Notes under the pieces: model-generated
Databases searched by the model: none
Told to the model about the DNA's origin: nothing
Seen by the model: only the letters and a program-made list of their open reading frames with translations
Position numbers and translations under genes: made by a program
Part shown: positions 1-64,000 of the stretch, piece by piece
How positions within the stretch are numbered: position 1 is the first letter of the stretch
How the letters are laid out: each line of letters opens with the position of its first letter
Assembly (NCBI RefSeq): GCF_002368415.1
Contig: NZ_AP018290.1
Coordinates: 2,989,614 to 3,053,613, forward strand
Length of the DNA stretch: 64,000 nucleotides
DNA from: Calothrix sp. NIES-4105
GTDB lineage: Bacteria > Cyanobacteriota > Cyanobacteriia > Cyanobacteriales > Nostocaceae
Reading direction: 5' to 3'

Positions 1-30
1 AGCCCCCCGCGTGGAAGGGGGTTGGGGGGA
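1..30. repeat. GC-rich intergenic repeat end
   Basis: A C-run followed by G-runs, able to fold back on itself, sits just upstream of the first gene. It resembles the C-rich/G-rich inverted repeats found elsewhere in this window (near 12440-12710 and 19000-19029). Any promoter of the following operon would lie in the 57 bases after it or before the window starts; no convincing -35/-10 pair was seen. Confidence 0.4.
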
Positions 31-87
31 TTAAAATCATTAACCAAGTAGTATTAAGACATTATCTAAATCATATAAAAGGTAATT

Positions 88-1566
88 ATGGAAAAAATTT
101 GGAATAGAGACTTTAAGAAAGTCAGGTCATATCTTTCAGATATATACGCTCTTAATCAAAATAAAATGCCTAAGAATATAACTATTTTAGGTGCTGGCAT
201 TTCAGGTTTAGTAGCTGCTCATGAATTAAAAAAGCTGAATCATAATGTTCGAGTTATAGAAGCTAGTAACAGAATTGGAGGTAGAATATGGACTTATAGG
301 TTTGGAGATAAAAATGGAATGCACTATGGAGAATTAGGCGCCATGCGTATTCCTTTCAATCATGAGTTTACCCATTACTACGTACATCAAATGGGGCTTC
401 AGCATAAACTTAGAAAATTTATTACTGTTCTTCAAAATAGTGAGTGTTTAATCGATGTTAATAATAAAGTCTGTCGTTTAAAAGATGCAATAGATGATAT
501 TTATCCCAGATATGAACTTTCCAAAAACAGAAACTTTCGGTCTAAATATACTGAACCTTTTGCAGCTGGTCTTAAAACAGTAGTAGATGTAATGTCTCCA
601 CGAGAGATTCGCGAAGTTTTTGCAGCAGATTTGAATAATCACTTGTTAGATACGATTGATACCCTTTTTTATGAAAAAAATATTCAGTTAAAAGAGGATG
701 ATTTATCTCTTAGTAATATACTACCAATGCTTTCTAAATTAAAAGGTAATTTTAAAAATGTCTTAAATACTTATATTAAACATATTATTCTTGAATCTGG
801 TAGTGAATTGTATCAAATCGTAGGAGGTATGGATCAACTCCCTCATAATATAGCAAAAGATTTGCAAGAAGAGATTAGATTGAATGCTGAGGTTACGGGA
901 ATAAAGCTTGAAGATAATCGGGTTAAAATAACGATTAATGACAACGAGCAAATATATAGCGATATCGTACTTTGTACAATACCATTTAGCGTATTGCGTG
1001 AGATGAAATTAGAAGGATTTTCTGAAGAAAAACTAGATGTTATTAATAACCTGACTTATATGGGTGCTAGTAAGGTACTGTTTTATTGCAAAGATAGATT
1101 TTGGGAAAATGATAAATATCAGATTAAAGAAGGAGCTTCTGTAAGCGATCAGTTTATTCGTCAAACTTATTATCCTATTACATTAGACGGCGCATCAAAT
1201 AATAAAGAAAATCCAGGTGTTTTACTTGCAAGTTATGTAATTGGTGAAGATTCAGATTATGTTGCTAGTTTAAATTCTAATGAACAAATCAATATGATTA
1301 AAAAAAGCGTTGGTCGATTTCATCCAGAAATTGAGGATAAAGATATGATTCAAGATATTGCTGTTGTTTCGTGGGAAAAGCAGAAATGGACTCGCGGATG
1401 TAGTGGTGTGATGTGGATTGGTAGAAAGAAATATAATCTCGAAGCTGTTATTAAGTCAGAAAAACAAATGTTTTTCGCTGGTGAACACTGCTCTCCAGAT
1501 AATGCCTGGATAGAAGGAGCAATCACATCTGCTTTAAGCCAAGTTGCAAAAATTATTCAGCTTTAA
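88..1566 (+). CDS. FAD-dependent L-amino acid oxidase in the VioA position
   Basis: Flavin amine oxidase (492 aa) that should oxidise L-tryptophan to indole-3-pyruvate imine with release of H2O2, the first step of violacein synthesis. Visible motifs are the FAD-binding ITILGAGISGLVAAHEL at about residue 31, the RIGGR motif at about 62, the ELGAMRIP stretch typical of the L-amino acid oxidase family at about 82, and the C-terminal flavin motif FFAGEHCSPDNAWIEGAI. It aligns along its length with the second oxidase at 12803-14350. It does not resemble Chromobacterium VioA (about 418 aa) beyond the FAD fold; the family looks closer to RebO/StaO-type and venom-type oxidases, so the VioA role is inferred from position at the head of the vio operon. 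AAAGG lies at a suitable distance before the ATG. Substrate is not shown by the sequence. Confidence 0.85.
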   Translation: MEKIWNRDFKKVRSYLSDIYALNQNKMPKNITILGAGISGLVAAHELKKLNHNVRVIEASNRIGGRIWTYRFGDKNGMHYGELGAMRIPFNHEFTHYYVHQMGLQHKLRKFITVLQNSECLIDVNNKVCRLKDAIDDIYPRYELSKNRNFRSKYTEPFAAGLKTVVDVMSPREIREVFAADLNNHLLDTIDTLFYEKNIQLKEDDLSLSNILPMLSKLKGNFKNVLNTYIKHIILESGSELYQIVGGMDQLPHNIAKDLQEEIRLNAEVTGIKLEDNRVKITINDNEQIYSDIVLCTIPFSVLREMKLEGFSEEKLDVINNLTYMGASKVLFYCKDRFWENDKYQIKEGASVSDQFIRQTYYPITLDGASNNKENPGVLLASYVIGEDSDYVASLNSNEQINMIKKSVGRFHPEIEDKDMIQDIAVVSWEKQKWTRGCSGVMWIGRKKYNLEAVIKSEKQMFFAGEHCSPDNAWIEGAITSALSQVAKIIQL

Positions 1567-1604
1567 CATTTATCGTCTATTGATGAAACTCAGGAGTGAA
1601 ATAA

Positions 1605-2192
1605 ATGAAAACTAACAAAAGTCAACCACCCTTACTACCAAAACAATGGTTTGCATCATACGTCACTTTTTGGGCGCCAATGAAAAAGGAAAATTTTATT
1701 TCCTCTGGGTGCGTATGGTTTGACTACGAATTAGAAGTTTATAGGATAGATGGGATTTTTAATCCTTGGGATGTTGAAAAAACTGGTCATCAATTATGGA
1801 TGTCAGAAATCACTTCTTACGGACAAGGAAAAAGTAAAATTTTCAAGCTTCCCTACCATGTTAAAAACCTATCTAACAAAAATGAATCTTTTGAATATGA
1901 AGTTGGTAACTTAACAAATGATGTAGTCGAAAGGCATAATTCGATTGTACCAAGAGATATTTTGATTTCTGGTAATGCAAAATTTCAAGGGAATGAAAAA
2001 ATATTTGGTGTGGAGGTAGATTGCTGGAAATTTGATTCAAATAATCCATTTCAAATGGAATGTTTTTATTTGAAAAAGCATAGTAACGAATTAATCAGAA
2101 TGACACAATTTAAAAATGGGCAATTATTAATTCGTGATTTACCTGTTTTCTCTACACAGACAATTGACCAAACAATATTTGCTACATATTAA
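1605..2192 (+). CDS. vioE: VioE, protodeoxyviolaceinic acid synthase
   Basis: Cofactor-free enzyme that diverts the VioB product (an imine dimer) by a 1,2-indole shift to protodeoxyviolaceinic acid. This step separates violacein from indolocarbazole pathways. The 195-aa protein matches Chromobacterium VioE (about 191 aa) from end to end as I recall it: PPLLP near the start, then YV(S/T)(Y/F)W(S/A)PM, WFDYE, RIDG(L/I)FNPW, LWMSE and RM near the end. Of the active-site residues I recall, Tyr17, Asn51, Glu66 and Arg172 appear kept as Tyr19, Asn53, Glu68 and Arg165, while Ser19 is Thr21. The SD sequence CAGGAG precedes the ATG. It lies 38 nt after the oxidase gene and 13 nt before vioB. VioE has few relatives outside violacein clusters, so this is the most diagnostic gene here. 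Confidence 0.95.
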   Translation: MKTNKSQPPLLPKQWFASYVTFWAPMKKENFISSGCVWFDYELEVYRIDGIFNPWDVEKTGHQLWMSEITSYGQGKSKIFKLPYHVKNLSNKNESFEYEVGNLTNDVVERHNSIVPRDILISGNAKFQGNEKIFGVEVDCWKFDSNNPFQMECFYLKKHSNELIRMTQFKNGQLLIRDLPVFSTQTIDQTIFATY

Positions 2193-2205
2193 AGGATATT
2201 ATACA

Positions 2206-4299
2206 ATGAGCGTCTTAGATTTTCCAAGAATTCACTTTTCAGGGTGGTGTCGTTTTCATAAGCCTACTGGCAATCAAAACAAGGCTGGAAATATTGATTT
2301 AACTACCAATGAAGTCTACTTTAACGAACAAAAAATAGACCATTCCGTAAAATCCGAGGATTTTTATCGTCATTATTGTAATCTTGGAATAAAATATAAT
2401 AGCCAAGGTCAAGAAGATTCGGAAGGTGTATTTAATCAGGCTGCTGGTCGCGATTTTGAAGGTAATTCTAGAGTTTCATGGAATGCCAAAATTGTCAGTA
2501 CGCAAACAGAATTCGGAGTTATAAACACTAATGACCCATTAATTGGTAAATCTGTTGATCTATGGGGTCACTATAATGAATACCTAGGTACTACATCGAA
2601 TGAGGCAAAAGTTGTAGAATTAGACTCCGCTTCTAATTGGACTACACATATTTACGGTGGACATTTTACTTTAGGACGTGATGGTGATTCTGTAAATTCA
2701 GGCTATTTGCTAAACGCTAACATTCCAGACATACAACACGCGCGTTGGTACAAAAATAATCACATCTTAAATTTTCCTGAACATTGGAATAGTGAAGAGA
2801 TTAAAAAAGCTGTAGTATATCAGTTTATTCTAGAAAAAGACGACGCAGATTTTTATCTGAATGACGAGCGGCTAAATTCCGAAACGTTAGCAGCTTTTCG
2901 TAATGCTTTAGAATGCGAGACAGCAAAAGGAATTGTGGTTCAATATTGTTTATTTAATGCAAATGAACCAGTACGACCAAACACGCCAACTTTTTATAGT
3001 TTAGTTGGAACGGTAGGAATTTGGTACGGAGATCGCGAGCTAGCAACTTATCCTGCGGGAAGAGTTATTTTTCCATTACAAAGTGTACAAAACCAGAAAT
3101 TCGTCGAAGGATGGGGATTACTTTCTATTCAGTTATTTCAAAAACACTTTAGCTTAAATATGCCAATCGCAGTTCCTATTAATGGTATTCAAGGCATATC
3201 AAAACCTCCTGTTTCTGAGCATGGTGAATTTCATGTTTTGCATGATTTATACTTGTTTTGCCAAGGCATTCAAGAACCACTTGCTTTAATACCTGCTGAA
3301 ACTTTTCAGAAAGCATCGTATTACAAAGTTTCAGGAATTTTCGATTGTAACTATTTAATGGAAATGAGCGATGAAATTTTGAATAAAATTGCTCAAAGTC
3401 CAATTTATATAGCTACTAAAGATGAAAATGGAAACTTTATATCTTTGTTGCAAGAGAAAGAGGTTATCATTCAAGCCAACAATGCTAATGTATACCTCGA
3501 ATACCCGTCTCATGAAAAGAAAGTTTTTTTTGATGAGTGTGTTGAGGTGCGTAGTTTTGTTAGAGGTGTTCCATCTACTGTTAAAAATATCCAGTTATAT
3601 CAGGTATATAACCCAGCAAACTTTCCATTTAAAGTAATGGAAATGAAGCAGGAAAAATTACCTAGCAACAAAGACCGCAAAATCTGCCTTGTTAAATTTG
3701 GTACTCCTGAAGTTAATAATGAATTTCAGACAGAACTCAAGTTTGATACAAATGAAGAAGGAAGAGCAAAGCTCACCTTGAGAGGACTCAATAGTGGAGG
3801 AGGAAGATTAATATTTAGTACGGAGGAACTAGAAAATGAATGTATCCAGCAACAATTAAACAAAGACCCTTTTGAAGCTTACGACAATAATAATGCATTG
3901 CACTTTTGGGAAAGAGCAAACGTTATACACGTAAAAGTTCTAGCCAATGATTGGCATTTAATAGATATTACATCAGAGGTAGATTTTAAATTTATGCTCG
4001 AAAACGTTTTGCAATTTTACGAGCTACTCTACCCTTTTATGAATCGTGAGTTGTTTAGCTTTCAAAATAAAAGTAGAACGGAATGTTATTCTTTGTTATC
4101 TCGGCAAATGTGTGACCCTAGTAATAGGAATAAATCATATTATATGCCTCCCACTAGAGAATTGTCATACCCAAAGGCTGTTCTATTTCAAAAATTCATG
4201 ACGAATGTTGCACAAGTAGGTTATATACCCTGCCAATCTAAAAACCTCAATAACAATAATAAAGGAGTTAAAAATGAAAATGAATCTTATTCCAGATAA
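2206..4299 (+). CDS. vioB: VioB N-terminal half (imine dimer synthase, split subunit)
   Basis: N-terminal part (697 aa) of the VioB/RebD/StaD family, which couples two indole-3-pyruvate imines. It opens with MSVLDFPRIHFSGW, nearly identical to VioB, and continues with LWGHYNEYL, YAAR-like and SYPAGR/TYPAGR stretches and the closing CDPSNRNKSYYMPPTRELS, all aligning with about the first two thirds of the roughly 1000-aa Chromobacterium protein. The start at 2206 is chosen over an upstream ATG because homology begins there and AAAGGA precedes it. The reading frame stops at 4299, exactly in the linker before the ferritin-like domain, which is encoded by the next, overlapping gene. It is somewhat longer than the corresponding part of VioB and so contains insertions. 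Either a real two-subunit VioB or a frameshift. Confidence 0.92.
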   Translation: MSVLDFPRIHFSGWCRFHKPTGNQNKAGNIDLTTNEVYFNEQKIDHSVKSEDFYRHYCNLGIKYNSQGQEDSEGVFNQAAGRDFEGNSRVSWNAKIVSTQTEFGVINTNDPLIGKSVDLWGHYNEYLGTTSNEAKVVELDSASNWTTHIYGGHFTLGRDGDSVNSGYLLNANIPDIQHARWYKNNHILNFPEHWNSEEIKKAVVYQFILEKDDADFYLNDERLNSETLAAFRNALECETAKGIVVQYCLFNANEPVRPNTPTFYSLVGTVGIWYGDRELATYPAGRVIFPLQSVQNQKFVEGWGLLSIQLFQKHFSLNMPIAVPINGIQGISKPPVSEHGEFHVLHDLYLFCQGIQEPLALIPAETFQKASYYKVSGIFDCNYLMEMSDEILNKIAQSPIYIATKDENGNFISLLQEKEVIIQANNANVYLEYPSHEKKVFFDECVEVRSFVRGVPSTVKNIQLYQVYNPANFPFKVMEMKQEKLPSNKDRKICLVKFGTPEVNNEFQTELKFDTNEEGRAKLTLRGLNSGGGRLIFSTEELENECIQQQLNKDPFEAYDNNNALHFWERANVIHVKVLANDWHLIDITSEVDFKFMLENVLQFYELLYPFMNRELFSFQNKSRTECYSLLSRQMCDPSNRNKSYYMPPTRELSYPKAVLFQKFMTNVAQVGYIPCQSKNLNNNNKGVKNENESYSR

Positions 4300-5524
4300 A
4301 ATTAATACTCATGAAGAGTTAATCTTAGCTCTTAAGGATGCCGTAGAACTGGAAATGTCATTAATGATTCAGTATATCTACGCTGCTTATTCGGTTCCTA
4401 ATTTAATCACTGGCAAACAGTATTTAGAAAGGGGTATTTGGAAACCAGAACATCTAGAGTTTATGTGTGGGGATGGTAAAGAGAAAATGAATCAAGGCGT
4501 TCGAGGTATTATACTTAGAATCGCAAAAGAAGAAATGATGCATTTTCTGATGGCAAATAATCTTTTGATGGCTGTAGGCGGTTCGTTTCATATTTGCACA
4601 CCTGACTTTTCAAAAATGTCTATGTTTTACCCTCTTGGTGTAGAAATGGCACTCGAACCTTTTTCCGAACCCTGTTTAGAAAGATTCATGCATTTTGAAT
4701 GGCCATCTTATTACAGTGATAGAACAAATCCAAGCCTTGGCAATAACGCTAAAACCACTTATAACACAATTAGCAACCTCTATCAAAAAATTAGGAAAGC
4801 TTTTCAAGACCACCCTGAATATATTCTTGTTGATAAGAAAAAGACAGGAGGTGAGCATCACCTATTTTTGAACCAAAAAACTAACAAACATCACCCTGAT
4901 TACCAATGTCAGGTAGATGACCTCAGTTCTGCCTTATTTACTATCGACTTGATTACCGAGCAAGGAGAAGGAGCTAGCATCAAGGACGAAACTATTAATG
5001 ATTCGCATTTCAGAAAATTTGAAAAAATGTATCAAACGCTACAGAAGTTTAATGCAAAAGATGAATGGTTCCAGGCTTATCCTGCATTAAAAAATCCAAG
5101 CATCAGTGGTAAGGCAGGTACTAACAAGGTATTAGATGCAGAAGCTGTGGAAGTTATGCATATTTTCAATGAATGCTTTGATATAAGTTTACAGATGATA
5201 GTTCAACATTTTGGGAAAAAACCAACAGAATCTTTAAGAAGGTCTAAATGGATGAATGCTTCTATCGATATTATGCTCGGTTTGATGCGTCCGCTCGGTG
5301 CTTTATTGATGTCTATGAAATCGGGAATACCAGGAAGCACTGCTGGCCCTTCTTTTGAATTAGAGCAACCAATTCAGTACATTCCATATGAAATTGCTGC
5401 AAAGAAAATCATTTCCCAGAAGTTTGAAAGACTTTATGCTACAGCACAAAAATTAGACATAATTCCGGATAGTACAAAGGAGTTATTACACTTTTTTATC
5501 AGTTTCACACACACACTTGATTAG
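4274..5524 (+). CDS. vioB: VioB C-terminal half, ferritin-like iminophenyl-pyruvate dimer synthase domain
   Basis: Ferritin-like C-terminal domain (416 aa) of VioB/RebD as a separate protein. It starts with a helix containing ELEMSLMIQYIYAAYS and has the metal-ligand pattern EEMMHFLMANNLLM about 60 residues later, followed by GGEHHLFLN, TDQGEG-like and RRS(R/K)WMNA stretches that align with the last 400 residues of VioB. It overlaps the N-terminal gene by 26 nt in another frame. A strong own SD (AAAGGAG) sits 6-7 nt before the ATG, so independent, coupled translation is plausible. With the partner protein it should form the dimer synthase that feeds VioE; iron or heme use is inferred from the family. 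Confidence 0.92.
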   Translation: MKMNLIPDKINTHEELILALKDAVELEMSLMIQYIYAAYSVPNLITGKQYLERGIWKPEHLEFMCGDGKEKMNQGVRGIILRIAKEEMMHFLMANNLLMAVGGSFHICTPDFSKMSMFYPLGVEMALEPFSEPCLERFMHFEWPSYYSDRTNPSLGNNAKTTYNTISNLYQKIRKAFQDHPEYILVDKKKTGGEHHLFLNQKTNKHHPDYQCQVDDLSSALFTIDLITEQGEGASIKDETINDSHFRKFEKMYQTLQKFNAKDEWFQAYPALKNPSISGKAGTNKVLDAEAVEVMHIFNECFDISLQMIVQHFGKKPTESLRRSKWMNASIDIMLGLMRPLGALLMSMKSGIPGSTAGPSFELEQPIQYIPYEIAAKKIISQKFERLYATAQKLDIIPDSTKELLHFFISFTHTLD

Positions 5525-5538
5525 GAAATTTATACTTT

Positions 5539-6846
5539 ATGGTACCAAATAAAGCAGCTAATAATAGTTCAACACCTTGGAAACCTATTCGACCAAGTGT
5601 AATGCTGACAATTATTACAATGATTGTTTTGGGTGGAATAAGTACTTATACTATCGGCAAGTTTCAGGATTCGCAGTCAAAAAAAGTTTCTAAATCTGAG
5701 GTTGTTATACCCAAAATTAAGACCGTGACTGCTTTAGGAAGATTTGAGCCGAAAGGAAATTTGGTAAAAGTGTCGGCATCGACATCGACTCAAGAAAATA
5801 GACTTGGGCAGTTACTAGTTAAGGAAAGAAGCAAAGTCAAAGCGGGACAAATAATAGCCATCCTTGATAGTCGGGGTAGACTTGAAGCTGATGTTGTCAA
5901 AGCAGAAGAACAAGTCAATATTACTCGTACTGATTTGGCAAAGGTGAAGGCAGGAGCGAAAAGCGGCGAAATTTTAGCCCAAAAAGCAACTATTTCTCGC
6001 TTAATCGCGCAGTTAGAGGGTGATAAGGCAGCCCAAAAGGAAACTTTAATCCGATTGAAAGCGCAGTTGGAAGGCGATAAAGCAGCCCAACTGGCAACTA
6101 TTGGGAGTGTTGAAGCAGAATTGAGAAATGCTGAAGCTGAATATCAGCGTTATAAAATGTTGAACGATAACGGTGCAATTTCTCGTTCCAACTTTGATAG
6201 TAAGCGTTTAGCGATGGAAACCGCTCAGAAGAAAAGAGACGAAGCCAAAGCTGTTGTAACTCGAATCGATGTCACGGGAAAAAAGCTAATTAGCGAGGCA
6301 CAAATAGTTCTTAATCGGATTGTTGCAACTGGAAACAAGCAAATTAGCGAAGCCAAAGCTACGTTAGACAAAATAGCTGAAGTGCGTCCTGTAGATGTAA
6401 AAGCAGCGGAGGCGCAAGTCACAGATGCTATTGCAGCAGTAAAGCAGGCAAGAGAAAAACTTGAACAAGCTTATGTGCGGGCGCCTCAAGATGGTGAGGT
6501 GTTGGAAATATATACACGTCCCGGAGAAATAGTTTCAACTAATGGCATTGTCGAGATTGGACAAACTAGCGAGATGTATGCTGTTGCAGAGGTTTACCAA
6601 AGTGACATTGGTAAAGTGCATCCGGGACAAAAGGTGACAGTTACAAGTGATTCTTTACCAAACAAACTATATGGAAGTGTGGATTGGATTAGCTCGAAGG
6701 TGCGTAAGCAAAATGTAATTAACACAGACCCTAGTGAGAATATAGATGCCAAAGTTGTTGAAGTACACGTAAAACTGGATCAAGCTTCCAGCGAGATAGC
6801 GTCTAATTTTACTAATTTACAAATCGAAGCGGATATTGAACTATGA
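5539..6846 (+). CDS. DevB/HlyD-type periplasmic adaptor of ABC exporter
   Basis: Membrane-fusion protein (435 aa) of the DevB family. One N-terminal membrane segment (about residues 24-45, IITMIVLGGISTYTIG) is followed by a biotinyl-lipoyl-like half, a long coiled-coil hairpin with internal near-repeats (AQLEGDKAAQ occurs twice, about residues 160-185) and the second lipoyl half around VRAPQDGEVLEIY, then a beta-barrel. It would link the inner-membrane permease DevC to an outer-membrane TolC-type channel. The gene overlaps devC by 4 nt (ATGA) and follows vioB by 14 nt, placing the exporter inside the vio operon. Export of violacein or an intermediate is inferred from this position alone; the known DevBCA of Anabaena exports heterocyst glycolipids. 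Confidence 0.88.
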   Translation: MVPNKAANNSSTPWKPIRPSVMLTIITMIVLGGISTYTIGKFQDSQSKKVSKSEVVIPKIKTVTALGRFEPKGNLVKVSASTSTQENRLGQLLVKERSKVKAGQIIAILDSRGRLEADVVKAEEQVNITRTDLAKVKAGAKSGEILAQKATISRLIAQLEGDKAAQKETLIRLKAQLEGDKAAQLATIGSVEAELRNAEAEYQRYKMLNDNGAISRSNFDSKRLAMETAQKKRDEAKAVVTRIDVTGKKLISEAQIVLNRIVATGNKQISEAKATLDKIAEVRPVDVKAAEAQVTDAIAAVKQAREKLEQAYVRAPQDGEVLEIYTRPGEIVSTNGIVEIGQTSEMYAVAEVYQSDIGKVHPGQKVTVTSDSLPNKLYGSVDWISSKVRKQNVINTDPSENIDAKVVEVHVKLDQASSEIASNFTNLQIEADIEL

Positions 6847-8024
6847 TTGGATTTATTCAACAGCTAGAGCGCCGAACGCCTTTAGGGTGGCTACAGCTAC
6901 GTCGTGAAAAAGGTAGATTATTAGTTGCATTATCTGGTATTGCTTTTGCTGACGTTTTAATGTTTATGCAGCTAGGTTTTCAATCAGCACTATTCGATAG
7001 TAACACTGCCCTTAATCGCTCTTTAGACACAGATATTGTTTTAATTAGCCCAAACGCCCAAAATATACAGAATATGTCTACTTTTTCGCGTCGGCGCCTA
7101 TATCAAGCTAAGGAACTAGCAGGGGTAAGTTCAGCAGAAGCGATGAATGTTCGTGTTATCAATTGGAAAAATCCTCAAACTCGTAAGGAGAATCCAATTC
7201 AAATTATAGGGGTTAATCCTGAAAAGTCACCGTTTAACTTACCGTCTGCCAATCAACAATTACATATAACTAAATTACCAGATACATTCTTATTCGACCG
7301 TACAAGCAGAGGAGCTTATGACAAAACAATTGCACAAGTCAGTCAAAATAAAGTTGCTACTACTGAAATAGAAAAACGTACTATAAAAATTAGTGGATTA
7401 TTTTCACTAGGAGCTTCCTTTGGGGCTGATGGTAGCTTAATTACCAGCAAAGATAATTTTTTACGGATATTTCCCAGGCAAAATGCAGCTAGCATCAATA
7501 TTGGTTTAATTAAACTTCAGCCTGGATATGACCCTATTGAGGTAGCAAAACAACTTAAATATCATTTGCGAAAATTTGATGATGTTAAAGTTCTTACTCA
7601 CTCAGAATTTATTCAATTTGAGAATGATTATTGGATGACAACATCTCCTATAGGCTTCATCTTTGGGTTAGGAACAGCAATGGGGTTTGTAGTTGGCGTA
7701 ATTCTTGTCTATCAAGTTCTCTCTACGGATGTAAATGCTCATATTACAGAATACGCAACATTCAAAGCAATGGGATATCACAATGGCTACCTACTTACCA
7801 TTGTGCTTGAAGAAGCACTCATTCTAGCAATATTAGGGTTTTTACCAGGTATTGTAATTCCTTTAGGGCTATATCAACTAACGCGAAATGCTACTAATCT
7901 CCCTATTTATATGACCTTAGCAAGAGCGCTTACGGTGCTAATACTAACTTTCATCATGTGTACGATTTCTGGAGCAATTGCCACTCGCAAATTGCAATCT
8001 GCCGACCCCGCTGATATGTTTTAA
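6843..8024 (+). CDS. DevC-type ABC exporter permease
   Basis: FtsX/MacB-like permease (393 aa) of the DevC family. The N-terminus reads TPLGWLQLRREKGRLLVALSG, typical of DevC, with the first membrane segment at about residues 25-45. A large periplasmic domain follows and three membrane segments cluster at the C-terminus (about 273-300, 322-345, 360-385). The protein ends with the family signature SADPADMF. Overlap with devB is 4 nt and the ATPase gene starts 12 nt downstream. Specificity cannot be read from the sequence. Confidence 0.9.
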   Translation: MIGFIQQLERRTPLGWLQLRREKGRLLVALSGIAFADVLMFMQLGFQSALFDSNTALNRSLDTDIVLISPNAQNIQNMSTFSRRRLYQAKELAGVSSAEAMNVRVINWKNPQTRKENPIQIIGVNPEKSPFNLPSANQQLHITKLPDTFLFDRTSRGAYDKTIAQVSQNKVATTEIEKRTIKISGLFSLGASFGADGSLITSKDNFLRIFPRQNAASINIGLIKLQPGYDPIEVAKQLKYHLRKFDDVKVLTHSEFIQFENDYWMTTSPIGFIFGLGTAMGFVVGVILVYQVLSTDVNAHITEYATFKAMGYHNGYLLTIVLEEALILAILGFLPGIVIPLGLYQLTRNATNLPIYMTLARALTVLILTFIMCTISGAIATRKLQSADPADMF

Positions 8025-8036
8025 TGGCTAAATTTT

Positions 8037-8714
8037 ATGGAACCTGTTGTACATATAAAAAATCTCAATCACTACTTCGGTAACGGTCAATTGCGAAAGC
8101 AAGTTTTATTTGATATTAATTTAGCAATTAACGCAGGTGAGATTGTTATCATGACTGGTCCATCTGGTTCTGGTAAAACAACGTTGCTAACTTTAATAGG
8201 TGGGTTACGCTCTCCTATGTCAGGTAGCTTACAAGTATTAGGACGCGAGTTAATTAATGCCAGTCCAAGACAATTAACCCAAGTGCGACGGAGTAACGGT
8301 TATATTTTTCAAGCACATAATTTACATGGCAGCTTAACTGCTTTACAAAACGTTAAAATGGGTTTAGAAGTGCATAAAAACCTTTCACTTGCACAAATGC
8401 AAACTAAGTCACAAGAAATATTAGAGACTGTAGGTTTAGGGTCGCACTTAAATAAGTATCCAAATGATTTGTCTGGAGGACAAAAGCAAAGAGTTGCTAT
8501 CGCACGCGCGCTAGTAAGTCATCCCAAAATTGTTTTAGCGGATGAACCCACTGCTGCTTTAGATAGTAAGTCAGGTAGAGATGTGGTTAACCTAATGCAA
8601 AAGTTAGCAAAACAACAAGGTTGTACGATTTTTTTAGTTACTCATGACAACCGTATTCTCGACATTGCCGACCGTATTGTCAATATGGAAGATGGTTATT
8701 TAGCAACAAGTTGA
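8037..8714 (+). CDS. DevA-type ABC exporter ATPase
   Basis: ATP-binding subunit (225 aa) of the DevBCA-like exporter, LolD/MacB type. Walker A is GPSGSGKTTLL at about residue 40, the signature is LSGGQKQRVAIARAL at about 143, Walker B is KIVLADEP and the switch histidine is in LVTHD. Length is usual for the family. It is the last of three overlapping or closely spaced exporter genes; 56 nt separate it from the MFS gene. Confidence 0.92.
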   Translation: MEPVVHIKNLNHYFGNGQLRKQVLFDINLAINAGEIVIMTGPSGSGKTTLLTLIGGLRSPMSGSLQVLGRELINASPRQLTQVRRSNGYIFQAHNLHGSLTALQNVKMGLEVHKNLSLAQMQTKSQEILETVGLGSHLNKYPNDLSGGQKQRVAIARALVSHPKIVLADEPTAALDSKSGRDVVNLMQKLAKQQGCTIFLVTHDNRILDIADRIVNMEDGYLATS

Positions 8715-8770
8715 AGCATTGCAGTATTTTTCACGTCCCTATATTCATCACTTAATCATCGAACTTCATT

Positions 8771-9994
8771 ATGGAACTTAATCATAGAAGCGACAAAAAT
8801 ATTCTTCAGGATTTCAATGTTTATATCATCATTAGTTTAACCCTGATTCCGATTATGGGTGAACTAACCATTGCACCTATACTCCCAGACTTAGCTAAAT
8901 TATTTAATGTCTCATTGAAGGAAGTTCAATTAGTAATAACCATCTTTTTTCTGCCTGTCATTATTGCTACTCCCATTTTTGGCATACTAGGTGACCGCAT
9001 GGGAATTAAAAAACTCTTAGTTCCTTCTTTGTTACTGTACGCTGTTGCAGGAGGTTATAGCGCTTTTGCTCAGGATTTTCAAACTCTCCTTTGGTGGCGA
9101 TTTATACAAGGCTTAGGTGCTACTAGCTTAAATTTTATGGCCCTTACTATCATCAGTATGATGTATCGGGGCAAAGCCTTGACGACAGTAATGTCTTTAA
9201 ACGTTGGTATAATTGGCATTAGTACGACGATTTTTCCGATTATCGGTGGGGTATTAGGAGGTTTTAGTTGGCGATATCCATTTTTACTAGCAGTTAGTGC
9301 TTTTCCATTGCTAATGTTGGTTTTAATGGTACTCAAATTACCCCAAAAACCCAGTAATAGCCAAAATGCCAATATCAAGATTTACCTGCAAGATACCTGG
9401 AACAGTATTAATAATCCTAGGGTACTAAAACTGCTGTTGACGTTAGGTTTTATATTCGCAGTTCAATCCGGCGCCTTTATAATTTACATCCCAATTTTAG
9501 CAGGAGTTAATCTTGGTGCTTCAGGGTTGATCAATGGCGTGATATTAAGCAGTATGTCAGTATCTGTAACAGTGGTTGCTTTGCAGTTAGGAAAGTTAAC
9601 GCGGCGAATATCAGAAATAAATCTGATTAAAATAGCTTTTATTATTATTGCCATCGCCCTAATAATGATTCCTACAATTCATAATGCCTGGTTGTTAATC
9701 ATCCCTTGTCTTTTATTTGGTGTGGGTGAAGCTTTAGCAATACCTTCTAGCCAAGCATTATTAGCGGAATTAGCAGTGGACAATGTACGAGCTGGATTTA
9801 TGGCGGTGAATGCTGCCGTACAATCAATAGCTCAAGTAGCTGGACCGCTAACGGCAGGAATATTTTTTAGCTTATGGGGAATACAGGGTGTCTTTTGGGG
9901 AACTGCTGGTATTACACTGGCTACATTTGCTTTATTTAATTTTCTGCTAAGTAAGTCGAGTTTAAAAGATAAAAAAATTTCTAGAGAGGTTTAG
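8771..9994 (+). CDS. MFS multidrug-type efflux transporter (DHA1)
   Basis: Major facilitator protein (407 aa) with about 12 hydrophobic segments. The loop after helix 2 has the family motif GDRMGIKKLL and an R-F-I-Q-G-L-G motif follows in helix 4 region (RFIQGLGA). Closest overall to Bcr/CflA/TetA-like drug:proton antiporters. It is transcribed with the vio genes, ending 1 nt before vioC, so self-protection or pigment export is a reasonable inference. Having both an ABC and an MFS exporter in the same biosynthetic operon is noteworthy. Confidence 0.88.
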   Translation: MELNHRSDKNILQDFNVYIIISLTLIPIMGELTIAPILPDLAKLFNVSLKEVQLVITIFFLPVIIATPIFGILGDRMGIKKLLVPSLLLYAVAGGYSAFAQDFQTLLWWRFIQGLGATSLNFMALTIISMMYRGKALTTVMSLNVGIIGISTTIFPIIGGVLGGFSWRYPFLLAVSAFPLLMLVLMVLKLPQKPSNSQNANIKIYLQDTWNSINNPRVLKLLLTLGFIFAVQSGAFIIYIPILAGVNLGASGLINGVILSSMSVSVTVVALQLGKLTRRISEINLIKIAFIIIAIALIMIPTIHNAWLLIIPCLLFGVGEALAIPSSQALLAELAVDNVRAGFMAVNAAVQSIAQVAGPLTAGIFFSLWGIQGVFWGTAGITLATFALFNFLLSKSSLKDKKISREV

Positions 9995-9995
9995 T

Positions 9996-11285
9996 ATGAG
10001 TAAAATTCTAGTTACTGGCGGGGGTCTTGCAGGTTGTTTACTTGCAATTTATTTAGCTCGTAGAGGACATGAAGTCCATGTACTGGAGAGACGCAGCGAC
10101 CCGCAAAAAGACGCTTCTTCATATACCGATCAAGCTTACTTCAGAGGACTTGGTGTCACGATGACAGCAAGAGGAATAAAAGCCGTTCTTGATGCAGGTA
10201 TTCCCAAAAAAGAATTGGAGTTGTGTGGTGAGTCGATAAATGGCATGTCCTTTTTTGTGGGAGGTAAATCTAAAATTCGCAAATTAGAGCCAATAGATAA
10301 CTTATCGCCTTTGTCGTTAGATAGATATGCGTTTCAAAAATTGCTGAACAAATACGCAACTATTAATGGCGTTAACTTTCACTTCGAGCATAAATGTATT
10401 GATGTTAATCTAGAGCAAAAGTCTCTAACTACCCTAGATAAAAATGGCGATTTTAATTATATATCCGGTGACTTAATAATTGGTACAGACGGCGCCCGTT
10501 CAAAAGTTCGTCAAGCCATGCAGAATGCTATCCGTAAATTTGAGTTTCAACAGACATTTTTCAAACATGGCTATAAAAACTTAGTTCTACCTGATGCTAC
10601 TTCTTTAAACTTGCGTAAAGACTTATTACACTTTTTTGGAATGGACTCAAAAGGCTTGTTTTGCGGTCGTGCCGCAACTATTCCAGATGGCAGTATTAGT
10701 TTTTGTATCTGCTTACCTTATGAGGGAGCAGTAAGCTTAAAGATGCAAAATACGCTAGATATCTCCCAATTCTTTTCGCGCTACCTCCCCCCGATGCCGA
10801 AAGACATACACAATGAAATGATCAAGCAGTTCATCGAAAAACCTAGTAATGACTTAATTAATGTATCATCAAGCACATACCATTACAAACAGAATGCATT
10901 GTTACTGGGTGACTCTGCCCATGCAACAGCACCTTTTCTAGGCCAGGGAATGAATATGGCACTAGAAGATGCCCAAATATTTTCTGAGCTTTTAGAAATA
11001 AATCGTGACGATTTTCAAAAAAGCTTGTCTGAATTTACTCAACTTAGAAAAGTCGAAGCAGATGCAATGCAAGATATGGCACGGGCTAATTATGAGGTAT
11101 TAAGTTGCTCAGACCCGATTTTCTTGATGCGTGCAAAATACGCTAACTATATGCACAAGAAATTTCCAGAAAAGTATCCGCCGGATATGGCAGAAAAACT
11201 TTACTTTACCTCTACGTCTTACAGTCAATTGTACTCTTTGCAAAAGAAACAAAATGTTTGGTACAAAATAGGGAGAATACACTAA
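9996..11285 (+). CDS. vioC: VioC, FAD monooxygenase (violacein synthase)
   Basis: Flavin-dependent monooxygenase (429 aa, same length as Chromobacterium VioC) that oxygenates the second indole at C2 and so finishes violacein. Family features are the FAD motif TGGGLAGCLLAIYLARRG, the DG motif IIGTDGARS and the GD motif LLGDSAHATAPFLGQGMN. Long stretches match VioC as I remember it, for example FQKLLNKYA, FEFQQTFF, EKPSNDLINV and the C-terminal KQNVWYKIGR(V/I). It is translated 1 nt after the MFS gene with GAGAGG as SD, and its stop overlaps the vioD start (TAATG). Confidence 0.96.
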   Translation: MSKILVTGGGLAGCLLAIYLARRGHEVHVLERRSDPQKDASSYTDQAYFRGLGVTMTARGIKAVLDAGIPKKELELCGESINGMSFFVGGKSKIRKLEPIDNLSPLSLDRYAFQKLLNKYATINGVNFHFEHKCIDVNLEQKSLTTLDKNGDFNYISGDLIIGTDGARSKVRQAMQNAIRKFEFQQTFFKHGYKNLVLPDATSLNLRKDLLHFFGMDSKGLFCGRAATIPDGSISFCICLPYEGAVSLKMQNTLDISQFFSRYLPPMPKDIHNEMIKQFIEKPSNDLINVSSSTYHYKQNALLLGDSAHATAPFLGQGMNMALEDAQIFSELLEINRDDFQKSLSEFTQLRKVEADAMQDMARANYEVLSCSDPIFLMRAKYANYMHKKFPEKYPPDMAEKLYFTSTSYSQLYSLQKKQNVWYKIGRIH

Positions 11286-12403
11286 TGAAAATACTAGTTG
11301 TCGGAGCAGGACCAGCAGGATTAATGTTTTCTTATCGAATGAAGAAACTCAAACCAGACTGGGATATCAAGGTAATTGAAAAAAATGACATAAACGAAGT
11401 TACAGGATGGGGGGTAGTATTGCCTGGTCGGGCGCCACATCACCCAGCTAACCCATTATCACATTTAGATGATTTTGATCAACTCTCTGCTCAGTATTTA
11501 GAAGAATTTAAGCTGGTTCATTGTGGTCAGAGCAATATGAAAAGCACAGGACTACCAGTGTGTGCTGTAGAAAGACGCGCGTTGCTGGGTTCTCTACAAA
11601 AACACTGTAAGAGACTTGATATAGAGATTGAGTATTCATCTCCTGCGATATCTGAGCCTGAACTGAATAGAGATAACTATGATTTAGTCGTGTTATCAAA
11701 CGGAATTAACCATAAGTCCACCTACTTTAGACAAGAACTGAAACCGGAAATAGAATATGGCAAAAATAAATATATTTGGTATGGCACCAGCAAAACCTTT
11801 GATTCTTTAAACTTAATCTTCAAACATCACCCGAAAGGTATTTTTGTCGCACACGCATATAAATATTCAAACGATATGAGTACCTTTGCGGTTGAGTGCA
11901 GTGAACAAACATATCTAAATGCTGAACTAGATAAACTTTCAGATGAAGAATCTGCTTTCTTTATCGCGCAGGTGTTTGAAGAAGAATTAGAAGGTCACAC
12001 TTTGCAGGGACAAAATGGATTAAAATGGCGGAACTTTATGACTCTCAGTCATCAAAAATCCTATGACCAAAACTTGGTATTATTAGGTGATGCACTTCAA
12101 TCAGGGCATTTCTCCATTGGGCATGGAACAACGATGGCAGTCCTAAGTTCACACATGCTCGTTAAAGCATTGAGTGAATATACCGATATTCCATCTGCTC
12201 TAAAATCATTTGACGCGAAAGTTATCCCACTTATGAGTTTATTCCGCGATCATGCCAACACAAGTCGTTTGTGGTTTGAAAGTATCGAGGACAATATAAA
12301 TCTTAGCACAACAGAACTTGTGGAAAGTTTTGATACACGTCGCAACGCCTTACCACCTTTGCCTAAAGCCCTTGGTCAAAATCTTATGGAAGCACTTAAA
12401 TAG
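11285..12403 (+). CDS. vioD: VioD, FAD monooxygenase (protodeoxyviolaceinate hydroxylase)
   Basis: Flavin monooxygenase (372 aa; Chromobacterium VioD about 373) that hydroxylates C5 of one indole of protodeoxyviolaceinate. It begins MKILVVGAGPAGLMF, keeps VTGWGVVLPGR, HPANPLS, YGKNKYIWYGTS, the GD motif LLGDALQSGHFSIGHGTTMA and ends LPPLPKALGQNL, all close to VioD. The start at 11285 shares one nucleotide with the vioC stop and is preceded by GGGAGA, so an upstream in-frame GTG is not needed. Presence of VioD predicts violacein rather than only deoxyviolacein. Confidence 0.96.
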   Translation: MKILVVGAGPAGLMFSYRMKKLKPDWDIKVIEKNDINEVTGWGVVLPGRAPHHPANPLSHLDDFDQLSAQYLEEFKLVHCGQSNMKSTGLPVCAVERRALLGSLQKHCKRLDIEIEYSSPAISEPELNRDNYDLVVLSNGINHKSTYFRQELKPEIEYGKNKYIWYGTSKTFDSLNLIFKHHPKGIFVAHAYKYSNDMSTFAVECSEQTYLNAELDKLSDEESAFFIAQVFEEELEGHTLQGQNGLKWRNFMTLSHQKSYDQNLVLLGDALQSGHFSIGHGTTMAVLSSHMLVKALSEYTDIPSALKSFDAKVIPLMSLFRDHANTSRLWFESIEDNINLSTTELVESFDTRRNALPPLPKALGQNLMEALK

Positions 12404-12478
12404 GAAACTGACTTTTCACGTTATGTGGAAAAACCAATCTAGAACCTAACCCCCCAACCCTCTTCCCTCGTAGGGAAG

Positions 12479-12644
12479 CTACCGTGTACACACAAGTTTT
12501 TGAAAGTTACTTTTCTTCCCTTTCTTCTCTTTCTTTGTGTCCTTTGTCACGAGCGTGGTTCCTTAAAGAGATAAACCACAAAGGTCACAAAGGGCACAAA
12601 GGGGGGAATATAAGAAGGGTTATAAAGATGTGTGTACACAGCAG
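12479..12644. mobile_element. MITE, copy 1 of 3 (166 bp, ~10-bp TSD)
   Basis: Non-coding element with ends CTACCGTGTACACAC and, inverted, GTGTGTACACAGCAG (the right end is slightly decayed). Its interior is a long imperfect hairpin built on CTTTGTG / CACAAAG and GTGGTT / AACCAC arms. The direct repeat CGTAGGGAAG flanks it at 12469-12478 and 12645-12654, consistent with a target-site duplication. It lies inside a C-rich/G-rich repeat between vioD and the second oxidase gene. Copies 2 and 3 are at 18698-18877 and 61028-61194. Confidence 0.8.
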
Positions 12645-12654
12645 CGTAGGGAAG

Positions 12655-12802
12655 GGGGAGGTATATATTTACTCCCCTCTCCTTGTAGGAGAGGGGTCGG
12701 GGGAGAGGTTCTCAACATGGTGTGATTAGTGAGTAGAGCGGTTGAAACCAAAAACACCGCAGCGCAAATATCAAAATTTTTCCCTAAAACAACGTACATA
12801 TC
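12655..12802. other. Remainder of vioD-LAAO intergenic gap
   Basis: The gap between vioD and the next gene (12404-12802) holds the MITE and, on both sides of it, the halves of a C-rich/G-rich fold-back repeat (ACCCCCCAACCC on the left, CCCTCTCC...GGAGAGGGG on the right, to about 12710). No gene is seen. This gap is where the vio operon and the tryptophan-supply block would be separated transcriptionally. Confidence 0.5.
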
Positions 12803-14350
12803 ATGAGCTATCTTGACATGGACACAAAATCTATGCTGCTTAGTGCCAGATTAGCCAACACTCAACAAGGCAAACATATCACTATTCTAGGTGCAGGCAT
12901 TGCTGGTTTAGTCGCCGCCTACGAACTCGAAAGTATGGGTCACACGGTTAATATCATAGAAGCAAGCCCTCGCATCGGCGGTCGAGTTTGGACACACCGT
13001 TTTGGTAATGACTTAGATGCACCCTACGCTGAACTCGGTGCAATGCGTATACCCAGCGAACACCAACATACTTTACACTATGTGCGGGAAATGGGTTTAG
13101 CTGACAGACTCTGCAAGTTTGTAACAGTTTTTGAAGAAGAAAATGCTTTCATGAACATCGAAGGGCAAATCTTCCGCATGAAAGATGCATCCCGCTTTTT
13201 CCAAGAACGTTACCCAAGTATTTTTACTTTGGAGCGTTACAGTGAAAAAACTAAATTATTCGCAGCATGGTTAAAGACCATCGTCGATACCATCTCGCCT
13301 AATAACTTGCGTGAAAGCTTAGAGCAAGATTTAAAATCCCAATTGATGGATAAATTAGAACGTCTTGATTTAGAGCGTTATTTCAGCGAAGATGGCGAAA
13401 CCATCGACTTACAAAACTTTATTCTAGAAAATCCTGGTTTTCGCGCTCGTTTAAGCAAAGCTTTAGATATGTTTCTCAGTGACATTGTAGTTGAAACCAG
13501 TCACAATTTATTACAAATTGAAGGTGGTATGCAACTAATTATCGACCGTCTGGTAAAATCCATCAATGCTCCAATTAAATGTAACCAGCCAGTTGTAGCT
13601 ATCCGCACTCGCTCAGATTACACAGAAATTGATTATTTAGAAAATGGACGAAGACGCACTCGTCGCTGTGATTATGTATTATGTACAATTCCCTTCTCTG
13701 TAATGCGGAAAATGGAGTTGGAAGGATTTTCGCAGAGGAAATTAGATTCTATCCACAATACTATTTACTGTTCAGCTACAAAGGTGGCTTTTCATACTAA
13801 AGAAAATTTCTGGCAACAACAAGGTATTAAAGGTGGCGCCTCCTTTAGTGGTGCTGGTGTGCGTCAAACTTACTATCCTTCTGTGAAGTTTAATCCAAAA
13901 CGTGGTAGTGCGATGTTAGCTAGCTACACAATTGGCAATGATGCTGACCATTTGGGTAATATGTCCGAAACTGAGCGTCATAAGTATGTTAAGGATGTTG
14001 TTAGCAAGTTACACCCTGAGTTGCAACAAGAGGAGATGATTCAAGATATAGCTTCAATTGCTTGGGGTAATTACGAGTGGAGTGCTGGTGGGTGTACAGT
14101 ACATTGGAGCCATGATATGTCTGACCAGTCCATTCATACTAGTTATTATTTGGAAGCTGCTAAACCACAAAACACTCTGTTCTTTGCTGGCGAACATTGT
14201 TCTAAGTATCCTGCTTGGTTGCAAGGTTCAATTGAGTCAGCGCTGCAAGCGATCTATGATATCGTATCCCACAAAGCTGTAAAAGTTCCGGCTACGCCCA
14301 TTCAAAACAATTTAGAAGTGAGTGGATTTTGTCAAAAAGTAAATTTTTAA
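12803..14350 (+). CDS. Second FAD-dependent L-amino acid oxidase
   Basis: Flavin amine oxidase (515 aa), a paralogue of the oxidase at 88-1566. Shared motifs are ITILGAGIAGLVAAYEL at about residue 26, RIGGRVWTHRFG, ELGAMRIPSEH, CTIPFSVMRKMELEGFS, and the C-terminal FFAGEHCSKYPAWLQGSI. It has a longer N-terminus and C-terminus than the first copy. Its base composition is slightly richer in GC than the first oxidase, so the two genes are not a recent tandem duplication. It is the first gene after the MITE and precedes the FMN reductase and tryptophan-supply genes. It may be a second indole-pyruvate imine source or act on another amino acid; the sequence cannot decide. Confidence 0.85.
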   Translation: MSYLDMDTKSMLLSARLANTQQGKHITILGAGIAGLVAAYELESMGHTVNIIEASPRIGGRVWTHRFGNDLDAPYAELGAMRIPSEHQHTLHYVREMGLADRLCKFVTVFEEENAFMNIEGQIFRMKDASRFFQERYPSIFTLERYSEKTKLFAAWLKTIVDTISPNNLRESLEQDLKSQLMDKLERLDLERYFSEDGETIDLQNFILENPGFRARLSKALDMFLSDIVVETSHNLLQIEGGMQLIIDRLVKSINAPIKCNQPVVAIRTRSDYTEIDYLENGRRRTRRCDYVLCTIPFSVMRKMELEGFSQRKLDSIHNTIYCSATKVAFHTKENFWQQQGIKGGASFSGAGVRQTYYPSVKFNPKRGSAMLASYTIGNDADHLGNMSETERHKYVKDVVSKLHPELQQEEMIQDIASIAWGNYEWSAGGCTVHWSHDMSDQSIHTSYYLEAAKPQNTLFFAGEHCSKYPAWLQGSIESALQAIYDIVSHKAVKVPATPIQNNLEVSGFCQKVNF

Positions 14351-14474
14351 CTACTTATACTTCTATCGTCTCTGCATAAATTAACCAACTAATTCCCAAT
14401 AATATATATAAGTTCCTAAATCCATTAATGTGGAAAGCAAAATCCACAAATATCTGACAAATAAGGAGTTTGAT

Positions 14475-15026
14475 ATGCTGAACATTGTAGCAATTGCTGG
14501 AACCCCATCTCACCCTTCGAGAGCTTACGGAATTCTTGAATATTCTCAAAAAGTCTTACAAATAGAAGGAATATACACTCACATTCTTTCTGTTAGAGAC
14601 TTCCCTGCCGAAGATTTGGTATTGGGACGTTATAATAGTCCGTCTTTAGAGAATGCTGTAGAAATCATGAAAAAGGCAGATGGTGTAATTATTTGTACGC
14701 CAATCTATAAAGCCGCATACACTGGAGTTCTCAAGGCATTCTTAGATTTGCTTCCACAAGATATTTTACAAAACAAGGTTGTTTTACCTATCGGAGTTGG
14801 TGGAACCATTGCCCATCTATTAACAATTAATTATGCTCTCAAACCAGTACTTTGTGCTTTAGGCGCCCAACATACCTTAAGTGGTGTTTATGCCTTAGAC
14901 AAACAAATTCAATGGCAAACAGATGGTTCGGTTTTACTAGATGAAGAAATTGATGAGAGACTTAAAAAATCTTTACATGAACTTGTAAAAATTATCCAAA
15001 ATTCTCGGCAAATGGCAATCTTGTAA
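14475..15026 (+). CDS. NAD(P)H-dependent FMN reductase (SsuE-like)
   Basis: Flavodoxin-fold NADPH:FMN reductase (183 aa). The phosphate loop region is GTPSHPSRAYGILEY near residue 8 and the flavin-binding PIYKAAYTGVLKAFLDLLP lies near residue 78, both like SsuE. The start at 14475 follows a clear AAGGAG SD 6 nt away; an upstream in-frame start lacks one. It would supply reduced flavin. VioC and VioD normally carry bound FAD and use NAD(P)H directly, so its role with them is uncertain; sulfonate use is the other family role but no sulfonate genes are nearby. Confidence 0.85.
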   Translation: MLNIVAIAGTPSHPSRAYGILEYSQKVLQIEGIYTHILSVRDFPAEDLVLGRYNSPSLENAVEIMKKADGVIICTPIYKAAYTGVLKAFLDLLPQDILQNKVVLPIGVGGTIAHLLTINYALKPVLCALGAQHTLSGVYALDKQIQWQTDGSVLLDEEIDERLKKSLHELVKIIQNSRQMAIL

Positions 15027-15097
15027 AGCCATAAATTTGTAAATCATCAATCGGTAAAGTATTACTAACAACAATTCCAGAGGATTAAAAGCAAGCC

Positions 15098-16222
15098 ATG
15101 ATTATTATTATGAAAATCGACAGTCCGACAGAAGAAATTGAGTCAATTTACTCAACACTTCAAAGTTGGGGTATTACTCCAGAAAAATACGTCGGTAAGC
15201 ACAACATTGTAATTGGATTAATCGGAGACACCGAAGAAATAGACATTCGGCAAATTCAAAATTTAAGTCCTTGTATTGAGCGAGTTTTACGAGTGTCAAA
15301 ACCCTTTAAACGGGTTTCTCTAGAATTTCGTCATGGAGAATCATCTTCGGTAGTTGTATCAACCCCGAATGGAGCAGTAACTTTTGGTCAAAACCATCCC
15401 TTGGTAACAGTCGCTGGTCCCTGTTCGGTAGAAAACGAAGAGATGATTATAGAAACCGCGCTAGTAGTCAAAGCTGCGGGAGCGCAATTTTTACGAGGAG
15501 GAGCTTACAAACCCCGTACTTCTCCTTACTGTTTCCAAGGACATGGTGAGAGTGCTTTGGGTTTATTAGCTAAAGCGCGCGAAGTTACTGGTTTAGGAAT
15601 TATTACAGAAGTCATGGATACCGCTGATATTCAGAAAGTGGCAAATGTGGCAGATGTAATGCAAATTGGGGCCCGCAACATGTACAATTTCTCTTTATTA
15701 AAGAAAGTAGCTGCGGCGGGTAAACCTGTACTGCTGAAGCGGGGACTTGGAGCTACTATCGAAGAATGGCTAATGGCTGCCGAGTACATTTTAGCTGCTG
15801 GCAATCCCAATGTGATTTTGTGCGAGCGAGGAATTCGCACTTTTGACCAAAAGTATACTCGTAACACCCTCGACTTATCAGCAATACCAACATTGCGAAC
15901 GCTAACTCACTTACCAATAATGATTGACCCAAGTCACGGTACTGGTAACGCAAAATTCGTACCATCAATGGCAACAGCAGCGATTGTAGCTGGTACAGAT
16001 TCGTTAATGATTGAGGTTCATCCTAACCCATCTAAGGCACTTTCAGATGGTCCTCAATCTCTAAACTTGGAGCAGTTTGAAAGCTTAATGCTAGATATAA
16101 GTAGTTTTGCTAAAATCATGGGACGTTGGCCTCAACATGCTTTGACATCAGCTTTCAAACATTCTACATTCCCGGTTAATTCGCACTTTGCACGTACCTC
16201 AAATACCATGCTGCGCGCTTAG
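15098..16222 (+). CDS. aroF: DAHP synthase (3-deoxy-7-phosphoheptulonate synthase), class I-beta
   Basis: First enzyme of the shikimate pathway (374 aa), joining phosphoenolpyruvate and erythrose-4-phosphate. Residues 1-70 form the ferredoxin-like regulatory domain common in the Thermotoga-type enzyme (MIIIMKIDSPTEEIESI). The TIM barrel follows with GPCSVEN at about 107, LRGGAYKPRTSPY, QIGARNMYNF, LLKRG and the metal-site DPSHGTG. The start is the first ATG, preceded by AGAGGA and matching the usual family N-terminus. It lies 71 nt after the reductase and 82 nt before trpE(G). A dedicated copy beside trpE(G) suggests pathway-specific supply of chorismate for tryptophan. Confidence 0.93.
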   Translation: MIIIMKIDSPTEEIESIYSTLQSWGITPEKYVGKHNIVIGLIGDTEEIDIRQIQNLSPCIERVLRVSKPFKRVSLEFRHGESSSVVVSTPNGAVTFGQNHPLVTVAGPCSVENEEMIIETALVVKAAGAQFLRGGAYKPRTSPYCFQGHGESALGLLAKAREVTGLGIITEVMDTADIQKVANVADVMQIGARNMYNFSLLKKVAAAGKPVLLKRGLGATIEEWLMAAEYILAAGNPNVILCERGIRTFDQKYTRNTLDLSAIPTLRTLTHLPIMIDPSHGTGNAKFVPSMATAAIVAGTDSLMIEVHPNPSKALSDGPQSLNLEQFESLMLDISSFAKIMGRWPQHALTSAFKHSTFPVNSHFARTSNTMLRA

Positions 16223-16304
16223 AATTGCAATCTGGTACTGACGAGCGTGCTGAGAATAAGTGCGCTCTCTAATTATTCATAAAATCGTAACAAAGGTATT
16301 TCCA

Positions 16305-18584
16305 ATGACATTAAATATCAATTCCTACAAAACAAAAAGCGGAGTTTCTGTTTCTCGCTCTGTGAATGAGATTTCGGTGGAAAACGCTATTCAAGAAGTA
16401 TTATCACGTATTGATTTCCAACGTGGAGGATTACTCAAAAGCAGCTATGAATATCCCGGAAGATATAACAGATGGGCAATAGGCTTTATTAATCCACCTC
16501 TTGAAATTGCTACCTTTGAAAACTCTTTTACACTGACTGCTCACAACGAGCGAGGTCTAGTGTTACTAGAACATATTGCAGACCAATTGTACAAGCAACC
16601 ACAACTTGAATCTGTGAAGCGTGAAGGCAATTCAATAACTGGCTTGGTTCGACCCGCAGAACGTTTGTTCTCAGAAGAAGAGCGAAGTCAACAGCCTTCT
16701 GTATTTAGCGTTATTCGTACAATTCAACAACTTTTTAGCAGCCCTGAAGATGACTACTTAGGATTATATGGTGCTTTTGGCTATGATTTAGTTTTTCAGT
16801 TCGAGCAAATGCCAAAACATTTTTCGAGATCACAAGGGGAGCAACGAGATTTGGTACTTTACCTGCCAGATGAACTGGTAGTAATTGACTATCATCAACA
16901 GCGAGCATTTTGCATACACTATGAATTTACAACCCAAAGCTCTTGTACTAAAAACTTGTCTCGCAGTGGAGAATTTTTTGATTACAAAGGAAAGCGTCTT
17001 ATCCCCTCTCACACCTGCGACCATCAAAAAGATGAGTACGAACAACAAGTTGAAAAAGCCCTCTCATACTTTCGTAGAGGCGATTTATTTGAAGTTGTTC
17101 CTAGCCAAAGCTTCTTTCAGGCTTGCGACAGTTCTCCAGCAGAACTATTCCGAACGTTAACACAAATTAATCCTAGCCCCTATGGGTTCATTTTTAATTT
17201 AGGTGGAGAATACCTAATTGGTGCATCTCCAGAAATGTTTGTGCGAGTTGAAGGTCGGCGCGTTGAAACTTGTCCGATTAGTGGTACAATTCGTCGAGGA
17301 AAAAATGCGATTGAAGATGCGACCCAAATTCTCAAGCTGCTCAATTCTAATAAAGATGAATCTGAGCTAACAATGTGTACTGACGTAGACCGCAACGATA
17401 AGTCTCGAATTTGCGAGCCTGATTCGGTAAAAGTTATTGGTCGGCGCCAAATAGAGTTATACAGTCATTTAATCCATACAGTAGACCACGTTGAAGGTGT
17501 ACTGCGGAAAGAATTTGATGCCTTGGATGCATTCCTGACTCATTTATGGGCGGTAACAGTAACAGGGGCGCCAAAAAGGTCTGCAATGCAATTTATCGAG
17601 CAAAACGAGCGTAGTCCAAGACGTTGGTATGGTGGGGCAGTGGGGTATTTAACATTCAAGGGAGATTTAAACACAGGTCTAATTTTACGGACTATCCAGC
17701 TAAAAGACTCAATCGCAGAAGTGCGTGTAGGTGCAACAGTTCTTTATGATTCGGAGCCAGAAGCCGAAGCCCAAGAAACTATTACCAAAGCTGCTGCTCT
17801 ATTGCAAACACTTCACCAAGTTCAGCACAAAAGTCCTAATTCAAATAACTTAAAGTTAGAGCATCAAGACAAGGGTGCAGGTGCTTTTAAACACGTCTTG
17901 TTAATTGACTATGAAGACTCTTTTGTTCATACACTAGCAAACTATATTCGTCAAACAGGCGCCACCGTTAAAACATTACGTCATGGTTTTTCGGAATCAG
18001 TCTTTGATAGAGAACGTCCAGACCTTGTTGTTTTATCTCCCGGGCCTGGTAGACCTAGTGACTTCTCTATAACAGAAACAATAGTAGCTTGCGTGCAACG
18101 GCAAATTCCTATTTTTGGAGTTTGTCTTGGACTACAAGGAATAGTTGAAGCGTTTGGAGGTAAATTAGGAATTCTTGAATATCCGCAGCATGGTAAATCA
18201 TCTCGTATTTTTGTTCCAAATCCAGAGTCGGGTATTTTTAAAGATTTACCGCAATCCTTTGAAGTTGGTAGATACCACTCATTGTTTGCTTTGCCCGATT
18301 GCCTTCCCAAAGAATTCAAAATAACAGCTATTTCTGAAGACGATGTAATAATGGGTATTGAGCATAAAACACTTCCAATTGCAGCAGTCCAATTTCACCC
18401 AGAATCTATCATGACTCTTGCAGGAGAAGTGGGGCTAACAATTATTAAGAATGTACTCCGCATATTAGCTGAAGATAGCGGTTACTTTCAATTACCTCAA
18501 CAAGCCGGTATTTATAATTATGTAGGAGCATACTGCCCAATTCCAAGCAGTAGCAAGGTTTCAGTTGTCCCATCTCTCAAGTAA
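16305..18584 (+). CDS. trpE(G): Anthranilate synthase, fused TrpE-TrpG
   Basis: Fused anthranilate synthase (759 aa) that makes anthranilate from chorismate and glutamine. The TrpE half (to about residue 520) is of the rhizobial fused type, with SSYEYPGRYNRW near residue 47, SPEMFVRVEGR, ATQILKLLNSNKDESELTM, VTVTGAPKRSAM and GGAVGYLTF. The TrpG amidotransferase half has the nucleophile in GVCLGLQG and the His-Glu pair in FHPES. AAAGG precedes the chosen ATG at 16305. It ends the tryptophan-supply block. Whether it is insensitive to tryptophan feedback cannot be judged by reading alone, but a pathway-dedicated copy often is. Confidence 0.93.
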   Translation: MTLNINSYKTKSGVSVSRSVNEISVENAIQEVLSRIDFQRGGLLKSSYEYPGRYNRWAIGFINPPLEIATFENSFTLTAHNERGLVLLEHIADQLYKQPQLESVKREGNSITGLVRPAERLFSEEERSQQPSVFSVIRTIQQLFSSPEDDYLGLYGAFGYDLVFQFEQMPKHFSRSQGEQRDLVLYLPDELVVIDYHQQRAFCIHYEFTTQSSCTKNLSRSGEFFDYKGKRLIPSHTCDHQKDEYEQQVEKALSYFRRGDLFEVVPSQSFFQACDSSPAELFRTLTQINPSPYGFIFNLGGEYLIGASPEMFVRVEGRRVETCPISGTIRRGKNAIEDATQILKLLNSNKDESELTMCTDVDRNDKSRICEPDSVKVIGRRQIELYSHLIHTVDHVEGVLRKEFDALDAFLTHLWAVTVTGAPKRSAMQFIEQNERSPRRWYGGAVGYLTFKGDLNTGLILRTIQLKDSIAEVRVGATVLYDSEPEAEAQETITKAAALLQTLHQVQHKSPNSNNLKLEHQDKGAGAFKHVLLIDYEDSFVHTLANYIRQTGATVKTLRHGFSESVFDRERPDLVVLSPGPGRPSDFSITETIVACVQRQIPIFGVCLGLQGIVEAFGGKLGILEYPQHGKSSRIFVPNPESGIFKDLPQSFEVGRYHSLFALPDCLPKEFKITAISEDDVIMGIEHKTLPIAAVQFHPESIMTLAGEVGLTIIKNVLRILAEDSGYFQLPQQAGIYNYVGAYCPIPSSSKVSVVPSLK

Positions 18585-18597
18585 ACCTAACCCCCTA

Positions 18598-18927
18598 ATA
18601 CCAATTTCATGTGAAGCTGCACAGAAAGAACCCCTCCCCCTGAGCAAAGAGGGGGAAGAAAAGTTTATAAAATCTTACTCCCCTCCCCGTTGCGGGGCTA
18701 CCGTGTACACACAAGTTTCTCTTTCTTCTTTTTCTTCTCTTTCTTTGTGTCCTTCGTGTTCTTTGTGGTTTATCTCTTTAAGGAACCACGTAATCCGGAG
18801 GATTTCCCGCAGGGTAGGCACGCTCGTACACAAAGGAGGGAAAGAAAGGGCTTATTAAAGATGTGTGTACACCGTAGGTTGCGGGGAGGGGTCGAATAAG
18901 TCAGCAGCTTCATAAAGAATTGGTATA
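18598..18927. repeat. Outer inverted-repeat element carrying a nested MITE
   Basis: The left end ATACCAATTTCATGTGAAGC (18598 onward) is matched in inverse by GCTTCATAAAGAATTGGTAT ending at 18927, about 20 of 24 bases in each arm agreeing. The ATACCAATT end is a common cyanobacterial interspersed-repeat motif. The MITE at 18698-18877 lies inside, within a C-rich/G-rich segment, so the two form a nest. Confidence 0.6.
18698..18877. mobile_element. MITE, copy 2 of 3 (180 bp, 9-bp TSD)
   Basis: Ends CTACCGTGTACACAC and GTGTGTACACCGTAG are near-perfect inverted repeats. The direct repeat GTTGCGGGG flanks the element at 18689-18697 and 18878-18886. The interior again pairs CTTTGTGG with the AACCAC/ACACAAAGG arms. 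No protein is encoded; open frames crossing it are by-products. It lies just after trpE(G), so copies 1 and 2 bracket the LAAO-reductase-aroF-trpE(G) block. Confidence 0.85.
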
Positions 18928-19412
18928 ACCCTTACAAAGGTAGGTATTTTGGATTTTGTAAACTCGGAGCCGAGATTCAAAAAAACCTACCCTTGAAAGA
19001 CCCCCCAACCCACATTCGGGTCGGGGGGTTAGGTTTTACGTTCGTTTTTCCACATAATCTAAAAAGTCAGCATTTATGCTTGTTCAAAGTATAATTTCAT
19101 AATTTTACGTATAAATACAGATTTATTTAATACAATCGTCTTCCACTACCTTTAGGCGGTTTTTTCCCTAAACCTTGGCCTTCTTTAATTCCAAAACTTA
19201 ATGTTTTCCAAAATACCCTCTCTACTGCCTAAATTTTAAATACCCACCCTTGAAAGCAGGGCAAACGCATCTTAAATTTGCTTTGGACAAGCAATAGCAG
19301 TCAGAGAACAGCGCAGACTTTCTTTAAGTACAACTATTAATCAATTTTCAACTATATGACTATGCTAGTAGCTCAAAAATAACTCTTGTGAATCTGCTTT
19401 ATAAATGTTTCT
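18928..19412. other. Gene-free interval with hairpins
   Basis: No gene seen. It holds an inverted repeat with arms GGTAGGT (about 18941) and ACCTACC (about 18985) around the palindrome CTCGGAGCCGAG (18963-18974), and a second G/C hairpin, ACCCCCCAACCC / GGGTCGGGGGGT, at 19000-19029. The second hairpin is followed by short T-runs and could end transcription from the trpE(G) side, but its sequence also matches dispersed repeats. Confidence 0.4.
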
Positions 19413-20279
19413 TCATTTTTTCATTGCTACAATACCGTACATCAAGGGTATATTTGGTATGTTATCGGGTGAAAACATTCGTCTTCCTGGTTCTTCTTTC
19501 ATGTTGTCAAAGGGTTTCCAACCATTTGAGTATGGGTATTCTTTAAATGTAACTAGTGTTAATCCAGCTTGCAATAATGCTATTATTATTTCGCCAATTC
19601 CCCATTGAAATTCGTGTGAACGGTAGGTATTGCGAAAATTTTGTATTCCTGCTTGATAATTGTCAGGCGCCAAACCCGTGTTAGACTCAGCAACATAATC
19701 GCTAACACCATCAACACATGTCAGTGGTTCTCCATTTTGGAAGTAAGGAAACTTATGGCTCCAATCAATATCAAACATCATTGCTACAGGATGGAATTCG
19801 ATTAAAACCAAGCGTCCACCTTGTTTAAGAATAGAAGCAACCCTATACGCCCAAAGCTTCAAGTCAGATAGCCAACAAATTGCACCATAAGATGAAAATA
19901 CAATATCATACTCAGTTTTGTTTGTAGCTTGTTCTAACCAATCAAATACGTCTGCTCTTTCAAAGAGAGCATCAATACCAGAATCTTGCGCCAATTTATG
20001 AGCAAAATCTATTGCTTCATCACTAATATCTACACCAGTTACATTGGCGCCTAAGCGCGCGAGTGATAATGTATCTTGTCCAGCATTACATTGAAGATGA
20101 ACCACCGATAAACCATTGATGTCTCCTAATAGTTCAACTTCTTCTGGGAATAAAGTGTTACCACCTTCAGAGAAAAATTTTGCTTGGTCGCCTTTGTGAC
20201 TGTTGTGAGCTTTTGTCGCTTCATTCCAAGATAAACGATTTTCCTCATGAAGTTCTTTTCTGAAAGGAGAATTAGCCAT
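19413..20279 (-). CDS. Class I SAM-dependent methyltransferase
   Basis: Rossmann-fold methyltransferase (288 aa). Motif I is VVHLQCNAGQDTLSLARLG (about residues 58-76), followed by the acidic VTGVDIS of motif II and the YDIVFSSYG motif. Motif I has Q-C-N in place of the usual D-x-G, a variant seen in some cyanobacterial and actinobacterial methyltransferases. The C-terminus has GWKPFDN, common to this subgroup. Substrate unknown. It stands alone, convergent with the trpE(G) block. Confidence 0.85.
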   Translation of the reverse strand: MANSPFRKELHEENRLSWNEATKAHNSHKGDQAKFFSEGGNTLFPEEVELLGDINGLSVVHLQCNAGQDTLSLARLGANVTGVDISDEAIDFAHKLAQDSGIDALFERADVFDWLEQATNKTEYDIVFSSYGAICWLSDLKLWAYRVASILKQGGRLVLIEFHPVAMMFDIDWSHKFPYFQNGEPLTCVDGVSDYVAESNTGLAPDNYQAGIQNFRNTYRSHEFQWGIGEIIIALLQAGLTLVTFKEYPYSNGWKPFDNMKEEPGRRMFSPDNIPNIPLMYGIVAMKK

Positions 20280-20308
20280 AATTGATATATTGATATTTAC
20301 TTCATAAT

Positions 20309-20432
20309 ATATAGCAATCCTAAATCATTTGTGTTCACGCAGTGAGCGCTTGCGCTAAATCCAGATTGTAGAGACGCGATTAATCGCGTCTCTACGTAGA
20401 TATAATTTTTTACAACTCATATAGGATTGCTA
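20309..20432. repeat. Inverted-repeat element with inner palindrome
   Basis: The outer arms read TATAGCAATCCTA at about 20309 and TAGGATTGCTA at about 20422-20432. Inside lies the perfect palindrome with arms GTAGAGACGCGATT / AATCGCGTCTCTAC (20368-20395). Related motifs recur near 31859, 32771 and 55003 (GTAGAGACG type) and near 39391 and 44281 (the outer-arm type). The rest of the gap to 20680 includes CACAGAGACACAGAG repeats; no gene is seen. Confidence 0.65.
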
Positions 20433-20680
20433 CATAATCAAGTCATTATAACTAAAATATAAATATGATGTTTCGTAATGCAGTCGAGAACATTGCATAG
20501 TAGTCTATATTCGATAATAAATCTTTCTTTGCGTTATACAGCGTCATGCAGCGGTTAATTTTCTTAACCCGGCACCATCAATAATAGTTGTATTTAATTT
20601 TTATTTGATTGGCTGGAAAGTATTTTATTGTACCACAGAGACACAGAGAGAGCGCAGAGGAAAAGTAGAAGAGTATAGTT

Positions 20681-21454
20681 TTAAGATGCTCGTAGGAAAC
20701 GATAACCAACATCAAGTTCTTTCTGAGTGAGAATTTCTTGATATTTTTTATTCCAAGTACCATTGCTTAAATCTGCTGCTAAAGACTTTATACCAGATTT
20801 AATAATACTTTGGTCGCAAACGGCGAAAGATGATATTCCCGCGCGCACTTCTGGTTTAAGATATAATTCTGGGCGCCTCCAACCAGCAGCAGCAAATAAA
20901 TCAGATAAATTATGAGGTAATAAAAAAGGTATAATTTCGACACTGCTTTTAGTGTTTGTCTGAAATAAATCAGTAAGCTTATTAATTGGTAGTAACCGTA
21001 GTGCGTCTTCCCAAAGACAAGGAAAATAATCATATAACCATATCTTTTGAGCTAGTCTAATATCAAAAGTGAACAAAAGTATTGTTCCAGATTTTAGAAT
21101 GCGATACATTTCTTGAAAAGCTTTTTCTAAATTAGCAAAATGATGAATCGTTAATATACTGATTACAGCATCAACAGAATTATCTGGTAACGGAATAGCT
21201 TCTGCATAGCCAGTTTTCCATGTAACGTTTGGATGTTCTACTGCTTGAGCTTGCATTACCAAAGAAGGTTCTATTGCATAAACGTGAAATCCTTGATTGG
21301 CTAGTACCACACTATAACCGCCAGTACCAGCGCCGATATCCGCTATTTTACTACCTTGAGGTAAATTTAGTAAATCAATTATTTTTTGACTAATGCGATA
21401 ATCAGGAACGCGCGTTGTTGAATACTTTTTACCAATTGAATTATAAACCGTCAT
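20681..21454 (-). CDS. Class I SAM-dependent methyltransferase (UbiE-like)
   Basis: Methyltransferase (257 aa) with motif I IADIGAGTGGYSVVLA at about residue 37, the acidic VYAIEPS and motif III-like DAVISILTIHHF. Starts MTVYNSIGKKYSTTR, common for the Methyltransf_11 group. No substrate can be named. It is followed on the same strand by the rest of a minus-strand group and preceded, 32 nt upstream, by the P-loop kinase, so the two may be cotranscribed. Confidence 0.85.
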   Translation of the reverse strand: MTVYNSIGKKYSTTRVPDYRISQKIIDLLNLPQGSKIADIGAGTGGYSVVLANQGFHVYAIEPSLVMQAQAVEHPNVTWKTGYAEAIPLPDNSVDAVISILTIHHFANLEKAFQEMYRILKSGTILLFTFDIRLAQKIWLYDYFPCLWEDALRLLPINKLTDLFQTNTKSSVEIIPFLLPHNLSDLFAAAGWRRPELYLKPEVRAGISSFAVCDQSIIKSGIKSLAADLSNGTWNKKYQEILTQKELDVGYRFLRAS

Positions 21455-21486
21455 GATGATAAATTTCCATTAATAAATTATTAAAA

Positions 21487-22041
21487 CTATAATAATAATT
21501 GAAGTGTTTCAAATAAATATGTATAATTTACTTGATTAAAATCGGTTGTATCAACTTGAAAATTTGTACTTTCAACATCTAATATTTCATACCCACCCTT
21601 TAATAAAGTTGCTCGAAACTCTTCATAGTTCAAATGGTCTACATGACCTGGATGTCTTTCTCCAGACTCAGAGCGTTCTTTAAACCTTTTAAGCAGAACT
21701 TCACCTTTGGTATGACAATGAATTTGAATTAATTTTAAACCATATTGATTTTGTAGCTTTCTATACTTTTCGGTATCAAAAGCTGCCTTGAAGTTACTCT
21801 CTACTATTAGAGAAATATTTTTGGAAACCAAAGAATCTATAAAATGGTACAATAAGTCGTAGCTAGCAATTCCTAACTTTTTAGACCATTCCCTATCTGA
21901 CCAACCTAAAGAATCAAATAGCGATTCTTTAATACTGTCCCTACAAATAAGCGGTAATGACAAATCTTGAGCCAACTTTCTACCCAAAGTTGTTTTTCCT
22001 GTGCAGGGTAAACCAGAAATAATAATAACTGATGATGTCAT
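21487..22041 (-). CDS. P-loop small kinase (AAA_33 / zeta-toxin-like fold)
   Basis: A 184-aa nucleotide kinase-like protein with Walker A GLPCTGKTTLGRKLA at about residue 10 and a D-S-I-K motif (CRDSIKESLFDSLG) resembling predicted small-molecule or tRNA-ligase-associated kinases. The lid region is FKERSESGERHPGH. The GERHPGHVDHL stretch is typical of bacterial AAA_33 proteins of unknown substrate. No antitoxin-like partner adjoins it, so a toxin role is not supported. Confidence 0.75.
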   Translation of the reverse strand: MTSSVIIISGLPCTGKTTLGRKLAQDLSLPLICRDSIKESLFDSLGWSDREWSKKLGIASYDLLYHFIDSLVSKNISLIVESNFKAAFDTEKYRKLQNQYGLKLIQIHCHTKGEVLLKRFKERSESGERHPGHVDHLNYEEFRATLLKGGYEILDVESTNFQVDTTDFNQVNYTYLFETLQLLL

Positions 22042-22063
22042 TTAAGTTAATATTCAAACTGTT

Positions 22064-22736
22064 TTAATATTCATCATTTGGACTAAATTCCAAAACATCA
22101 GGCTGTAAATGTGGTTGTGCAGCAAGAAATGCAGGATGGTTCATACATACTTCATTGATTTGACGAATAATTGGATATAGAGATAAAGAGCATTGAAATC
22201 TTTCTGCATTATACACTTGAGGCGCCAAAAATGCATCTGCGCTCTTTTGGTTGATCACCACAGCAGAAACTACCGCGAAATTTACTGTTACCCAAAAGTT
22301 TTTCTAAAGCTGTTAAACCCTCGTTTACCCAATGACGATACCAATCCATTTTTTGTGATAAGCTGAAATCCATAGATGAAGTAAAATACTTGCGAACCCT
22401 CATAATACTTAATGGATGAATATCACAAGCTATTAACAGTGCAATTTGACGTACATAAGCTCGTGCTAAAATATTACTAGGTAAAAGTGCTGGATGAGGA
22501 TAACGTTCTTCTAAATACTCAATAATAGCTAAAGATTGGCTAATCGCAGTTTCACCATCAATAAGAGTCGGAACCATTTTTTGAGGATTTAATTGACTGT
22601 ACTTTTTCGCAAACTCTGAGTCATTTGTTCGTAACTTATAAACACTTTTATAAAGATAAGGAATCTTTTTAAGCTCCAATACAATCCTAACTCGGTAGGA
22701 TGCTGTTGAACGATAATAGCTATAAAGTTCTAACAT
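22064..22736 (-). pseudogene. maiA: Maleylacetoacetate isomerase (zeta-class GST), frameshifted
   Basis: Two frames together form one zeta-class GST of about 220 aa. The N-terminal part (22209-22736) has the family start LYSYYRSTASYRVRI and NPQKMVPTL. It loses frame after FCCGDQP, and the C-terminal part (22064-22261) resumes with SADAFLAPQVYNAERF. Dropping one A from the AAAA run (plus-strand T-run 22245-22248) restores a normal protein. The enzyme isomerises maleylacetoacetate in tyrosine breakdown. A homopolymer indel can be a real inactivating mutation or a sequencing error. Confidence 0.85.
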
Positions 22737-22818
22737 AGCTTAAACCTTCTGGTTGGTGGTTAATTTATCCTGCGCGACTCAATAACTTGTCCTATTTACT
22801 GAATTGTTGCACCTGTTG

Positions 22819-23715
22819 TTAACCAGAGCGTGTATCAACAATTAATTCTCTAATAGTATCTAAAAATTTATGTAATACGGGCGATGTTTCATTTCGGCGC
22901 CAAATCATTGCCAGTTCAACCTGTGGATTTTCTTCTGCTAATACCTTATATATAACTCCAACTCGTTGAAGATTTTGCATAGAAGAGGGAACTATCGCGA
23001 CTCCTAACTCTGCTGCAACCAAGCTAACGATTGTTTGCATTTGTACTGCTTCTTGTGCTACTTGAGGGCTAAAACCTGATTTTTGGCACATAGCGATGAT
23101 TTGGTCATAAAAGCCTGACCCCAAGTGACGAGGAGATAAAATAAATGGTTCGTTTGCAAGCATCTGTAGACATATTTTTGTTTCCTGAGCTAAAGGATGA
23201 GATTCTGGCAAAGCTACGATAAATGATTCTTTGAAAAATGATTCAATTATTAGTTCCTCGTCGTTTATAGGGGAACGAACGAAACCAAGATGAATTCGTT
23301 TTGCATGTAAAGCTTGAACTGCCTCTGCTGTAGTCATTTCGTGCAAGCTGAGAATAATGCGCGGAAATCGTTTGCGAAAAGTTTTTAAGGCATCTGGAAG
23401 AATGCTGTAAGTTGCAGAGCCTACAAAACCCAATGCTAAACGACCAACTTCACCAAAAGAAGCCCGTTGAATAATTTGAACAGCTTGGTCTGCTTGCGTA
23501 AGAACTTGGCGAGCTTCTTCTAAGAATAACCGCCCAACTTCTGTTAATTGAACGCTGCGTTTAGTGCGGTAAAAAAGCTGAACACCTAACTCCTCTTCTA
23601 ATTGGCGTATTTGATGACTGAGCGGTGGTTGAGCCATCTGTAATCTTTCTGCGGCTCGACCAAAATGTAGTTCTTCTGCCACCGTTACAAAATACCGTAA
23701 ATGCCGAAGTTCCAT
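22819..23715 (-). CDS. LysR-family transcriptional regulator
   Basis: LysR regulator (298 aa). The N-terminal winged HTH reads MELRHLRYFVTVAEELHFGRAAERLQMAQPP in typical form (quoted here only as the span 1-31, key residues LRYF, HFGRAAERL), followed by the SHQIRQLEEELG linker helix and an effector-binding domain with HPLAQ and PSSM motifs. It is 82 nt upstream of, and on the same strand as, the broken maiA. Effector and targets are unknown. Confidence 0.92.
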   Translation of the reverse strand: MELRHLRYFVTVAEELHFGRAAERLQMAQPPLSHQIRQLEEELGVQLFYRTKRSVQLTEVGRLFLEEARQVLTQADQAVQIIQRASFGEVGRLALGFVGSATYSILPDALKTFRKRFPRIILSLHEMTTAEAVQALHAKRIHLGFVRSPINDEELIIESFFKESFIVALPESHPLAQETKICLQMLANEPFILSPRHLGSGFYDQIIAMCQKSGFSPQVAQEAVQMQTIVSLVAAELGVAIVPSSMQNLQRVGVIYKVLAEENPQVELAMIWRRNETSPVLHKFLDTIRELIVDTRSG

Positions 23716-23721
23716 TTTGAA

Positions 23722-24393
23722 TTATGTTTGTATCTCATATATATCATTTTTATTACTCACTCCTAATATTAATTCTTTATAGTCTTGTACTGTAGCTTTG
23801 ATTTTAGAAGAAGCTTCGGCATTATTTTCTACATAATCAAGCAGAGGCAAAGCTTTTTTCCAGCCGATTATAGCACTACGGCTCAATAAAGATTGTGCTA
23901 AAGGTGGGTCAATATGAAGCCAATAATGCTCGGCAATATTAATAAAACGTAAAATTTTAACAGCATCATTCACTTCTTTAAGAGAATGCTCCAGCCATCT
24001 TAAAACTGTTTTTACAATGTCTTGTGCTACTGACCAAAGCCATGAGATAGCAACATCTTCAACCATTTGTTCAGAAAGAGATTTAATTCCCTCTTCTTTA
24101 AGAAATTCTGCAACTTTATCAAAGTTTAAGTCATCTAATGTTGGCATCTTCTTTGCTAAACTTTCAGTTGATAAGTCCCAATATTCTCCTACACTTTCTG
24201 GAATAGATTCAATCGGAGGAAGTGTAAGCACTGAAATAATTTCTAAGCATTGCTCCAAAACATTAAGAGCTTTTGTAATTTCATCTGAACTGTAGCTCAG
24301 TGTTTTAGCCTTCTGGCGACGCAGCGTAGCACTACTTATCTGCCAAGGGTAAGAGAGTTTCGGTAAAGCATATGGTAAATTGTTTGTTTTCAT
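23722..24393 (-). CDS. Hypothetical protein, possible immunity partner
   Basis: A 223-aa, mostly helical protein without a recognised domain. It starts inside the stop region of the upstream gene (4-nt ATGA overlap with 24390-25292), so the two are translationally coupled. The acidic, helical nature and tight coupling to a putative nuclease suggest an immunity or antidote protein, but this is inference from arrangement only. The LysR gene follows 6 nt downstream. Confidence 0.7.
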   Translation of the reverse strand: MKTNNLPYALPKLSYPWQISSATLRRQKAKTLSYSSDEITKALNVLEQCLEIISVLTLPPIESIPESVGEYWDLSTESLAKKMPTLDDLNFDKVAEFLKEEGIKSLSEQMVEDVAISWLWSVAQDIVKTVLRWLEHSLKEVNDAVKILRFINIAEHYWLHIDPPLAQSLLSRSAIIGWKKALPLLDYVENNAEASSKIKATVQDYKELILGVSNKNDIYEIQT

Positions 24394-25292
24394 ATTATAG
24401 AAAATCCTAAAAAAGTTTCAGCATCTTTTATAGTTTGCATTTGGCTAAAGAAATCATTCCAATTATGCGAATTGCCTTGTTTTTTAAGCTCTTCAGATTT
24501 TATTTCTACAGCCTTCCACAAGTCCTCCATTTGGGAAACACTAAATCTATGAGAAGCAATAGTAAGTGGTACTTCTTCATCTATTAAAGTTCTTAATGCG
24601 GCTGTTTCTCCCCGACGGGCAGCAAATAAATCAGTCCAACCACTTTCTGTTTCTATAATAACCCCTATTTCTCTATTACCCAAAGCTAAGTCGCGCCATT
24701 CTCTTATTCTCTCTAATTGCTCTGGAGTTTTCAAGAGTTTTTGTCGCAAGGCATTAGTAGTATTTTTGACTTCATCAATGTGGATAATGCCATCTTGACC
24801 AAGATAGAGAGCATCTGCTTCCGATACTGGGTCAATTTTAACTTTTGTTAAGCCTAACATGTAGTCATTCCCTTTTTTCGCATTTGTATAAATTAAGGAA
24901 CCATCAGCCACTCTACCTAAGTAGATAAGGTAATTGGGATGATGCAGTTCTGCTAATACCTGGTCAAATTCCTCTATTGTTTTAGCTGATTTTAATTTAC
25001 TGATGATTGCCTGTAAATTTTCTTTATGTATTTGATTGTTTAATAGTGCTGACGACAAATTAGCACGTACACGCAAAAGCCTATTTTTAGGAATATCCGT
25101 GCGCTTCAGCAATTCTTCCATATGATTTGGATTAGCAAATCCTTTACTAACAGATGCTTGAAGCTGTTCATCACTCATAAATCCTTTTTTAAGTGCTGCA
25201 AGTTCGAGGAGTGCAACCTCAATTGCATCTGGTGTATCTTTTGGCACTTCTATAATTTCACCACTTTTGTCAATTAACACCCAAGGATTCAT
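24390..25292 (-). CDS. Putative PD-(D/E)xK-like nuclease, toxin candidate
   Basis: A 300-aa protein that I do not recognise by name. Residues around 160-178 read SEADALYLGQDGIIHIDEVK, which fits the D-x(n)-E-x-K core of PD-(D/E)xK nucleases, with a following strand (IGVIIETESGWTDLF). The N-terminal 150 residues are helical. The coupled downstream gene and the lack of other partners fit a polymorphic-toxin C-terminal domain with its immunity protein, either orphaned from a larger toxin or acting inside the cell. No secretion signal is visible. Confidence 0.65.
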   Translation of the reverse strand: MNPWVLIDKSGEIIEVPKDTPDAIEVALLELAALKKGFMSDEQLQASVSKGFANPNHMEELLKRTDIPKNRLLRVRANLSSALLNNQIHKENLQAIISKLKSAKTIEEFDQVLAELHHPNYLIYLGRVADGSLIYTNAKKGNDYMLGLTKVKIDPVSEADALYLGQDGIIHIDEVKNTTNALRQKLLKTPEQLERIREWRDLALGNREIGVIIETESGWTDLFAARRGETAALRTLIDEEVPLTIASHRFSVSQMEDLWKAVEIKSEELKKQGNSHNWNDFFSQMQTIKDAETFLGFSII

Positions 25293-25402
25293 ATGTAGAT
25301 AAAGCTGGATTTATAAACCTTTTTATCTAATCTTAAACTTGTTTAAGCCTAATTTGTTTACAAACCGTCTTTAACTTGAATAATGCCCACGTGCCCAAAT
25401 GG

Positions 25403-25525
25403 TTTAAGCAACTCGCGTCCAATAGTTATGAGCTTCGTGTAAAACATATTCGGGTACTAATGGCGGCAGTTTAATGGCAATAATTGAACAGTCACTCGAT
25501 GAAGCAATATTTGCTTTAGAAGTAT
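25403..25525 (-). pseudogene. Possible 3' gene remnant
   Basis: The interval 25293-25739 has no full gene. On the minus strand about 40 codons ending at 25403 read like the end of a real protein (AIKLPPLVPEYVLHEAHNYW then TRVA and stop), without a start codon. The origin is not recognised. The rest of the interval shows nothing definite. Confidence 0.3.
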
Positions 25526-25739
25526 GCTTTATTTACAAAGCTTACAGACACTTATAGCTTCAATTTTAGAAAATAATACTATTTTAAAACAAATGATTTA
25601 GACTGTTACATATCATTTTAATACTTAAAAAGTATTAATCTAAGACAAAAGTTGTATTGGACATATTTATTGGAAGCTCTTACTCTAGGAAATAAGGCTG
25701 CGCGCGTTTACTCAAGCCTTAATGCCTGTGGAGGACACC

Positions 25740-26870
25740 ATGAAAAGACAATCTTTAAAAAAGCATGGTTTTAAAACTCTAGCGGCTGGGTTGTTATCAA
25801 CCACGCTTATTACATCATGTACTCAAATGCAAGCACATAACGTAAATACACTACCTCAAATGGCAAACCAAGTATCATCTGTTACTGCTCAAATTCAGCG
25901 TGAAGATAGCTTTATCACGAGCGAACCTGGAATTCAAATCTTTGTTCGTAAAGTGCAGCTAAATAGTAATACAAACAATGGTCGCGCGCCAATACTGCTG
26001 ATTCACGGTGGTGGACCAGGCAGCGTTACCTCGTTCGATATTAATGTTCCTGGTTATTCAGTTGCCACAGATTTCGTAACTGCTGGACATCCTGTATATC
26101 TTATGAATGTCCGAGGTTGGGAAAAATCAACTCGTCCTGCTGCACTTAATCAACCACAAGATCAAAATCCACCATCTGTTACTTCTTCTGAAGCAGTGCG
26201 TGATATTAGTGCTGTGGTGGACTGGATTAGAGAACGTGAATCTGGACGCAAAGTTGCTCTGATTGGTTGGGCAACAGGAGGACACTGGGCAGGTATGTAT
26301 ACCAGTCGCAACAATGATAAGGTAAGTCATTTGGTAATGCTTAATAGTCTTTATGGAGTAAATGCACCGTGGGAACTTGGTAAAAGTTTTGAAAACCCCA
26401 ATCAACCGGGTAAGTTTAATTCTCAAGCTGGAGGATATCGCTTGGTTACTGCTGAAGGGCTTTTAGGAAAATGGAACCAAACCATTCCAGTCGAAGATAA
26501 AAATCAATGGCGCCTTTCATCAGTTGCAAATACCTATCAACAACAAGCACTCAACAGTGACCCAACGAGCAATACTCGTCAACCTCCCAGTTTAAAAGTT
26601 CCCAATGCTTACCAATTAGAAAGTTACAATTTAGCGCGCGGTCAAAAATACTGGAATGCGGCAGATATTACGGCGCCAACACTTGTGATTCGAGGTGAAC
26701 GAGATTTTTGGTCAAGACCCGCAGACATAAATGCATTAAAAAGCGAATTAGTCAATGCTTCAATTGTAAAAACTGTGACAATTCCAGATGGTACACACTA
26801 TCTGTTCCTTGATCGACCAGAAAAAGGACGCTCCCGTTTTTTGCAAGAAGTGCTATCTTTTTTATCTTAG
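25740..26870 (+). CDS. Lipoprotein of the alpha/beta-hydrolase fold, catalytic Ser replaced by Ala
   Basis: A 376-aa protein from the ATG at 25740, which has GGAGG just upstream. The N-terminus is a lipoprotein signal (LLSTTLITSC, lipobox Cys at about residue 27). The fold is alpha/beta hydrolase: oxyanion region LLIHGGGPGS, elbow LIGWATGGHWAG, acid strand VIRGERDFW and histidine loop PDGTHYLF. In the elbow G-x-Nuc-x-G the nucleophile position is Ala instead of Ser, Cys or Asp, while Asp and His remain. It may be a non-hydrolytic binding protein or use another residue. The next gene follows after 34 nt. Confidence 0.82.
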   Translation: MKRQSLKKHGFKTLAAGLLSTTLITSCTQMQAHNVNTLPQMANQVSSVTAQIQREDSFITSEPGIQIFVRKVQLNSNTNNGRAPILLIHGGGPGSVTSFDINVPGYSVATDFVTAGHPVYLMNVRGWEKSTRPAALNQPQDQNPPSVTSSEAVRDISAVVDWIRERESGRKVALIGWATGGHWAGMYTSRNNDKVSHLVMLNSLYGVNAPWELGKSFENPNQPGKFNSQAGGYRLVTAEGLLGKWNQTIPVEDKNQWRLSSVANTYQQQALNSDPTSNTRQPPSLKVPNAYQLESYNLARGQKYWNAADITAPTLVIRGERDFWSRPADINALKSELVNASIVKTVTIPDGTHYLFLDRPEKGRSRFLQEVLSFLS

Positions 26871-26904
26871 CTTTGATTTTATCAAGAAGAATTAGGAGAA
26901 CAAA

Positions 26905-27750
26905 ATGGATTTCAACGGTAAGACAGCCATTGTCACTGGTGCAGGTAGAGGGTTGGGGCTGGCTTACGCTCGAACTTTGGCCGACTTTGGCGCCAATGTC
27001 GTAATCAGTGATCTGGGCACGGATCGTTCGGGTGCAGGGATTGACGACTCAGTGGCATCCAATGCCGCGCGCGAGTTGCAGGAACAGGGCAAAAACGTCA
27101 TCGCCCATTGCGGCAATCTGTCTTCTGAATCGACTTGTCGCGAGCTGGTGGAACTGACGATAAATTCTTTCGGCAGCCTAGATATCTTTATCCATAATGC
27201 TGGGTGGGTTGACTATCAGCCCATTGAGGAAATAGAGGTCGGTTTTATACAACGTGCCATTGACGTTAATATCCTCGCGACAATTTTGATATGTAAGCAC
27301 GCCTGGAACTATCTAAAACAATCATCGGCGCCACGAATAGTTTTGACTACCTCTGATCGTGCCATGTATCAGCAATACGCTCAACGTGGATTGACGGCTT
27401 ACGCTGCTGGCAAGATGGCACAGGTTGGCATCATGAACGCACTAAGCATGGAAGGTCTGGAATACAAGATTCTTGTCAATGCGGTATCCCCTGTGGCTAA
27501 AACTCGAATGTGGGGGGAAACGGGGACACCGACCAATCTTAAGCCCGAATGGGTTACTCCTGGGGTCATTTACCTAGCCAGTGATGCTTGCCAAGATACC
27601 GGATTTATTCTGCGTGCGAGCAACGGACAGTTTACCGCAACACGTTTTGAGGAGAACTCAAGGGTTGACTACCCGATAGCCCTAGCGCGGGTCAAAGCTA
27701 GCAGCGCAGAAGAAATTGCCGAATTGTGGGAATCCATCAAGGAATGTTGA
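26905..27750 (+). CDS. Short-chain dehydrogenase/reductase (SDR)
   Basis: SDR oxidoreductase (281 aa) with the cofactor motif TGAGRGLGLAYA at residue 12, HNAG in place of NNAG, the catalytic Tyr-x-x-x-Lys in YAAGK and a serine-like TTSD before it. The N-terminal pattern with ISDLGTDRSGAG resembles the multifunctional-protein-like (MFE-2/HSD17B4) SDR group. The SD AGGAG precedes the ATG. GC content is clearly higher than the neighbours (about 60 % in sampled lines), suggesting recent acquisition. Substrate unknown. Confidence 0.88.
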   Translation: MDFNGKTAIVTGAGRGLGLAYARTLADFGANVVISDLGTDRSGAGIDDSVASNAARELQEQGKNVIAHCGNLSSESTCRELVELTINSFGSLDIFIHNAGWVDYQPIEEIEVGFIQRAIDVNILATILICKHAWNYLKQSSAPRIVLTTSDRAMYQQYAQRGLTAYAAGKMAQVGIMNALSMEGLEYKILVNAVSPVAKTRMWGETGTPTNLKPEWVTPGVIYLASDACQDTGFILRASNGQFTATRFEENSRVDYPIALARVKASSAEEIAELWESIKEC

Positions 27751-27913
27751 TATGCCACTGAGGGCGCCGTTGTTTTTATCAAGTTAGTCAACAATAGCTT
27801 CGCTTATTTTGTTTATTTCGCTTGTTTCGCATAATCATGCTATAATACATCAAGCTTAACTAAAGCCGCATAACATCTCTTAGATTAAGCAGATTATCTA
27901 GCAAGGATGATGT

Positions 27914-28384
27914 ATGACACTCTCTATAAATCAAAAGGTTCAACAGTTAGCACTTACAAACGAAGATGCGAATATAGCTAAAGCTAGCAGCCAAATTTTG
28001 GAATCCTACTTACAAAAAAACCTTTCTTATGGGGTATTCAAGCTGATATCAAATGACACAGAAGGTGAAACTGTAACCATACCAGCAGCGGCATTAAACT
28101 TACTTACAGAAATCTTAACACAAATGGCTGCTGGTAACGCCGTTAGCGTAGTTTCGATAAAAAAGGAACTTACTACCCAAGAGGCAGCTGATATATTACA
28201 AGTTTCCCGTCCTTATTTAGTAGAATTACTAGAATCTGGAAAAATTCCCTATCGTAAAGTCGGTTCGCGTCGCCGTGTTTTGACTCAAGATGTAATCAGT
28301 TATAAAAATCGTATAGATGCAGCACGAATGGAAACCTTAGCTGAGTTATCAGCACAAGCCCAAGAACTTAACATGGGGTACTAG
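27914..28384 (+). CDS. Excisionase-type HTH protein, antitoxin of PIN toxin
   Basis: A 156-aa protein whose C-terminal half contains a MerR/excisionase-like HTH, LTTQEAADILQVSRPYLVEL, followed by GKIPYRKVGSRRRV as DNA-contacting wing. The N-terminal part carries a short regulatory segment. It ends 9 nt before a PIN-domain gene, the usual antitoxin-toxin order. SD-like AAGGA precedes the start. It likely neutralises the toxin and represses the operon; a TATAAT at 27841 is a possible -10. Confidence 0.85.
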   Translation: MTLSINQKVQQLALTNEDANIAKASSQILESYLQKNLSYGVFKLISNDTEGETVTIPAAALNLLTEILTQMAAGNAVSVVSIKKELTTQEAADILQVSRPYLVELLESGKIPYRKVGSRRRVLTQDVISYKNRIDAARMETLAELSAQAQELNMGY

Positions 28385-28393
28385 GTTACAAAG

Positions 28394-28957
28394 GTGTATT
28401 TAACTGCTATTTACGATGCCTGTGTTCTATATCCAGCCCCACTAAGAGATTTTCTGATGTGGCTAGCACTCACCAACTTATTCAAAGCTCGGTGGACAGA
28501 GGAAATTCATTTAGAATGGACTAGAAATGTTTTGAAAAACCGTCCTGACTTAACACTTGAACAGTTAACTAGGACAAAAAATCTTATGAATGCTAATGTC
28601 AGGGATTGTTTAGTGACTGGTTACGAATCTTTGATTACAGCTATTGAACTTCCCGATCCTGATGATCGTCATGTTTTAGCAGCAGCTATTCGCACCGGAG
28701 CCGACGTTATAGTTACTTTTAATTTAAGTGACTTTCCTTTCTTAGCTTTAGAGCCTTATGGCGTTAAAGCAGTTCACCCAGATAATTTTATCCAGAATTT
28801 GATTGACCTGAACCCAGAAGCCGTTTGTGCAGCTGCCCAAAAACAACGCCAGACTCTTAAAAATCCATCTAAAACAATAGATGAGTATCTTGATACGCTT
28901 CTTAAATCAGGGCTTAAGCAAACAGTAGCAATGTTAAAATCGTTGTATGCAGGCTAG
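28394..28957 (+). CDS. PIN-domain RNase, toxin of type II TA pair
   Basis: A 187-aa PIN-domain protein starting with GTG at 28394. The first catalytic Asp is in AIYDACVLYP; the later acidic residues are in LPDPDDRHVLAAAIRTGADVI and FNLSDFP, the usual PIN layout. It follows the HTH antitoxin by 9 nt with weak SD AAAGG. It would cleave RNA when freed from the antitoxin. Length is greater than classical VapC but matches the COG2405-like PIN group with a C-terminal extension. Confidence 0.85.
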   Translation: MYLTAIYDACVLYPAPLRDFLMWLALTNLFKARWTEEIHLEWTRNVLKNRPDLTLEQLTRTKNLMNANVRDCLVTGYESLITAIELPDPDDRHVLAAAIRTGADVIVTFNLSDFPFLALEPYGVKAVHPDNFIQNLIDLNPEAVCAAAQKQRQTLKNPSKTIDEYLDTLLKSGLKQTVAMLKSLYAG

Positions 28958-29047
28958 AAATTCAGCGTGCATCAGTCTCTTGCATACGACATATATACTG
29001 TGAACGGGTAAAATCTGAATTTCTGTCATGCCCAAGTAGAAGCATCT

Positions 29048-30034
29048 CTAACGTATCATATCTAAACTTCTTAACATAGCTAACCTTGTATCCAGCCAAT
29101 CATCATCAAACCAACTATAAGGCAAAACATCACCAACTACACTGGCACTAATTCCCATCACCCAAATATGAGCAGCTTTAACAAATACAGGAATTGAAGC
29201 TAGTTCATCCTTACTCAAGTTACGAATCGTCTGATAACCATCAATAAAACTGTTTCTAACTGTAACTTCTATCTTCATCCGATTTGCTGCGTGTAAAAAC
29301 TTTGCAATGTCAAAAGCACGCCAGCCATAACCACACTGGTCAAAATCAAATAATGTTGGTTCATTCTGTTCTGTAAAATGAGCGTTACCTGAATGCACAT
29401 CACCCACACAAATTCCATACTCAGGGGCTGAAGAAGGTAGTCTAAACGCTGCTATTTGACCTTGAATTATTTCGATGGATTGTTCAAGGTAATCTATGTC
29501 ATATTGACGATATTTGTAAAGAGATTTAATTGCTAGTAAGGGCTGATGAAGTAAATATTGATTATTTAATTGTGGACGAGTAAAACTCGTTTTAAAATTG
29601 TTTAAATAGGAGTGAATTTTTGCTAGCGTTTCTCCCAAAATATAGCTTTGTCTAACATCAAGCTTTTCATTAACTGCACGTCCTGGCGCATACGTAAATA
29701 AAGCCGCATAACGTATTCCCTCCGGCGCCATAACGTTTGTTGTAAAATTACCATCTTTTCTCAACAAAGGATATGCTACTGGCTGACTTTGTTTATGCAA
29801 AAAAAATAGTAATTCCAATTCAAAATTTATTTCTTCCTTATTTCTCCAACTATGTCGATAAACCCGTAGAATATACCTATCTTGTTCAGCTTCTACTAAA
29901 TAAGTATCGTTAAGACCACGTTTATATAACTTGCAGCTATGAGGCTTGTTAATCTGGTACTCACTAAGCACAATATCTATTAAAGCTGCCCCTTCAAGGA
30001 TTGAATGAATTACGCGAATAAAAGCTTGATTCAT
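29048..30034 (-). CDS. APH-family phosphotransferase (homoserine kinase/SrkA-like)
   Basis: Kinase-fold phosphotransferase (328 aa). The nucleotide loop lies near residues 36-60 with YILRVYRH (conserved Lys replaced by Arg context), the Brenner-like motif reads VGDVHSGN where HGDxHxxN is usual, and the metal motif LFDFDQ follows. The first His of the loop is Val. Substrate unknown; annotations of this family as homoserine kinase type II are often nominal. It stands alone between the PIN gene and a small hypothetical gene. Confidence 0.82.
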   Translation of the reverse strand: MNQAFIRVIHSILEGAALIDIVLSEYQINKPHSCKLYKRGLNDTYLVEAEQDRYILRVYRHSWRNKEEINFELELLFFLHKQSQPVAYPLLRKDGNFTTNVMAPEGIRYAALFTYAPGRAVNEKLDVRQSYILGETLAKIHSYLNNFKTSFTRPQLNNQYLLHQPLLAIKSLYKYRQYDIDYLEQSIEIIQGQIAAFRLPSSAPEYGICVGDVHSGNAHFTEQNEPTLFDFDQCGYGWRAFDIAKFLHAANRMKIEVTVRNSFIDGYQTIRNLSKDELASIPVFVKAAHIWVMGISASVVGDVLPYSWFDDDWLDTRLAMLRSLDMIR

Positions 30035-30198
30035 AAAAATAATTTATCAATTAATAATTTTACTGATATAATTGGCTATCTTTTGTTAAAATTGATTATT
30101 ATTTAAACTATTTTAACACTAGTTGCGTGCAAAAATCATCAGACGAAATTAAAGTTGAGAACTGTTATCCTATAATTAAGGTATATAGGTAGGCTTAT

Positions 30199-30513
30199 AT
30201 GTCTAATCAACTTAAAGAAGAAAAAATTACTAGAGCTAGAGTTGCGCTTCAAATGTCAAGAGACTTGAGACGCTCTAGGAGAGAGCTGGGAGTTGATGGT
30301 ATTCGCCAATTTGTTAAAGATGTTGATGGAGATTGGTTAGATAACTGGTCTGATACACCAGATAAAGAAAATGCAATAACTAGGCAAAAAGTTTTTAAAG
30401 CTCGAACTCTGTTTTATATAGTTACTAGACCTAGCAGATCAAAACAGAGTGTGTATTCCAGAGTCAAGGATAAATTTAAAAGTTTAGTAGGAACACTGAA
30501 GAGCAATCATTAA
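30199..30513 (+). CDS. Small basic hypothetical protein
   Basis: A 104-aa protein, Arg/Lys-rich at both ends (SRDLRRSRRELG; SRVKDKFKSLVG), without a domain I recognise. The ATG follows GGTAGGC and there is a TATAAT at 30171. Codon use is like the neighbours, so it is probably a real gene. No functional inference is made. Confidence 0.55.
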   Translation: MSNQLKEEKITRARVALQMSRDLRRSRRELGVDGIRQFVKDVDGDWLDNWSDTPDKENAITRQKVFKARTLFYIVTRPSRSKQSVYSRVKDKFKSLVGTLKSNH

Positions 30514-30557
30514 TTTAATGGATGCTGAGACTTCCAAATTAAAAAACAGTCACAATT

Positions 30558-30594
30558 TTCTTGTGGGGTGGGCATTCTTAAAGCCCATTCCACT
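30558..30594. repeat. Hairpin repeat, possible bidirectional terminator
   Basis: The arms GTGGGGTGGGC and GCCCATTCCAC pair around a short AT loop. It lies between two convergent genes and could end transcription from both sides, but it also matches the dispersed GTGG...CCAC repeat at 59153-59220. Confidence 0.5.
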
Positions 30595-30628
30595 CTTATG
30601 ATTAATTTAATTTTGTAAGTCTCTAAAA

Positions 30629-31321
30629 TTAAATTCTGTTTGTATTTGCAAAAAGCTTTCCAACCATTTCCGCGCGCGATGCAACGTCAAGTTTACGAAA
30701 CATTCTTTTTAAAGCTTGCTTAACGGAATTTTCTTGAATCCATAGCTCGGTGCCGATTTCCGCATTAGTTAATCCTTGTGCTACTAATTCTGCAATTTGA
30801 AGCTCGCGCGCTGTTAATTGATTAATAGCTAAATAATTTGGTGGATTTGATTCTCTTGATTGCAATTGTTTTCTTGTGAGCCATGTTGACAAATGTAAAC
30901 TCATAGCTGTCAAATCGGCAATATTTCGAGAATCAAAAGGAGAATCTTCACGGTTACGGGTAAAACCAACTGCTCCAATTAAATGACCATTACCAATAAT
31001 TGGCCCCGTCATCACATGTGCGTGGTCGCCGCGCGGGCATATATTATTCCAAACTCCTGGTGGTAATAACAATCCTTCATGAACTGGTGCATGATTTTCA
31101 ACCAAGTAGCGTAAAACAGGGTTGTGTTCCAGAGATAAAGCTAATTTGATAATTTTAGGAGTATTCTTGTCAATTAACGGTATTTCGTTTAAAAAAAATA
31201 ATCCAGAACGTTTTGCTGCAAAATATTCACCTGCTCTCATTTTGACGTACTGCTTCAACTCATGCTTGTCACTGGCATTTTGAATCTCAGCTAGTAAGGA
31301 TTGCAACGTGTTCAGCACCAT
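30629..31321 (-). CDS. LuxR-type regulator with GAF-like domain
   Basis: A 230-aa regulator. Residues 10-140 form a GAF-like sensory domain (GPIIGNGHLIGAVGFTR). The C-terminus is a LuxR HTH, LTARELQIAELVAQGLTNAE, with the ENSVKQALKRMFRKL recognition helix. No receiver domain is present. It is divergent from the small membrane protein gene, its start overlapping the upstream of 31431. Ligand unknown. Confidence 0.88.
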   Translation of the reverse strand: MVLNTLQSLLAEIQNASDKHELKQYVKMRAGEYFAAKRSGLFFLNEIPLIDKNTPKIIKLALSLEHNPVLRYLVENHAPVHEGLLLPPGVWNNICPRGDHAHVMTGPIIGNGHLIGAVGFTRNREDSPFDSRNIADLTAMSLHLSTWLTRKQLQSRESNPPNYLAINQLTARELQIAELVAQGLTNAEIGTELWIQENSVKQALKRMFRKLDVASRAEMVGKLFANTNRI

Positions 31322-31430
31322 AAGTCAAACATTGTACACTTTCGAGGACTGGGCAAGATTCATTAGTCAATATTATATTAGCTTTAACTCACCGATTGTT
31401 ACAACTTTTCATCTCAACACAACTTTAAAT

Positions 31431-31862
31431 ATGACTCTTAATCTTAGTAGTAGCACGCAGACTACTAACTGGCGCCAGTTTGGCTTTTACGCTATAGCTT
31501 TACTTTTCAATCTTTGCTTAGTTGCTCAAGTGTTAACTGTTGGACTTGCATACTTTTATAACCCTGAGTGGTGGAATATCCATGTTTTACTAGTGCGTGG
31601 ATATAGTGTACTGGCGCCAATCATGCTTTTGTGGGTATTTCTAAGTTCGTTTCCCCAACGAGTGCGAAACCTGACGCTAAGTATTTCAGTACTACTAGGA
31701 TTGCAATTCCTCACAATTCACTTAAAATCACCTTTACATGCCGGCGTGTTACATCCGCTTATTGGATTTTTGCTGTTTAACGTTTCTACAACCTTAGTTC
31801 ATCGGGTACAGCATGTGGTTTTCCCAACGGATGGTGAAAACAACGCAAACCGAATTGTGTAG
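31431..31862 (+). CDS. DUF6220-like four-helix membrane protein
   Basis: A 143-aa membrane protein starting at the ATG at 31431; the longer frame overlaps the divergent LuxR gene and is less likely. Four hydrophobic segments lie at about residues 16-38, 47-68, 80-95 and 105-125, with HLKSPLHAGVLHPLIGFLLF typical of DUF6220 proteins. Function unknown. The stop codon TAG comes from the first bases of a GTAGAGACG palindrome. Confidence 0.75.
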   Translation: MTLNLSSSTQTTNWRQFGFYAIALLFNLCLVAQVLTVGLAYFYNPEWWNIHVLLVRGYSVLAPIMLLWVFLSSFPQRVRNLTLSISVLLGLQFLTIHLKSPLHAGVLHPLIGFLLFNVSTTLVHRVQHVVFPTDGENNANRIV

Positions 31863-31886
31863 AGACGTTACATGTAACGTCTCTAC
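31859..31886. repeat. Perfect GTAGAGACG palindrome
   Basis: A 28-bp perfect palindrome, arms GTAGAGACGTTACA / TGTAACGTCTCTAC, the same sequence as at 55003-55030. It overlaps the stop codon of the preceding gene and sits 38 nt before the rhodanese start. As a hairpin it may end or attenuate transcription. Confidence 0.8.
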
Positions 31887-31924
31887 ATTTATGTAAAAAA
31901 TACTGTTTGTCAAGGAGAAAACCA

Positions 31925-32758
31925 ATGTCTAATTATGCTTACCCTGAAGTTCTTGTAGATACGCAATGGTTAGAAGATAATTTCAATAATCCCAATGTTC
32001 GCATTGTGGAAGTCGATGTCAGCCCAGACCCATACAAAGATGCTCACATTCCCGGCGCCGTTTTTTGGAATTTCATGACTGATTTATTACAACCCAACCT
32101 CAGTATGAATTTAGAAACAAGCGCTATAGAAAAATTACTCTCACAGTCTGGGATTACAAATGATACAACTGTGATTGCTTATGGTAGTTACCCTGGTACT
32201 GGCGCCTTGATATTCTGGTTATTAAAGTTATTTGGACATGAGTATGTGTACGTTCTCAACGGTGGACATCAAAAATGGTTAGCATCCGGGCGCCCTGTAA
32301 CTTCAGATTTGTCAACTTTCACACCAACTCAATACTGCGCAACCGCTCCCGATAGTAGCTTACGAGTTTTGTATGAAGAGGTTAAGTCATCAATTGGTCA
32401 AAAAGACAGAGTATTATTAGATGTCCGTACACCTCAAGAATTTAAGGGTGAAATTTTTATGATGAAACCACCTGAAGGAACGGAGCGCGCGGGGCATATA
32501 CCTGGTGCAGTGCATATCGAGCATACACAAACCTTGAACGAAGACGGGACTTTTAAATCCTTTGATGAACTACAAACTCTCTTGAAGAGTAAAGGAGTTA
32601 CACCCGATAAAGAAATATTTCCCTACTGTGCCATTGGTGGACGTTCAGCATATACTTGGTTTGTCCTGAAATATTTACTCGGTTTCAAAAACGTGCGTAA
32701 TTATGATGGTTCATGGAATGAGTGGAGTCGGTACCCTGATAGTCAGGTTGAGAAATAG
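31925..32758 (+). CDS. Two-domain rhodanese (sulfurtransferase)
   Basis: Thiosulfate/mercaptopyruvate sulfurtransferase (277 aa) with tandem rhodanese domains. The inactive N-terminal domain has DAHIPGAVFW and YGSYPGTGA where Cys would be. The active C-terminal domain has LLDVRTPQEF and the persulfide Cys in PYCAIGGRSAYTW. AAGGAG lies before the ATG at 31925; an upstream TTG is less likely. It would move sulfane sulfur to acceptors in the cytoplasm. Confidence 0.9.
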   Translation: MSNYAYPEVLVDTQWLEDNFNNPNVRIVEVDVSPDPYKDAHIPGAVFWNFMTDLLQPNLSMNLETSAIEKLLSQSGITNDTTVIAYGSYPGTGALIFWLLKLFGHEYVYVLNGGHQKWLASGRPVTSDLSTFTPTQYCATAPDSSLRVLYEEVKSSIGQKDRVLLDVRTPQEFKGEIFMMKPPEGTERAGHIPGAVHIEHTQTLNEDGTFKSFDELQTLLKSKGVTPDKEIFPYCAIGGRSAYTWFVLKYLLGFKNVRNYDGSWNEWSRYPDSQVEK

Positions 32759-32770
32759 TTTTTAATGGAT

Positions 32771-32817
32771 GTAGAGACGCACTCCTCTGTATCGCGTCTT
32801 GACCGGAGCGTCTCTAC
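32771..32817. repeat. GTAGAGACG-type hairpin, longer version
   Basis: Arms GTAGAGACGC and GCGTCTCTAC enclose a 27-nt spacer that itself contains CGCGTCTTGACCGG. Related to the shorter palindromes at 20368, 31859 and 55003. Confidence 0.7.
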
Positions 32818-32863
32818 AGGAAGTAATTTATCTATAGTTTAGTTTATTAACATCGAAAAAACT

Positions 32864-33712
32864 ATGAAACAACTTGAATTAAATGATTACAAACAGGGAG
32901 TTGCTGATTTATACGACCGTAGAAGTCAAAGCTATGATAGTAGCGATTGGCATGTGCAAATATGTCATCGTCTTATTGAATATTCGGACATCTCCTATGG
33001 ACAAAACATTTTAGATATTGGTACAGGAACTGGCCATTTAGCATTTGCAGCGGCTCAGGTTGCCGGAACAGAAGGTAGAGTTATTGGTGTTGATATATCT
33101 GCTAGAATGTTGGATACAGCACGGGGTAAAATTGAAGCATTGAAACTAAATAATGTTGAATTTTTATTAGCGGATGCCGAAGTACTCGATTTTGCAGAGA
33201 ATAGTTTTGACCGCGTTTTGTGCGCGAATACATTTCCTTGGATGGAAGATAAAGAAGCAACATTAAGGCTTTGGTATAAATTCCTCAAACCGGGTGGAAA
33301 AATTGGTATCCATACACCTGCTGATACAGCTTACATTGGACATGTGGTTTTGCGGAAAGTATTACAACGGTATGGTATAACGATTGAGCCAAGTAATCGA
33401 ATTGGATCGATTGAAAGCTGTCAAAATCTATTTGCAAGTGCTGGCTTTCAAGCTATAGAAATTAAAAGCGAGCAACATGGTAATTATATTAGTCTTAATA
33501 AAGCAAAAGCGACATGGCAAAGTATTGTCACACACCCTGCTCCTACTGCACCAAAATCTGAAAAACTTTTATCGCAACTTTCATCCATACAGTTAATACA
33601 GGCCAAATCTGAATTTGAAGCCGAATTAGAAGCACTGCAAACAGAACAAGGAATTTGGGACGATATTATGACTTTGTATATAATTGGGCAAAAGCCTATA
33701 ATAAAGCAGTGA
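32864..33712 (+). CDS. Class I SAM-dependent methyltransferase
   Basis: Methyltransferase (282 aa) with motif I LDIGTGTGHLAFAAAQVAG (about residues 46-64), VIGVDISARML and motif post-I/II FDRVLCANTFPW. The MLDTARGKIEAL stretch is typical of UbiE/small-molecule methyltransferases. Substrate unknown. Its stop is 1 nt from the end of the convergent GNAT gene. Confidence 0.87.
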   Translation: MKQLELNDYKQGVADLYDRRSQSYDSSDWHVQICHRLIEYSDISYGQNILDIGTGTGHLAFAAAQVAGTEGRVIGVDISARMLDTARGKIEALKLNNVEFLLADAEVLDFAENSFDRVLCANTFPWMEDKEATLRLWYKFLKPGGKIGIHTPADTAYIGHVVLRKVLQRYGITIEPSNRIGSIESCQNLFASAGFQAIEIKSEQHGNYISLNKAKATWQSIVTHPAPTAPKSEKLLSQLSSIQLIQAKSEFEAELEALQTEQGIWDDIMTLYIIGQKPIIKQ

Positions 33713-33713
33713 G

Positions 33714-34517
33714 CTAAAGCAATTTTAGAGAAAATTCTTCATAAGTAGCAATACGCTCAAAACCCAGCTTTGTATAGCAATTAATAGCACTTATATTATC
33801 TGCTCTAACATTCAACCCTATATAATCAACTGTCTGCAATAAAGCTTGACATAGTTTTGCACAAACAGCCTTTCCTAGCCCTTGTCCTCGAAATAATGGA
33901 TGGGTTGTAAAATTACCTAATGCTGCAACTTGGTATTGCTGCGAATATACATGAACACCGACCGCACTTACCAAATCCGAACCACGCCAAATGCCGTAGT
34001 AATAACCTGTTTTCAGCATATGTGGTTCAAACCAATTGCCTGGATAGCTAACACGGTACAATAAGTCTAAGTCATTAACATCTGATTCTGAAAGTGCAAC
34101 TGCATCGTATGTATCGACAGTTTGTAGGCAGGAAGTATTTGTCAAAGCCATTTTGTAGTGTACGCCGTGGGATTGTATCTGATATTTCTGGGCTAAGACA
34201 TTTACCACATTTCCACTAAGATGAGCATAAAATTGTCTTGGTAATAGATGAACGAGCGATTGCAACAACTCCTCCATCAAATTATCGGGTTCATCAAATA
34301 AAGCAAGTAGTATAGGTACAGAGGTTTGGGTGTAAAGTAGAGCAAGCTGTTTGATTTGTTCGTTATCCTTAAGGGCATACCAAGTTGTGTAATTCCAAAA
34401 CAAGTCATCAAGATCACCAATGTGATAAAGATAAAGCCAAGAATTACGGCGGAGAAACGCTTCTATTTCATTTTTGTTATCTAAACAAATTAACTGCACC
34501 TTATATCTTTGCCTCAT
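33714..34517 (-). CDS. GNAT N-acetyltransferase
   Basis: A 267-aa acetyltransferase of the GNAT fold. The acetyl-CoA loop is HPLFRGQGLGKAVCAKLCQ at about residue 205, followed by LNVRADNISAINCYTKLGF, a classical RimI-like ending. The N-terminal 130 residues form a second, degenerate GNAT-like half (YLYHIGDLDDLFW). Substrate unknown. Confidence 0.87.
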   Translation of the reverse strand: MRQRYKVQLICLDNKNEIEAFLRRNSWLYLYHIGDLDDLFWNYTTWYALKDNEQIKQLALLYTQTSVPILLALFDEPDNLMEELLQSLVHLLPRQFYAHLSGNVVNVLAQKYQIQSHGVHYKMALTNTSCLQTVDTYDAVALSESDVNDLDLLYRVSYPGNWFEPHMLKTGYYYGIWRGSDLVSAVGVHVYSQQYQVAALGNFTTHPLFRGQGLGKAVCAKLCQALLQTVDYIGLNVRADNISAINCYTKLGFERIATYEEFSLKLL

Positions 34518-34603
34518 TTTTAGATAATGAAAACTACTCGTACTGGAAGCATCAGAGATAAATGTATAAATTTATGAGTTAACTTTTCCAAAATAACCTA
34601 ACC

Positions 34604-34858
34604 TTATATTACTTCGTCACGTACTACTAATCCTTCATCTTCTGTTTGTCTACCTTGACATTGAATTAGAAGTAGTTTTGTAATACCTATTTTCCCTTCA
34701 TATTTATTTGTATAACGCGCGATTTGACTCGAACGTACCCGTACAAGCTATTTGACTATTTGCTCAGTTAGAACTAAAGTTAAAGCACCTGTATCTACAA
34801 GTACTTCCGTCTCCAATTCTCGCAGTAAATGTGGCACCAATATTCCTTGACTAACCAT
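34604..34858 (-). pseudogene. Retropepsin-like aspartic protease, decayed
   Basis: On the minus strand the frame from the ATG at 34858 gives VLVDTGALTLVLTEQIVK, containing the clan AA protease motif D-T-G, then a stop; after it the same frame continues with ARYTNKYEGKIGITKLLLIQ and ends VVRDEVI at 34604. This matches the order of the small cyanobacterial clan AA proteases (VDTGA, then a Tyr-Ala-Asn-Gly-like strand, then the ...LGDEV ending). Internal stop and short length mark it as a remnant. Confidence 0.65.
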
Positions 34859-34899
34859 TGTACTATATGATAAAAAAGCTGCAATTATTTTAATTATTG

Positions 34900-35466
34900 A
34901 TGACAGGTAGTATACCACAGCTTTTGCATCTCAAAGACCTTTGCCAGCCTAAACCAGAAAGACCCGGATGGTCGCTAACCTTTGGGGCTACTTGTTATGA
35001 TGCTGCTGCAGTTTGCCTGGACGACCAAAATCATCCTTATCGTGTTCCCTTTCAAATCGATGGCATACAAGAAACTACAGTCGAACTGCAATGGAATTCT
35101 ATTGATGATACTGTACGCCGCTTTAATGCTGATCAAGAAGTTGCCACCGAATATGGTGCCTATGGAATTGCTGCACTCCTTATGCCTTACCTAACAGGGC
35201 TTACAATAATTGAGCGCTCTATTAAAGGCAAGGGTTTTGGCTTTGACTTTTGGTTAGGTTCTATTGATAACCCGGATACTTTATTTCAAAGGAAAGCCCG
35301 TCTGGAAGTATCTGGGATTCGTAACGGCTCCGACAGTATTGTTCAATCAAGAGTTAAAATGAAACTAGAACAGATTAGCCCCTCAGATACTTTGTCTCCG
35401 GGCTACGTCTGCATCGTTGAATTTGGCACACCACGCACGCGCGTAATTGAAAAATGCAAGAAGTAG
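34900..35466 (+). CDS. Hypothetical conserved-looking protein
   Basis: A 188-aa protein of alpha/beta character with no recognised domain. It has no signal peptide or membrane segment. The ATG at 34900 is preceded by an in-frame TTG. Its end overlaps the next gene by 13 nt, so the two are coupled. Dense Gly-Phe-Trp residues in RSIKGKGFGFDFWLGSI may be a hallmark for a family search. Function unknown. Confidence 0.65.
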   Translation: MTGSIPQLLHLKDLCQPKPERPGWSLTFGATCYDAAAVCLDDQNHPYRVPFQIDGIQETTVELQWNSIDDTVRRFNADQEVATEYGAYGIAALLMPYLTGLTIIERSIKGKGFGFDFWLGSIDNPDTLFQRKARLEVSGIRNGSDSIVQSRVKMKLEQISPSDTLSPGYVCIVEFGTPRTRVIEKCKK

Positions 35467-35804
35467 AAACTCTCCATCGGGAAGCAATGGAATTTGTAGA
35501 CCAAGCCTTCTTAGCCCGCCAACGGGGTGATGCCGTAGCTACCTTGGAATTGACTAAAGCCGCTTTTTCTCAAGAGCGAGCCGCAGCAGACCTAGTGGCA
35601 AACTTATTCGACCTTGAACCCACCAGATCTGTTCTACATCGTAGTGCTGCAATGCTTGCTGTAGAATGTTCCCAACTGCGAGAGGCTGAACGGTTAATTG
35701 GGCGAGCGCTTGCAGGTAATCCGCCTGATGACATCGCTGACGAACTGCGGGATTTACTTTTAGAAGAAATTTATTCTCGTAGGCAAGCCTTAATCATTCG
35801 TTAA
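35454..35804 (+). CDS. Small helical protein coupled to the preceding gene
   Basis: A 116-aa, all-helical protein whose internal pattern (EAMEFVDQAFLARQRGD; AAMLAVECSQLREAERLIG) looks like TPR-type helical hairpins. It starts inside the preceding gene in another frame. The pair probably acts together; no function can be named. GC content is higher than that of the surroundings. Confidence 0.7.
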   Translation: MQEVETLHREAMEFVDQAFLARQRGDAVATLELTKAAFSQERAAADLVANLFDLEPTRSVLHRSAAMLAVECSQLREAERLIGRALAGNPPDDIADELRDLLLEEIYSRRQALIIR

Positions 35805-35820
35805 AAGTGATTATTTTGTA

Positions 35821-35904
35821 CTAAAAACTATCCCGATATACCTTTGGAGAAAAACCTGTAAACTTACAGAACTGTTGCGTGAAGTGACTTTGGCTTTTAC
35901 AAAC
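35821..35904 (-). pseudogene. AraC-family regulator, C-terminal remnant
   Basis: About 27 codons on the minus strand read SQSHFTQQFCKFTGFSPKVY and end RDSF-stop. This is the last HTH helix and tail of AraC-family regulators. A stop lies just upstream, so the rest of the gene is gone. The remaining gap to 36087 holds CTGTGCCCT/CTCTGTGGTA repeat sequence. Confidence 0.7.
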
Positions 35905-36087
35905 CGAGCAGCATTAATAATTCTTCCAAAGTGCCCTTTGTGACGAGCGTGGTTAATTCCTCTTCTCTGTGCCCTAGAAGTCTCTGTGGTAAAAAAAAGT
36001 ATATGTACTGCACAGGCGAAGAAGGCCTATGCTACAAACCACCAAAATTCGTCGCAGGCAGGCGCCCAGATATTCTGGCTATAATAG

Positions 36088-39000
36088 TTACTCAATTAAT
36101 TCATCGCTGTTAAAAACAAGAAGTGAAAATTCAGGATTGTATTCGACTTTATCCCAGTTATTCGCAACTCTTACTTGTTGTACAGTTAGGTTTTGGGCAT
36201 TTATAAAGTTTGCACTTGTAAGGTCTGCTTTGCTAAAGTCTGTACGATTACAGTTGGCGCCTTTAAGTCTGGCATGATTAAGTGTTGCGCTACAGAGGGT
36301 CGCACCACTGAAGTTTACCTCATAGCAGCTTGCTTCATGGAGGTTTGCGCTTCTAAGGTCTGTATAGGTCAGTTTTGCATGGTTTAGGTTTGCATTACTT
36401 AGATTTGCATTACTTAGATTTGCATTACTTAGGTTTGCATCGCTAAGGTTTGCATGGTGAAGTGTAGCGTTGCTAAGGTCTACGTTACTTAGGTTTGCAT
36501 TACTCAGGTTTGCATTATTTAAATTGGCACCATTAAGATTTGCGCTGCTCAGGTTAGCGTGACTCAGATTTGCATCACTTAGGTCTGTATTACTTAGGTC
36601 GGCACCACTTAGGTCTGCAAACCTTAGTTTTGCATCACTGAAATTTACAGCACTAAGATTTGCATTATTAAGTTTTACACTACTAAGGTTTACACTACTG
36701 AGTTTGGCGCCGCTAAGTTGAACATTGCCAAGAAAATATCCTACTGTGTCTAAGAAGGTATATAAATTAAGACTATTGCTGTAACTGATTATACAAAAGA
36801 ATAAATCGTCTTCAAAATTTTCACTATCCTTTTGACCACAAGGATAAAAAATAATTTTATTTTTTAAAGCATCTTGCGTTTGAGCATAACGATATAGTTC
36901 TAAAAGTAAAATCATTACATTTAGCCCAGTATATATATCTATTTCCCTTAGTCCAGAAAAAACTAGCGCTTTCGTTCGTAATATTCTATTTTGAGGGAAG
37001 TTTTGAGGATAAGCATTAATAAATTTCCCCTTACACCAGTAAGTATAAAAATTTTCTAAACGTTTAAATAACGTATCAACTAGCTTGATCTGATTATAAT
37101 CATAATCAAGCAAAGCTATCACATATTCAACAATTTCTGGTGTCAATCCAGAGTAATATAGTAAATCATAAATCTCCTTCGCTAGCTGATTATCATTAAC
37201 AAGAGGTTGTTCGTCACTGTCGTCCAGGTTGGTTTGCGTCCATTTTCTGAAACTCTCAGCCAACAATAACGCGCATAAAAATTCGCCAAAGCTTTTGTGA
37301 ACAAATTCTATATATTCTTCGTTTTTGTGAGAATTTGAAGCAGGTTGTGAAGAAAACACTGTAAAGGCATTATTCAATAAATTTTCGCCCAGATGCGATT
37401 GAGTTCCTAATATTTTTTTGATTTTTGTATTGCTTCTCAGACGTTCTTCAATCATTTTAATTGGCGCCCATCCCTTACCAGATTGGATAACACACAATCC
37501 AGCTTCAGTTAAAATATGTCGTAAGTCGCTAATATTAAACTTGCTAGTACTAAAATTATGATTTTCTGAACGTTGTATCAATACTGAATTTAATATACTT
37601 TGATAAATTAATATTTTCGAGCGAACACTATCAAGCCCTTCAAAGGTTTTAGCAGTTAATTTTCTATCCCGATGCATTGCTGCCAAAAGGTGTAGTAACA
37701 ATGGTTCTTGTGCTAATTTCAATACATGCTCTGGACATTCTGCTTCTAAAAAACTTTGGAATGCCTCAGCTTTATCTATCCCAACTAAATTACCCCATTT
37801 TTTCAACCATTGCTCTTGAAGTTGGTTATCCATCAAGGCAATTTCTACCCGTTCCAAATTACTAGGCATGAGTTCAATACTATGCAAAGCTGCAAATCTA
37901 CCAGTAACCAAAAACCGATGTCCCAAGTTTGAGCTTGTTTGACATTTGATTTGATAGTTTCCTACTTGTTTAAGAAATTTTTCAATGGTGCCAGAATTTC
38001 TACCCTCCAGGCGCAATTCATCAAAACCATCTAATATAAATATAAATCTTGTATTACAATCAGTTAGCCAGTCGTTATTCTGAGCAAAATCTTCCTTAAT
38101 AACAGTGCGAAGAGTATTTTCAATATCTACTTCAAACGTATCAATATCATGTAGCCGAACCAATATAGGTGTCCAAATAGGATGCAAATGTTCTCGTACC
38201 CAATTCGCAAACATTTTACAAAAAACAGTTTTTCCTCGTCCTGACTCAGCTTGAATAAACATTACTTGATTATTCTTGTTTGAGTCTGTAAGTTGTTTAA
38301 AACCCCAGGTTTCTAAATCAACTAATTGTTCATGTTCCTTTTTTTTACCATTGGAATTCAAAAGGTGACATTTGAGTGGTACATAAATATCAGGAATTGT
38401 GACTTTATCAAAAACTTGTAATTGGTTGCTAGGACTAGTAGATATATGTTCAGCTAAGTATAATTCAATACTATGAAATTTTTGATTGGTTTTGATATCT
38501 TGTGTTGCAGCTGTGTATGCTTTGACGCGCGCAACAAACTCATCATTTTCATGAGATAAGATTAATTCAACATGTTTTTGAGTTTCCCAAGCAACCCATC
38601 CGGTTATAATAGAAATTGTATGTGTATTTAGCTTAGTTTGCTCAAGATAAATCGATAGTATATTATTTAGCGCGCGTCCTAAAGGCGATTCTATAAAGTT
38701 AGTTAAAGTTTTTTGAATTAACTCATGATTAAATTCTAATTGTTCTAACTGATTAACAGCGTACTTTATTTCATTTTGCCATTGGCTGACTTTTTGCTGA
38801 GTTTGTTCTCTCAATTCATTAGTTTTATTAGATATATCTGGGTAATATTTTAAATATCCATATTTCTCGAACAATTCTTGGTATGAAACCATTTTATTAA
38901 TTTTGATTCTCAACCATTTGTTTGTTTGAACTAAAGCTTCAAAACTTTCTAAATAAGTTAGAGTAAAAACAATTTCTACCCATCCTGCGATATCTAGTTC

Positions 39001-39198
39001 CTTTTGTATTTTGTTCTGGTAGAACTCTAATCCTTTTGTTGTTAACACAAATGATGTTTCTGCAACTAATGTTACAGTACTTAACCAACCTAAAGCAATC
39101 ATTAACTCGAAAGTAGCTCTAGACAAATTTTCTTGGCTGTCATAAATATTTCCTAACTCTTTATCGAATAATTCTTGTAACTGCTGAACTAGTTTCAT
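36088..39198 (-). CDS. NACHT NTPase with C-terminal pentapeptide repeats
   Basis: A 1036-aa STAND-type protein. Residues 1-250 form a helical N-terminal region without a recognised effector. The NACHT domain follows: Walker A AESGRGKTVFCKMF at about residue 320, Walker B FIFILDGFDEL at about 400, then helical regulatory segments. The last 180 residues are pentapeptide repeats of A(N/D)LSxANL type, which stack into a beta-helix and act as the sensor or binding part. Start at 39198 rather than further upstream because AAAGGA precedes it. NACHT proteins in cyanobacteria include defence and signalling systems; with no adjacent effector, the role here is open. Confidence 0.87.
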   Translation of the reverse strand: MKLVQQLQELFDKELGNIYDSQENLSRATFELMIALGWLSTVTLVAETSFVLTTKGLEFYQNKIQKELDIAGWVEIVFTLTYLESFEALVQTNKWLRIKINKMVSYQELFEKYGYLKYYPDISNKTNELREQTQQKVSQWQNEIKYAVNQLEQLEFNHELIQKTLTNFIESPLGRALNNILSIYLEQTKLNTHTISIITGWVAWETQKHVELILSHENDEFVARVKAYTAATQDIKTNQKFHSIELYLAEHISTSPSNQLQVFDKVTIPDIYVPLKCHLLNSNGKKKEHEQLVDLETWGFKQLTDSNKNNQVMFIQAESGRGKTVFCKMFANWVREHLHPIWTPILVRLHDIDTFEVDIENTLRTVIKEDFAQNNDWLTDCNTRFIFILDGFDELRLEGRNSGTIEKFLKQVGNYQIKCQTSSNLGHRFLVTGRFAALHSIELMPSNLERVEIALMDNQLQEQWLKKWGNLVGIDKAEAFQSFLEAECPEHVLKLAQEPLLLHLLAAMHRDRKLTAKTFEGLDSVRSKILIYQSILNSVLIQRSENHNFSTSKFNISDLRHILTEAGLCVIQSGKGWAPIKMIEERLRSNTKIKKILGTQSHLGENLLNNAFTVFSSQPASNSHKNEEYIEFVHKSFGEFLCALLLAESFRKWTQTNLDDSDEQPLVNDNQLAKEIYDLLYYSGLTPEIVEYVIALLDYDYNQIKLVDTLFKRLENFYTYWCKGKFINAYPQNFPQNRILRTKALVFSGLREIDIYTGLNVMILLLELYRYAQTQDALKNKIIFYPCGQKDSENFEDDLFFCIISYSNSLNLYTFLDTVGYFLGNVQLSGAKLSSVNLSSVKLNNANLSAVNFSDAKLRFADLSGADLSNTDLSDANLSHANLSSANLNGANLNNANLSNANLSNVDLSNATLHHANLSDANLSNANLSNANLSNANLNHAKLTYTDLRSANLHEASCYEVNFSGATLCSATLNHARLKGANCNRTDFSKADLTSANFINAQNLTVQQVRVANNWDKVEYNPEFSLLVFNSDELIE

Positions 39199-39785
39199 AA
39201 CTTTTTTTCCTTTGCAATAATAAAACACAACAGTCGGCGCCATCTTATGAAGGCAAGGTTGAGACTTATTGTTTTTATATTAAATTGATATAAACTGTCT
39301 TTTTTATCAATAACTATCTATTTTAAGATGTAACACTATATCGTCTATTCCTCAAGTATAGTTACACACTAAATTTATTTGATATCGCAGTCCTAAATCA
39401 TTTGTAAAAAAAATACACTGGATAAATTTACCACAGAGACGCAGAGTACACAGAGTAAGAGGGAACAGAGGTTTTTACAACTCAAGCGCGGAATGATATA
39501 TTATTCCAAATGTATAAAATGTAAAACTATAAATTCTTTAGTTAATTAAAAAAATGCTTAATACAAGATAAGGGTAATTAAAATTTTTATGCTTAGTAAT
39601 TAACCGTTATTTTGTATAAAATATAACGGTTAAATGAATCATGAAGCGCTCAATAACGCGATAGAGTGAAGTTTGAATTTGTGTAAATTGCTAGTATTAA
39701 AGCTTGAAAACCTCCAAAAGGTAGAATTACCGTGATTCGATGTGTTGTATAAAGGTTAGAGGTGCGACTCCAGGAGAAACGCTTT
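39199..39785. other. Gene-free interval
   Basis: No gene seen. It contains repeat sequence (GCAGTCCTAAATCATTTGTA at about 39386, CCACAGAGACGCAGAGTACA at about 39431) shared with other gaps, and AT-rich sequence that would hold the promoters of both flanking genes. Confidence 0.5.
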
Positions 39786-40418
39786 ATGCTCGTTGTTCAT
39801 CATCTCAACAACTCAAGGTCACAGCGTGTATTATGGCTGCTTGAGGAATTAGGCATCGAATACGAAATTAAGTACTACGAACGTGATGCACAAACAATGC
39901 TGGCGCCTCAAGAGTTGCGTCAAGTTCATCCGCTCGGCAAGTCACCTGTAATTACGGATGGACACATTACGGTTGCTGAGTCGGGCGCCATAATCGAATA
40001 TATAGTAAATCGCTACGGCAATGGTAGATTAATTCCGGCGCCTGATACCCCAGAACGCTTGCGCTACACATATTGGCTGCATTACGCTGAAGGTTCTGCA
40101 ATGCTACCACTGCTTTTTAATCTAGTATTAGGGCGTTTTGGGCTGGGAGACAGTGACGCAATGAGTGCATTCGTTGCACCCCAGATCAAGCTTCACTATG
40201 ACTATATAGAGAGCGAAATGCATAAGAGTGAATGGTTCGCAGGTGAAGAATTTACTGGCGCCGATATTCAAATGAGCTTTCCACTTGAGGTGGTTGCTGC
40301 AAACCCTAAAGAAATAGAAAACCGACCGAAAATCAAAGAATTTGTTGAACGTATTCATGCGCGACCCGCTTATAAACGCGCGCTTGAGCGTGGAGGTCAA
40401 TACGATTTTGCCAGTTAA
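39786..40418 (+). CDS. Glutathione S-transferase
   Basis: A 210-aa GST starting at the ATG with AGGAG 11 nt upstream. The thioredoxin-like N-terminal domain has LNNSRSQRVLWLLEELG with the catalytic-region Ser and the cis-Pro motif GKSPVI, followed by ESGAIIEY. The helical C-terminal domain includes FTGADIQMSFPLE. It resembles the bacterial beta/theta-like group. Substrate unknown. Confidence 0.92.
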   Translation: MLVVHHLNNSRSQRVLWLLEELGIEYEIKYYERDAQTMLAPQELRQVHPLGKSPVITDGHITVAESGAIIEYIVNRYGNGRLIPAPDTPERLRYTYWLHYAEGSAMLPLLFNLVLGRFGLGDSDAMSAFVAPQIKLHYDYIESEMHKSEWFAGEEFTGADIQMSFPLEVVAANPKEIENRPKIKEFVERIHARPAYKRALERGGQYDFAS

Positions 40419-40448
40419 ATGTAAGCAATTGGATTACCTGGTTATAAA

Positions 40449-41129
40449 ATGCTTTTAGGTAATTTGACTAAACAACGAAAAATGCGACGATTAGTACTAT
40501 ACAGTGACCAAGCTATAGCAACAAATAAACAGGTCGATTTATATCTGCTTCAATTATTAGGCACTACTAATGCACGCATTGGCTATATTTCCTCGTCCAG
40601 TGATCCAAAACGTCAATACTTTACTCTTAAACAAGAGTACTACAAAGAATATGGTCTTGAACTCGCGCTTTATTTTGAACTTGATGTGGCTTACCAACCC
40701 GAGCTTCTTGATTCTTTGTTTGCTTGTGACGCAATTCATTTGTCTGGTGGCAATACTTATTACTTTTTATACTGGCTTCAGCAACGCGGCTTGATAGAGC
40801 GACTTCAGCACTATGCTCTCCATGAAGGCGTATTGATTGGTATTTCTGCTGGAGCAATTATAATGACACCAGATGTCTCCTCAGCACAACTATGTGGCGA
40901 TACGCCATATGCACCACTTACCATTCATCAGGGATTACGTTTAGTAGACTTTGCCTTTGTGCCACATGTGCAGGATACACCAGAGGAATATGCTTATATG
41001 CAGGCATATGCCAACGAACAAAAAAAAGTGCTATACGGTTGTCATGATGGCGATGGAATTGTAGTTGCAGGAGAAACAATTACTTTGGTAGGCAATGTTG
41101 TAAGCATGGCGCCTTTAGGTGAGTACTAG
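40449..41129 (+). CDS. S51-family peptidase (dipeptidase E-like)
   Basis: A 226-aa peptidase of the S51/PepE family. The nucleophilic Ser is in LIGISAGAIIM and the AIHLSGGNTYYFL motif precedes it, as in alpha-aspartyl dipeptidase. The start is uncertain: an ATG at 40482 (MRRLVLYSDQ) fits the family N-terminus better, but neither start has a clear SD. It follows the GST by 30 nt and may be cotranscribed. Confidence 0.87.
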   Translation: MLLGNLTKQRKMRRLVLYSDQAIATNKQVDLYLLQLLGTTNARIGYISSSSDPKRQYFTLKQEYYKEYGLELALYFELDVAYQPELLDSLFACDAIHLSGGNTYYFLYWLQQRGLIERLQHYALHEGVLIGISAGAIIMTPDVSSAQLCGDTPYAPLTIHQGLRLVDFAFVPHVQDTPEEYAYMQAYANEQKKVLYGCHDGDGIVVAGETITLVGNVVSMAPLGEY

Positions 41130-41190
41130 AAGCCTGATTAAACAAAAGCTAAAAAATAATAGAATTATTATTATTCATAGGTAAAAGTGA

Positions 41191-42186
41191 ATGCTTTGGC
41201 TTGTTATCATTGCTATGTTAATCGGATTGCTGAGTTTAGGCGCCGCTTTTCAGGCAATTTCTACATTCCGCTTTAGCCGTAAATTCCCACCACCTGGAAA
41301 GCTAATTAATATTGATGGTTGTCACTTACATTATCAAGTGATGGGGGAGGGAAACCCTACAGTAGTATTTGTAAGCGGTCAAGGAGCAACTAGTTTAGAT
41401 TGGCAACTAGTCCAACCTGAAGTTGCTAAGTTTACAAAAATATTGACTTATGACCGTGCTGGTTATGGATGGAGTGATTTAAGCACCACACCACGCACCA
41501 GCGTGCAAATTGTTAATGAGCTACGACAATTACTAACACAAGCTGGAATTGAGGCGCCATATATATTGGTTGGGATGTCCTTTGGAGGATTACCAGTTCG
41601 TTTGTTTGCCTACGAGTATCCAGAAGAAGTTGCTGGAATGGTTCTGGTTGATGTGACTCATGAAATGTTGTACGAAAGATTTCCAAGAGCAATAGTCAAA
41701 CTTAATGAGCAATTTGACTGGTGGGCAATAAATATTTTACCTATTGCTGCTCGCCTTGGCTTACTGCGCTTACTAGTGCTATTGGATTATTTACCATTGG
41801 CGCCGGGTCTATTTAAAAAGTTTCCTGTCTCCTCTCGACCACAAGCAAAAGCAGTTTACGCTCATACTAAGTTTTGGGACACTTTTAGGCAAGAATCTGC
41901 CGCATTCAATACTACTATAATGGAGGTTCAACAGGCACGAGCAGCAAAACCCTTTCCTGCAATTCCTTTAATTGTAATAAGTGCAGGAAAGCAAGATTTT
42001 GGAGTATCGCAAGAAGTTATGCAAATTCAAAAGGAATTACTTATAGACTTAGCAAATCAATCTCCATATGGAGTTCATATTGTTTCTGAAAAAAGTGGGC
42101 ATCTTATACAATTAGATGACCCAGAGTTAGTTGTTAATGCAATTCGTAAAGTTGTTGACGAAGCGAGTTGTAAAGGCACCGTATAA
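41191..42186 (+). CDS. Alpha/beta hydrolase with N-terminal membrane anchor
   Basis: A 331-aa hydrolase. Residues 1-22 are hydrophobic (LWLVIIAMLIGLLSLGAAF), a membrane anchor or uncleaved signal. Catalytic Ser is in VGMSFGGLPVR, and the conserved His in SEKSGHLIQLDDPE, with DRAGYGWSD earlier. Substrate unknown. Confidence 0.88.
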   Translation: MLWLVIIAMLIGLLSLGAAFQAISTFRFSRKFPPPGKLINIDGCHLHYQVMGEGNPTVVFVSGQGATSLDWQLVQPEVAKFTKILTYDRAGYGWSDLSTTPRTSVQIVNELRQLLTQAGIEAPYILVGMSFGGLPVRLFAYEYPEEVAGMVLVDVTHEMLYERFPRAIVKLNEQFDWWAINILPIAARLGLLRLLVLLDYLPLAPGLFKKFPVSSRPQAKAVYAHTKFWDTFRQESAAFNTTIMEVQQARAAKPFPAIPLIVISAGKQDFGVSQEVMQIQKELLIDLANQSPYGVHIVSEKSGHLIQLDDPELVVNAIRKVVDEASCKGTV

Positions 42187-42209
42187 ATTATTAAATGACA
42201 CCATCCGCT

Positions 42210-42329
42210 TTACCTGGCCACAAATAAAGTATAGGTAATAATTGCAGCTTGTGCCGGATATGTTCCTATAGCCGCGAATGCCAAAGCCGCACCTGTGGAG
42301 TTAGCAATTAGTTTTTGGTTAATCTTCAT
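42210..42329 (-). pseudogene. PEP-CTERM protein, N-terminal remnant
   Basis: A 39-codon frame starts MKINQKLIANSTGAALAFAA and continues IGTYPAQA-AIITYTLF before a stop. This is the signal peptide and first residues of a typical cyanobacterial PEP-CTERM secreted protein; the mature part is lost. Confidence 0.55.
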
Positions 42330-42464
42330 GTTTTTTATCTCTATTTGGTGCAGTATCTCTGAAATCTAAATATTTCAATACTCAAATACTTAGTATACCG
42401 GATAATGGCAGAACACCCAAATACTTAAATCGGCTCTTCCATAAGTTCTTAATAAAACGAGGTT

Positions 42465-42506
42465 CAGGATTCCCAACTGTTGGGAAAGTCCTCGGGTTCA
42501 ATCCTG
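42465..42506. other. Nested hairpin in intergenic region
   Basis: The outer arms CAGGATT and AATCCTG and inner arms TTCCCAA / TTGGGAA form a nested fold over 42 nt. It contains GGGTTCAATCC, which recalls a tRNA T-arm, but no full cloverleaf could be drawn. It may be a small structured RNA or a remnant. Confidence 0.3.
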
Positions 42507-42570
42507 TAATTAGTAAAACATCCTCTGTGTTATGTACATAGGACGGGAGCAACCGACACATAAAAACCGT

Positions 42571-42632
42571 AGGGTGCGTGACGCTTCAGAAAAAATTTAA
42601 ACGTAGTGATAAGACTTGTAGCGTCACGCACC
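42571..42632. repeat. Hairpin repeat, GGTGCGTGACGCT type
   Basis: GGTGCGTGACGCT and AGCGTCACGCACC are perfect inverted arms around about 30 nt. It lies within the 780-bp gap 42187-42965, which also has a perfect hairpin at 42716-42733 (GCAGTAG/CTACTGC) and otherwise no gene. The part around 42710-42900 may be decayed mobile-element sequence. Confidence 0.65.
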
Positions 42633-42965
42633 AGATAAGCGATTGTGATAATATCGTAAGTCCTGGTACAAAAAGTAGCTTATATTAAGCTCTTCCCAGA
42701 AAACTCATTCTTGAGGCAGTAGACAACTACTGCACCAAAGGAGAACGCTGGGTTTCGGTCATGACCAGGCGCCTTCATAACTCGCTGGTAGCCCGCGCGC
42801 TTGCTAATTCTAGCAAGTCCATGCTTTAATGTTCGGACGGTTGTCGAGGTCAACATTGTAGAACGCCTTCATTTTCCCTAACATGACTTGTATAATCCTT
42901 AAGAAAGGTTCGTCAAAGAAGGCGGACTTGCTACTGTTATATAACAAGCTTAAATAAATGAGGTT

Positions 42966-43754
42966 GTGGTTTTGAAATCCCAATTAACTAATCATCGGAT
43001 TGATTTACAAGGTTGTAGTATTTTTTATCAGCAAAGTAGGTTGGAGTCGAGTTCAATCCCCATCTTACTTCTACACGGATGGGGAATCTCTAGTGAGCCT
43101 TATACTGAAGTGCTGAAACTACTAGCACTTTCTCATACCGTAATTGCTCCTGACTTGCCCAGTTTTGCGAGGTCAAATTACTCTGAGGTAATTCCCGATT
43201 ACGTTAGCTATGGTAAAATTCTCCTTTCATTTCTGGAAGTTTTGGATTTACAACAATTTCATGTAGTAGGACACTCATTAGGTGGAGGTATTGCCATTAC
43301 TTTATCTACACTTGTTCCAGAAAAAGTCAGAAGCGTAATTCTGGTAGATAGTACCGGAATTCCCGCGCCGTCTATACCGGAAATGATACCGCGAAGGGCA
43401 ATCGAAATGACAGTTCAAATGTTTCTTCCAAGGCACAAATTAAAATTAGTTGATATTCCTTTGGTTTTCTCCTATAACTTGTTATTCAATGCAGGAAATG
43501 TCATTCAAGGATTGCTAATTTCTATATACGAAGATATCAGCCATCTGCTACCAACAATTCAAGCTCCCTGTTTGTTGTTATGGTCAGAAAAAGACCTAAC
43601 TACGCCGTTAAAGAACGCTCAAGAAATGGCAGAAATTATTCCAAACTCTAAATTAATTACTGTAGAAGAAGGTTTACACGAATGGATACTTTGGTATCCT
43701 GAGAAATTTACATCACTCCTACTGGATTTTATTTGTCAACTTGAGCAATATTGA
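42966..43754 (+). CDS. Alpha/beta hydrolase
   Basis: A 262-aa hydrolase starting at GTG 42966. The oxyanion motif is LLLHGWGISSE, the elbow VVGHSLGGGIA with catalytic Ser, the acid is in LLWSEKDLTTP and the His in EGLHEWILWYPE. The layout resembles proline iminopeptidase/esterase-type enzymes. Substrate unknown. Confidence 0.87.
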   Translation: MVLKSQLTNHRIDLQGCSIFYQQSRLESSSIPILLLHGWGISSEPYTEVLKLLALSHTVIAPDLPSFARSNYSEVIPDYVSYGKILLSFLEVLDLQQFHVVGHSLGGGIAITLSTLVPEKVRSVILVDSTGIPAPSIPEMIPRRAIEMTVQMFLPRHKLKLVDIPLVFSYNLLFNAGNVIQGLLISIYEDISHLLPTIQAPCLLLWSEKDLTTPLKNAQEMAEIIPNSKLITVEEGLHEWILWYPEKFTSLLLDFICQLEQY

Positions 43755-43929
43755 TACAGCCACCTCTGCGACTTATTTCTACCTTTTCATCAATATAAAG
43801 TTCTCGTTGACTCCGAAGCGAACAGCAAAAAACCCTTGACTTAAAAATTAAATCTATTATTTAAATGTTGATTTAGTGAAAGTAGGCGCCTGTTAATTAA
43901 ACCTATGGCGCCAACAGGTATATTAAAAT

Positions 43930-44195
43930 TTAGCTATTGGGGATTGTGCGGTATTTTTTATTTAATACAAACCCGGCGCCTAATATCGCAACGCTAATAC
44001 CCACTAAACTTGTATTTTCAGGAATACTTTTTGGCGCTTCAATGGATAAATTCACCAAAACACTACCTGGATTAACTTCTATATTAGGGTCTGAGCCAAC
44101 GATTCCTACGACAGTTCCAAAACCGCTAGCATTCTTAAATCTGCCGGCACCACCCTTAATGACGATATCGCCTATAGCATTCCTATATGAGTTGT
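43930..44195 (-). pseudogene. PEP-CTERM protein, C-terminal remnant
   Basis: The frame ends with SIPENTSLVGISVAILGAGF followed by VLNKKYR, a PEP-CTERM sorting signal (Pro-Glu motif, membrane helix, basic tail) for exosortase. The preceding residues GRFKNASGFGTVVG fit the mature end of such proteins. Upstream the frame runs into CACAAAGG repeat sequence at 44215-44250, which probably replaced the 5' part. Confidence 0.65.
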
Positions 44196-44430
44196 GAAAA
44201 ATTAAATTAATGTAATGAACCACAAAGGCACAAAGGACACAAAGGAACAAAAAGAAGATGAATGTTTAAAATTTCATAAATGATTTAGGATTGCTATATT
44301 GTCTTTGCTGTTAAATTCGCAGAGTCAACTATATCTATACCTTTTAAACTACCGAATATCTTATCATCACCTTCTCCAAAAAACGTAATACCTCTGCGAA
44401 TGATTCTTATTCCGCATAAACACAAAAGAT

Positions 44431-45456
44431 TTAGGGGGTAAGTTTTAATAAGTAAAAATGTAATGATTTAGCAGCATCTTGCAACCAATCTTCTAATTGC
44501 AACATTTTTACTACACCATCTACTACGCTTTGATGCGTAACTTTAGTTTCTAAAAACCATCCTGTCCAATAAACAATACAACTAGCTTGTTGTAATCGCC
44601 ATGCAAATATTAGCTTCTCTACCTCTAATTGTGTAAGAGAAATATATTTAGCATACCCTGTACTAAATGCTTCTATCCTCTCCCTAGACGGGACTTGCGC
44701 GCGGTGACGAGTAAAATGGTCTAATGCTGCAACGTAGTCAAGTAATCTTAAGTCATAAGTTGCAAACTCGAAGTCTAAAATTCCAACTACTTGATTTTCA
44801 TGAACTAAAACATTTGGACATAAATAATCTGCATGAGTGGTTTGAACTGGAAGTGTTTTATATAAACTCGGCACCACTTCCATTAGTTCTGTTAAACTAT
44901 TAATAATTCGCACTCTGAGTGAGTATTCTAACTTAAGTATTTGCGGTATTTCTAACGGCACCACTAACGGGTGAATATCTTTAAGCTTACCCCAATTCGG
45001 TAACTGAGATAATTTACCATCCGTATCAAATGTAGCTAGGGCATTATGTAATTCTCCTAACGCTTGACCTGCGGCGCCTATATGAGTAAGATTGTCACGT
45101 TCGGCAGGTTGACCCAAAATCAAAGGAAGTAAAGCCGCACGCAGTACTTTACTATTTTTATTAATTGTAACTAATGTTTCACCTGAGTTACTTATTACAG
45201 GAGTTGGGACGGCAAATGATAAGTTACATGATTGTAAATGTTGTAATAATGAGTGTTCATAATGAATTTGTGCAGTTGTTGTAGTGTCGTTGTATATTTT
45301 GAAGACAAATTTACCAAGTTCCGGCGCCTCTACAAAAAAAGTTGTATTGACTGTACCCTGGTTTGTTGGTATAACTGTTGGAGTACGTAAAGACCAGTTT
45401 AAGAGTATTTCAGTTATGTCTTGTTGCGATAGTTGTAAGTTTATAGGCTTTGACAT
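44431..45456 (-). CDS. APH-family phosphotransferase, paralogue A
   Basis: A 341-aa kinase-fold phosphotransferase. The nucleotide-binding Lys lies in GKFVFKIYND, the catalytic loop is HADYLCPN and the metal motif GILDFEFATYD. Annotated relatives are often called homoserine kinase type II. It aligns nearly end to end with 48437-49456, differing most at the C-terminal tail, so the two are a duplication. The substrate is unknown. Confidence 0.87.
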   Translation of the reverse strand: MSKPINLQLSQQDITEILLNWSLRTPTVIPTNQGTVNTTFFVEAPELGKFVFKIYNDTTTTAQIHYEHSLLQHLQSCNLSFAVPTPVISNSGETLVTINKNSKVLRAALLPLILGQPAERDNLTHIGAAGQALGELHNALATFDTDGKLSQLPNWGKLKDIHPLVVPLEIPQILKLEYSLRVRIINSLTELMEVVPSLYKTLPVQTTHADYLCPNVLVHENQVVGILDFEFATYDLRLLDYVAALDHFTRHRAQVPSRERIEAFSTGYAKYISLTQLEVEKLIFAWRLQQASCIVYWTGWFLETKVTHQSVVDGVVKMLQLEDWLQDAAKSLHFYLLKLTP

Positions 45457-45490
45457 AGTATGTATAAATATTTACAAGTGTGCTAGATGC

Positions 45491-45520
45491 TTGATAAGTG
45501 CTTAAAATTCTTGATATAAT
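45491..45520 (+). promoter_or_regulatory. Sigma-70-type promoter of the kinase gene
   Basis: TTGATA at 45491-45496 and TATAAT at 45515-45520 are 18 nt apart, upstream of the start at 45552. It is the best consensus-like pair seen in this window, but only reading supports it. Confidence 0.5.
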
Positions 45521-45551
45521 ACAGCTTATGTATTAGATTGTTACTTAATTA

Positions 45552-46178
45552 ATGCAGGTGGAGTATGGCGCCATTAGAAAAATTATGCAACAACAGCAAC
45601 TAAAGCCAGCCACTCTAGATGACGTTGTGATTACGGAGGAGTTGTCCCGTAGAGCGCGCCGTCTTCCCGACTTGGAATTAGAAAATCAGGCGCTACATAC
45701 ATTGGCACGGCAACTCAATCAGCCTGAAATAATGCTGGAAAATTTGGTTGCGCTGGCGTTAGATTTGTGTCAAGCCGAAAGCGCCGGAGTCAGTTTACTT
45801 GAACAAACGCCTAGTGGTGAAGATGTTTTTCGTTGGATCGCGCTAGCAGGAGCGTTAAAACATAACAAAGGCGGTACAGCACCCTGTCATTTTAGTCCTT
45901 GTGGAATTTGCCTTTCACGTGGCGCCCCTCAGCTTTTTTCCTACCCAGCTCGATACTTTACTTATTTTCAAGAAGCTAAACCGCAGATTGTCGAAACCTT
46001 AGTTTTACCGCTCATCGCGGGTGAGTGCCAGCTTGGCACAATCTGGATTGTGTCCCATGATGAGCAGAGAAAGTTTGATCTTGAAGATGTACGGGTGATG
46101 AGCCTCGCCTCGCGGACTTTACGGCTGCTGCCCTGTTACAGAAACGAACAGTGGATTTGCTCACTACTAACAATGTAA
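45552..46178 (+). CDS. GAF-domain N-terminal part of frameshifted histidine kinase
   Basis: A 208-aa frame with a coiled N-terminus and a GAF domain (about residues 65-190; CGICLSRGAP, LVLPLIAGECQLGTIWIV). After FDLEDVRVMSLAS it loses similarity. A CCTCG unit occurs twice in tandem at 46103-46112; removing one copy continues the frame as ADFTAAALLQKRTVDLLTT into the kinase below. So it is the first part of one GAF-PAS-PAS-kinase gene, broken by a 5-bp duplication. Confidence 0.8.
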   Translation: MQVEYGAIRKIMQQQQLKPATLDDVVITEELSRRARRLPDLELENQALHTLARQLNQPEIMLENLVALALDLCQAESAGVSLLEQTPSGEDVFRWIALAGALKHNKGGTAPCHFSPCGICLSRGAPQLFSYPARYFTYFQEAKPQIVETLVLPLIAGECQLGTIWIVSHDEQRKFDLEDVRVMSLASRTLRLLPCYRNEQWICSLLTM

Positions 46179-47764
46179 TGCAAGCTGAAATTGCCGAGCG
46201 CAAGCGGGTTGAAGTCGCATTGCGTGAATCTGAAGAAAAATACCGCAGGCTGTTTAATTCGATGGGCGAAGCCTTCGCGCTGTGCGAAATTATTTTGTCC
46301 GACGGCAAGCCTTTTGATGCACAGATACTCGAAGTTAATCCTGCCCATGAGACAATGACTGGACTTACCGCAGAGAAAACAATTGGAAGAACAATCCGCA
46401 AACTAATCCCAGACATTGAGGATTGGTGGTTTGAAATATACGGACGTGTAGCACTTGGTGGCGAGACAATTCGGTTTGAAAACTATATTCCGGGTTTAAA
46501 TCGCTGGTTTGATATTTACGCTTACAAAATTGAAGAAGACGATGACAAAAAGTTTGCGTTGATTTACAGCGACATTACTGAGCGTAAACAAGCACTTATA
46601 GAACTGCACCAATCAGAGGAACGTTATCGAACGCTGTTTGATTCGATTGACGAAGGTTTCTGCGTCATCGAAATGCTGTTTGATGAAAATGACACCCCGT
46701 TTGATTACCGTTTTTTGGAAATCAATCCAGCATTTGAGAAACAAACGGGACTTCAAGGGGCGCCAGGTAAAACGATGCGTCAACTCGTTCCTAATCTCGA
46801 AAGTCACTGGTTTGAGATTTATGGTAAAGTCGCGCTGACGGGTGAACCACTTCGGTTTGAAAATGGTTCCGCAGAAATGAACCGTTGGTTCGACGTTTAT
46901 GCTTTCCGCATTGGGCAGCCGTCGAGCCGAAAAGTTGCCCTTATTTTTAAAGATATTAGCGAAGCGAAGCGCATTGAAGGTGAACGAGAAAGAATTCTGC
47001 AACGAGAACAAACAGCGCGGGAAACTGCTGAACGTGCAAACCGAATTAAAGATGAGTTTTTGGCAGTGCTGTCGCATGAATTGCGCTCGCCGCTTAACCC
47101 GATTTTGGGATGGACAAAATTATTACGCAGCGGTAAGTTAAACGAAGCAAAAACCGTTGAAGCACTTGCCACAATTGAGCGCAACGCCCAACTGCAAACC
47201 CAGTTAATCGGAGATCTGCTCGATATTTCTCGCATTATGCGCGGCAAACTGACCCTCTCGTCGGCGCCTGTAAGTTTATCGTTTGTGATTTCGGCGGCGT
47301 TAGAAACCGTGCGACTAGCAGCCGAAGCGAAAATGATTCAAATTAAAGTAATTGAAGTCAATGTTGGGCAGGTTTACGGTGATGCAGGTCGGTTGCAGCA
47401 AGTGATATGGAATCTGTTATCAAACGCCGTTAAATTTACATCTGCTGGGGGACAAGTTGAAATTCGACTCACACAAACAAACAATTTTGCCCAAATTCAA
47501 ATCAGCGATACAGGTAAAAGAGTCAAGCCTGAATTTTTACCTTACGTCTTCGAGCATTTCCGCCAAGAAGATTCCGCTACCACACGTAAGTTTGGCGGTT
47601 TAGGACTTGGGTTGGCAATTGCCCGTCAAATTACCGAGTTGCATGGCGGTAGAATTTGGGTTGAGAGTTCGGGTGAAAACCAGGGCGCCACGTTCACGGT
47701 CGAGCTGCCTCTGAACACAGTTGATACTCACAATGTGGAAACTGTTGACTTAAACATTCCTTAA
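46151..47764 (+). CDS. PAS-PAS sensor histidine kinase (C-terminal part of split gene)
   Basis: A 537-aa frame with two PAS domains (about residues 25-140 and 150-260), HisKA with the phospho-His in LSHELRSPLNPILGW and a HATPase with N box WNLLSNAVKF and GLGLGLAIARQI. The G1 box reads DTGKRVKPEF where DTGxG(I/L) is usual, so one glycine is replaced by Arg. No receiver domain or response regulator adjoins it. Together with the upstream GAF frame it was one gene. An internal start may still yield a PAS-kinase. GC content is higher than that of its neighbours. Confidence 0.85.
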   Translation: MDLLTTNNVMQAEIAERKRVEVALRESEEKYRRLFNSMGEAFALCEIILSDGKPFDAQILEVNPAHETMTGLTAEKTIGRTIRKLIPDIEDWWFEIYGRVALGGETIRFENYIPGLNRWFDIYAYKIEEDDDKKFALIYSDITERKQALIELHQSEERYRTLFDSIDEGFCVIEMLFDENDTPFDYRFLEINPAFEKQTGLQGAPGKTMRQLVPNLESHWFEIYGKVALTGEPLRFENGSAEMNRWFDVYAFRIGQPSSRKVALIFKDISEAKRIEGERERILQREQTARETAERANRIKDEFLAVLSHELRSPLNPILGWTKLLRSGKLNEAKTVEALATIERNAQLQTQLIGDLLDISRIMRGKLTLSSAPVSLSFVISAALETVRLAAEAKMIQIKVIEVNVGQVYGDAGRLQQVIWNLLSNAVKFTSAGGQVEIRLTQTNNFAQIQISDTGKRVKPEFLPYVFEHFRQEDSATTRKFGGLGLGLAIARQITELHGGRIWVESSGENQGATFTVELPLNTVDTHNVETVDLNIP

Positions 47765-48171
47765 TTTTCTACTCCTCTTAACTCCCTAGGTGACATTACT
47801 GGAATTTCAGAACCTACAAAACCAGAAGCATCACGAGTTACAATTGCATCTACCCCATGTGCAATTGCACAAGCACACTGCACTGCATCCTCAAAATCTC
47901 GAAAATTTAATGCAATCGCTTGTTCCAAAATAGTTCGCTCAACAGCACAAATGTGTAAGTCTGTCAGAACTTGAATAATTGCTTCTAAAGCTTTTTCAGT
48001 ACCTGCTGCTCTACGAACGATGTAGTAAATATTAGTAATTGTTGTTGCTGCAATAAATCCTTCTACTTCACCAGCATCAACCTTCTCAAAAAGCATTGCT
48101 GCATCCTCTACAAAAGGCTCCCGCTCTTGTAAGAAGTCAAGAACTACATTCGTATCAATCAGAACTCGCAT
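47761..48171 (-). CDS. PIN-domain toxin (VapC-like)
   Basis: A 136-aa PIN protein with the first Asp in LIDTNVVLDFL, and the later acidic residues in FRDFEDAVQCACA and VTRDASGF. It follows the antitoxin gene with a 1-nt overlap. It would be an RNase restrained by that partner. The gene is convergent with the histidine kinase and overlaps its end by 4 nt. Confidence 0.9.
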   Translation of the reverse strand: MRVLIDTNVVLDFLQEREPFVEDAAMLFEKVDAGEVEGFIAATTITNIYYIVRRAAGTEKALEAIIQVLTDLHICAVERTILEQAIALNFRDFEDAVQCACAIAHGVDAIVTRDASGFVGSEIPVMSPRELRGVEN

Positions 48172-48389
48172 TATTGGTACTTTTCTGTAAGGTAAGTGGT
48201 ATATGCTGCGACATCTTCATCCCTAGATACAATTTCACTTTTCGCAATACCCCGTAATCTTGATAAGTTTCCTTTTTTCTCCATTTGACGGGTTTCTTGC
48301 TGTAGAGATTCTAATAAACTTTGTACTAATTGCCAGCGGGCGTTAATCGGTAATTGCAACGCTTGTTTTTGTACTTCTTGCAACGTCAT
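48171..48389 (-). CDS. Antitoxin of the PIN pair
   Basis: A 72-aa protein starting MTLQEVQKQALQLPINARWQ, a frequent cyanobacterial antitoxin type. Upstream in-frame ATG codons would add 21 residues that overlap the phosphotransferase stop region; the shorter start fits family lengths. It overlaps the toxin gene by 1 nt. Confidence 0.75.
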   Translation of the reverse strand: MTLQEVQKQALQLPINARWQLVQSLLESLQQETRQMEKKGNLSRLRGIAKSEIVSRDEDVAAYTTYLTEKYQ

Positions 48390-48436
48390 TAGCTTTCTTG
48401 CGCCTAAATCAACACCATCTCGATTGTAAATCATAG

Positions 48437-49456
48437 TTACCATATTGTGCAATTTAAAAATCTAATAGTATTTTCTTGCAACCAATCTTCTAATTGCAAC
48501 ATTTTTACTACACCATCTACTACGCTTTGATGGGTAACAATATTTTCTAGAAACCATCCTGTCCAATAAACTATACAACTAGCTTGTTGTAACCGCCATG
48601 CGAATGTTAGCTTCTCTATCTCTAATGATGAAAGAGAAACATGTTTCGCATACCCCACGCTAAAAGCTTTTATTCTTTCCTTATTAGGAACTTGCTTTGA
48701 TGGACGAGTAAAATGGTCTAATGCTGCAACGTAATCAAGTAACCTTAAGTCATAAGTTGCAAACTCAAAATCTAAAATTCCTACTACTTGATTTTTATGT
48801 ACTAAAACATTAGGACATAAATAATCTGCGTGGGTAGTTTGAAATGGAAGTGTTTTATATAAGTCCGGCGCCACTTCAATTAGTTCTGTTAAGCTTTTAA
48901 TAATTCGCTCTTGCTGTGAGTATTCTAACTCAAGTATTCGGGGTACTTCTAACGGCGCCACTAACGGATGAAGATTTTCAAGATTACCCCAATTTGGTAA
49001 CTGAGATTGTTGACCATCGGTATCAAATTCAGCTAAAGCTTTATGTAATTTTCCTAATGCTTGACCTGCAGCACCGATATGAATAATATTCTCACGTTCA
49101 GCAGTTTGACCCAAAATCAAAGGAAGTAAAGCTACACGAAGTATTTTATCATTTTGATTAACTGTAACTAATGTTTCGCCTGAGTTACTTGGTATAGGAG
49201 TTGGAACGGCAAAAGATAAGTTACACGATTGTAAATATTTTAATAATGAGTGTTCGTAATGTATTTGTGCAGTTGTTGTAGTGTCGCTGTATATCTTAAA
49301 GACAAATTTACCAAGGTATGGCGCCTCTACAAAAAAAGTTGTGTTGACTGTGCCTTGGTTCGTAGGTTTAATAGTTGGGGTACTAATAGACCACCAGTGT
49401 AAAAGTATCTCAGTTATATGTTGTTCTGATAACTGTAAATTCGCGGACTTTGGCAT
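48437..49456 (-). CDS. APH-family phosphotransferase, paralogue B
   Basis: A 339-aa close paralogue of 44431-45456 with the same motifs (GKFVFKIYSD, HADYLCPN, GILDFEFATYD, HFTR). The two differ by scattered substitutions and at the C-terminal tail. Between the copies lie the frameshifted kinase and the VapBC-like pair. The duplication also includes short 5' flanking sequence. Confidence 0.87.
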   Translation of the reverse strand: MPKSANLQLSEQHITEILLHWWSISTPTIKPTNQGTVNTTFFVEAPYLGKFVFKIYSDTTTTAQIHYEHSLLKYLQSCNLSFAVPTPIPSNSGETLVTVNQNDKILRVALLPLILGQTAERENIIHIGAAGQALGKLHKALAEFDTDGQQSQLPNWGNLENLHPLVAPLEVPRILELEYSQQERIIKSLTELIEVAPDLYKTLPFQTTHADYLCPNVLVHKNQVVGILDFEFATYDLRLLDYVAALDHFTRPSKQVPNKERIKAFSVGYAKHVSLSSLEIEKLTFAWRLQQASCIVYWTGWFLENIVTHQSVVDGVVKMLQLEDWLQENTIRFLNCTIW

Positions 49457-49490
49457 AGTAAGTATAAATAAGCAGCTTCAACTTACTGTA

Positions 49491-49910
49491 TTATGGACTC
49501 ACTGTGAGAGCGCGCGTGAAAACTGCTCTAAATTTATTTTCAAATCGAGGCGGGAATAAAATTGGCGAAATATCAGCATAACTGGGGCTAACACTCCAGT
49601 CATACTCTTTAAGTAATTTTGATAGAAAAATTTTCATTTCCATTTTTCCAAACTCCATTCCTATGCACATGTGGGCGCCACCTCCGAAACCAACTAATCC
49701 GTAGGGGTCTTTTTTATCCTCCTCACGTGGGGGGGCAAATCGAGCCGGATCGAATTTCTCAGGATTTGTGTACAGCGTTGGTAATTTATGAGTCAAAGCC
49801 TGGGATAGTATTATGCCCCATCCTGGTGGAATCAAATATCCTCTATACTCAATTTCTTTGACTACACCCCGGAATAAAATTACGCCAACAGGGTTATATA
49901 GTTCGATTTT
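49491..49910 (-). pseudogene. Cytochrome P450, C-terminal fragment
   Basis: The last 140 or so codons of a P450 are present. They include ELYNPVG (49904 region), KEIEYRGYLIPPGW, FDPARFAPP and the heme-binding FGGGAHMCIGMEF, whose Cys ligates the heme iron. The first two thirds, with the I-helix, are missing and the homology stops just before the sequence at 49961-49992 next to a tnpB fragment. It resembles the CYP120/CYP51-like bacterial group. Confidence 0.8.
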
Positions 49911-49960
49911 GCATAGTCAAATATAGTCAGACATGGTTTTCTATAATAGATAACTGCCAT

Positions 49961-49992
49961 TTCTTCACAAAACCTTATAGAAGGATTGAAAC
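49961..49992. repeat. Orphan CRISPR-repeat-like unit
   Basis: The sequence ends GGATTGAAAC, has an inner CCTTATAGAAGG dyad and an overall length of about 30 nt, all features of cyanobacterial CRISPR repeats. It occurs once, at the 3' end of the tnpB fragment, with no second unit or spacer found. It may instead be the end hairpin of the TnpB element. Confidence 0.3.
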
Positions 49993-50003
49993 TTAATTCT
50001 TAC

Positions 50004-50723
50004 TTAGAAGGGAGTCACCATTTTGAGTGCATGACCTTCTAAATTTACCTTCCTGGGGGTAACTAACACCTCACTATTCCTTATCCCGAAGGCTTCAGGA
50101 AATGCTTTTTTTAGGATGTTGTAACTGCCGTTGACATCGGCATTTATAGCAATACCATTCTGCGAAATATACAAACCTCTTTTTACTCGTTTACCGGATG
50201 CTACCCAGTCTACAGGTTTAGAATTATATGTTGGAATAAAATCATTATCTAAAAAGCTTGCCTTGCTGGTGTAGGATTCTTCTTGAATAATTACTTGAAT
50301 CCCTTTCATAGCAGCTTTATAGGTGAGCAGTTCAATTAATTGTGCATGAGGAATCTGCACAAAATTCTGATTGTTAACTGCTCCTATATTAATACCATTC
50401 TTCCAACCCTTGTTTTTTCCCAGCACTAGTTTACTAACTCCTAATTCTGCTAAAAGATTAATTACGTAAGTCGATGCTCTATGCAAATAATCTCTAACTT
50501 TGTGGTTTCTATAAGTAGTAAACCTCTTTAAACGTTTTGAACTGTTGTTGCCATTCTCTGAAGTAATTGCCGCGCGCTTTGAATTATAGAACTGGTTTAT
50601 TGACTTTAACGGTCTACCATTAATGAGAACTGGACTAAAACCAGGCACATTTGAAGTTATAGCCATCAAGTTATTAACACCAAAATCTATTGCTGCAATT
50701 GAATTGTTATCGGATTCGGTCAC
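50004..50723 (-). pseudogene. tnpB: TnpB (IS200/IS605 type), 5'-truncated
   Basis: The RuvC-type catalytic part (239 aa) of TnpB: the first Asp in IAAIDFGVNN, the Glu in IQEESYTSKASFLD and the last Asp in INADVNGSYN. No CxxC zinc-finger pair. The N-terminal wedge and REC parts are missing; the same frame continues open to about 50793 without a start (VPKLDHYVLEIVYEI), then meets hemJ sequence. It aligns with the full-length TnpB at 57127-58392. Confidence 0.8.
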
Positions 50724-50793
50724 ATCAGGGATTTCGTAAACTATTTCTAAAACGTAATGGTCAAGTTTTGGTACAATGCGGGATTGACAGTAC

Positions 50794-51066
50794 TTATTTA
50801 TTGACCCAAGTTTGCTTTAATACATCTGGTTCAGTAGAGATAATTCCAACCGCCATTACAATTGTGAATAGCATCGCTGGCATCATAATAAGATTGTACA
50901 GCAGCTTTTCTATGCGGCTATATTCTTGCTTTAATGCGGTTTTTACAGGCTCTTGTCGTTCAGATGCTTCAATATGGTATATAAAAAGACGCGGTAAATA
51001 AAATAAGCCTGCAAACCACGCCACGAAACCAACTATGTGAAATGACTTGAACCATAGGTATGCCAT
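50794..51066 (-). pseudogene. hemJ: HemJ protoporphyrinogen oxidase, 3'-truncated
   Basis: The first 90 residues match HemJ: AYLWFKSFHIVGFVAWFAGL, FYLPRLFIYH and the KLLYNLIMMPAM helix. Full HemJ has roughly twice the length and more membrane helices. The frame stops at QTWVNK, where tnpB sequence begins. The enzyme oxidises protoporphyrinogen IX in heme/chlorophyll synthesis; an intact copy must exist elsewhere. Confidence 0.85.
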
Positions 51067-51171
51067 AACTTTCTTAATGTGAGTTACTTCTAGACATTAA
51101 GAAAAATAGTAACTAAAGTAAAGTAGCTACCGTTTAGTAACTAACTAACCAAAAGAAACTATTAGGCATTT

Positions 51172-51513
51172 ATGACTGAGCCAAAATGTTGCCCGCTAGA
51201 GATACTCTTAAGTCAGCTTGCTGGGCAATGGACGCTTTATATTTTGTGGGTTCTGTACACAAATGGTTCTCTGCGCTTTGGTGAACTAAGACGCAAAGTT
51301 GACGGAATATCAACAAAGGTTCTTACAGATAGACTACGAATGCTAGAAGAAATTGGTATGCTTCATCGGCACCATGAACCAACAATTCCACCGCAAGTAA
51401 CCTATACATTAACAGAGCGGGCAAAGGAGTTATCTGGAGCGCTGGACAATCTTTATCAAATCGCTGTGCATTGGTACGGTGATGGAGAAAAACGAACAGA
51501 GCTTAATTCTTGA
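51172..51513 (+). CDS. HxlR-family HTH regulator
   Basis: A 113-aa winged-helix regulator. It has the Cys-Cys-Pro start CCPLEILLSQLAGQWTLYIL, RFGELRRKVDGISTKVLTDRL and VTYTLTERAKEL. The N-terminal Cys could sense redox or electrophiles, as in this family. It is divergent from the truncated hemJ with about 105 nt between, where its operator probably lies. Confidence 0.9.
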   Translation: MTEPKCCPLEILLSQLAGQWTLYILWVLYTNGSLRFGELRRKVDGISTKVLTDRLRMLEEIGMLHRHHEPTIPPQVTYTLTERAKELSGALDNLYQIAVHWYGDGEKRTELNS

Positions 51514-51640
51514 TGAGGGTTTAAAAGAAATCTCCATCAATTACAACAGTTCGGAAGTATATGAGCTACTTTCGTTATAATTTCAGTTTTTAAATAAATT
51601 ATGGTATAATTATAGTACATATATTCAAAACGTAAAACTA

Positions 51641-51814
51641 ATGAAATATCCTCTGCATACAGTTTCACAGCCTGTTGTTGGTAGTGAAGCTGAAAAAATA
51701 ATAAATGCCATTAAATCGGGTGAATCGATTAGTAATCCAGCGATAATAGCGACAGCCAAGAGAATTGCTGAACGTCGTAAACGTCGTAGGGATGTTCATG
51801 CCACCGAGCGGTAA
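51641..51814 (+). CDS. Small Arg/Lys-rich protein, possible antitoxin
   Basis: A 57-aa open frame, MKYPLHTVSQPVVG at the start and RIAERRKRRRDVHATER at the end. It ends 23 nt inside the GNAT gene, in a different frame, so it is coupled with it. An AT-rich stretch with TATAAT (51605) precedes it. It could be the antitoxin of a GNAT toxin, but the family is not recognised. Confidence 0.5.
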   Translation: MKYPLHTVSQPVVGSEAEKIINAIKSGESISNPAIIATAKRIAERRKRRRDVHATER

Positions 51815-52379
51815 GTTTTCAGGTATTAATTTTGCTGAATTTCCAGTAGAAAAATTCACGTCTGAATTGAGCGGGTTAGGTCAAGGTTTTCGATGTAATA
51901 GACCAGAATTTGTTACGTACTGGAAGCAAGGGCGAGTCCAACGAGACATTAACGCATTGCTTTGCCAGTGCTGGGTTATTAAACACGGTGATGCACTTGC
52001 TGGTTATATTACTCTTTTTGCGGATAAATTATCTGTTGGCGAACGTTTGCTTCAAGAGGAAGGGGTACAATATCAAACTTTTCCGGCAGTTAAGATTGGG
52101 TTATTAGCAGCTGACAGCAGAGCAAGGGGAGCAGGTCGTCGTTTGCTTGAATGGTCTTTAGAATATATAGCAATAGATTTGGCTGAGTCCTTGGGAGTGC
52201 GCTTTGTAACTGTTGATGCTCTTTACGACCCTGATACTAACCCACCATACGATGCATCTGGTTTCTACAAGCAGTTCGGGTTTAACTTCGTTAACCCCAA
52301 TGAAGTCTTACCTTTGTCTGTACCTTACCGCACAATGTATCTTGATATCAAGCCAATTATGGATTTACTGGTTGGATAA
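51792..52379 (+). CDS. GNAT N-acetyltransferase, possible TA toxin
   Basis: A 195-aa GNAT starting at ATG 51792 with GTAGGG upstream. The acetyl-CoA loop is LAADSRARGAGRRLLEW, preceded by IGLL and followed by VTVDALYDPDTNPPY and FYKQFGF. The protein resembles TacT/AtaT-like acetyltransferases in size and in being coupled to a small upstream basic protein. Could also be an ordinary acetyltransferase. Confidence 0.82.
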   Translation: MFMPPSGKFSGINFAEFPVEKFTSELSGLGQGFRCNRPEFVTYWKQGRVQRDINALLCQCWVIKHGDALAGYITLFADKLSVGERLLQEEGVQYQTFPAVKIGLLAADSRARGAGRRLLEWSLEYIAIDLAESLGVRFVTVDALYDPDTNPPYDASGFYKQFGFNFVNPNEVLPLSVPYRTMYLDIKPIMDLLVG

Positions 52380-52595
52380 AGTATTGATCAAGATAAAATG
52401 CCTTTGGTTGAATTACTCTTGAAAGTATAGCCGCAAATAAACAAGCATCAACTTTTTGATTTCAGAGATTCAGTTGCTTATGAAAAGCCCTCTTCACGGC
52501 TCTTTCGCTAAGTCTAGCAGTGGATTGATTGCATGTTTCCATTTTTGGATTGATGGTATAAAGTTTATGAGCTATTATAATAATGATTCTTATTA

Positions 52596-52853
52596 TTGGT
52601 TAAAAGCTTTGTGGAACTTGCTCCACCTCACTTACCTAGCAAAACTAGCCTAGCAATTATTGGCGCCGGACCTCATGCATTAACGCTTGTCACACATCTG
52701 CTACAGAAACGTGCCAAAATGCGTTCTAAATTTGTAGTCCTTGACCCTAGTGGCAAACGGATGAGTCGATGGCGCCAGCAATTTGCAGCATTAGAGATAC
52801 CTCATTTACGCTCCCCAGCAGTATTCAACAAGCACGAAACGGTGGGTCAATGA
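52596..52853 (+). pseudogene. FAD/NAD(P)-binding oxidoreductase, N-terminal fragment
   Basis: 85 codons carry the FAD motif LAIIGAGPHALTLVTHLLQK and SRWRQQFAALEIPHLRSPAV, as in FAD-dependent SidA/IucD-like or L-lysine-monooxygenase-like proteins. The frame stops after HETVGQ; the remaining 300 or more residues are absent. Confidence 0.7.
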
Positions 52854-52890
52854 CACCAGAAATTGGTATACAACTGCGGCGCCAAGTACG

Positions 52891-53262
52891 TTATGGCAAC
52901 GCTGCTATTGTTACCAATCCACCAAAAATACCTTGAATTTGCAACTGATATCCTTCAATTAGACCCATCCCAACCAAGGGATCTGTTTGTGACTCATCGA
53001 CCTCAATAATCCTGGCTTGACCGTCCCAGATTATAGATGCTTCGTACACATCAAATATGCACAAGCTGCCATCGCCTAAAATACCCTCTTGACGGGCGTA
53101 CCAAGTAAGAGCAAGAGATGTAACAATAGCGGGTGGTAGAGTCAGAAAGCCTGTATATCCAGTGTCAATAACTGCTTGAATTTCTTGTTGCTGCTGTCGG
53201 GAGCCAAGCACAACCAATTGCACGATTGCTTCTCGGTTGTCATTTACGTTTCCAATAATCAT
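52891..53262 (-). CDS. Clan AA (retropepsin-like) aspartic protease family protein
   Basis: A 123-aa single-domain protein with the active-site D-T-G in AVIDTGYTGFLTLP. The start at 53262 overlaps the upstream gene by 4 nt (ATGA). A longer upstream frame is not needed. Such proteins would dimerise to form an active site. The partner is the hypothetical gene upstream. Confidence 0.8.
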   Translation of the reverse strand: MIIGNVNDNREAIVQLVVLGSRQQQQEIQAVIDTGYTGFLTLPPAIVTSLALTWYARQEGILGDGSLCIFDVYEASIIWDGQARIIEVDESQTDPLVGMGLIEGYQLQIQGIFGGLVTIAALP

Positions 53263-53537
53263 GCTGATGTGTTGCTGTGAGAATGAAAACCAAACCGATG
53301 AACAGCACGGTGTCCAATACGGATACAAAAGATTTGTGCATCAGGGTAACGATTTAGCAATTGTTTGGAAGCATTAACACTATTGTCCGCGACCTCAAAA
53401 GCTCCTGTTTCAATATCAATTGCCACTATTTTGCCGTAATTCTCATGTTCGACTTGCAATCTTACCTCAGATTCGTAGATTGCACGACCGAGACGAGCAA
53501 ATTCTTCCTTGCTGTAGCGAGGTTGTCGTGTTGTCAT
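53259..53537 (-). CDS. Small hypothetical protein coupled to aspartic protease
   Basis: A 92-aa protein, RYSKEEFARLGRAIYESEVR at the start, IDIETGAFEVADN in the middle and IRIGHRAVHRFG at the end. It is coupled with the protease gene by a 4-nt overlap. The pair is common in cyanobacterial genomes as I recall; no function known. Confidence 0.8.
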   Translation of the reverse strand: MTTRQPRYSKEEFARLGRAIYESEVRLQVEHENYGKIVAIDIETGAFEVADNSVNASKQLLNRYPDAQIFCIRIGHRAVHRFGFHSHSNTSA

Positions 53538-53819
53538 GTTGCCTAATATTTTTTAGGTTATAATTGCACGATTTTATCATATGCCAATCCTCGGCATATT
53601 TGTGGAGGAATATAATTTTACACAAGTGTTGGTGCTGGGTTGGAATATCTGTAAATATTCCTGAATAAATATTTTTAAATAGTATAATAATCAACAGTAT
53701 AATTACGGTATTTTGCTTGACTAGAGAATCGTGTAACTTTAGTAATTGCAGCGCTTTACAACTTAATACTGATAGGTTATATAGGAATTAAGGCTTAGGT
53801 GAGTGTGACAATAATTACT

Positions 53820-54929
53820 ATGATCCTCAAATATACTGCTGGGTATATCCCTGGTAAAAAATCAGAAGGCGCCAAGTTTCATCAAATCGGACGTTTCCAA
53901 AAGAGCAAGTTACCGCCCAAAGTTGACCTGCGTAAGTACATGACTAATGTAGAAGAGCAGGTTGGTAATAGTTGTGTTGCCAATGCTTTTGTTGGTGCTT
54001 ATGAATACTTGGCAAAACGCGGCTTAGGAGAATCTGCTGATGTTAGCCGCTTGTTTGTTTACTATAACGCGCGTTCGCTGCATGATAGCGAAAACGAAGA
54101 CCAAGGTACACAAATGGAGCTAGCCATTGATGCTTTATGCAAGTATGGAGCTTGCTCGGAGGAATTTTGGCCTAACGAAGAGGAGCTTATTTTAGAGCAA
54201 CCAGATGACTTAGCCTACGAACACGCAGCTAATTTTACAATTGAGGAATCTGAGTTCATTAAAACCGACCTTGATTTATGGCGCCATACTCTAGCAGAAG
54301 GTTATCCAATCGCCTTTGCTCTCAATACATTTAATTCTTTTGATGATGCTACGAAAAATCAGGGACGAGTATCAATCCCCAAGTCATCCGATAATGTACG
54401 CGAAACGCACGGATGGCACGCAATGTTGTGTGTTGGCTACTCCGACAAAGACCGGATGTTTATAGTCCGTAATTCGTGGGGTTCACAGTGGGGAGATAAA
54501 GGGTATTGCTATATCCCCTACGATTATGTAATTCACCAAGAATATAATGCACACGACTCGTGGATTATTAAATCTGTTAGCGATTTGGACTTTAGCGCTG
54601 AAGTTTGGGAAGAGGATGAGTCAGTCTTTGCAGATGAAGGTTCTTTGTTGCTGTTTGACTTTTACGTCACAACTTCTGACCCAGAGGGTTTTGCTGAGGA
54701 TTTGGAGAATTTATGTTTAAACTATGTGGACTCAGAAGAATACTACTTTGATTACGAGTACGAAGAACAAGATGATGAAAGCTTTGTGCTTAATATCCTC
54801 AACTTTGATTTAACAATTGATGACGCAACCGAATTCGTTGAGCAGTTAGATGCGCTTTGCGATGAATACGCTATTGATGGTGACTATGACTACTATATTG
54901 ATGGCGCCGACGAGAGTGAGGAGGAATAA
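53820..54929 (+). CDS. Papain-like cysteine protease (C1A) with acidic C-terminal extension
   Basis: A 369-aa protein starting at ATG 53820 (an upstream in-frame GTG at 53799 is possible; neither has a clear SD). The catalytic Cys is in QVGNSCVANAFVG, the His in THGWHAMLCVGY and the Asn in VRNSWGSQWGDKGY. No signal peptide or propeptide is seen. The last 110 residues are strongly acidic (DDATEFVEQLD; many Asp, Glu and Tyr) and form two similar halves (DFYVTTSDPEGFAEDLENL versus DLTIDDATEFVEQLDAL). It could bind calcium or a basic partner. Confidence 0.85.
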   Translation: MILKYTAGYIPGKKSEGAKFHQIGRFQKSKLPPKVDLRKYMTNVEEQVGNSCVANAFVGAYEYLAKRGLGESADVSRLFVYYNARSLHDSENEDQGTQMELAIDALCKYGACSEEFWPNEEELILEQPDDLAYEHAANFTIEESEFIKTDLDLWRHTLAEGYPIAFALNTFNSFDDATKNQGRVSIPKSSDNVRETHGWHAMLCVGYSDKDRMFIVRNSWGSQWGDKGYCYIPYDYVIHQEYNAHDSWIIKSVSDLDFSAEVWEEDESVFADEGSLLLFDFYVTTSDPEGFAEDLENLCLNYVDSEEYYFDYEYEEQDDESFVLNILNFDLTIDDATEFVEQLDALCDEYAIDGDYDYYIDGADESEEE

Positions 54930-55002
54930 AGAACTTTTTTGAGGTTTGATTAACCATCGATACCGAATGGCGCCCATAAATTGGGAAATTACATTAAAAC
55001 AC

Positions 55003-55030
55003 GTAGAGACGTTACATGTAACGTCTCTAC
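55003..55030. repeat. Perfect GTAGAGACG palindrome
   Basis: 28 bp, identical to the one at 31859-31886. It sits between the protease and the convergent gamma-glutamyltransferase genes and may end transcription. Confidence 0.8.
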
Positions 55031-55046
55031 TTAATGGTTTCTGACA

Positions 55047-56807
55047 CTAATCCCCTATAGCTATTCCTTCACGTCGAGGGTCAACACCACCTTCTTTACC
55101 TTGATTTGTAATAACAATTGCTTGGGAACCACTTGTTTGCTCTCTAACTGTTACTGTATGTCCTAATGCTTCTAATTGTGGTTTAAGATTTACTATGTTT
55201 GTATTTGCTTCTAATTCGGTGGCGCCATTACGGTTTCCAAAATTGGGTAATGATAAAGCTTGTTGAGTATCAAGTTTCCAATCGAGTACTCCTACAATTG
55301 CTTTGGCTACATAATTAATAATTAAAGGACCACCAGCAGAACCAACCACCATTACTAATTTGCCATTTCTGTCAAATACCATCATCGGCGCCATCGAGCT
55401 TCTGGGACGTTTACGGGGTTGTACTCGATTAGCGACTAGTTTACCATCTGTTGTTGGAGAAAAAGAGAAGTCTGTCAGTTGGTTATTGAGTAAAAAGCCA
55501 CGCACCATTAAACGGGCGCCAAAAGCATCTTCAATACTAGTAGTCATTGCTACAGCGTTACCATTGCCATCAACAATAGAAATGTGGCTAGTAGAGGGAA
55601 ATTCTGGAGAATTATCAAGTCCCCAACGAAATGCTTGCTGTGATAAAGGATTGCCTGGTTTAGCTTCTCCTACGAACGCGCGGTTAGGGTTGATGAGAGC
55701 AGCACGGGTTTGTAGATATTTTGGATTAATTAACTCTTTAGTAGGGACTGGAATAAAATCTGGGTCAGCTATATATAGTCCTCGGTCAGCATAAGCAAAT
55801 CTTCCTGCTTCTGCAAATAAGTGAACTGCTTGTACAGAGTCTGGTTTAAGCGAAGCAAGATTGAATCTTTGCAGCATTCCTAAAATTTGCAATACTGTAA
55901 TACCACCCGAAGTAGGAGGCCCCATACCGCAAACTTTATAAACTCGGTATGTTCCACACACAGGTGGTCGTTCGACTGAGTTATAGCGAGCAAGGTCGTT
56001 AGTTGTTAAGTCCCCTGGTACAGAAGCATTTTTTACTGTATTAACAATATCTTGAGCAATTTCACCTTTGTAAAAGGCGCCTGCACCCTTTTGAGCAAGA
56101 ACGCGCAGCACGTTAGCATATTGCTGATTAACAAGTTTGGCGCCAACTGGCTTCGGTGTACCATCTGGTTGATAAAAGTACCTTCTTGCTGGTTCTCTTT
56201 GACCCAAAAACTTTTCCTGACTTAAAAGAGTGTGCAAGCGAGGTGAGATGGGAAAACCTGTTGTAGCTCGCTGTATTGCAGGCTGAAACAATTGTGACCA
56301 AGGTAATTTCCCATATTGTTTATGTACCTGTTCTAACATCTTAACTACCCCAGGCACACCCACAGACTTACCTCCTAAAACAGCATCATAGAACTGTAAA
56401 GGTTTGCCATCTCTCCCTTGAAAACGGTTGCGTTGAGCTTGATATGGGGCAGTTTCCCGACCATCAAAGGTGCGAACTCTTTTAGTTTTAGCATCGTAGT
56501 AAACGAGAAAGGCGCCACCACCAATACCAGAAGACTGTGGTTCAACTAAACCGAGTACCATTTGCACAGCAACAGCAGCATCAATAGCACTACCACCACG
56601 CCGTAATATATCACGACCCACTGCTGCCGCTATTGGATTCGCTGCTGCTACCATATACTTTTGAGTACGAACAGCTTTGCGTTCAACGCGCGCACTTCCA
56701 GCTTCCGGTGCATCCTGGGTAAGTACGATGTCGGGGCGCCCAACAATACTACCCAATATAAGGGCAAGTAAACAAGAACGCAAACCGAATTTACGAGAGA
56801 TTACCAT
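55047..56807 (-). CDS. ggt: Gamma-glutamyltransferase
   Basis: A 586-aa periplasmic enzyme that hydrolyses or transfers the gamma-glutamyl group of glutathione. It has an N-terminal signal (LRSCLLALILGSIVG). GIGGGAFLVYYD and the catalytic Thr in TSHISIVDGNGNAVAMT (self-cleavage before that Thr gives two subunits), and SMAPMMVFDRNGK and GSAGGPLIINYV in the small subunit. Normal length. No partner genes nearby. Confidence 0.92.
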   Translation of the reverse strand: MVISRKFGLRSCLLALILGSIVGRPDIVLTQDAPEAGSARVERKAVRTQKYMVAAANPIAAAVGRDILRRGGSAIDAAVAVQMVLGLVEPQSSGIGGGAFLVYYDAKTKRVRTFDGRETAPYQAQRNRFQGRDGKPLQFYDAVLGGKSVGVPGVVKMLEQVHKQYGKLPWSQLFQPAIQRATTGFPISPRLHTLLSQEKFLGQREPARRYFYQPDGTPKPVGAKLVNQQYANVLRVLAQKGAGAFYKGEIAQDIVNTVKNASVPGDLTTNDLARYNSVERPPVCGTYRVYKVCGMGPPTSGGITVLQILGMLQRFNLASLKPDSVQAVHLFAEAGRFAYADRGLYIADPDFIPVPTKELINPKYLQTRAALINPNRAFVGEAKPGNPLSQQAFRWGLDNSPEFPSTSHISIVDGNGNAVAMTTSIEDAFGARLMVRGFLLNNQLTDFSFSPTTDGKLVANRVQPRKRPRSSMAPMMVFDRNGKLVMVVGSAGGPLIINYVAKAIVGVLDWKLDTQQALSLPNFGNRNGATELEANTNIVNLKPQLEALGHTVTVREQTSGSQAIVITNQGKEGGVDPRREGIAIGD

Positions 56808-56888
56808 AGATTTTGATCTTATAAGGTTACATGGTAAGCGTAAAACCCAGTCAATGCGCGTGCTGGGATATAAGCGACTCAGGCGACT

Positions 56889-57068
56889 TTAGTCGCATTC
56901 AATCTTTTCTACTAGTTTAGATGCGGCGTCTCTTAAATGCTGCTGCCAATTAGGAATTGATTTTAATTTAGCTGCCAATTCTTCGTCAACCCTGAGACAA
57001 ACAGAGGCAGTCAATGGTTTATCTTTATCTGTTGTAAAACCAAACTTGTGATTTTTCTGGAATCGCAT
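56889..57068 (-). CDS. Small ORF divergent from tnpB
   Basis: A 59-aa protein, MRFQKNHKFGFTTDKDKPLT at the start, then SVCLRVDEELAAKLKSIPN and WQQHLRDAASKLV. It resembles small ribbon-helix-helix-like proteins in size and pattern and starts 59 nt from the tnpB start on the other strand. Such a small companion is seen next to some cyanobacterial tnpB genes; regulation of tnpB is possible. Confidence 0.6.
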   Translation of the reverse strand: MRFQKNHKFGFTTDKDKPLTASVCLRVDEELAAKLKSIPNWQQHLRDAASKLVEKIECD

Positions 57069-57126
57069 TGTAAATTACTGTAGTAATGTGTATACTAATG
57101 ATAGCACAAATAACGAGGTAATTAAA

Positions 57127-58392
57127 TTGTATGGTTGTCAACAGATATTAATTAGTCCTAGTAATGAGCTTAAGGCAATACTTGAGTACATTTGCTTATA
57201 TGCTAGAAAGCTGTCAGATTGCGGCATTTACTACGCACGTCAAATGTTTTTTAAGAAAGGTAAGATTTTGAGTAAGTTTGACTTGATTAATGAGCTAACT
57301 AATAACAAGCACTATCAAGCTTTGTACTCGCAAGTTGCTCAACAAGCATTAATGAATGTTGCAGAATCTTTTAAATCTTTTAAAGGATTGTTACGAGAAG
57401 TGCGTAAGGGTAACGTTAATCAACGTCCTAGAGTACCTAACTACCGCAAATCTGGTTTGGTGCTTGTTTCTTACCCTAAACAGGCAATTAAATTAAAAGA
57501 TGGAATGCTTCGTTTCCCTTTAGGGCAACTAGTAAAAACGTGGTTCAAGATAGATTCGTTTTTCTTGCCTATGCCAACTAACCTCAAGTTTAGCGACATT
57601 AAAGAAGTACGTATTCTTCCTAGAAATATGTGTTTCTATGTTGAGTTTGTTTATGAACAGCCAGATAAGGTTGTAGAGCTAAACAAGTCAAATGTCTTAG
57701 GCATTGACCACGGCATCAATAACTGGTTGACTTGTGTTTCTAATATTGGAACTAGTTTCATTGTTGATGGAAAGCATTTAAAAAGCTTAAATCAATGGTA
57801 CAACAAGCAAATATCCAAATTTAAGGAAGGTAAACCTCAAGGATTTTGGAGTGAAAAACTAGCTCTAATCACTGAGAAGCGTAACCGTCAAGTACGTGAC
57901 GCTGTAAACAAAGCTGCTCGTATTGTGATTAATCACTGCATTAAAAACAATATTGGAACTATTGTTTTCGGATGGAACAAGGGGCAAAAAGACGGTGCAA
58001 ATATGGGAGTTAAACAAAACCAAAAATTTGTGCAAATCCCAACCGGACGATTAAAAGACCGCATTGCTCAATTGTGTGAACAGTACGGTATTCAATTTGT
58101 AGAAACCGAAGAAAGCTACACGTCTAAAAGTTCGTTTTTAGATGGTGACACGCTACCTACATTTGGTGAAAAACCCGAAGGGTGGCAACCATCAGGAAGA
58201 CGAGTAAAACGTGGTTTGTACAAGTCTTCTCAAGGTTTCCTAATCAATGCTGACTGCAACGGAGCAGCCAACATAATTAGGAAAGTAGCGGCGAAACTAG
58301 GACTAGTTCTTAATGTAGTCAATAGGGTGCTTTTGAATGCGCCAGTTAGGATTCGACTTTGGCACGCTGCGAGTAAGCAGCCTCTGCCATAG
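57127..58392 (+). CDS. tnpB: TnpB RNA-guided nuclease-type transposon protein (IS200/IS605 family)
   Basis: A full-length TnpB of 421 aa starting at TTG 57127, chosen because YGCQQILISPS is the family start and GAGG is upstream. RuvC residues: Asp in VLGIDHGINNWL, Glu in VETEESYTSKSSFLDGD, Asp in INADCNGAANI. No CxxC zinc finger is present. No tnpA is nearby, so the element is not autonomous. The paralogue at 50004-50723 is truncated. TnpB proteins are RNA-guided DNA nucleases. Confidence 0.88.
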   Translation: MYGCQQILISPSNELKAILEYICLYARKLSDCGIYYARQMFFKKGKILSKFDLINELTNNKHYQALYSQVAQQALMNVAESFKSFKGLLREVRKGNVNQRPRVPNYRKSGLVLVSYPKQAIKLKDGMLRFPLGQLVKTWFKIDSFFLPMPTNLKFSDIKEVRILPRNMCFYVEFVYEQPDKVVELNKSNVLGIDHGINNWLTCVSNIGTSFIVDGKHLKSLNQWYNKQISKFKEGKPQGFWSEKLALITEKRNRQVRDAVNKAARIVINHCIKNNIGTIVFGWNKGQKDGANMGVKQNQKFVQIPTGRLKDRIAQLCEQYGIQFVETEESYTSKSSFLDGDTLPTFGEKPEGWQPSGRRVKRGLYKSSQGFLINADCNGAANIIRKVAAKLGLVLNVVNRVLLNAPVRIRLWHAASKQPLP

Positions 58393-58404
58393 CGAGGGTC
58401 TTAA

Positions 58405-58440
58405 TGAATCTCAGTCGCGAAGAGCGCTGAGAGATTCAAC
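58405..58440 (+). ncRNA. Candidate 3'-end hairpin (reRNA/element end) after tnpB
   Basis: TGAATCTCAGTCGCG and AGCGCTGAGAGATTCA form an imperfect hairpin just after the tnpB stop. In IS200/IS605 elements the guide RNA and the right end lie there. The rest of the gap to 58726 has CTCTGTGTACTCTGTGACGG repeat sequence and no gene. Confidence 0.35.
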
Positions 58441-58726
58441 TAATATCACACTACTACAAAATTCCTCTTTAACCTCTTACCTCTGTGTACTCTGTGACGG
58501 GCGTGGTAAAAATATCTCACCACTCTAGACACAGAGGAGCCAAGCAGCGTGCTTTCGTTTCCAAAGTTGAGCGAAGTGGCGAGCCAAAATATGCGACGAA
58601 AATCTGGATGAAATCTTCCGTAAACGGTGATAAAGGGCGTGTATCTAAAAATATCAACAAATTAAGCCAAATTTAAAGCTTAAGAAAGAGATAACACCGT
58701 TTATTACTTCAATTCATACCAATATC

Positions 58727-59149
58727 ATGAGAAGCTTACTAATTGCTGGTGCCTCTAGTTTATTACTGACACTAGGGATGTCTTCTATACCTGCTCCGTC
58801 TTTTGCTCAAGCTACAAATATTCAAGAGATTTCTAAGTCTGTTCCTCGTTCGCGCGTTGTGTTTGCTAGAGGTAAATCAAGCACTGTCATCAATGGTGCA
58901 GATAATCGTATTTATGTACTAAAAGCTAATGCTGGACAAAAGTTAAGTTTGAAAGTTAGTAATTTAGGCGCCCGTGCTGGTGTAGTACTTTATAATAAGA
59001 ACGGTAATATTGTAAAAGGTTTCAACGGCTTTAGCCTTGGTGACGGTCAAAGCTTCACTTATAAACTTCCTTCAACTGGTGATTACTATATTCTTGGATA
59101 TGGTGGCCCAACCCACCACCAATATGAATTTTCAGTATCTATAAAATAA
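58727..59149 (+). CDS. Secreted beta-rich protein (PPC-like domain)
   Basis: A 140-aa protein with signal peptide LLLTLGMSSIPAPSFAQA (cleavage after AQA) and a beta-sandwich resembling bacterial pre-peptidase C-terminal domains: RIYVLKANAGQKLSLKV, and FTYKLPSTGDYYILGYGG. It probably works outside the cell, alone or as a binding module. No partners nearby. Confidence 0.78.
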   Translation: MRSLLIAGASSLLLTLGMSSIPAPSFAQATNIQEISKSVPRSRVVFARGKSSTVINGADNRIYVLKANAGQKLSLKVSNLGARAGVVLYNKNGNIVKGFNGFSLGDGQSFTYKLPSTGDYYILGYGGPTHHQYEFSVSIK

Positions 59150-59152
59150 TGT

Positions 59153-59220
59153 TCTTGTGGAGCGGGCGTCCCCGCCCGCCCCCAACATCTAAGACGGGCA
59201 AGGATGCCCATTCCACAAGA
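59153..59220. repeat. GC-rich hairpin repeat
   Basis: Arms TCTTGTGGAGCGGGC and GCCCATTCCACAAGA pair, enclosing CCCGCCCGCC. It lies between convergent genes and may end transcription. The shorter relative is at 30558-30594. Confidence 0.7.
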
Positions 59221-59236
59221 TGTTTTTTGGAAGTTT

Positions 59237-60568
59237 CTAAGATTGTGGAAGAACAGTATCCCCGTCTCTAAGATTAAGTAATCCAGAAGTTACAACTTTA
59301 TCATTTGGTTGAAGTCCTTCTAAGACTTGATAATTATTACCAGTGGCATTACCTAATTTTACCCGCCTTTGCCTTGCAATGTATTTAGATGATTTATCTG
59401 GTAATGCTTCTGCTACGTAAACAAAAGTCTCTCCGGAAACACGTGAAACTGCTATAGCTGGAACTAATGCTCCCTGACGTTGATTCCAAATTACTTGCGC
59501 GCGTACAAATTGGTCTGCTTGTAACTCATTCTTTGAGTTGTTGTAGAGAGATTTAATTAGTGCAGACTGTGTGTTGTTAGGGTTTGGAGCAACAGAAAAC
59601 ACGCGGCTTGTACCAATAGTGTTACCTTGAAGGTTTAGAATATTAACTTGCGTTCCATTCTTAACTTTAGCCGCGCGCTCGATTGGTACGATGATATGTA
59701 CTTCGAGGGGTTTTTCTTGAGTAATTGTTAATAATTGTGCTGAAGGATTTACTAAATCACCAACTTTAATTGGAACTTCGCGCACTACACCAGTGAAAGG
59801 AGCGTTGATACGGTAGGTTTGAACTGGTTGAGGTGTTTGTTTGACAACAGGGGTTTGCGCTTGTTGGATAACTTTTTGTGCTTGAGCTACAGCAGCTTGC
59901 TGTGTCTGAATTTTAGATTGGAGAACTTTTAAATTTGTTTTAGCTGCAGCGAGACGGTTAGCATACACATCTTTCGTTTGTCGCGAAACGGCGCCTTGGG
60001 ATGCCAAAGTATTATATCGGTCAAATGCTTGTTGGTCTGAATTGATTTCAGCTAGAATACCCGCGCGTTCAGCTTCGAGAGAAGCAAGAGTAGAGCGAGC
60101 AATATCAAGCTGTGACTGCGCTGTTAAAGTTGCGGTGTTAACAGTTGGAAGCGGGAGTGCAACTGGTTGGGGTGGTGGTTCTATTTGGAGAATAGGCGCC
60201 CCTTCTTTAATTGTCTGACCAGGTTTGATAAAAATTTGAGTTATTTTTCCTTGAATTTTAGAACTAAGCGTTTCGGAACGACGTGACTGTAAGCTAGCAA
60301 CAAAATCTGAGCTTTCTTGAACAGTTCCTGATTGAACTGTTGATAGCTTGACAGGTACTGCTGGTGTTTGTGGTTGTGCAGTGGTGGTAGCAGTTTGAGG
60401 TGTTCTAGATGTAGAAATAAGAAAACGCCAGACAGCAACAGAGGTTCCAAGCACTGCAAGTAGCGCGAATAAAGGCAAAAGCCACGGTCTTCTGCGACGT
60501 GGTGGCTGTAGTGCAGTAGGGTTTGCGTTTTCGTCATTACTATCGGTTTGCGGTTCTGAAGGGGTCAT
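59237..60568 (-). CDS. HlyD/RND-type periplasmic adaptor, orphan
   Basis: A 443-aa membrane-fusion protein. A basic N-terminal stretch (PPRRRRPW) is followed by a membrane segment (LLPLFALLAVLGTSVAVW), lipoyl motif KIQGKITQIFIKPGQTIKEG, a coiled coil and INAPFTGVVREVPIKVGD, then the beta-barrel and LQPNDKVVTSGLLNL. Resembles AcrA-type adaptors. No RND pump is adjacent within the window. Confidence 0.87.
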   Translation of the reverse strand: MTPSEPQTDSNDENANPTALQPPRRRRPWLLPLFALLAVLGTSVAVWRFLISTSRTPQTATTTAQPQTPAVPVKLSTVQSGTVQESSDFVASLQSRRSETLSSKIQGKITQIFIKPGQTIKEGAPILQIEPPPQPVALPLPTVNTATLTAQSQLDIARSTLASLEAERAGILAEINSDQQAFDRYNTLASQGAVSRQTKDVYANRLAAAKTNLKVLQSKIQTQQAAVAQAQKVIQQAQTPVVKQTPQPVQTYRINAPFTGVVREVPIKVGDLVNPSAQLLTITQEKPLEVHIIVPIERAAKVKNGTQVNILNLQGNTIGTSRVFSVAPNPNNTQSALIKSLYNNSKNELQADQFVRAQVIWNQRQGALVPAIAVSRVSGETFVYVAEALPDKSSKYIARQRRVKLGNATGNNYQVLEGLQPNDKVVTSGLLNLRDGDTVLPQS

Positions 60569-61027
60569 GGCAAACTCTTACCTTATATATAGTGTCGGGA
60601 GTAACTAGTAAATTAAAATCAGGTGATTTATAGATTTGGAGGAAGCACAAAGATGTAGATAAATGCTTAATATACTATATTCATATTTTTGTTGCTCTAT
60701 CTATTTAGTGAATGATAAACTTAAGCTTACATAGTTAGTAGCTCTGTTGTCCTATTAGTTTTTACTGAAATTTTTAATTGGAACGTGATTAATATTATTG
60801 TGTGGATTTCCGTGTAATTAAAGAAACAAGAATAAGTTCTTTTTTGATACATTTTTTGAATTGATTGGGTTCCCAAACTCCCCGATGATTTGGGGGGCAA
60901 GGAATGGAATTTTAATTATTGAGCGTGTAGTACTGACTATATTTTGCAAATAATTGAGGAGGGAAAATCCAACATCAAACGTTAAAGTCCATTACCAATT
61001 AAAATAAAAGGCGCCCAGTAGTAGGGG
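60569..61027. other. Gene-free interval
   Basis: No gene seen. Contains a G/C-rich fold-back (ACTCCCCGATGATTTGGGG, about 60877) and AT-rich sequence. It would hold the promoter of the HlyD gene. Confidence 0.45.
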
Positions 61028-61194
61028 CTACCGTGTACACACATCTTTAATAATCATTCTTATATTCCCCTCTTTGTGCCCTTTGTGTCTTCGTGGTTCC
61101 CTAAAGGAATATACCACAAAGGTCACTGCATGTCACAAAGGAAGAGAAGAAAGGGAAGAAAGATAACTTTGAAAAACTTGTGTATACACGGTAG
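61028..61194. mobile_element. MITE, copy 3 of 3 (167 bp, 10-bp TSD)
   Basis: Ends CTACCGTGTACACACA and TGTGTATACACGGTAG. The direct repeat GTAGTAGGGG lies at 61018-61027 and 61195-61204. The interior hairpin uses CTTTGTG / CACAAAG arms as in copies 1 and 2. No coding. Confidence 0.85.
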
Positions 61195-61449
61195 GTAGTA
61201 GGGGTGAGAGTAATTTGAGTTAGTTGCTGGGATTTTGTTTGGGTTTTTAGTCGGCGCCTGTTTTTTATTTCTAGATAAGTATAAGCTTGTTTATGGTTGC
61301 AGTATTTTATACTTTTATAATTGACTTCGGCTTGGTTACAAGCTGATAAGATCGGTTTGTGTTTAGTGAGTAGCACAACATTTGAAGCAGTTGGGATAAA
61401 TAGCAATTACATAAAATTTTACATAACAACTGTTGTCAAGGTAATTATC

Positions 61450-61608
61450 GTGCGTGATAAACTAATTACTGCTGCTTATCAGGGTGATGAGTATGGGCTA
61501 TTTAAAGATTTGTTTACACAAGAGTTAGAAAAACAAAAAGGCGCCAATCCTCCTAAACAAGTTGATGTGCCTCAATTTCAACCATTAAAACCACCAAAAA
61601 AACGTTGA
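61450..61608 (+). CDS. Small hypothetical protein
   Basis: A 52-aa frame from GTG 61450 (RDKLITAAYQGDEYGLF; ends QPLKPPKKR). No SD or family is recognised. Codon use is plausible, so it is kept with low confidence. Confidence 0.35.
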   Translation: MRDKLITAAYQGDEYGLFKDLFTQELEKQKGANPPKQVDVPQFQPLKPPKKR

Positions 61609-61738
61609 TTGCTTACTTCCACTACATTTGAGGATTAAGGGAAATGCCAAAACTACAGAGATTCCCTTAGCATTTATTTAGATACATTACAATTCAAGAA
61701 AGTGCCTGTTATCTTTACAACATTCAGTGAAGCTATTT

Positions 61739-62272
61739 ATGAACATCATTACTACTCCAATTGCCAATAACCCTTTGACTATTGCATCATTTCTGGCAGG
61801 TGCCACACTTAGTAGCATCTTGATAGGCTGGTTGGTAAAAACCGGGAGTTTACCGCTCAAAAATATGATGGCATATAGCGAGGGACAATTGAGATTTATG
61901 CGAGTTTGGGTAAAAATCGCTTTGGTTATTGGGGTAATTGTTCCACTTGTACTGTTAATAACTTTATGGTCGAACAAGAACGCACGTCAATTTCTAGCGA
62001 GCTATCTTGTAGTGGTTGTAGTTCAATTAGCCTGTGAAGCTAGCTTTAGCCGTTGGCTTGTCAAAAGTGTTGTTGTTGTTATTGGAACTATTTACACAAT
62101 TTTTCGCCTGTGGCAAGTTTGGGAGGGATTGCACTTAACTTCTTACACTCAACTTCAGCTAGGTTTATTATGGCTAGTTATGTTGTTCTGGATAGCAAAT
62201 ATAATTATGCTAATTTTCATGGCTATTCCCACTATTCTTCCAGAAAAAAATGAAAATCAACCTTCTAATTGA
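61739..62272 (+). CDS. Membrane protein with about four helices
   Basis: A 177-aa protein from ATG 61739; an upstream GTG is possible. Hydrophobic segments lie at about residues 13-34, 57-76, 88-125 and 140-168. The loop SRWLVKSVVVV lies between segments. No family recognised; function unknown. Confidence 0.65.
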   Translation: MNIITTPIANNPLTIASFLAGATLSSILIGWLVKTGSLPLKNMMAYSEGQLRFMRVWVKIALVIGVIVPLVLLITLWSNKNARQFLASYLVVVVVQLACEASFSRWLVKSVVVVIGTIYTIFRLWQVWEGLHLTSYTQLQLGLLWLVMLFWIANIIMLIFMAIPTILPEKNENQPSN

Positions 62273-62292
62273 GAATATTGTTAAAGGTAAAT

Positions 62293-62382
62293 TTCAAGCA
62301 ACATACCCGTGAAAGAACGCGAATACTGTTTCAAGATACATTTGGGCTACAACCAATTCCAGAAAATTTTGCTTTTATATAA
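62293..62382 (+). pseudogene. Possible 3' gene remnant
   Basis: 30 codons without a start end in TRERTRILFQDTFGLQPIP and ENFAFI-stop, which reads like a real C-terminus. It lies in the gap 62273-62633, where nothing else is seen. Confidence 0.3.
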
Positions 62383-62633
62383 GAATCAGACGCGCTTTCG
62401 AGAAGGCTACATCCGTAGCAATTTATCATAGTTATTTTATACTATATAGGATTGTGGCACCCTGAATTACTATAAAAAGTTTGCCAACTACGTAATTATT
62501 GGTATTCCTGATTACATTAATAGAAAACAGGTACCTGACAGAGTAAATAATTATTGGCATAAAGGAAGTATCCTCTATACAATAAAGTAATTCCATCAAA
62601 ATCTAAATAATTTCGTAACTGAACTGTGTAAAT

Positions 62634-63167
62634 ATGGTGAGAAAGAAAGTAACAAAGTCCTCTGAACCCAAGGCATCATCTAAAAAAACGAAACAAAGTG
62701 AACCCTCTAAAAGTGAGGTATCAGCCCAGAAAGTAAAACAAATTAAGCCCTCTCGGAAGGAGGTATCAGCAGAAAAAACTGAAAAAATTAAGCCTCTAGA
62801 AGGTAAGGCATTAGTTGATAAAGTCAAAGAAATGCCGAATAGCAGTAAAGAAGAAAAAGCTAAAGCGTGTGGCTACTATCAGGTTACGGCTAGCGGTGTA
62901 GAGCGAGTTAACATGATGAAATTCCTTAACGCTCTACTTGATTCAGAAGAGATATTATTAGATTCCCGTTCGGACGAGCATCGTCGCGGACGTAGTGCTA
63001 GCTACCGAATTGCAGTGCAGTCTAACGGCTCTTTGCTAATAGGTTCTGCTTATACAAAACAATTAGGCTTAAAACCAGGGGATGAATTCTCTATCAATGT
63101 AGGTAGAAAGCACATCAAGTTGGTAGCTATTTCAGAGCAAGAGAATCAAGACGAAATAGCTGCCTAA
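62634..63167 (+). CDS. AbrB-family regulator (cyAbrB) with Lys-rich N-terminal extension
   Basis: A 177-aa cyanobacterial AbrB-like DNA-binding protein. The C-terminal part has SASYRIAVQSNGSLLIGSAY and LGLKPGDEFSINVGRKHIKL, the swapped-hairpin DNA-binding motif. The N-terminal 60 residues are Lys/Glu-rich with two near repeats (EVSAQKVKQIKP, EVSAEKTEKIKP). Members regulate carbon and nitrogen genes. No neighbour is obviously controlled by it. Confidence 0.88.
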   Translation: MVRKKVTKSSEPKASSKKTKQSEPSKSEVSAQKVKQIKPSRKEVSAEKTEKIKPLEGKALVDKVKEMPNSSKEEKAKACGYYQVTASGVERVNMMKFLNALLDSEEILLDSRSDEHRRGRSASYRIAVQSNGSLLIGSAYTKQLGLKPGDEFSINVGRKHIKLVAISEQENQDEIAA

Positions 63168-63221
63168 AGGCAAATGAAAATTAACGATTCCGGCGCCTAA
63201 GAGCCATGTATTCCGGGGCGC

Positions 63222-63340
63222 CTATTTTTCATGCGTGAATTTTCCATTCCATACTTCGTCCGCAAACGCGAAATTTGGTGCAGCAGTCAAGAAAAATGCT
63301 GCACTTACAATTGCTAAATGTGTGTATTTAATGACATGAA
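63222..63340 (-). pseudogene. Secreted peptide remnant
   Basis: A signal-peptide-like frame, LAIVSAAFFLTAAPNFAFA followed by DEVWNGKFTHEK and a stop; the start codon is not in frame. Possibly a broken small secreted protein. Confidence 0.3.
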
Positions 63341-63587
63341 TATACTAAGTGTTGATTAGTACTAGACAATCATACTCGTTAAGATACGGCGTTGTATATA
63401 ATGTGCCAACACTTATAGATACTTAGGATTGCAGGCGCCAAAATGTAATGATTTTTCCTAAATCAGCCGACGCGACGCAGTAATTACCCGCCATTAAGCT
63501 TAATTTTATCCAGCCGATGATTGGCACCTGTCTTATCAGAAAAATTAATACTGTATTTTGGCACCGATATTGTAAAAACAACTAAAA

Positions 63588-63697
63588 TTATTCTCCATCA
63601 GGTTTTATTCCATCCAACCACGGACGCAGCATTTTACCAACAACTTCTATTTCTATATCTTCGCCCCGGCGCCGGAAGATAGCGTAAGATGAGTACT
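63588..63697 (-). pseudogene. Possible 3' gene remnant
   Basis: The minus-strand frame YAIFRRRGEDIEIEVVG then KMLRPWLDGIKPDGE and stop reads like a protein end without a start. Origin not recognised. The gap 63168-63866 otherwise holds only this, the peptide remnant above and several GGCGCC sites. Confidence 0.3.
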
Positions 63698-63866
63698 AAA
63701 AGTGCTTGAATCACTAGGTTTTAATGATTTTTGGATTTTTGTATTATGTTTGTATTATAGCCTGATGTGGGCAATGCTTGTAAAGGGTGGGTGAGTGGCG
63801 CCGAATCAAAATGCGATATTTAAAATTAAATAAAGCATTTTGAATACTTATTGTTCAAGGCGCCTG

Positions 63867-64000
63867 TTAGACACTTTTAGTTTTTTTATTCAATACTCTT
63901 GAAGCTGCATAAAAAGACAAAAAAGCAAGCACACTAACCATACTAGATGGTTCGGGTACAGGAACAACTTTCCTATCGGTATAAATAATTCCAATTGGAC
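63867..64000 (-). CDS. PEP-CTERM protein, 3' end (partial)
   Basis: The last 44 codons of a gene that runs off the window end. The signal is VPVPEPSSMVSVLAFLSFY followed by AASRVLNKKTK, a typical PEP-CTERM motif (Pro-Glu-Pro, membrane helix, basic tail) for exosortase processing. Confidence 0.8.
   Translation of the reverse strand, partial: PIGIIYTDRKVVPVPEPSSMVSVLAFLSFYAASRVLNKKTKSV

Follow-up and report, generated by a model that had tools for sequence, protein, structure and literature searches.

We analyzed a 64,000-nucleotide stretch of the genome of Calothrix sp. NIES-4105 (contig NZ_AP018290.1, positions 2,989,614 to 3,053,613 of the forward strand), here called the window. Positions 88 to 12403 carry ten tightly packed genes on a single strand, in the order LAAO1, VioE, VioB (as two halves), a DevBCA-type exporter, an MFS exporter, VioC, and VioD (Table 1). 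A preliminary description had placed these genes correctly, and each is an intact open reading frame. Contamination is unlikely, since the contig that holds the locus is 11,062,175 bp long and the genome has 100% completeness and 1.2% contamination. Contrary to that description, base 88 is not where the gene set begins, because a tryptophan halogenase gene and a glycosyltransferase gene lie directly upstream of the window on the same strand. The gaps to their downstream neighbors are 350 nt for the halogenase (to LAAO1) and 204 nt for the glycosyltransferase, and these two genes may form a unit separate from the LAAO1 set. Since they precede LAAO1, the locus may make something other than plain violacein (mass 343). 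Scans of positions 1 to 19000 returned 53 promoter-like sites (56.6 expected) and 14 terminator-like sites (12.8 expected), neither in excess of chance. The genes of the locus are presumably cotranscribed.

Table 1. Features of the Calothrix sp. NIES-4105 locus, in window positions
Feature	Position	Strand	Basis or remark
LAAO1, L-amino acid oxidase at the VioA position	88..1566	+	Pfam amine-oxidase family, 195 bits
VioE' (divergent VioE)	1605..2192	+	Pfam VioE; VioE fold predicted
VioB N-terminal half	2206..4299	+	TIGR04492 positions 1-585
VioB C-terminal half, ferritin-like	4274..5524	+	TIGR04492 positions about 590-988
DevB-type membrane fusion protein, ABC exporter	5539..6846	+	NCBIfam
DevC-type ABC permease	6843..8024	+	NCBIfam
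DevA-type ABC ATPase	8037..8714	+	NCBIfam
MFS exporter	8771..9994	+	69-71% identical to N. flagelliforme and G796 violacein-locus proteins
VioC, flavin monooxygenase	9996..11285	+	NCBIfam, 735 bits (cut-off 760)
VioD, flavin monooxygenase	11288..12403	+	616 bits (cut-off 620)
LAAO2, second L-amino acid oxidase	12803..14350	+	Downstream of VioD
NADPH-dependent FMN reductase, SsuE type	14466..15026	+	
DAHP synthase, shikimate-pathway supply	15098..16222	+	
TrpEG, fused anthranilate synthase, tryptophan supply	16305..18584	+	

VioD matched the VioD structure in the PDB (3c4a) with an E value of 4e-146. In trees with rows chosen from 56 scanned loci plus fetched stretches (VioE, 24 rows; VioD, 17; VioC, 18; VioB, 22; oxidases, 19), VioC and VioD each fell within the cyanobacterial violacein clade with 100/99 support. 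They are 59 to 67% (VioC) and 47 to 61% (VioD) identical to the proteins of noncyanobacterial violacein loci, and both are 76 to 82% identical to their counterparts in Nostoc flagelliforme FACHB-838 (L012), Anabaena azotica FACHB-119 (L013), and a third genome, G796 (L067). The expectation that VioE, VioC, and VioD would align end to end with the Chromobacterium proteins held for coverage, but identity to the Chromobacterium vaccinii proteins was 63% for VioC, 57% for VioD, and 34% for VioE. Membership in the violacein clade, proposed beforehand as a test of all three proteins, was found for VioC and VioD but not clearly for VioE.

The VioE of this locus, which we call VioE', scored 169 bits against Pfam VioE (cut-off, 25) but 155 bits against NCBIfam TIGR03650, below the 177 cut-off. 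It is 33 to 41% identical to the 12 aligned noncyanobacterial VioE rows and about 33 to 42% identical to VioE proteins outside its own clade. In the tree, it stood apart from other VioE proteins on a long branch, in a 100/100 clade with proteins from two genomes, Mojavia pulchra JT2-VF2 (L064/L096) and Nostoc sp. XA010 (L065/L115). VioE' is predicted to keep the VioE fold, and most of the pocket residues are retained. Because identity outside the clade is low and no VioC or VioD was found in the two relatives, the reaction of VioE' could have changed. VioE itself occurs in 9 of 217 family genomes, including this one, and VioB, VioC, VioD, and VioE lie within a single locus in two named cyanobacteria, so this is not the sole cyanobacterial case. 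A further match at the level of the order (G272) at first resembled a contaminant, but its neighbor is DevB-like and it agrees in sequence with Pleurocapsa MO_192.B19 (L011), so we counted it as cyanobacterial.

The two VioB halves overlap by 26 nt and together cover nearly the whole of TIGR04492 (457 plus 380 bits); no match exceeded the cut-off of 1250, either here or among the 11 genomes with matches out of 14 searched. A frameshift or sequencing error is an unlikely cause of the split noted previously, since two other genomes have the same one. These are the same two genomes that share VioE', and the split proteins form a 100/100 clade in a tree in which seven rows, including that of the window, have unusual composition. 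PDB searches with the halves gave no convincing relative (best E values, 0.87 and 0.32). The C-terminal half found matches in 41 of the 217 family genomes (E 1e-20), with the split kind in three. Cyanobacterial VioB-like proteins from violacein loci and from RebC loci intermix in the tree, and with the breadth of these matches, we rejected VioB as a marker of violacein synthesis.

The operon had been called complete, but in the classical sense it is not, because an oxidase of another subfamily stands in for VioA. The predicted L-amino acid oxidase does occupy the VioA position, but LAAO1 is 16 to 19% identical to seven VioA proteins, scored 41 bits against a VioA cut-off of 600, and formed a clade separate from VioA in the oxidase tree, which carries a long-branch warning where VioA and LAAO1 meet. 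We therefore rejected its identification as VioA and place it in another subfamily, in which its kin are the Mojavia and XA010 proteins (70 to 71% identity). None of the other 11 cyanobacterial oxidases placed in the tree is VioA, and an oxidase other than VioA could perform the VioA step. The nearest kin of LAAO2, from G380 (L088) and Calothrix NIES-4101 (L090), adjoin unsplit VioB and P450 genes. We softened an assignment of LAAO2 as an indolocarbazole-cluster oxidase because no RebC was found in those two stretches; RebC was found in four of seven stretches of that kind (L087, L089, L092, and L093).

The halogenase has a Trp_halogenase domain (Pfam, 539 bits) and retains catalytic K79 and E346. 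Residues Y444 and E450 of PrnA are changed in all three halogenases (here, Mojavia, and XA010), so the substrate may be something other than tryptophan itself. All three genomes have the halogenase and the glycosyltransferase together with VioE' and split VioB, and the halogenase adjoins TrpEG rather than LAAO1 in Mojavia and XA010. No such halogenase (E 1e-60) was found in the three cyanobacterial violacein-locus genomes (G739, G805, and G796). The FMN reductase could possibly supply flavin to the halogenase, but none of 17 other stretches searched, including those of Mojavia and XA010, has a homologue, which weakens its case as the partner. The DevB, DevC, and DevA assignments were above the NCBIfam cut-offs.

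Violacein, known from proteobacteria, is widely used both as a bioactive pigment and as a reporter in synthetic biology. Like the vioABCDE operons of Chromobacterium, Janthinobacterium, Pseudoalteromonas, and others, the Calothrix locus encodes VioB, VioC, VioD, and VioE on one strand. Unlike them, it has an oxidase of another subfamily, VioB as two proteins, a divergent VioE in second place, exporters in the row, tryptophan-supply genes, and an adjoining halogenase and glycosyltransferase. In gene content, this bears out a cyanobacterial violacein-type set with exporters and precursor genes. The cyanobacterial loci share some of these features: MFS and DevB-like genes occur in N. flagelliforme, MFS and DevBCA genes occur in G796, and no exporters were seen in the A. 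azotica locus, where DAHP synthase and TrpEG are present; a LAAO2-type oxidase is found in both A. azotica and G796. These three genomes differ from Calothrix in having an ordinary VioE (40 to 41% identical to VioE' in N. flagelliforme and A. azotica) and an unsplit VioB, which in G796 lies more than 1 Mb away.

Mojavia and XA010 show the converse likeness. Identity to the Calothrix proteins is 66% for VioE', 66 to 70% for the VioB halves, and 80 to 81% for the halogenase; the Mojavia glycosyltransferase is 60% identical to the one here, and the XA010 copy is 94% identical to that of Mojavia. Both likewise have DAHP synthase, TrpEG, and trpA/trpB. However, no VioC or VioD was found in either genome at E 1e-50, and no exporter homologues were found in the stretches searched. 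They instead carry a P450, two methyltransferases, and an acyl-CoA-dehydrogenase-like hydroxylase. Since VioE', split VioB, and LAAO1 have their only close kin found in two genomes where no VioC or VioD was detected, and VioC and VioD belong to the cyanobacterial violacein clade, the Calothrix locus appears to be a mosaic. The two parts meet at a 14-nt gap between the VioB C-terminal half (ending at 5524) and DevB (starting at 5539).

We think it probable that the locus is an operon of mosaic origin that makes a bisindole of the violacein type, including probable halogenation and glycosylation. From the gene identities, gene order, tree positions, and co-occurrence observed here, we infer each catalytic step and the product. 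LAAO1 (or LAAO2) would convert L-tryptophan to indole-3-pyruvate imine, the two-protein VioB would join two such imines, and VioE' would shift an indole to give a prodeoxyviolacein-type skeleton, which VioD and VioC would oxygenate to a violacein-type chromophore. The PrnA-like halogenase probably halogenates an indole intermediate, and the UDP-glycosyltransferase probably adds a sugar. DevBCA, the MFS protein, or both would export the product, and tryptophan would be supplied through DAHP synthase, TrpEG, and a set of trp genes lying upstream. The locus probably arose when a set linked to the halogenase (the halogenase itself, the glycosyltransferase, LAAO1, VioE', and split VioB) was joined to a cyanobacterial exporter-VioC-VioD set. 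The product is most likely a bisindole of the violacein type, and it plausibly carries both a halogen and a sugar.

Alternatively, the locus could be a plain violacein or deoxyviolacein operon in which VioE' and the split VioB replaced the standard proteins and the upstream halogenase and glycosyltransferase are another unit or relics. VioC, VioD, and the exporters (in two of three loci) do resemble those of cyanobacterial violacein loci whose genomes yielded no such halogenase at E 1e-60, and the halogenase-LAAO1 gap is wide enough to be consistent with this, but the constant association of halogenase and glycosyltransferase with VioE' and split VioB indicates that they travel with the set, and we consider this explanation unlikely. 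An equally improbable explanation is that the genes of the 5' set produce another kind of bisindole, presumably as they do in Mojavia and XA010, and that VioC and VioD act on that skeleton to give a product that is not violacein type. The long VioE' branch, the other tailoring genes of the two relatives, and the failure to find VioC or VioD in them are consistent with this, but VioE' is predicted to retain its fold and pocket residues, the adjoining VioC and VioD are still close to violacein-clade enzymes, and the relatives' methyltransferases and hydroxylase had no match in the window or two upstream stretches, where their P450 matched a 129-residue fragment 37 kb from VioD.

Rebeccamycin and tjipanazole clusters combine a tryptophan halogenase, an L-amino acid oxidase, a dimer synthase, and a glycosyltransferase, and the Calothrix locus follows the same logic but with VioE, VioC, and VioD. 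A search of the whole genome with a RebC/StaC flavin monooxygenase found no match at E 1e-30, although the same query matched four of eight genomes. Two genus relatives, G706, which matching positions indicate to be Calothrix PCC 7103, and G708, do have RebC and a StaP-like P450, the G706 RebC matching PDB RebC with an E value of 1e-186; the StaP-like P450 of Calothrix PCC 7103 matched nothing at E 1e-10 in the window and upstream stretches L071 and L116. An indolocarbazole-type cluster taken for a violacein one is thus very improbable, even with the halogenase, the glycosyltransferase, a second oxidase whose kin adjoin unsplit VioB genes, and a VioB that cannot by itself separate the classes, and the earlier preference for a violacein type is supported by the clade of VioC and VioD and by the failure to find a RebC-like gene at E 1e-30.

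Among the open-access matches listed for violacein with cyanobacteria, Calothrix, or Nostoc, no description of a cyanobacterial violacein cluster was seen, which is not proof of novelty, and the open-access matches on halogenated violacein comprised engineering work and reviews, with no natural pathway. Several cyanobacteria appear to have the violacein pathway with a substitute for its first enzyme, and the version in this genome looks like a mosaic reconstruction that includes a halogenase and a glycosyltransferase. The locus provides a VioE' for comparison with classical VioE, a VioB divided into two proteins ahead of the ferritin-like domain, and candidate pigment exporters. We tentatively suggest, at somewhat less than even chance, that a bisindole set linked to a halogenase, bringing a separate VioE lineage and a two-protein VioB, was fused to VioC and VioD to make a natural halogenated, glycosylated violacein, a pigment class undescribed so far, and with this locus one can test directly whether halogenated violaceins occur in nature. 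If this is true, the Mojavia and XA010 loci would be a second branch on the same VioE', tailored by a P450 and methyltransferases.

The window (bases 2,989,614 to 3,053,613 of contig NZ_AP018290.1, which is 11.06 Mb of a 12.04-Mb genome) opens with ten closely packed open reading frames (ORFs), separated in order by 38, 13, -26, 14, -4, 12, 56, 1, and 2 nt. A second block follows 399 nt past VioD, bracketed by related intergenic repeats that share an 82-nt direct repeat (74% alike) and 48-nt inverted arms (92% complementary). With up to 3 mismatches allowed, their core motif was found 8 times, against 0.06 expected, and could be either a repeat common to intergenic DNA or a means of exchanging cassettes.

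Features of the window, of the stretches upstream of it, and of two other cyanobacterial loci (window numbering unless a locus is named)
Feature	Position	Strand	Remark
trpB- and trpA-like genes	farther upstream than glycosyltransferase and halogenase	opposite to the ten ORFs	
Putative trpC and trpD	flanking trpB-/trpA-like genes		read by eye
Two very long ORFs (1826, 1619 aa)	L071 (upstream stretch):4417-15005		adhesin-like by eye; between trp genes and glycosyltransferase
Further long ORFs	L116 (upstream stretch)		adhesin-like by eye
UDP-glycosyltransferase	-3379 to -2078	same as the ten ORFs	upstream of window
Tryptophan halogenase	-1873 to -263	same as the ten ORFs	upstream of window
Ten ORFs	88-12403	+	LAAO1, VioE, VioB N half, VioB C half, DevB, DevC, DevA, MFS, VioC, VioD
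Related repeats	12408-12665; 18685-19070		either side of the LAAO2-TrpEG block
LAAO2-TrpEG block	12803-18584		LAAO2, SsuE-type FMN reductase, DAHP synthase, fused TrpEG
Two adjacent small genes	27914-28957		by eye, helix-turn-helix antitoxin and PIN-domain toxin
Further copies of repeat core motif	44229; 61070		
P450-like fragment	49548-49931	-	129 residues, 32% alike to C-terminal part of Mojavia P450; far from operon
TnpB-like ORF	50004-50723	-	IS200/IS605-type by eye; appears truncated
Papain-family cysteine protease	53799-54929		long, acidic C-terminal extension
TnpB-like ORF	57088-58392	+	IS200/IS605-type by eye
Fused VioD-VioE	L067 (genome G796):9473-11188		single 571-residue ORF
Type III polyketide synthase, cytochrome-b5-domain protein	L012 (Nostoc flagelliforme):6209-9233; L067:13558-16481		among violacein genes

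Standard violacein chemistry proceeds through an oxidase, VioB, and VioE, then VioD and VioC. Every one of these roles would be filled in the window locus, with LAAO1 (the L-amino acid oxidase in the VioA position) or LAAO2 (a second oxidase) standing in for VioA. VioE', the divergent VioE of the window and its close kin, would still form the shifted-indole skeleton, judging from its fold, its pocket residues, and the company of VioC and VioD.

We consider this locus to be probably a mosaic operon for a violacein-type bisindole; trees, gene content, and composition agree on its mosaic make-up. VioC and VioD share one tree grouping, VioE', the split VioB', and LAAO1 a second, and LAAO2 a third, in an oxidase tree that carries a long-branch warning. 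Of the 14 genomes tested, three had the halogenase (E 1e-60, 80 to 81% identity), and these were precisely the ones in which VioB is split (besides the window genome, Mojavia pulchra JT2-VF2 and Nostoc sp. XA010); their three loci also have the glycosyltransferase. Neither the methyltransferases nor the acyl-CoA-dehydrogenase-like hydroxylase of the two relatives matched anything in the window or its two upstream stretches, and their P450 matched only a short fragment there, perhaps a remnant. Conversely, the window's exporters and FMN reductase had no match in the relatives' stretches. GC content is 0.340 in 88-5524 and rises to 0.386 and then 0.402 in the two blocks that follow; in trinucleotide use, none of the 59 window stretches deviates more than the first 5 kb. 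The two sets meet across only 14 nt within a closely packed gene run, and this speaks for joint use of the combined genes.

The best solved relative of the halogenase is PrnA (E 6e-191), which we take to be a tryptophan 7-halogenase. The residues K79 and E346 are conserved, as is the indole clamp (H101/F103/W455), and all three copies carry Y444 to N and E450 to G changes. As these two residues presumably hold the amino-acid end of tryptophan, the predicted substrate may be an indole without a free amino-acid end. From the co-occurrence of halogenase and glycosyltransferase, the product would be halogenated and glycosylated; a natural violacein of this kind is a tentative proposal. The absence of the FMN reductase from the relatives' stretches, and of visible RebC from the loci nearest to LAAO2, slightly lowers our confidence in both this and the mosaic operon.

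The two closest members of the LAAO2 grouping (78% and 72%) adjoin unsplit VioB genes and P450s, and no RebC was found in either stretch. An indolocarbazole cluster is unlikely, since no RebC-like gene was found in the window genome (E 1e-30), where VioB matches are confined to one place. In contrast, the VioB-like loci of genus relatives G706 (presumably Calothrix PCC 7103) and G708 have a RebC protein (G706 copy versus PDB RebC, E 1e-186), together with a P450 that among PDB entries best matches 2z3t (StaP). Among seven unsplit VioB-like loci (L087, L088, and L089 from the same genus, and L090 to L093), four have a RebC-like monooxygenase (L087, L089, L092, L093), four a StaP-like P450 more than 60% alike (L087, L088, L089, L093), and four an LAAO2-type oxidase (L088, L090, L091, L093). 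The VioB C half was matched by 41 of 217 family genomes; indolocarbazole-like loci may therefore be common in the family.

Pfam VioE was found in 9/217 family, 2/388 order, and 1/386 phylum genomes, in overlapping draws that each include the window genome. A genome-contig collection, from which near relatives of the window genome were possibly left out, held 56 VioE loci: 8 cyanobacterial, 46 Pseudomonadota (assigned by title), 1 Bdellovibrionota, and 1 Myxococcota. Of the 48 noncyanobacterial loci, 46 hold VioB, VioC, and VioD besides VioE; VioD was not found in those of Fluviispira and Myxococcus. All four genes are present in 2 of the 8 cyanobacterial loci, and another of the eight, that of Pleurocapsa, is cut by a contig end. 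Neither VioC nor VioD was found in three Calothrix loci (L014, L015, L016) or two VioE' loci, nor in their genomes at E 1e-50, with Calothrix PCC 7103 as the one exception (a single VioC-like match, weak). In the three Calothrix loci an LAAO2-type oxidase adjoins an ordinary VioE, and their products are perhaps of the prodeoxyviolacein type. In G796, VioB lies more than 1 Mb from the fused VioD-VioE on the same contig. The polyketide synthase and cytochrome-b5 protein, assigned by Pfam on the N. flagelliforme copies (G796 copies 73 to 75% alike), possibly provide further tailoring.

The accessible part of the open-access literature pairing violacein with cyanobacterial terms yielded no report of a cyanobacterial violacein cluster; an earlier description elsewhere is possible. 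The window locus appears to be a new arrangement of known enzyme families, in which the entry enzyme is changed, VioB is divided, and tailoring is added.
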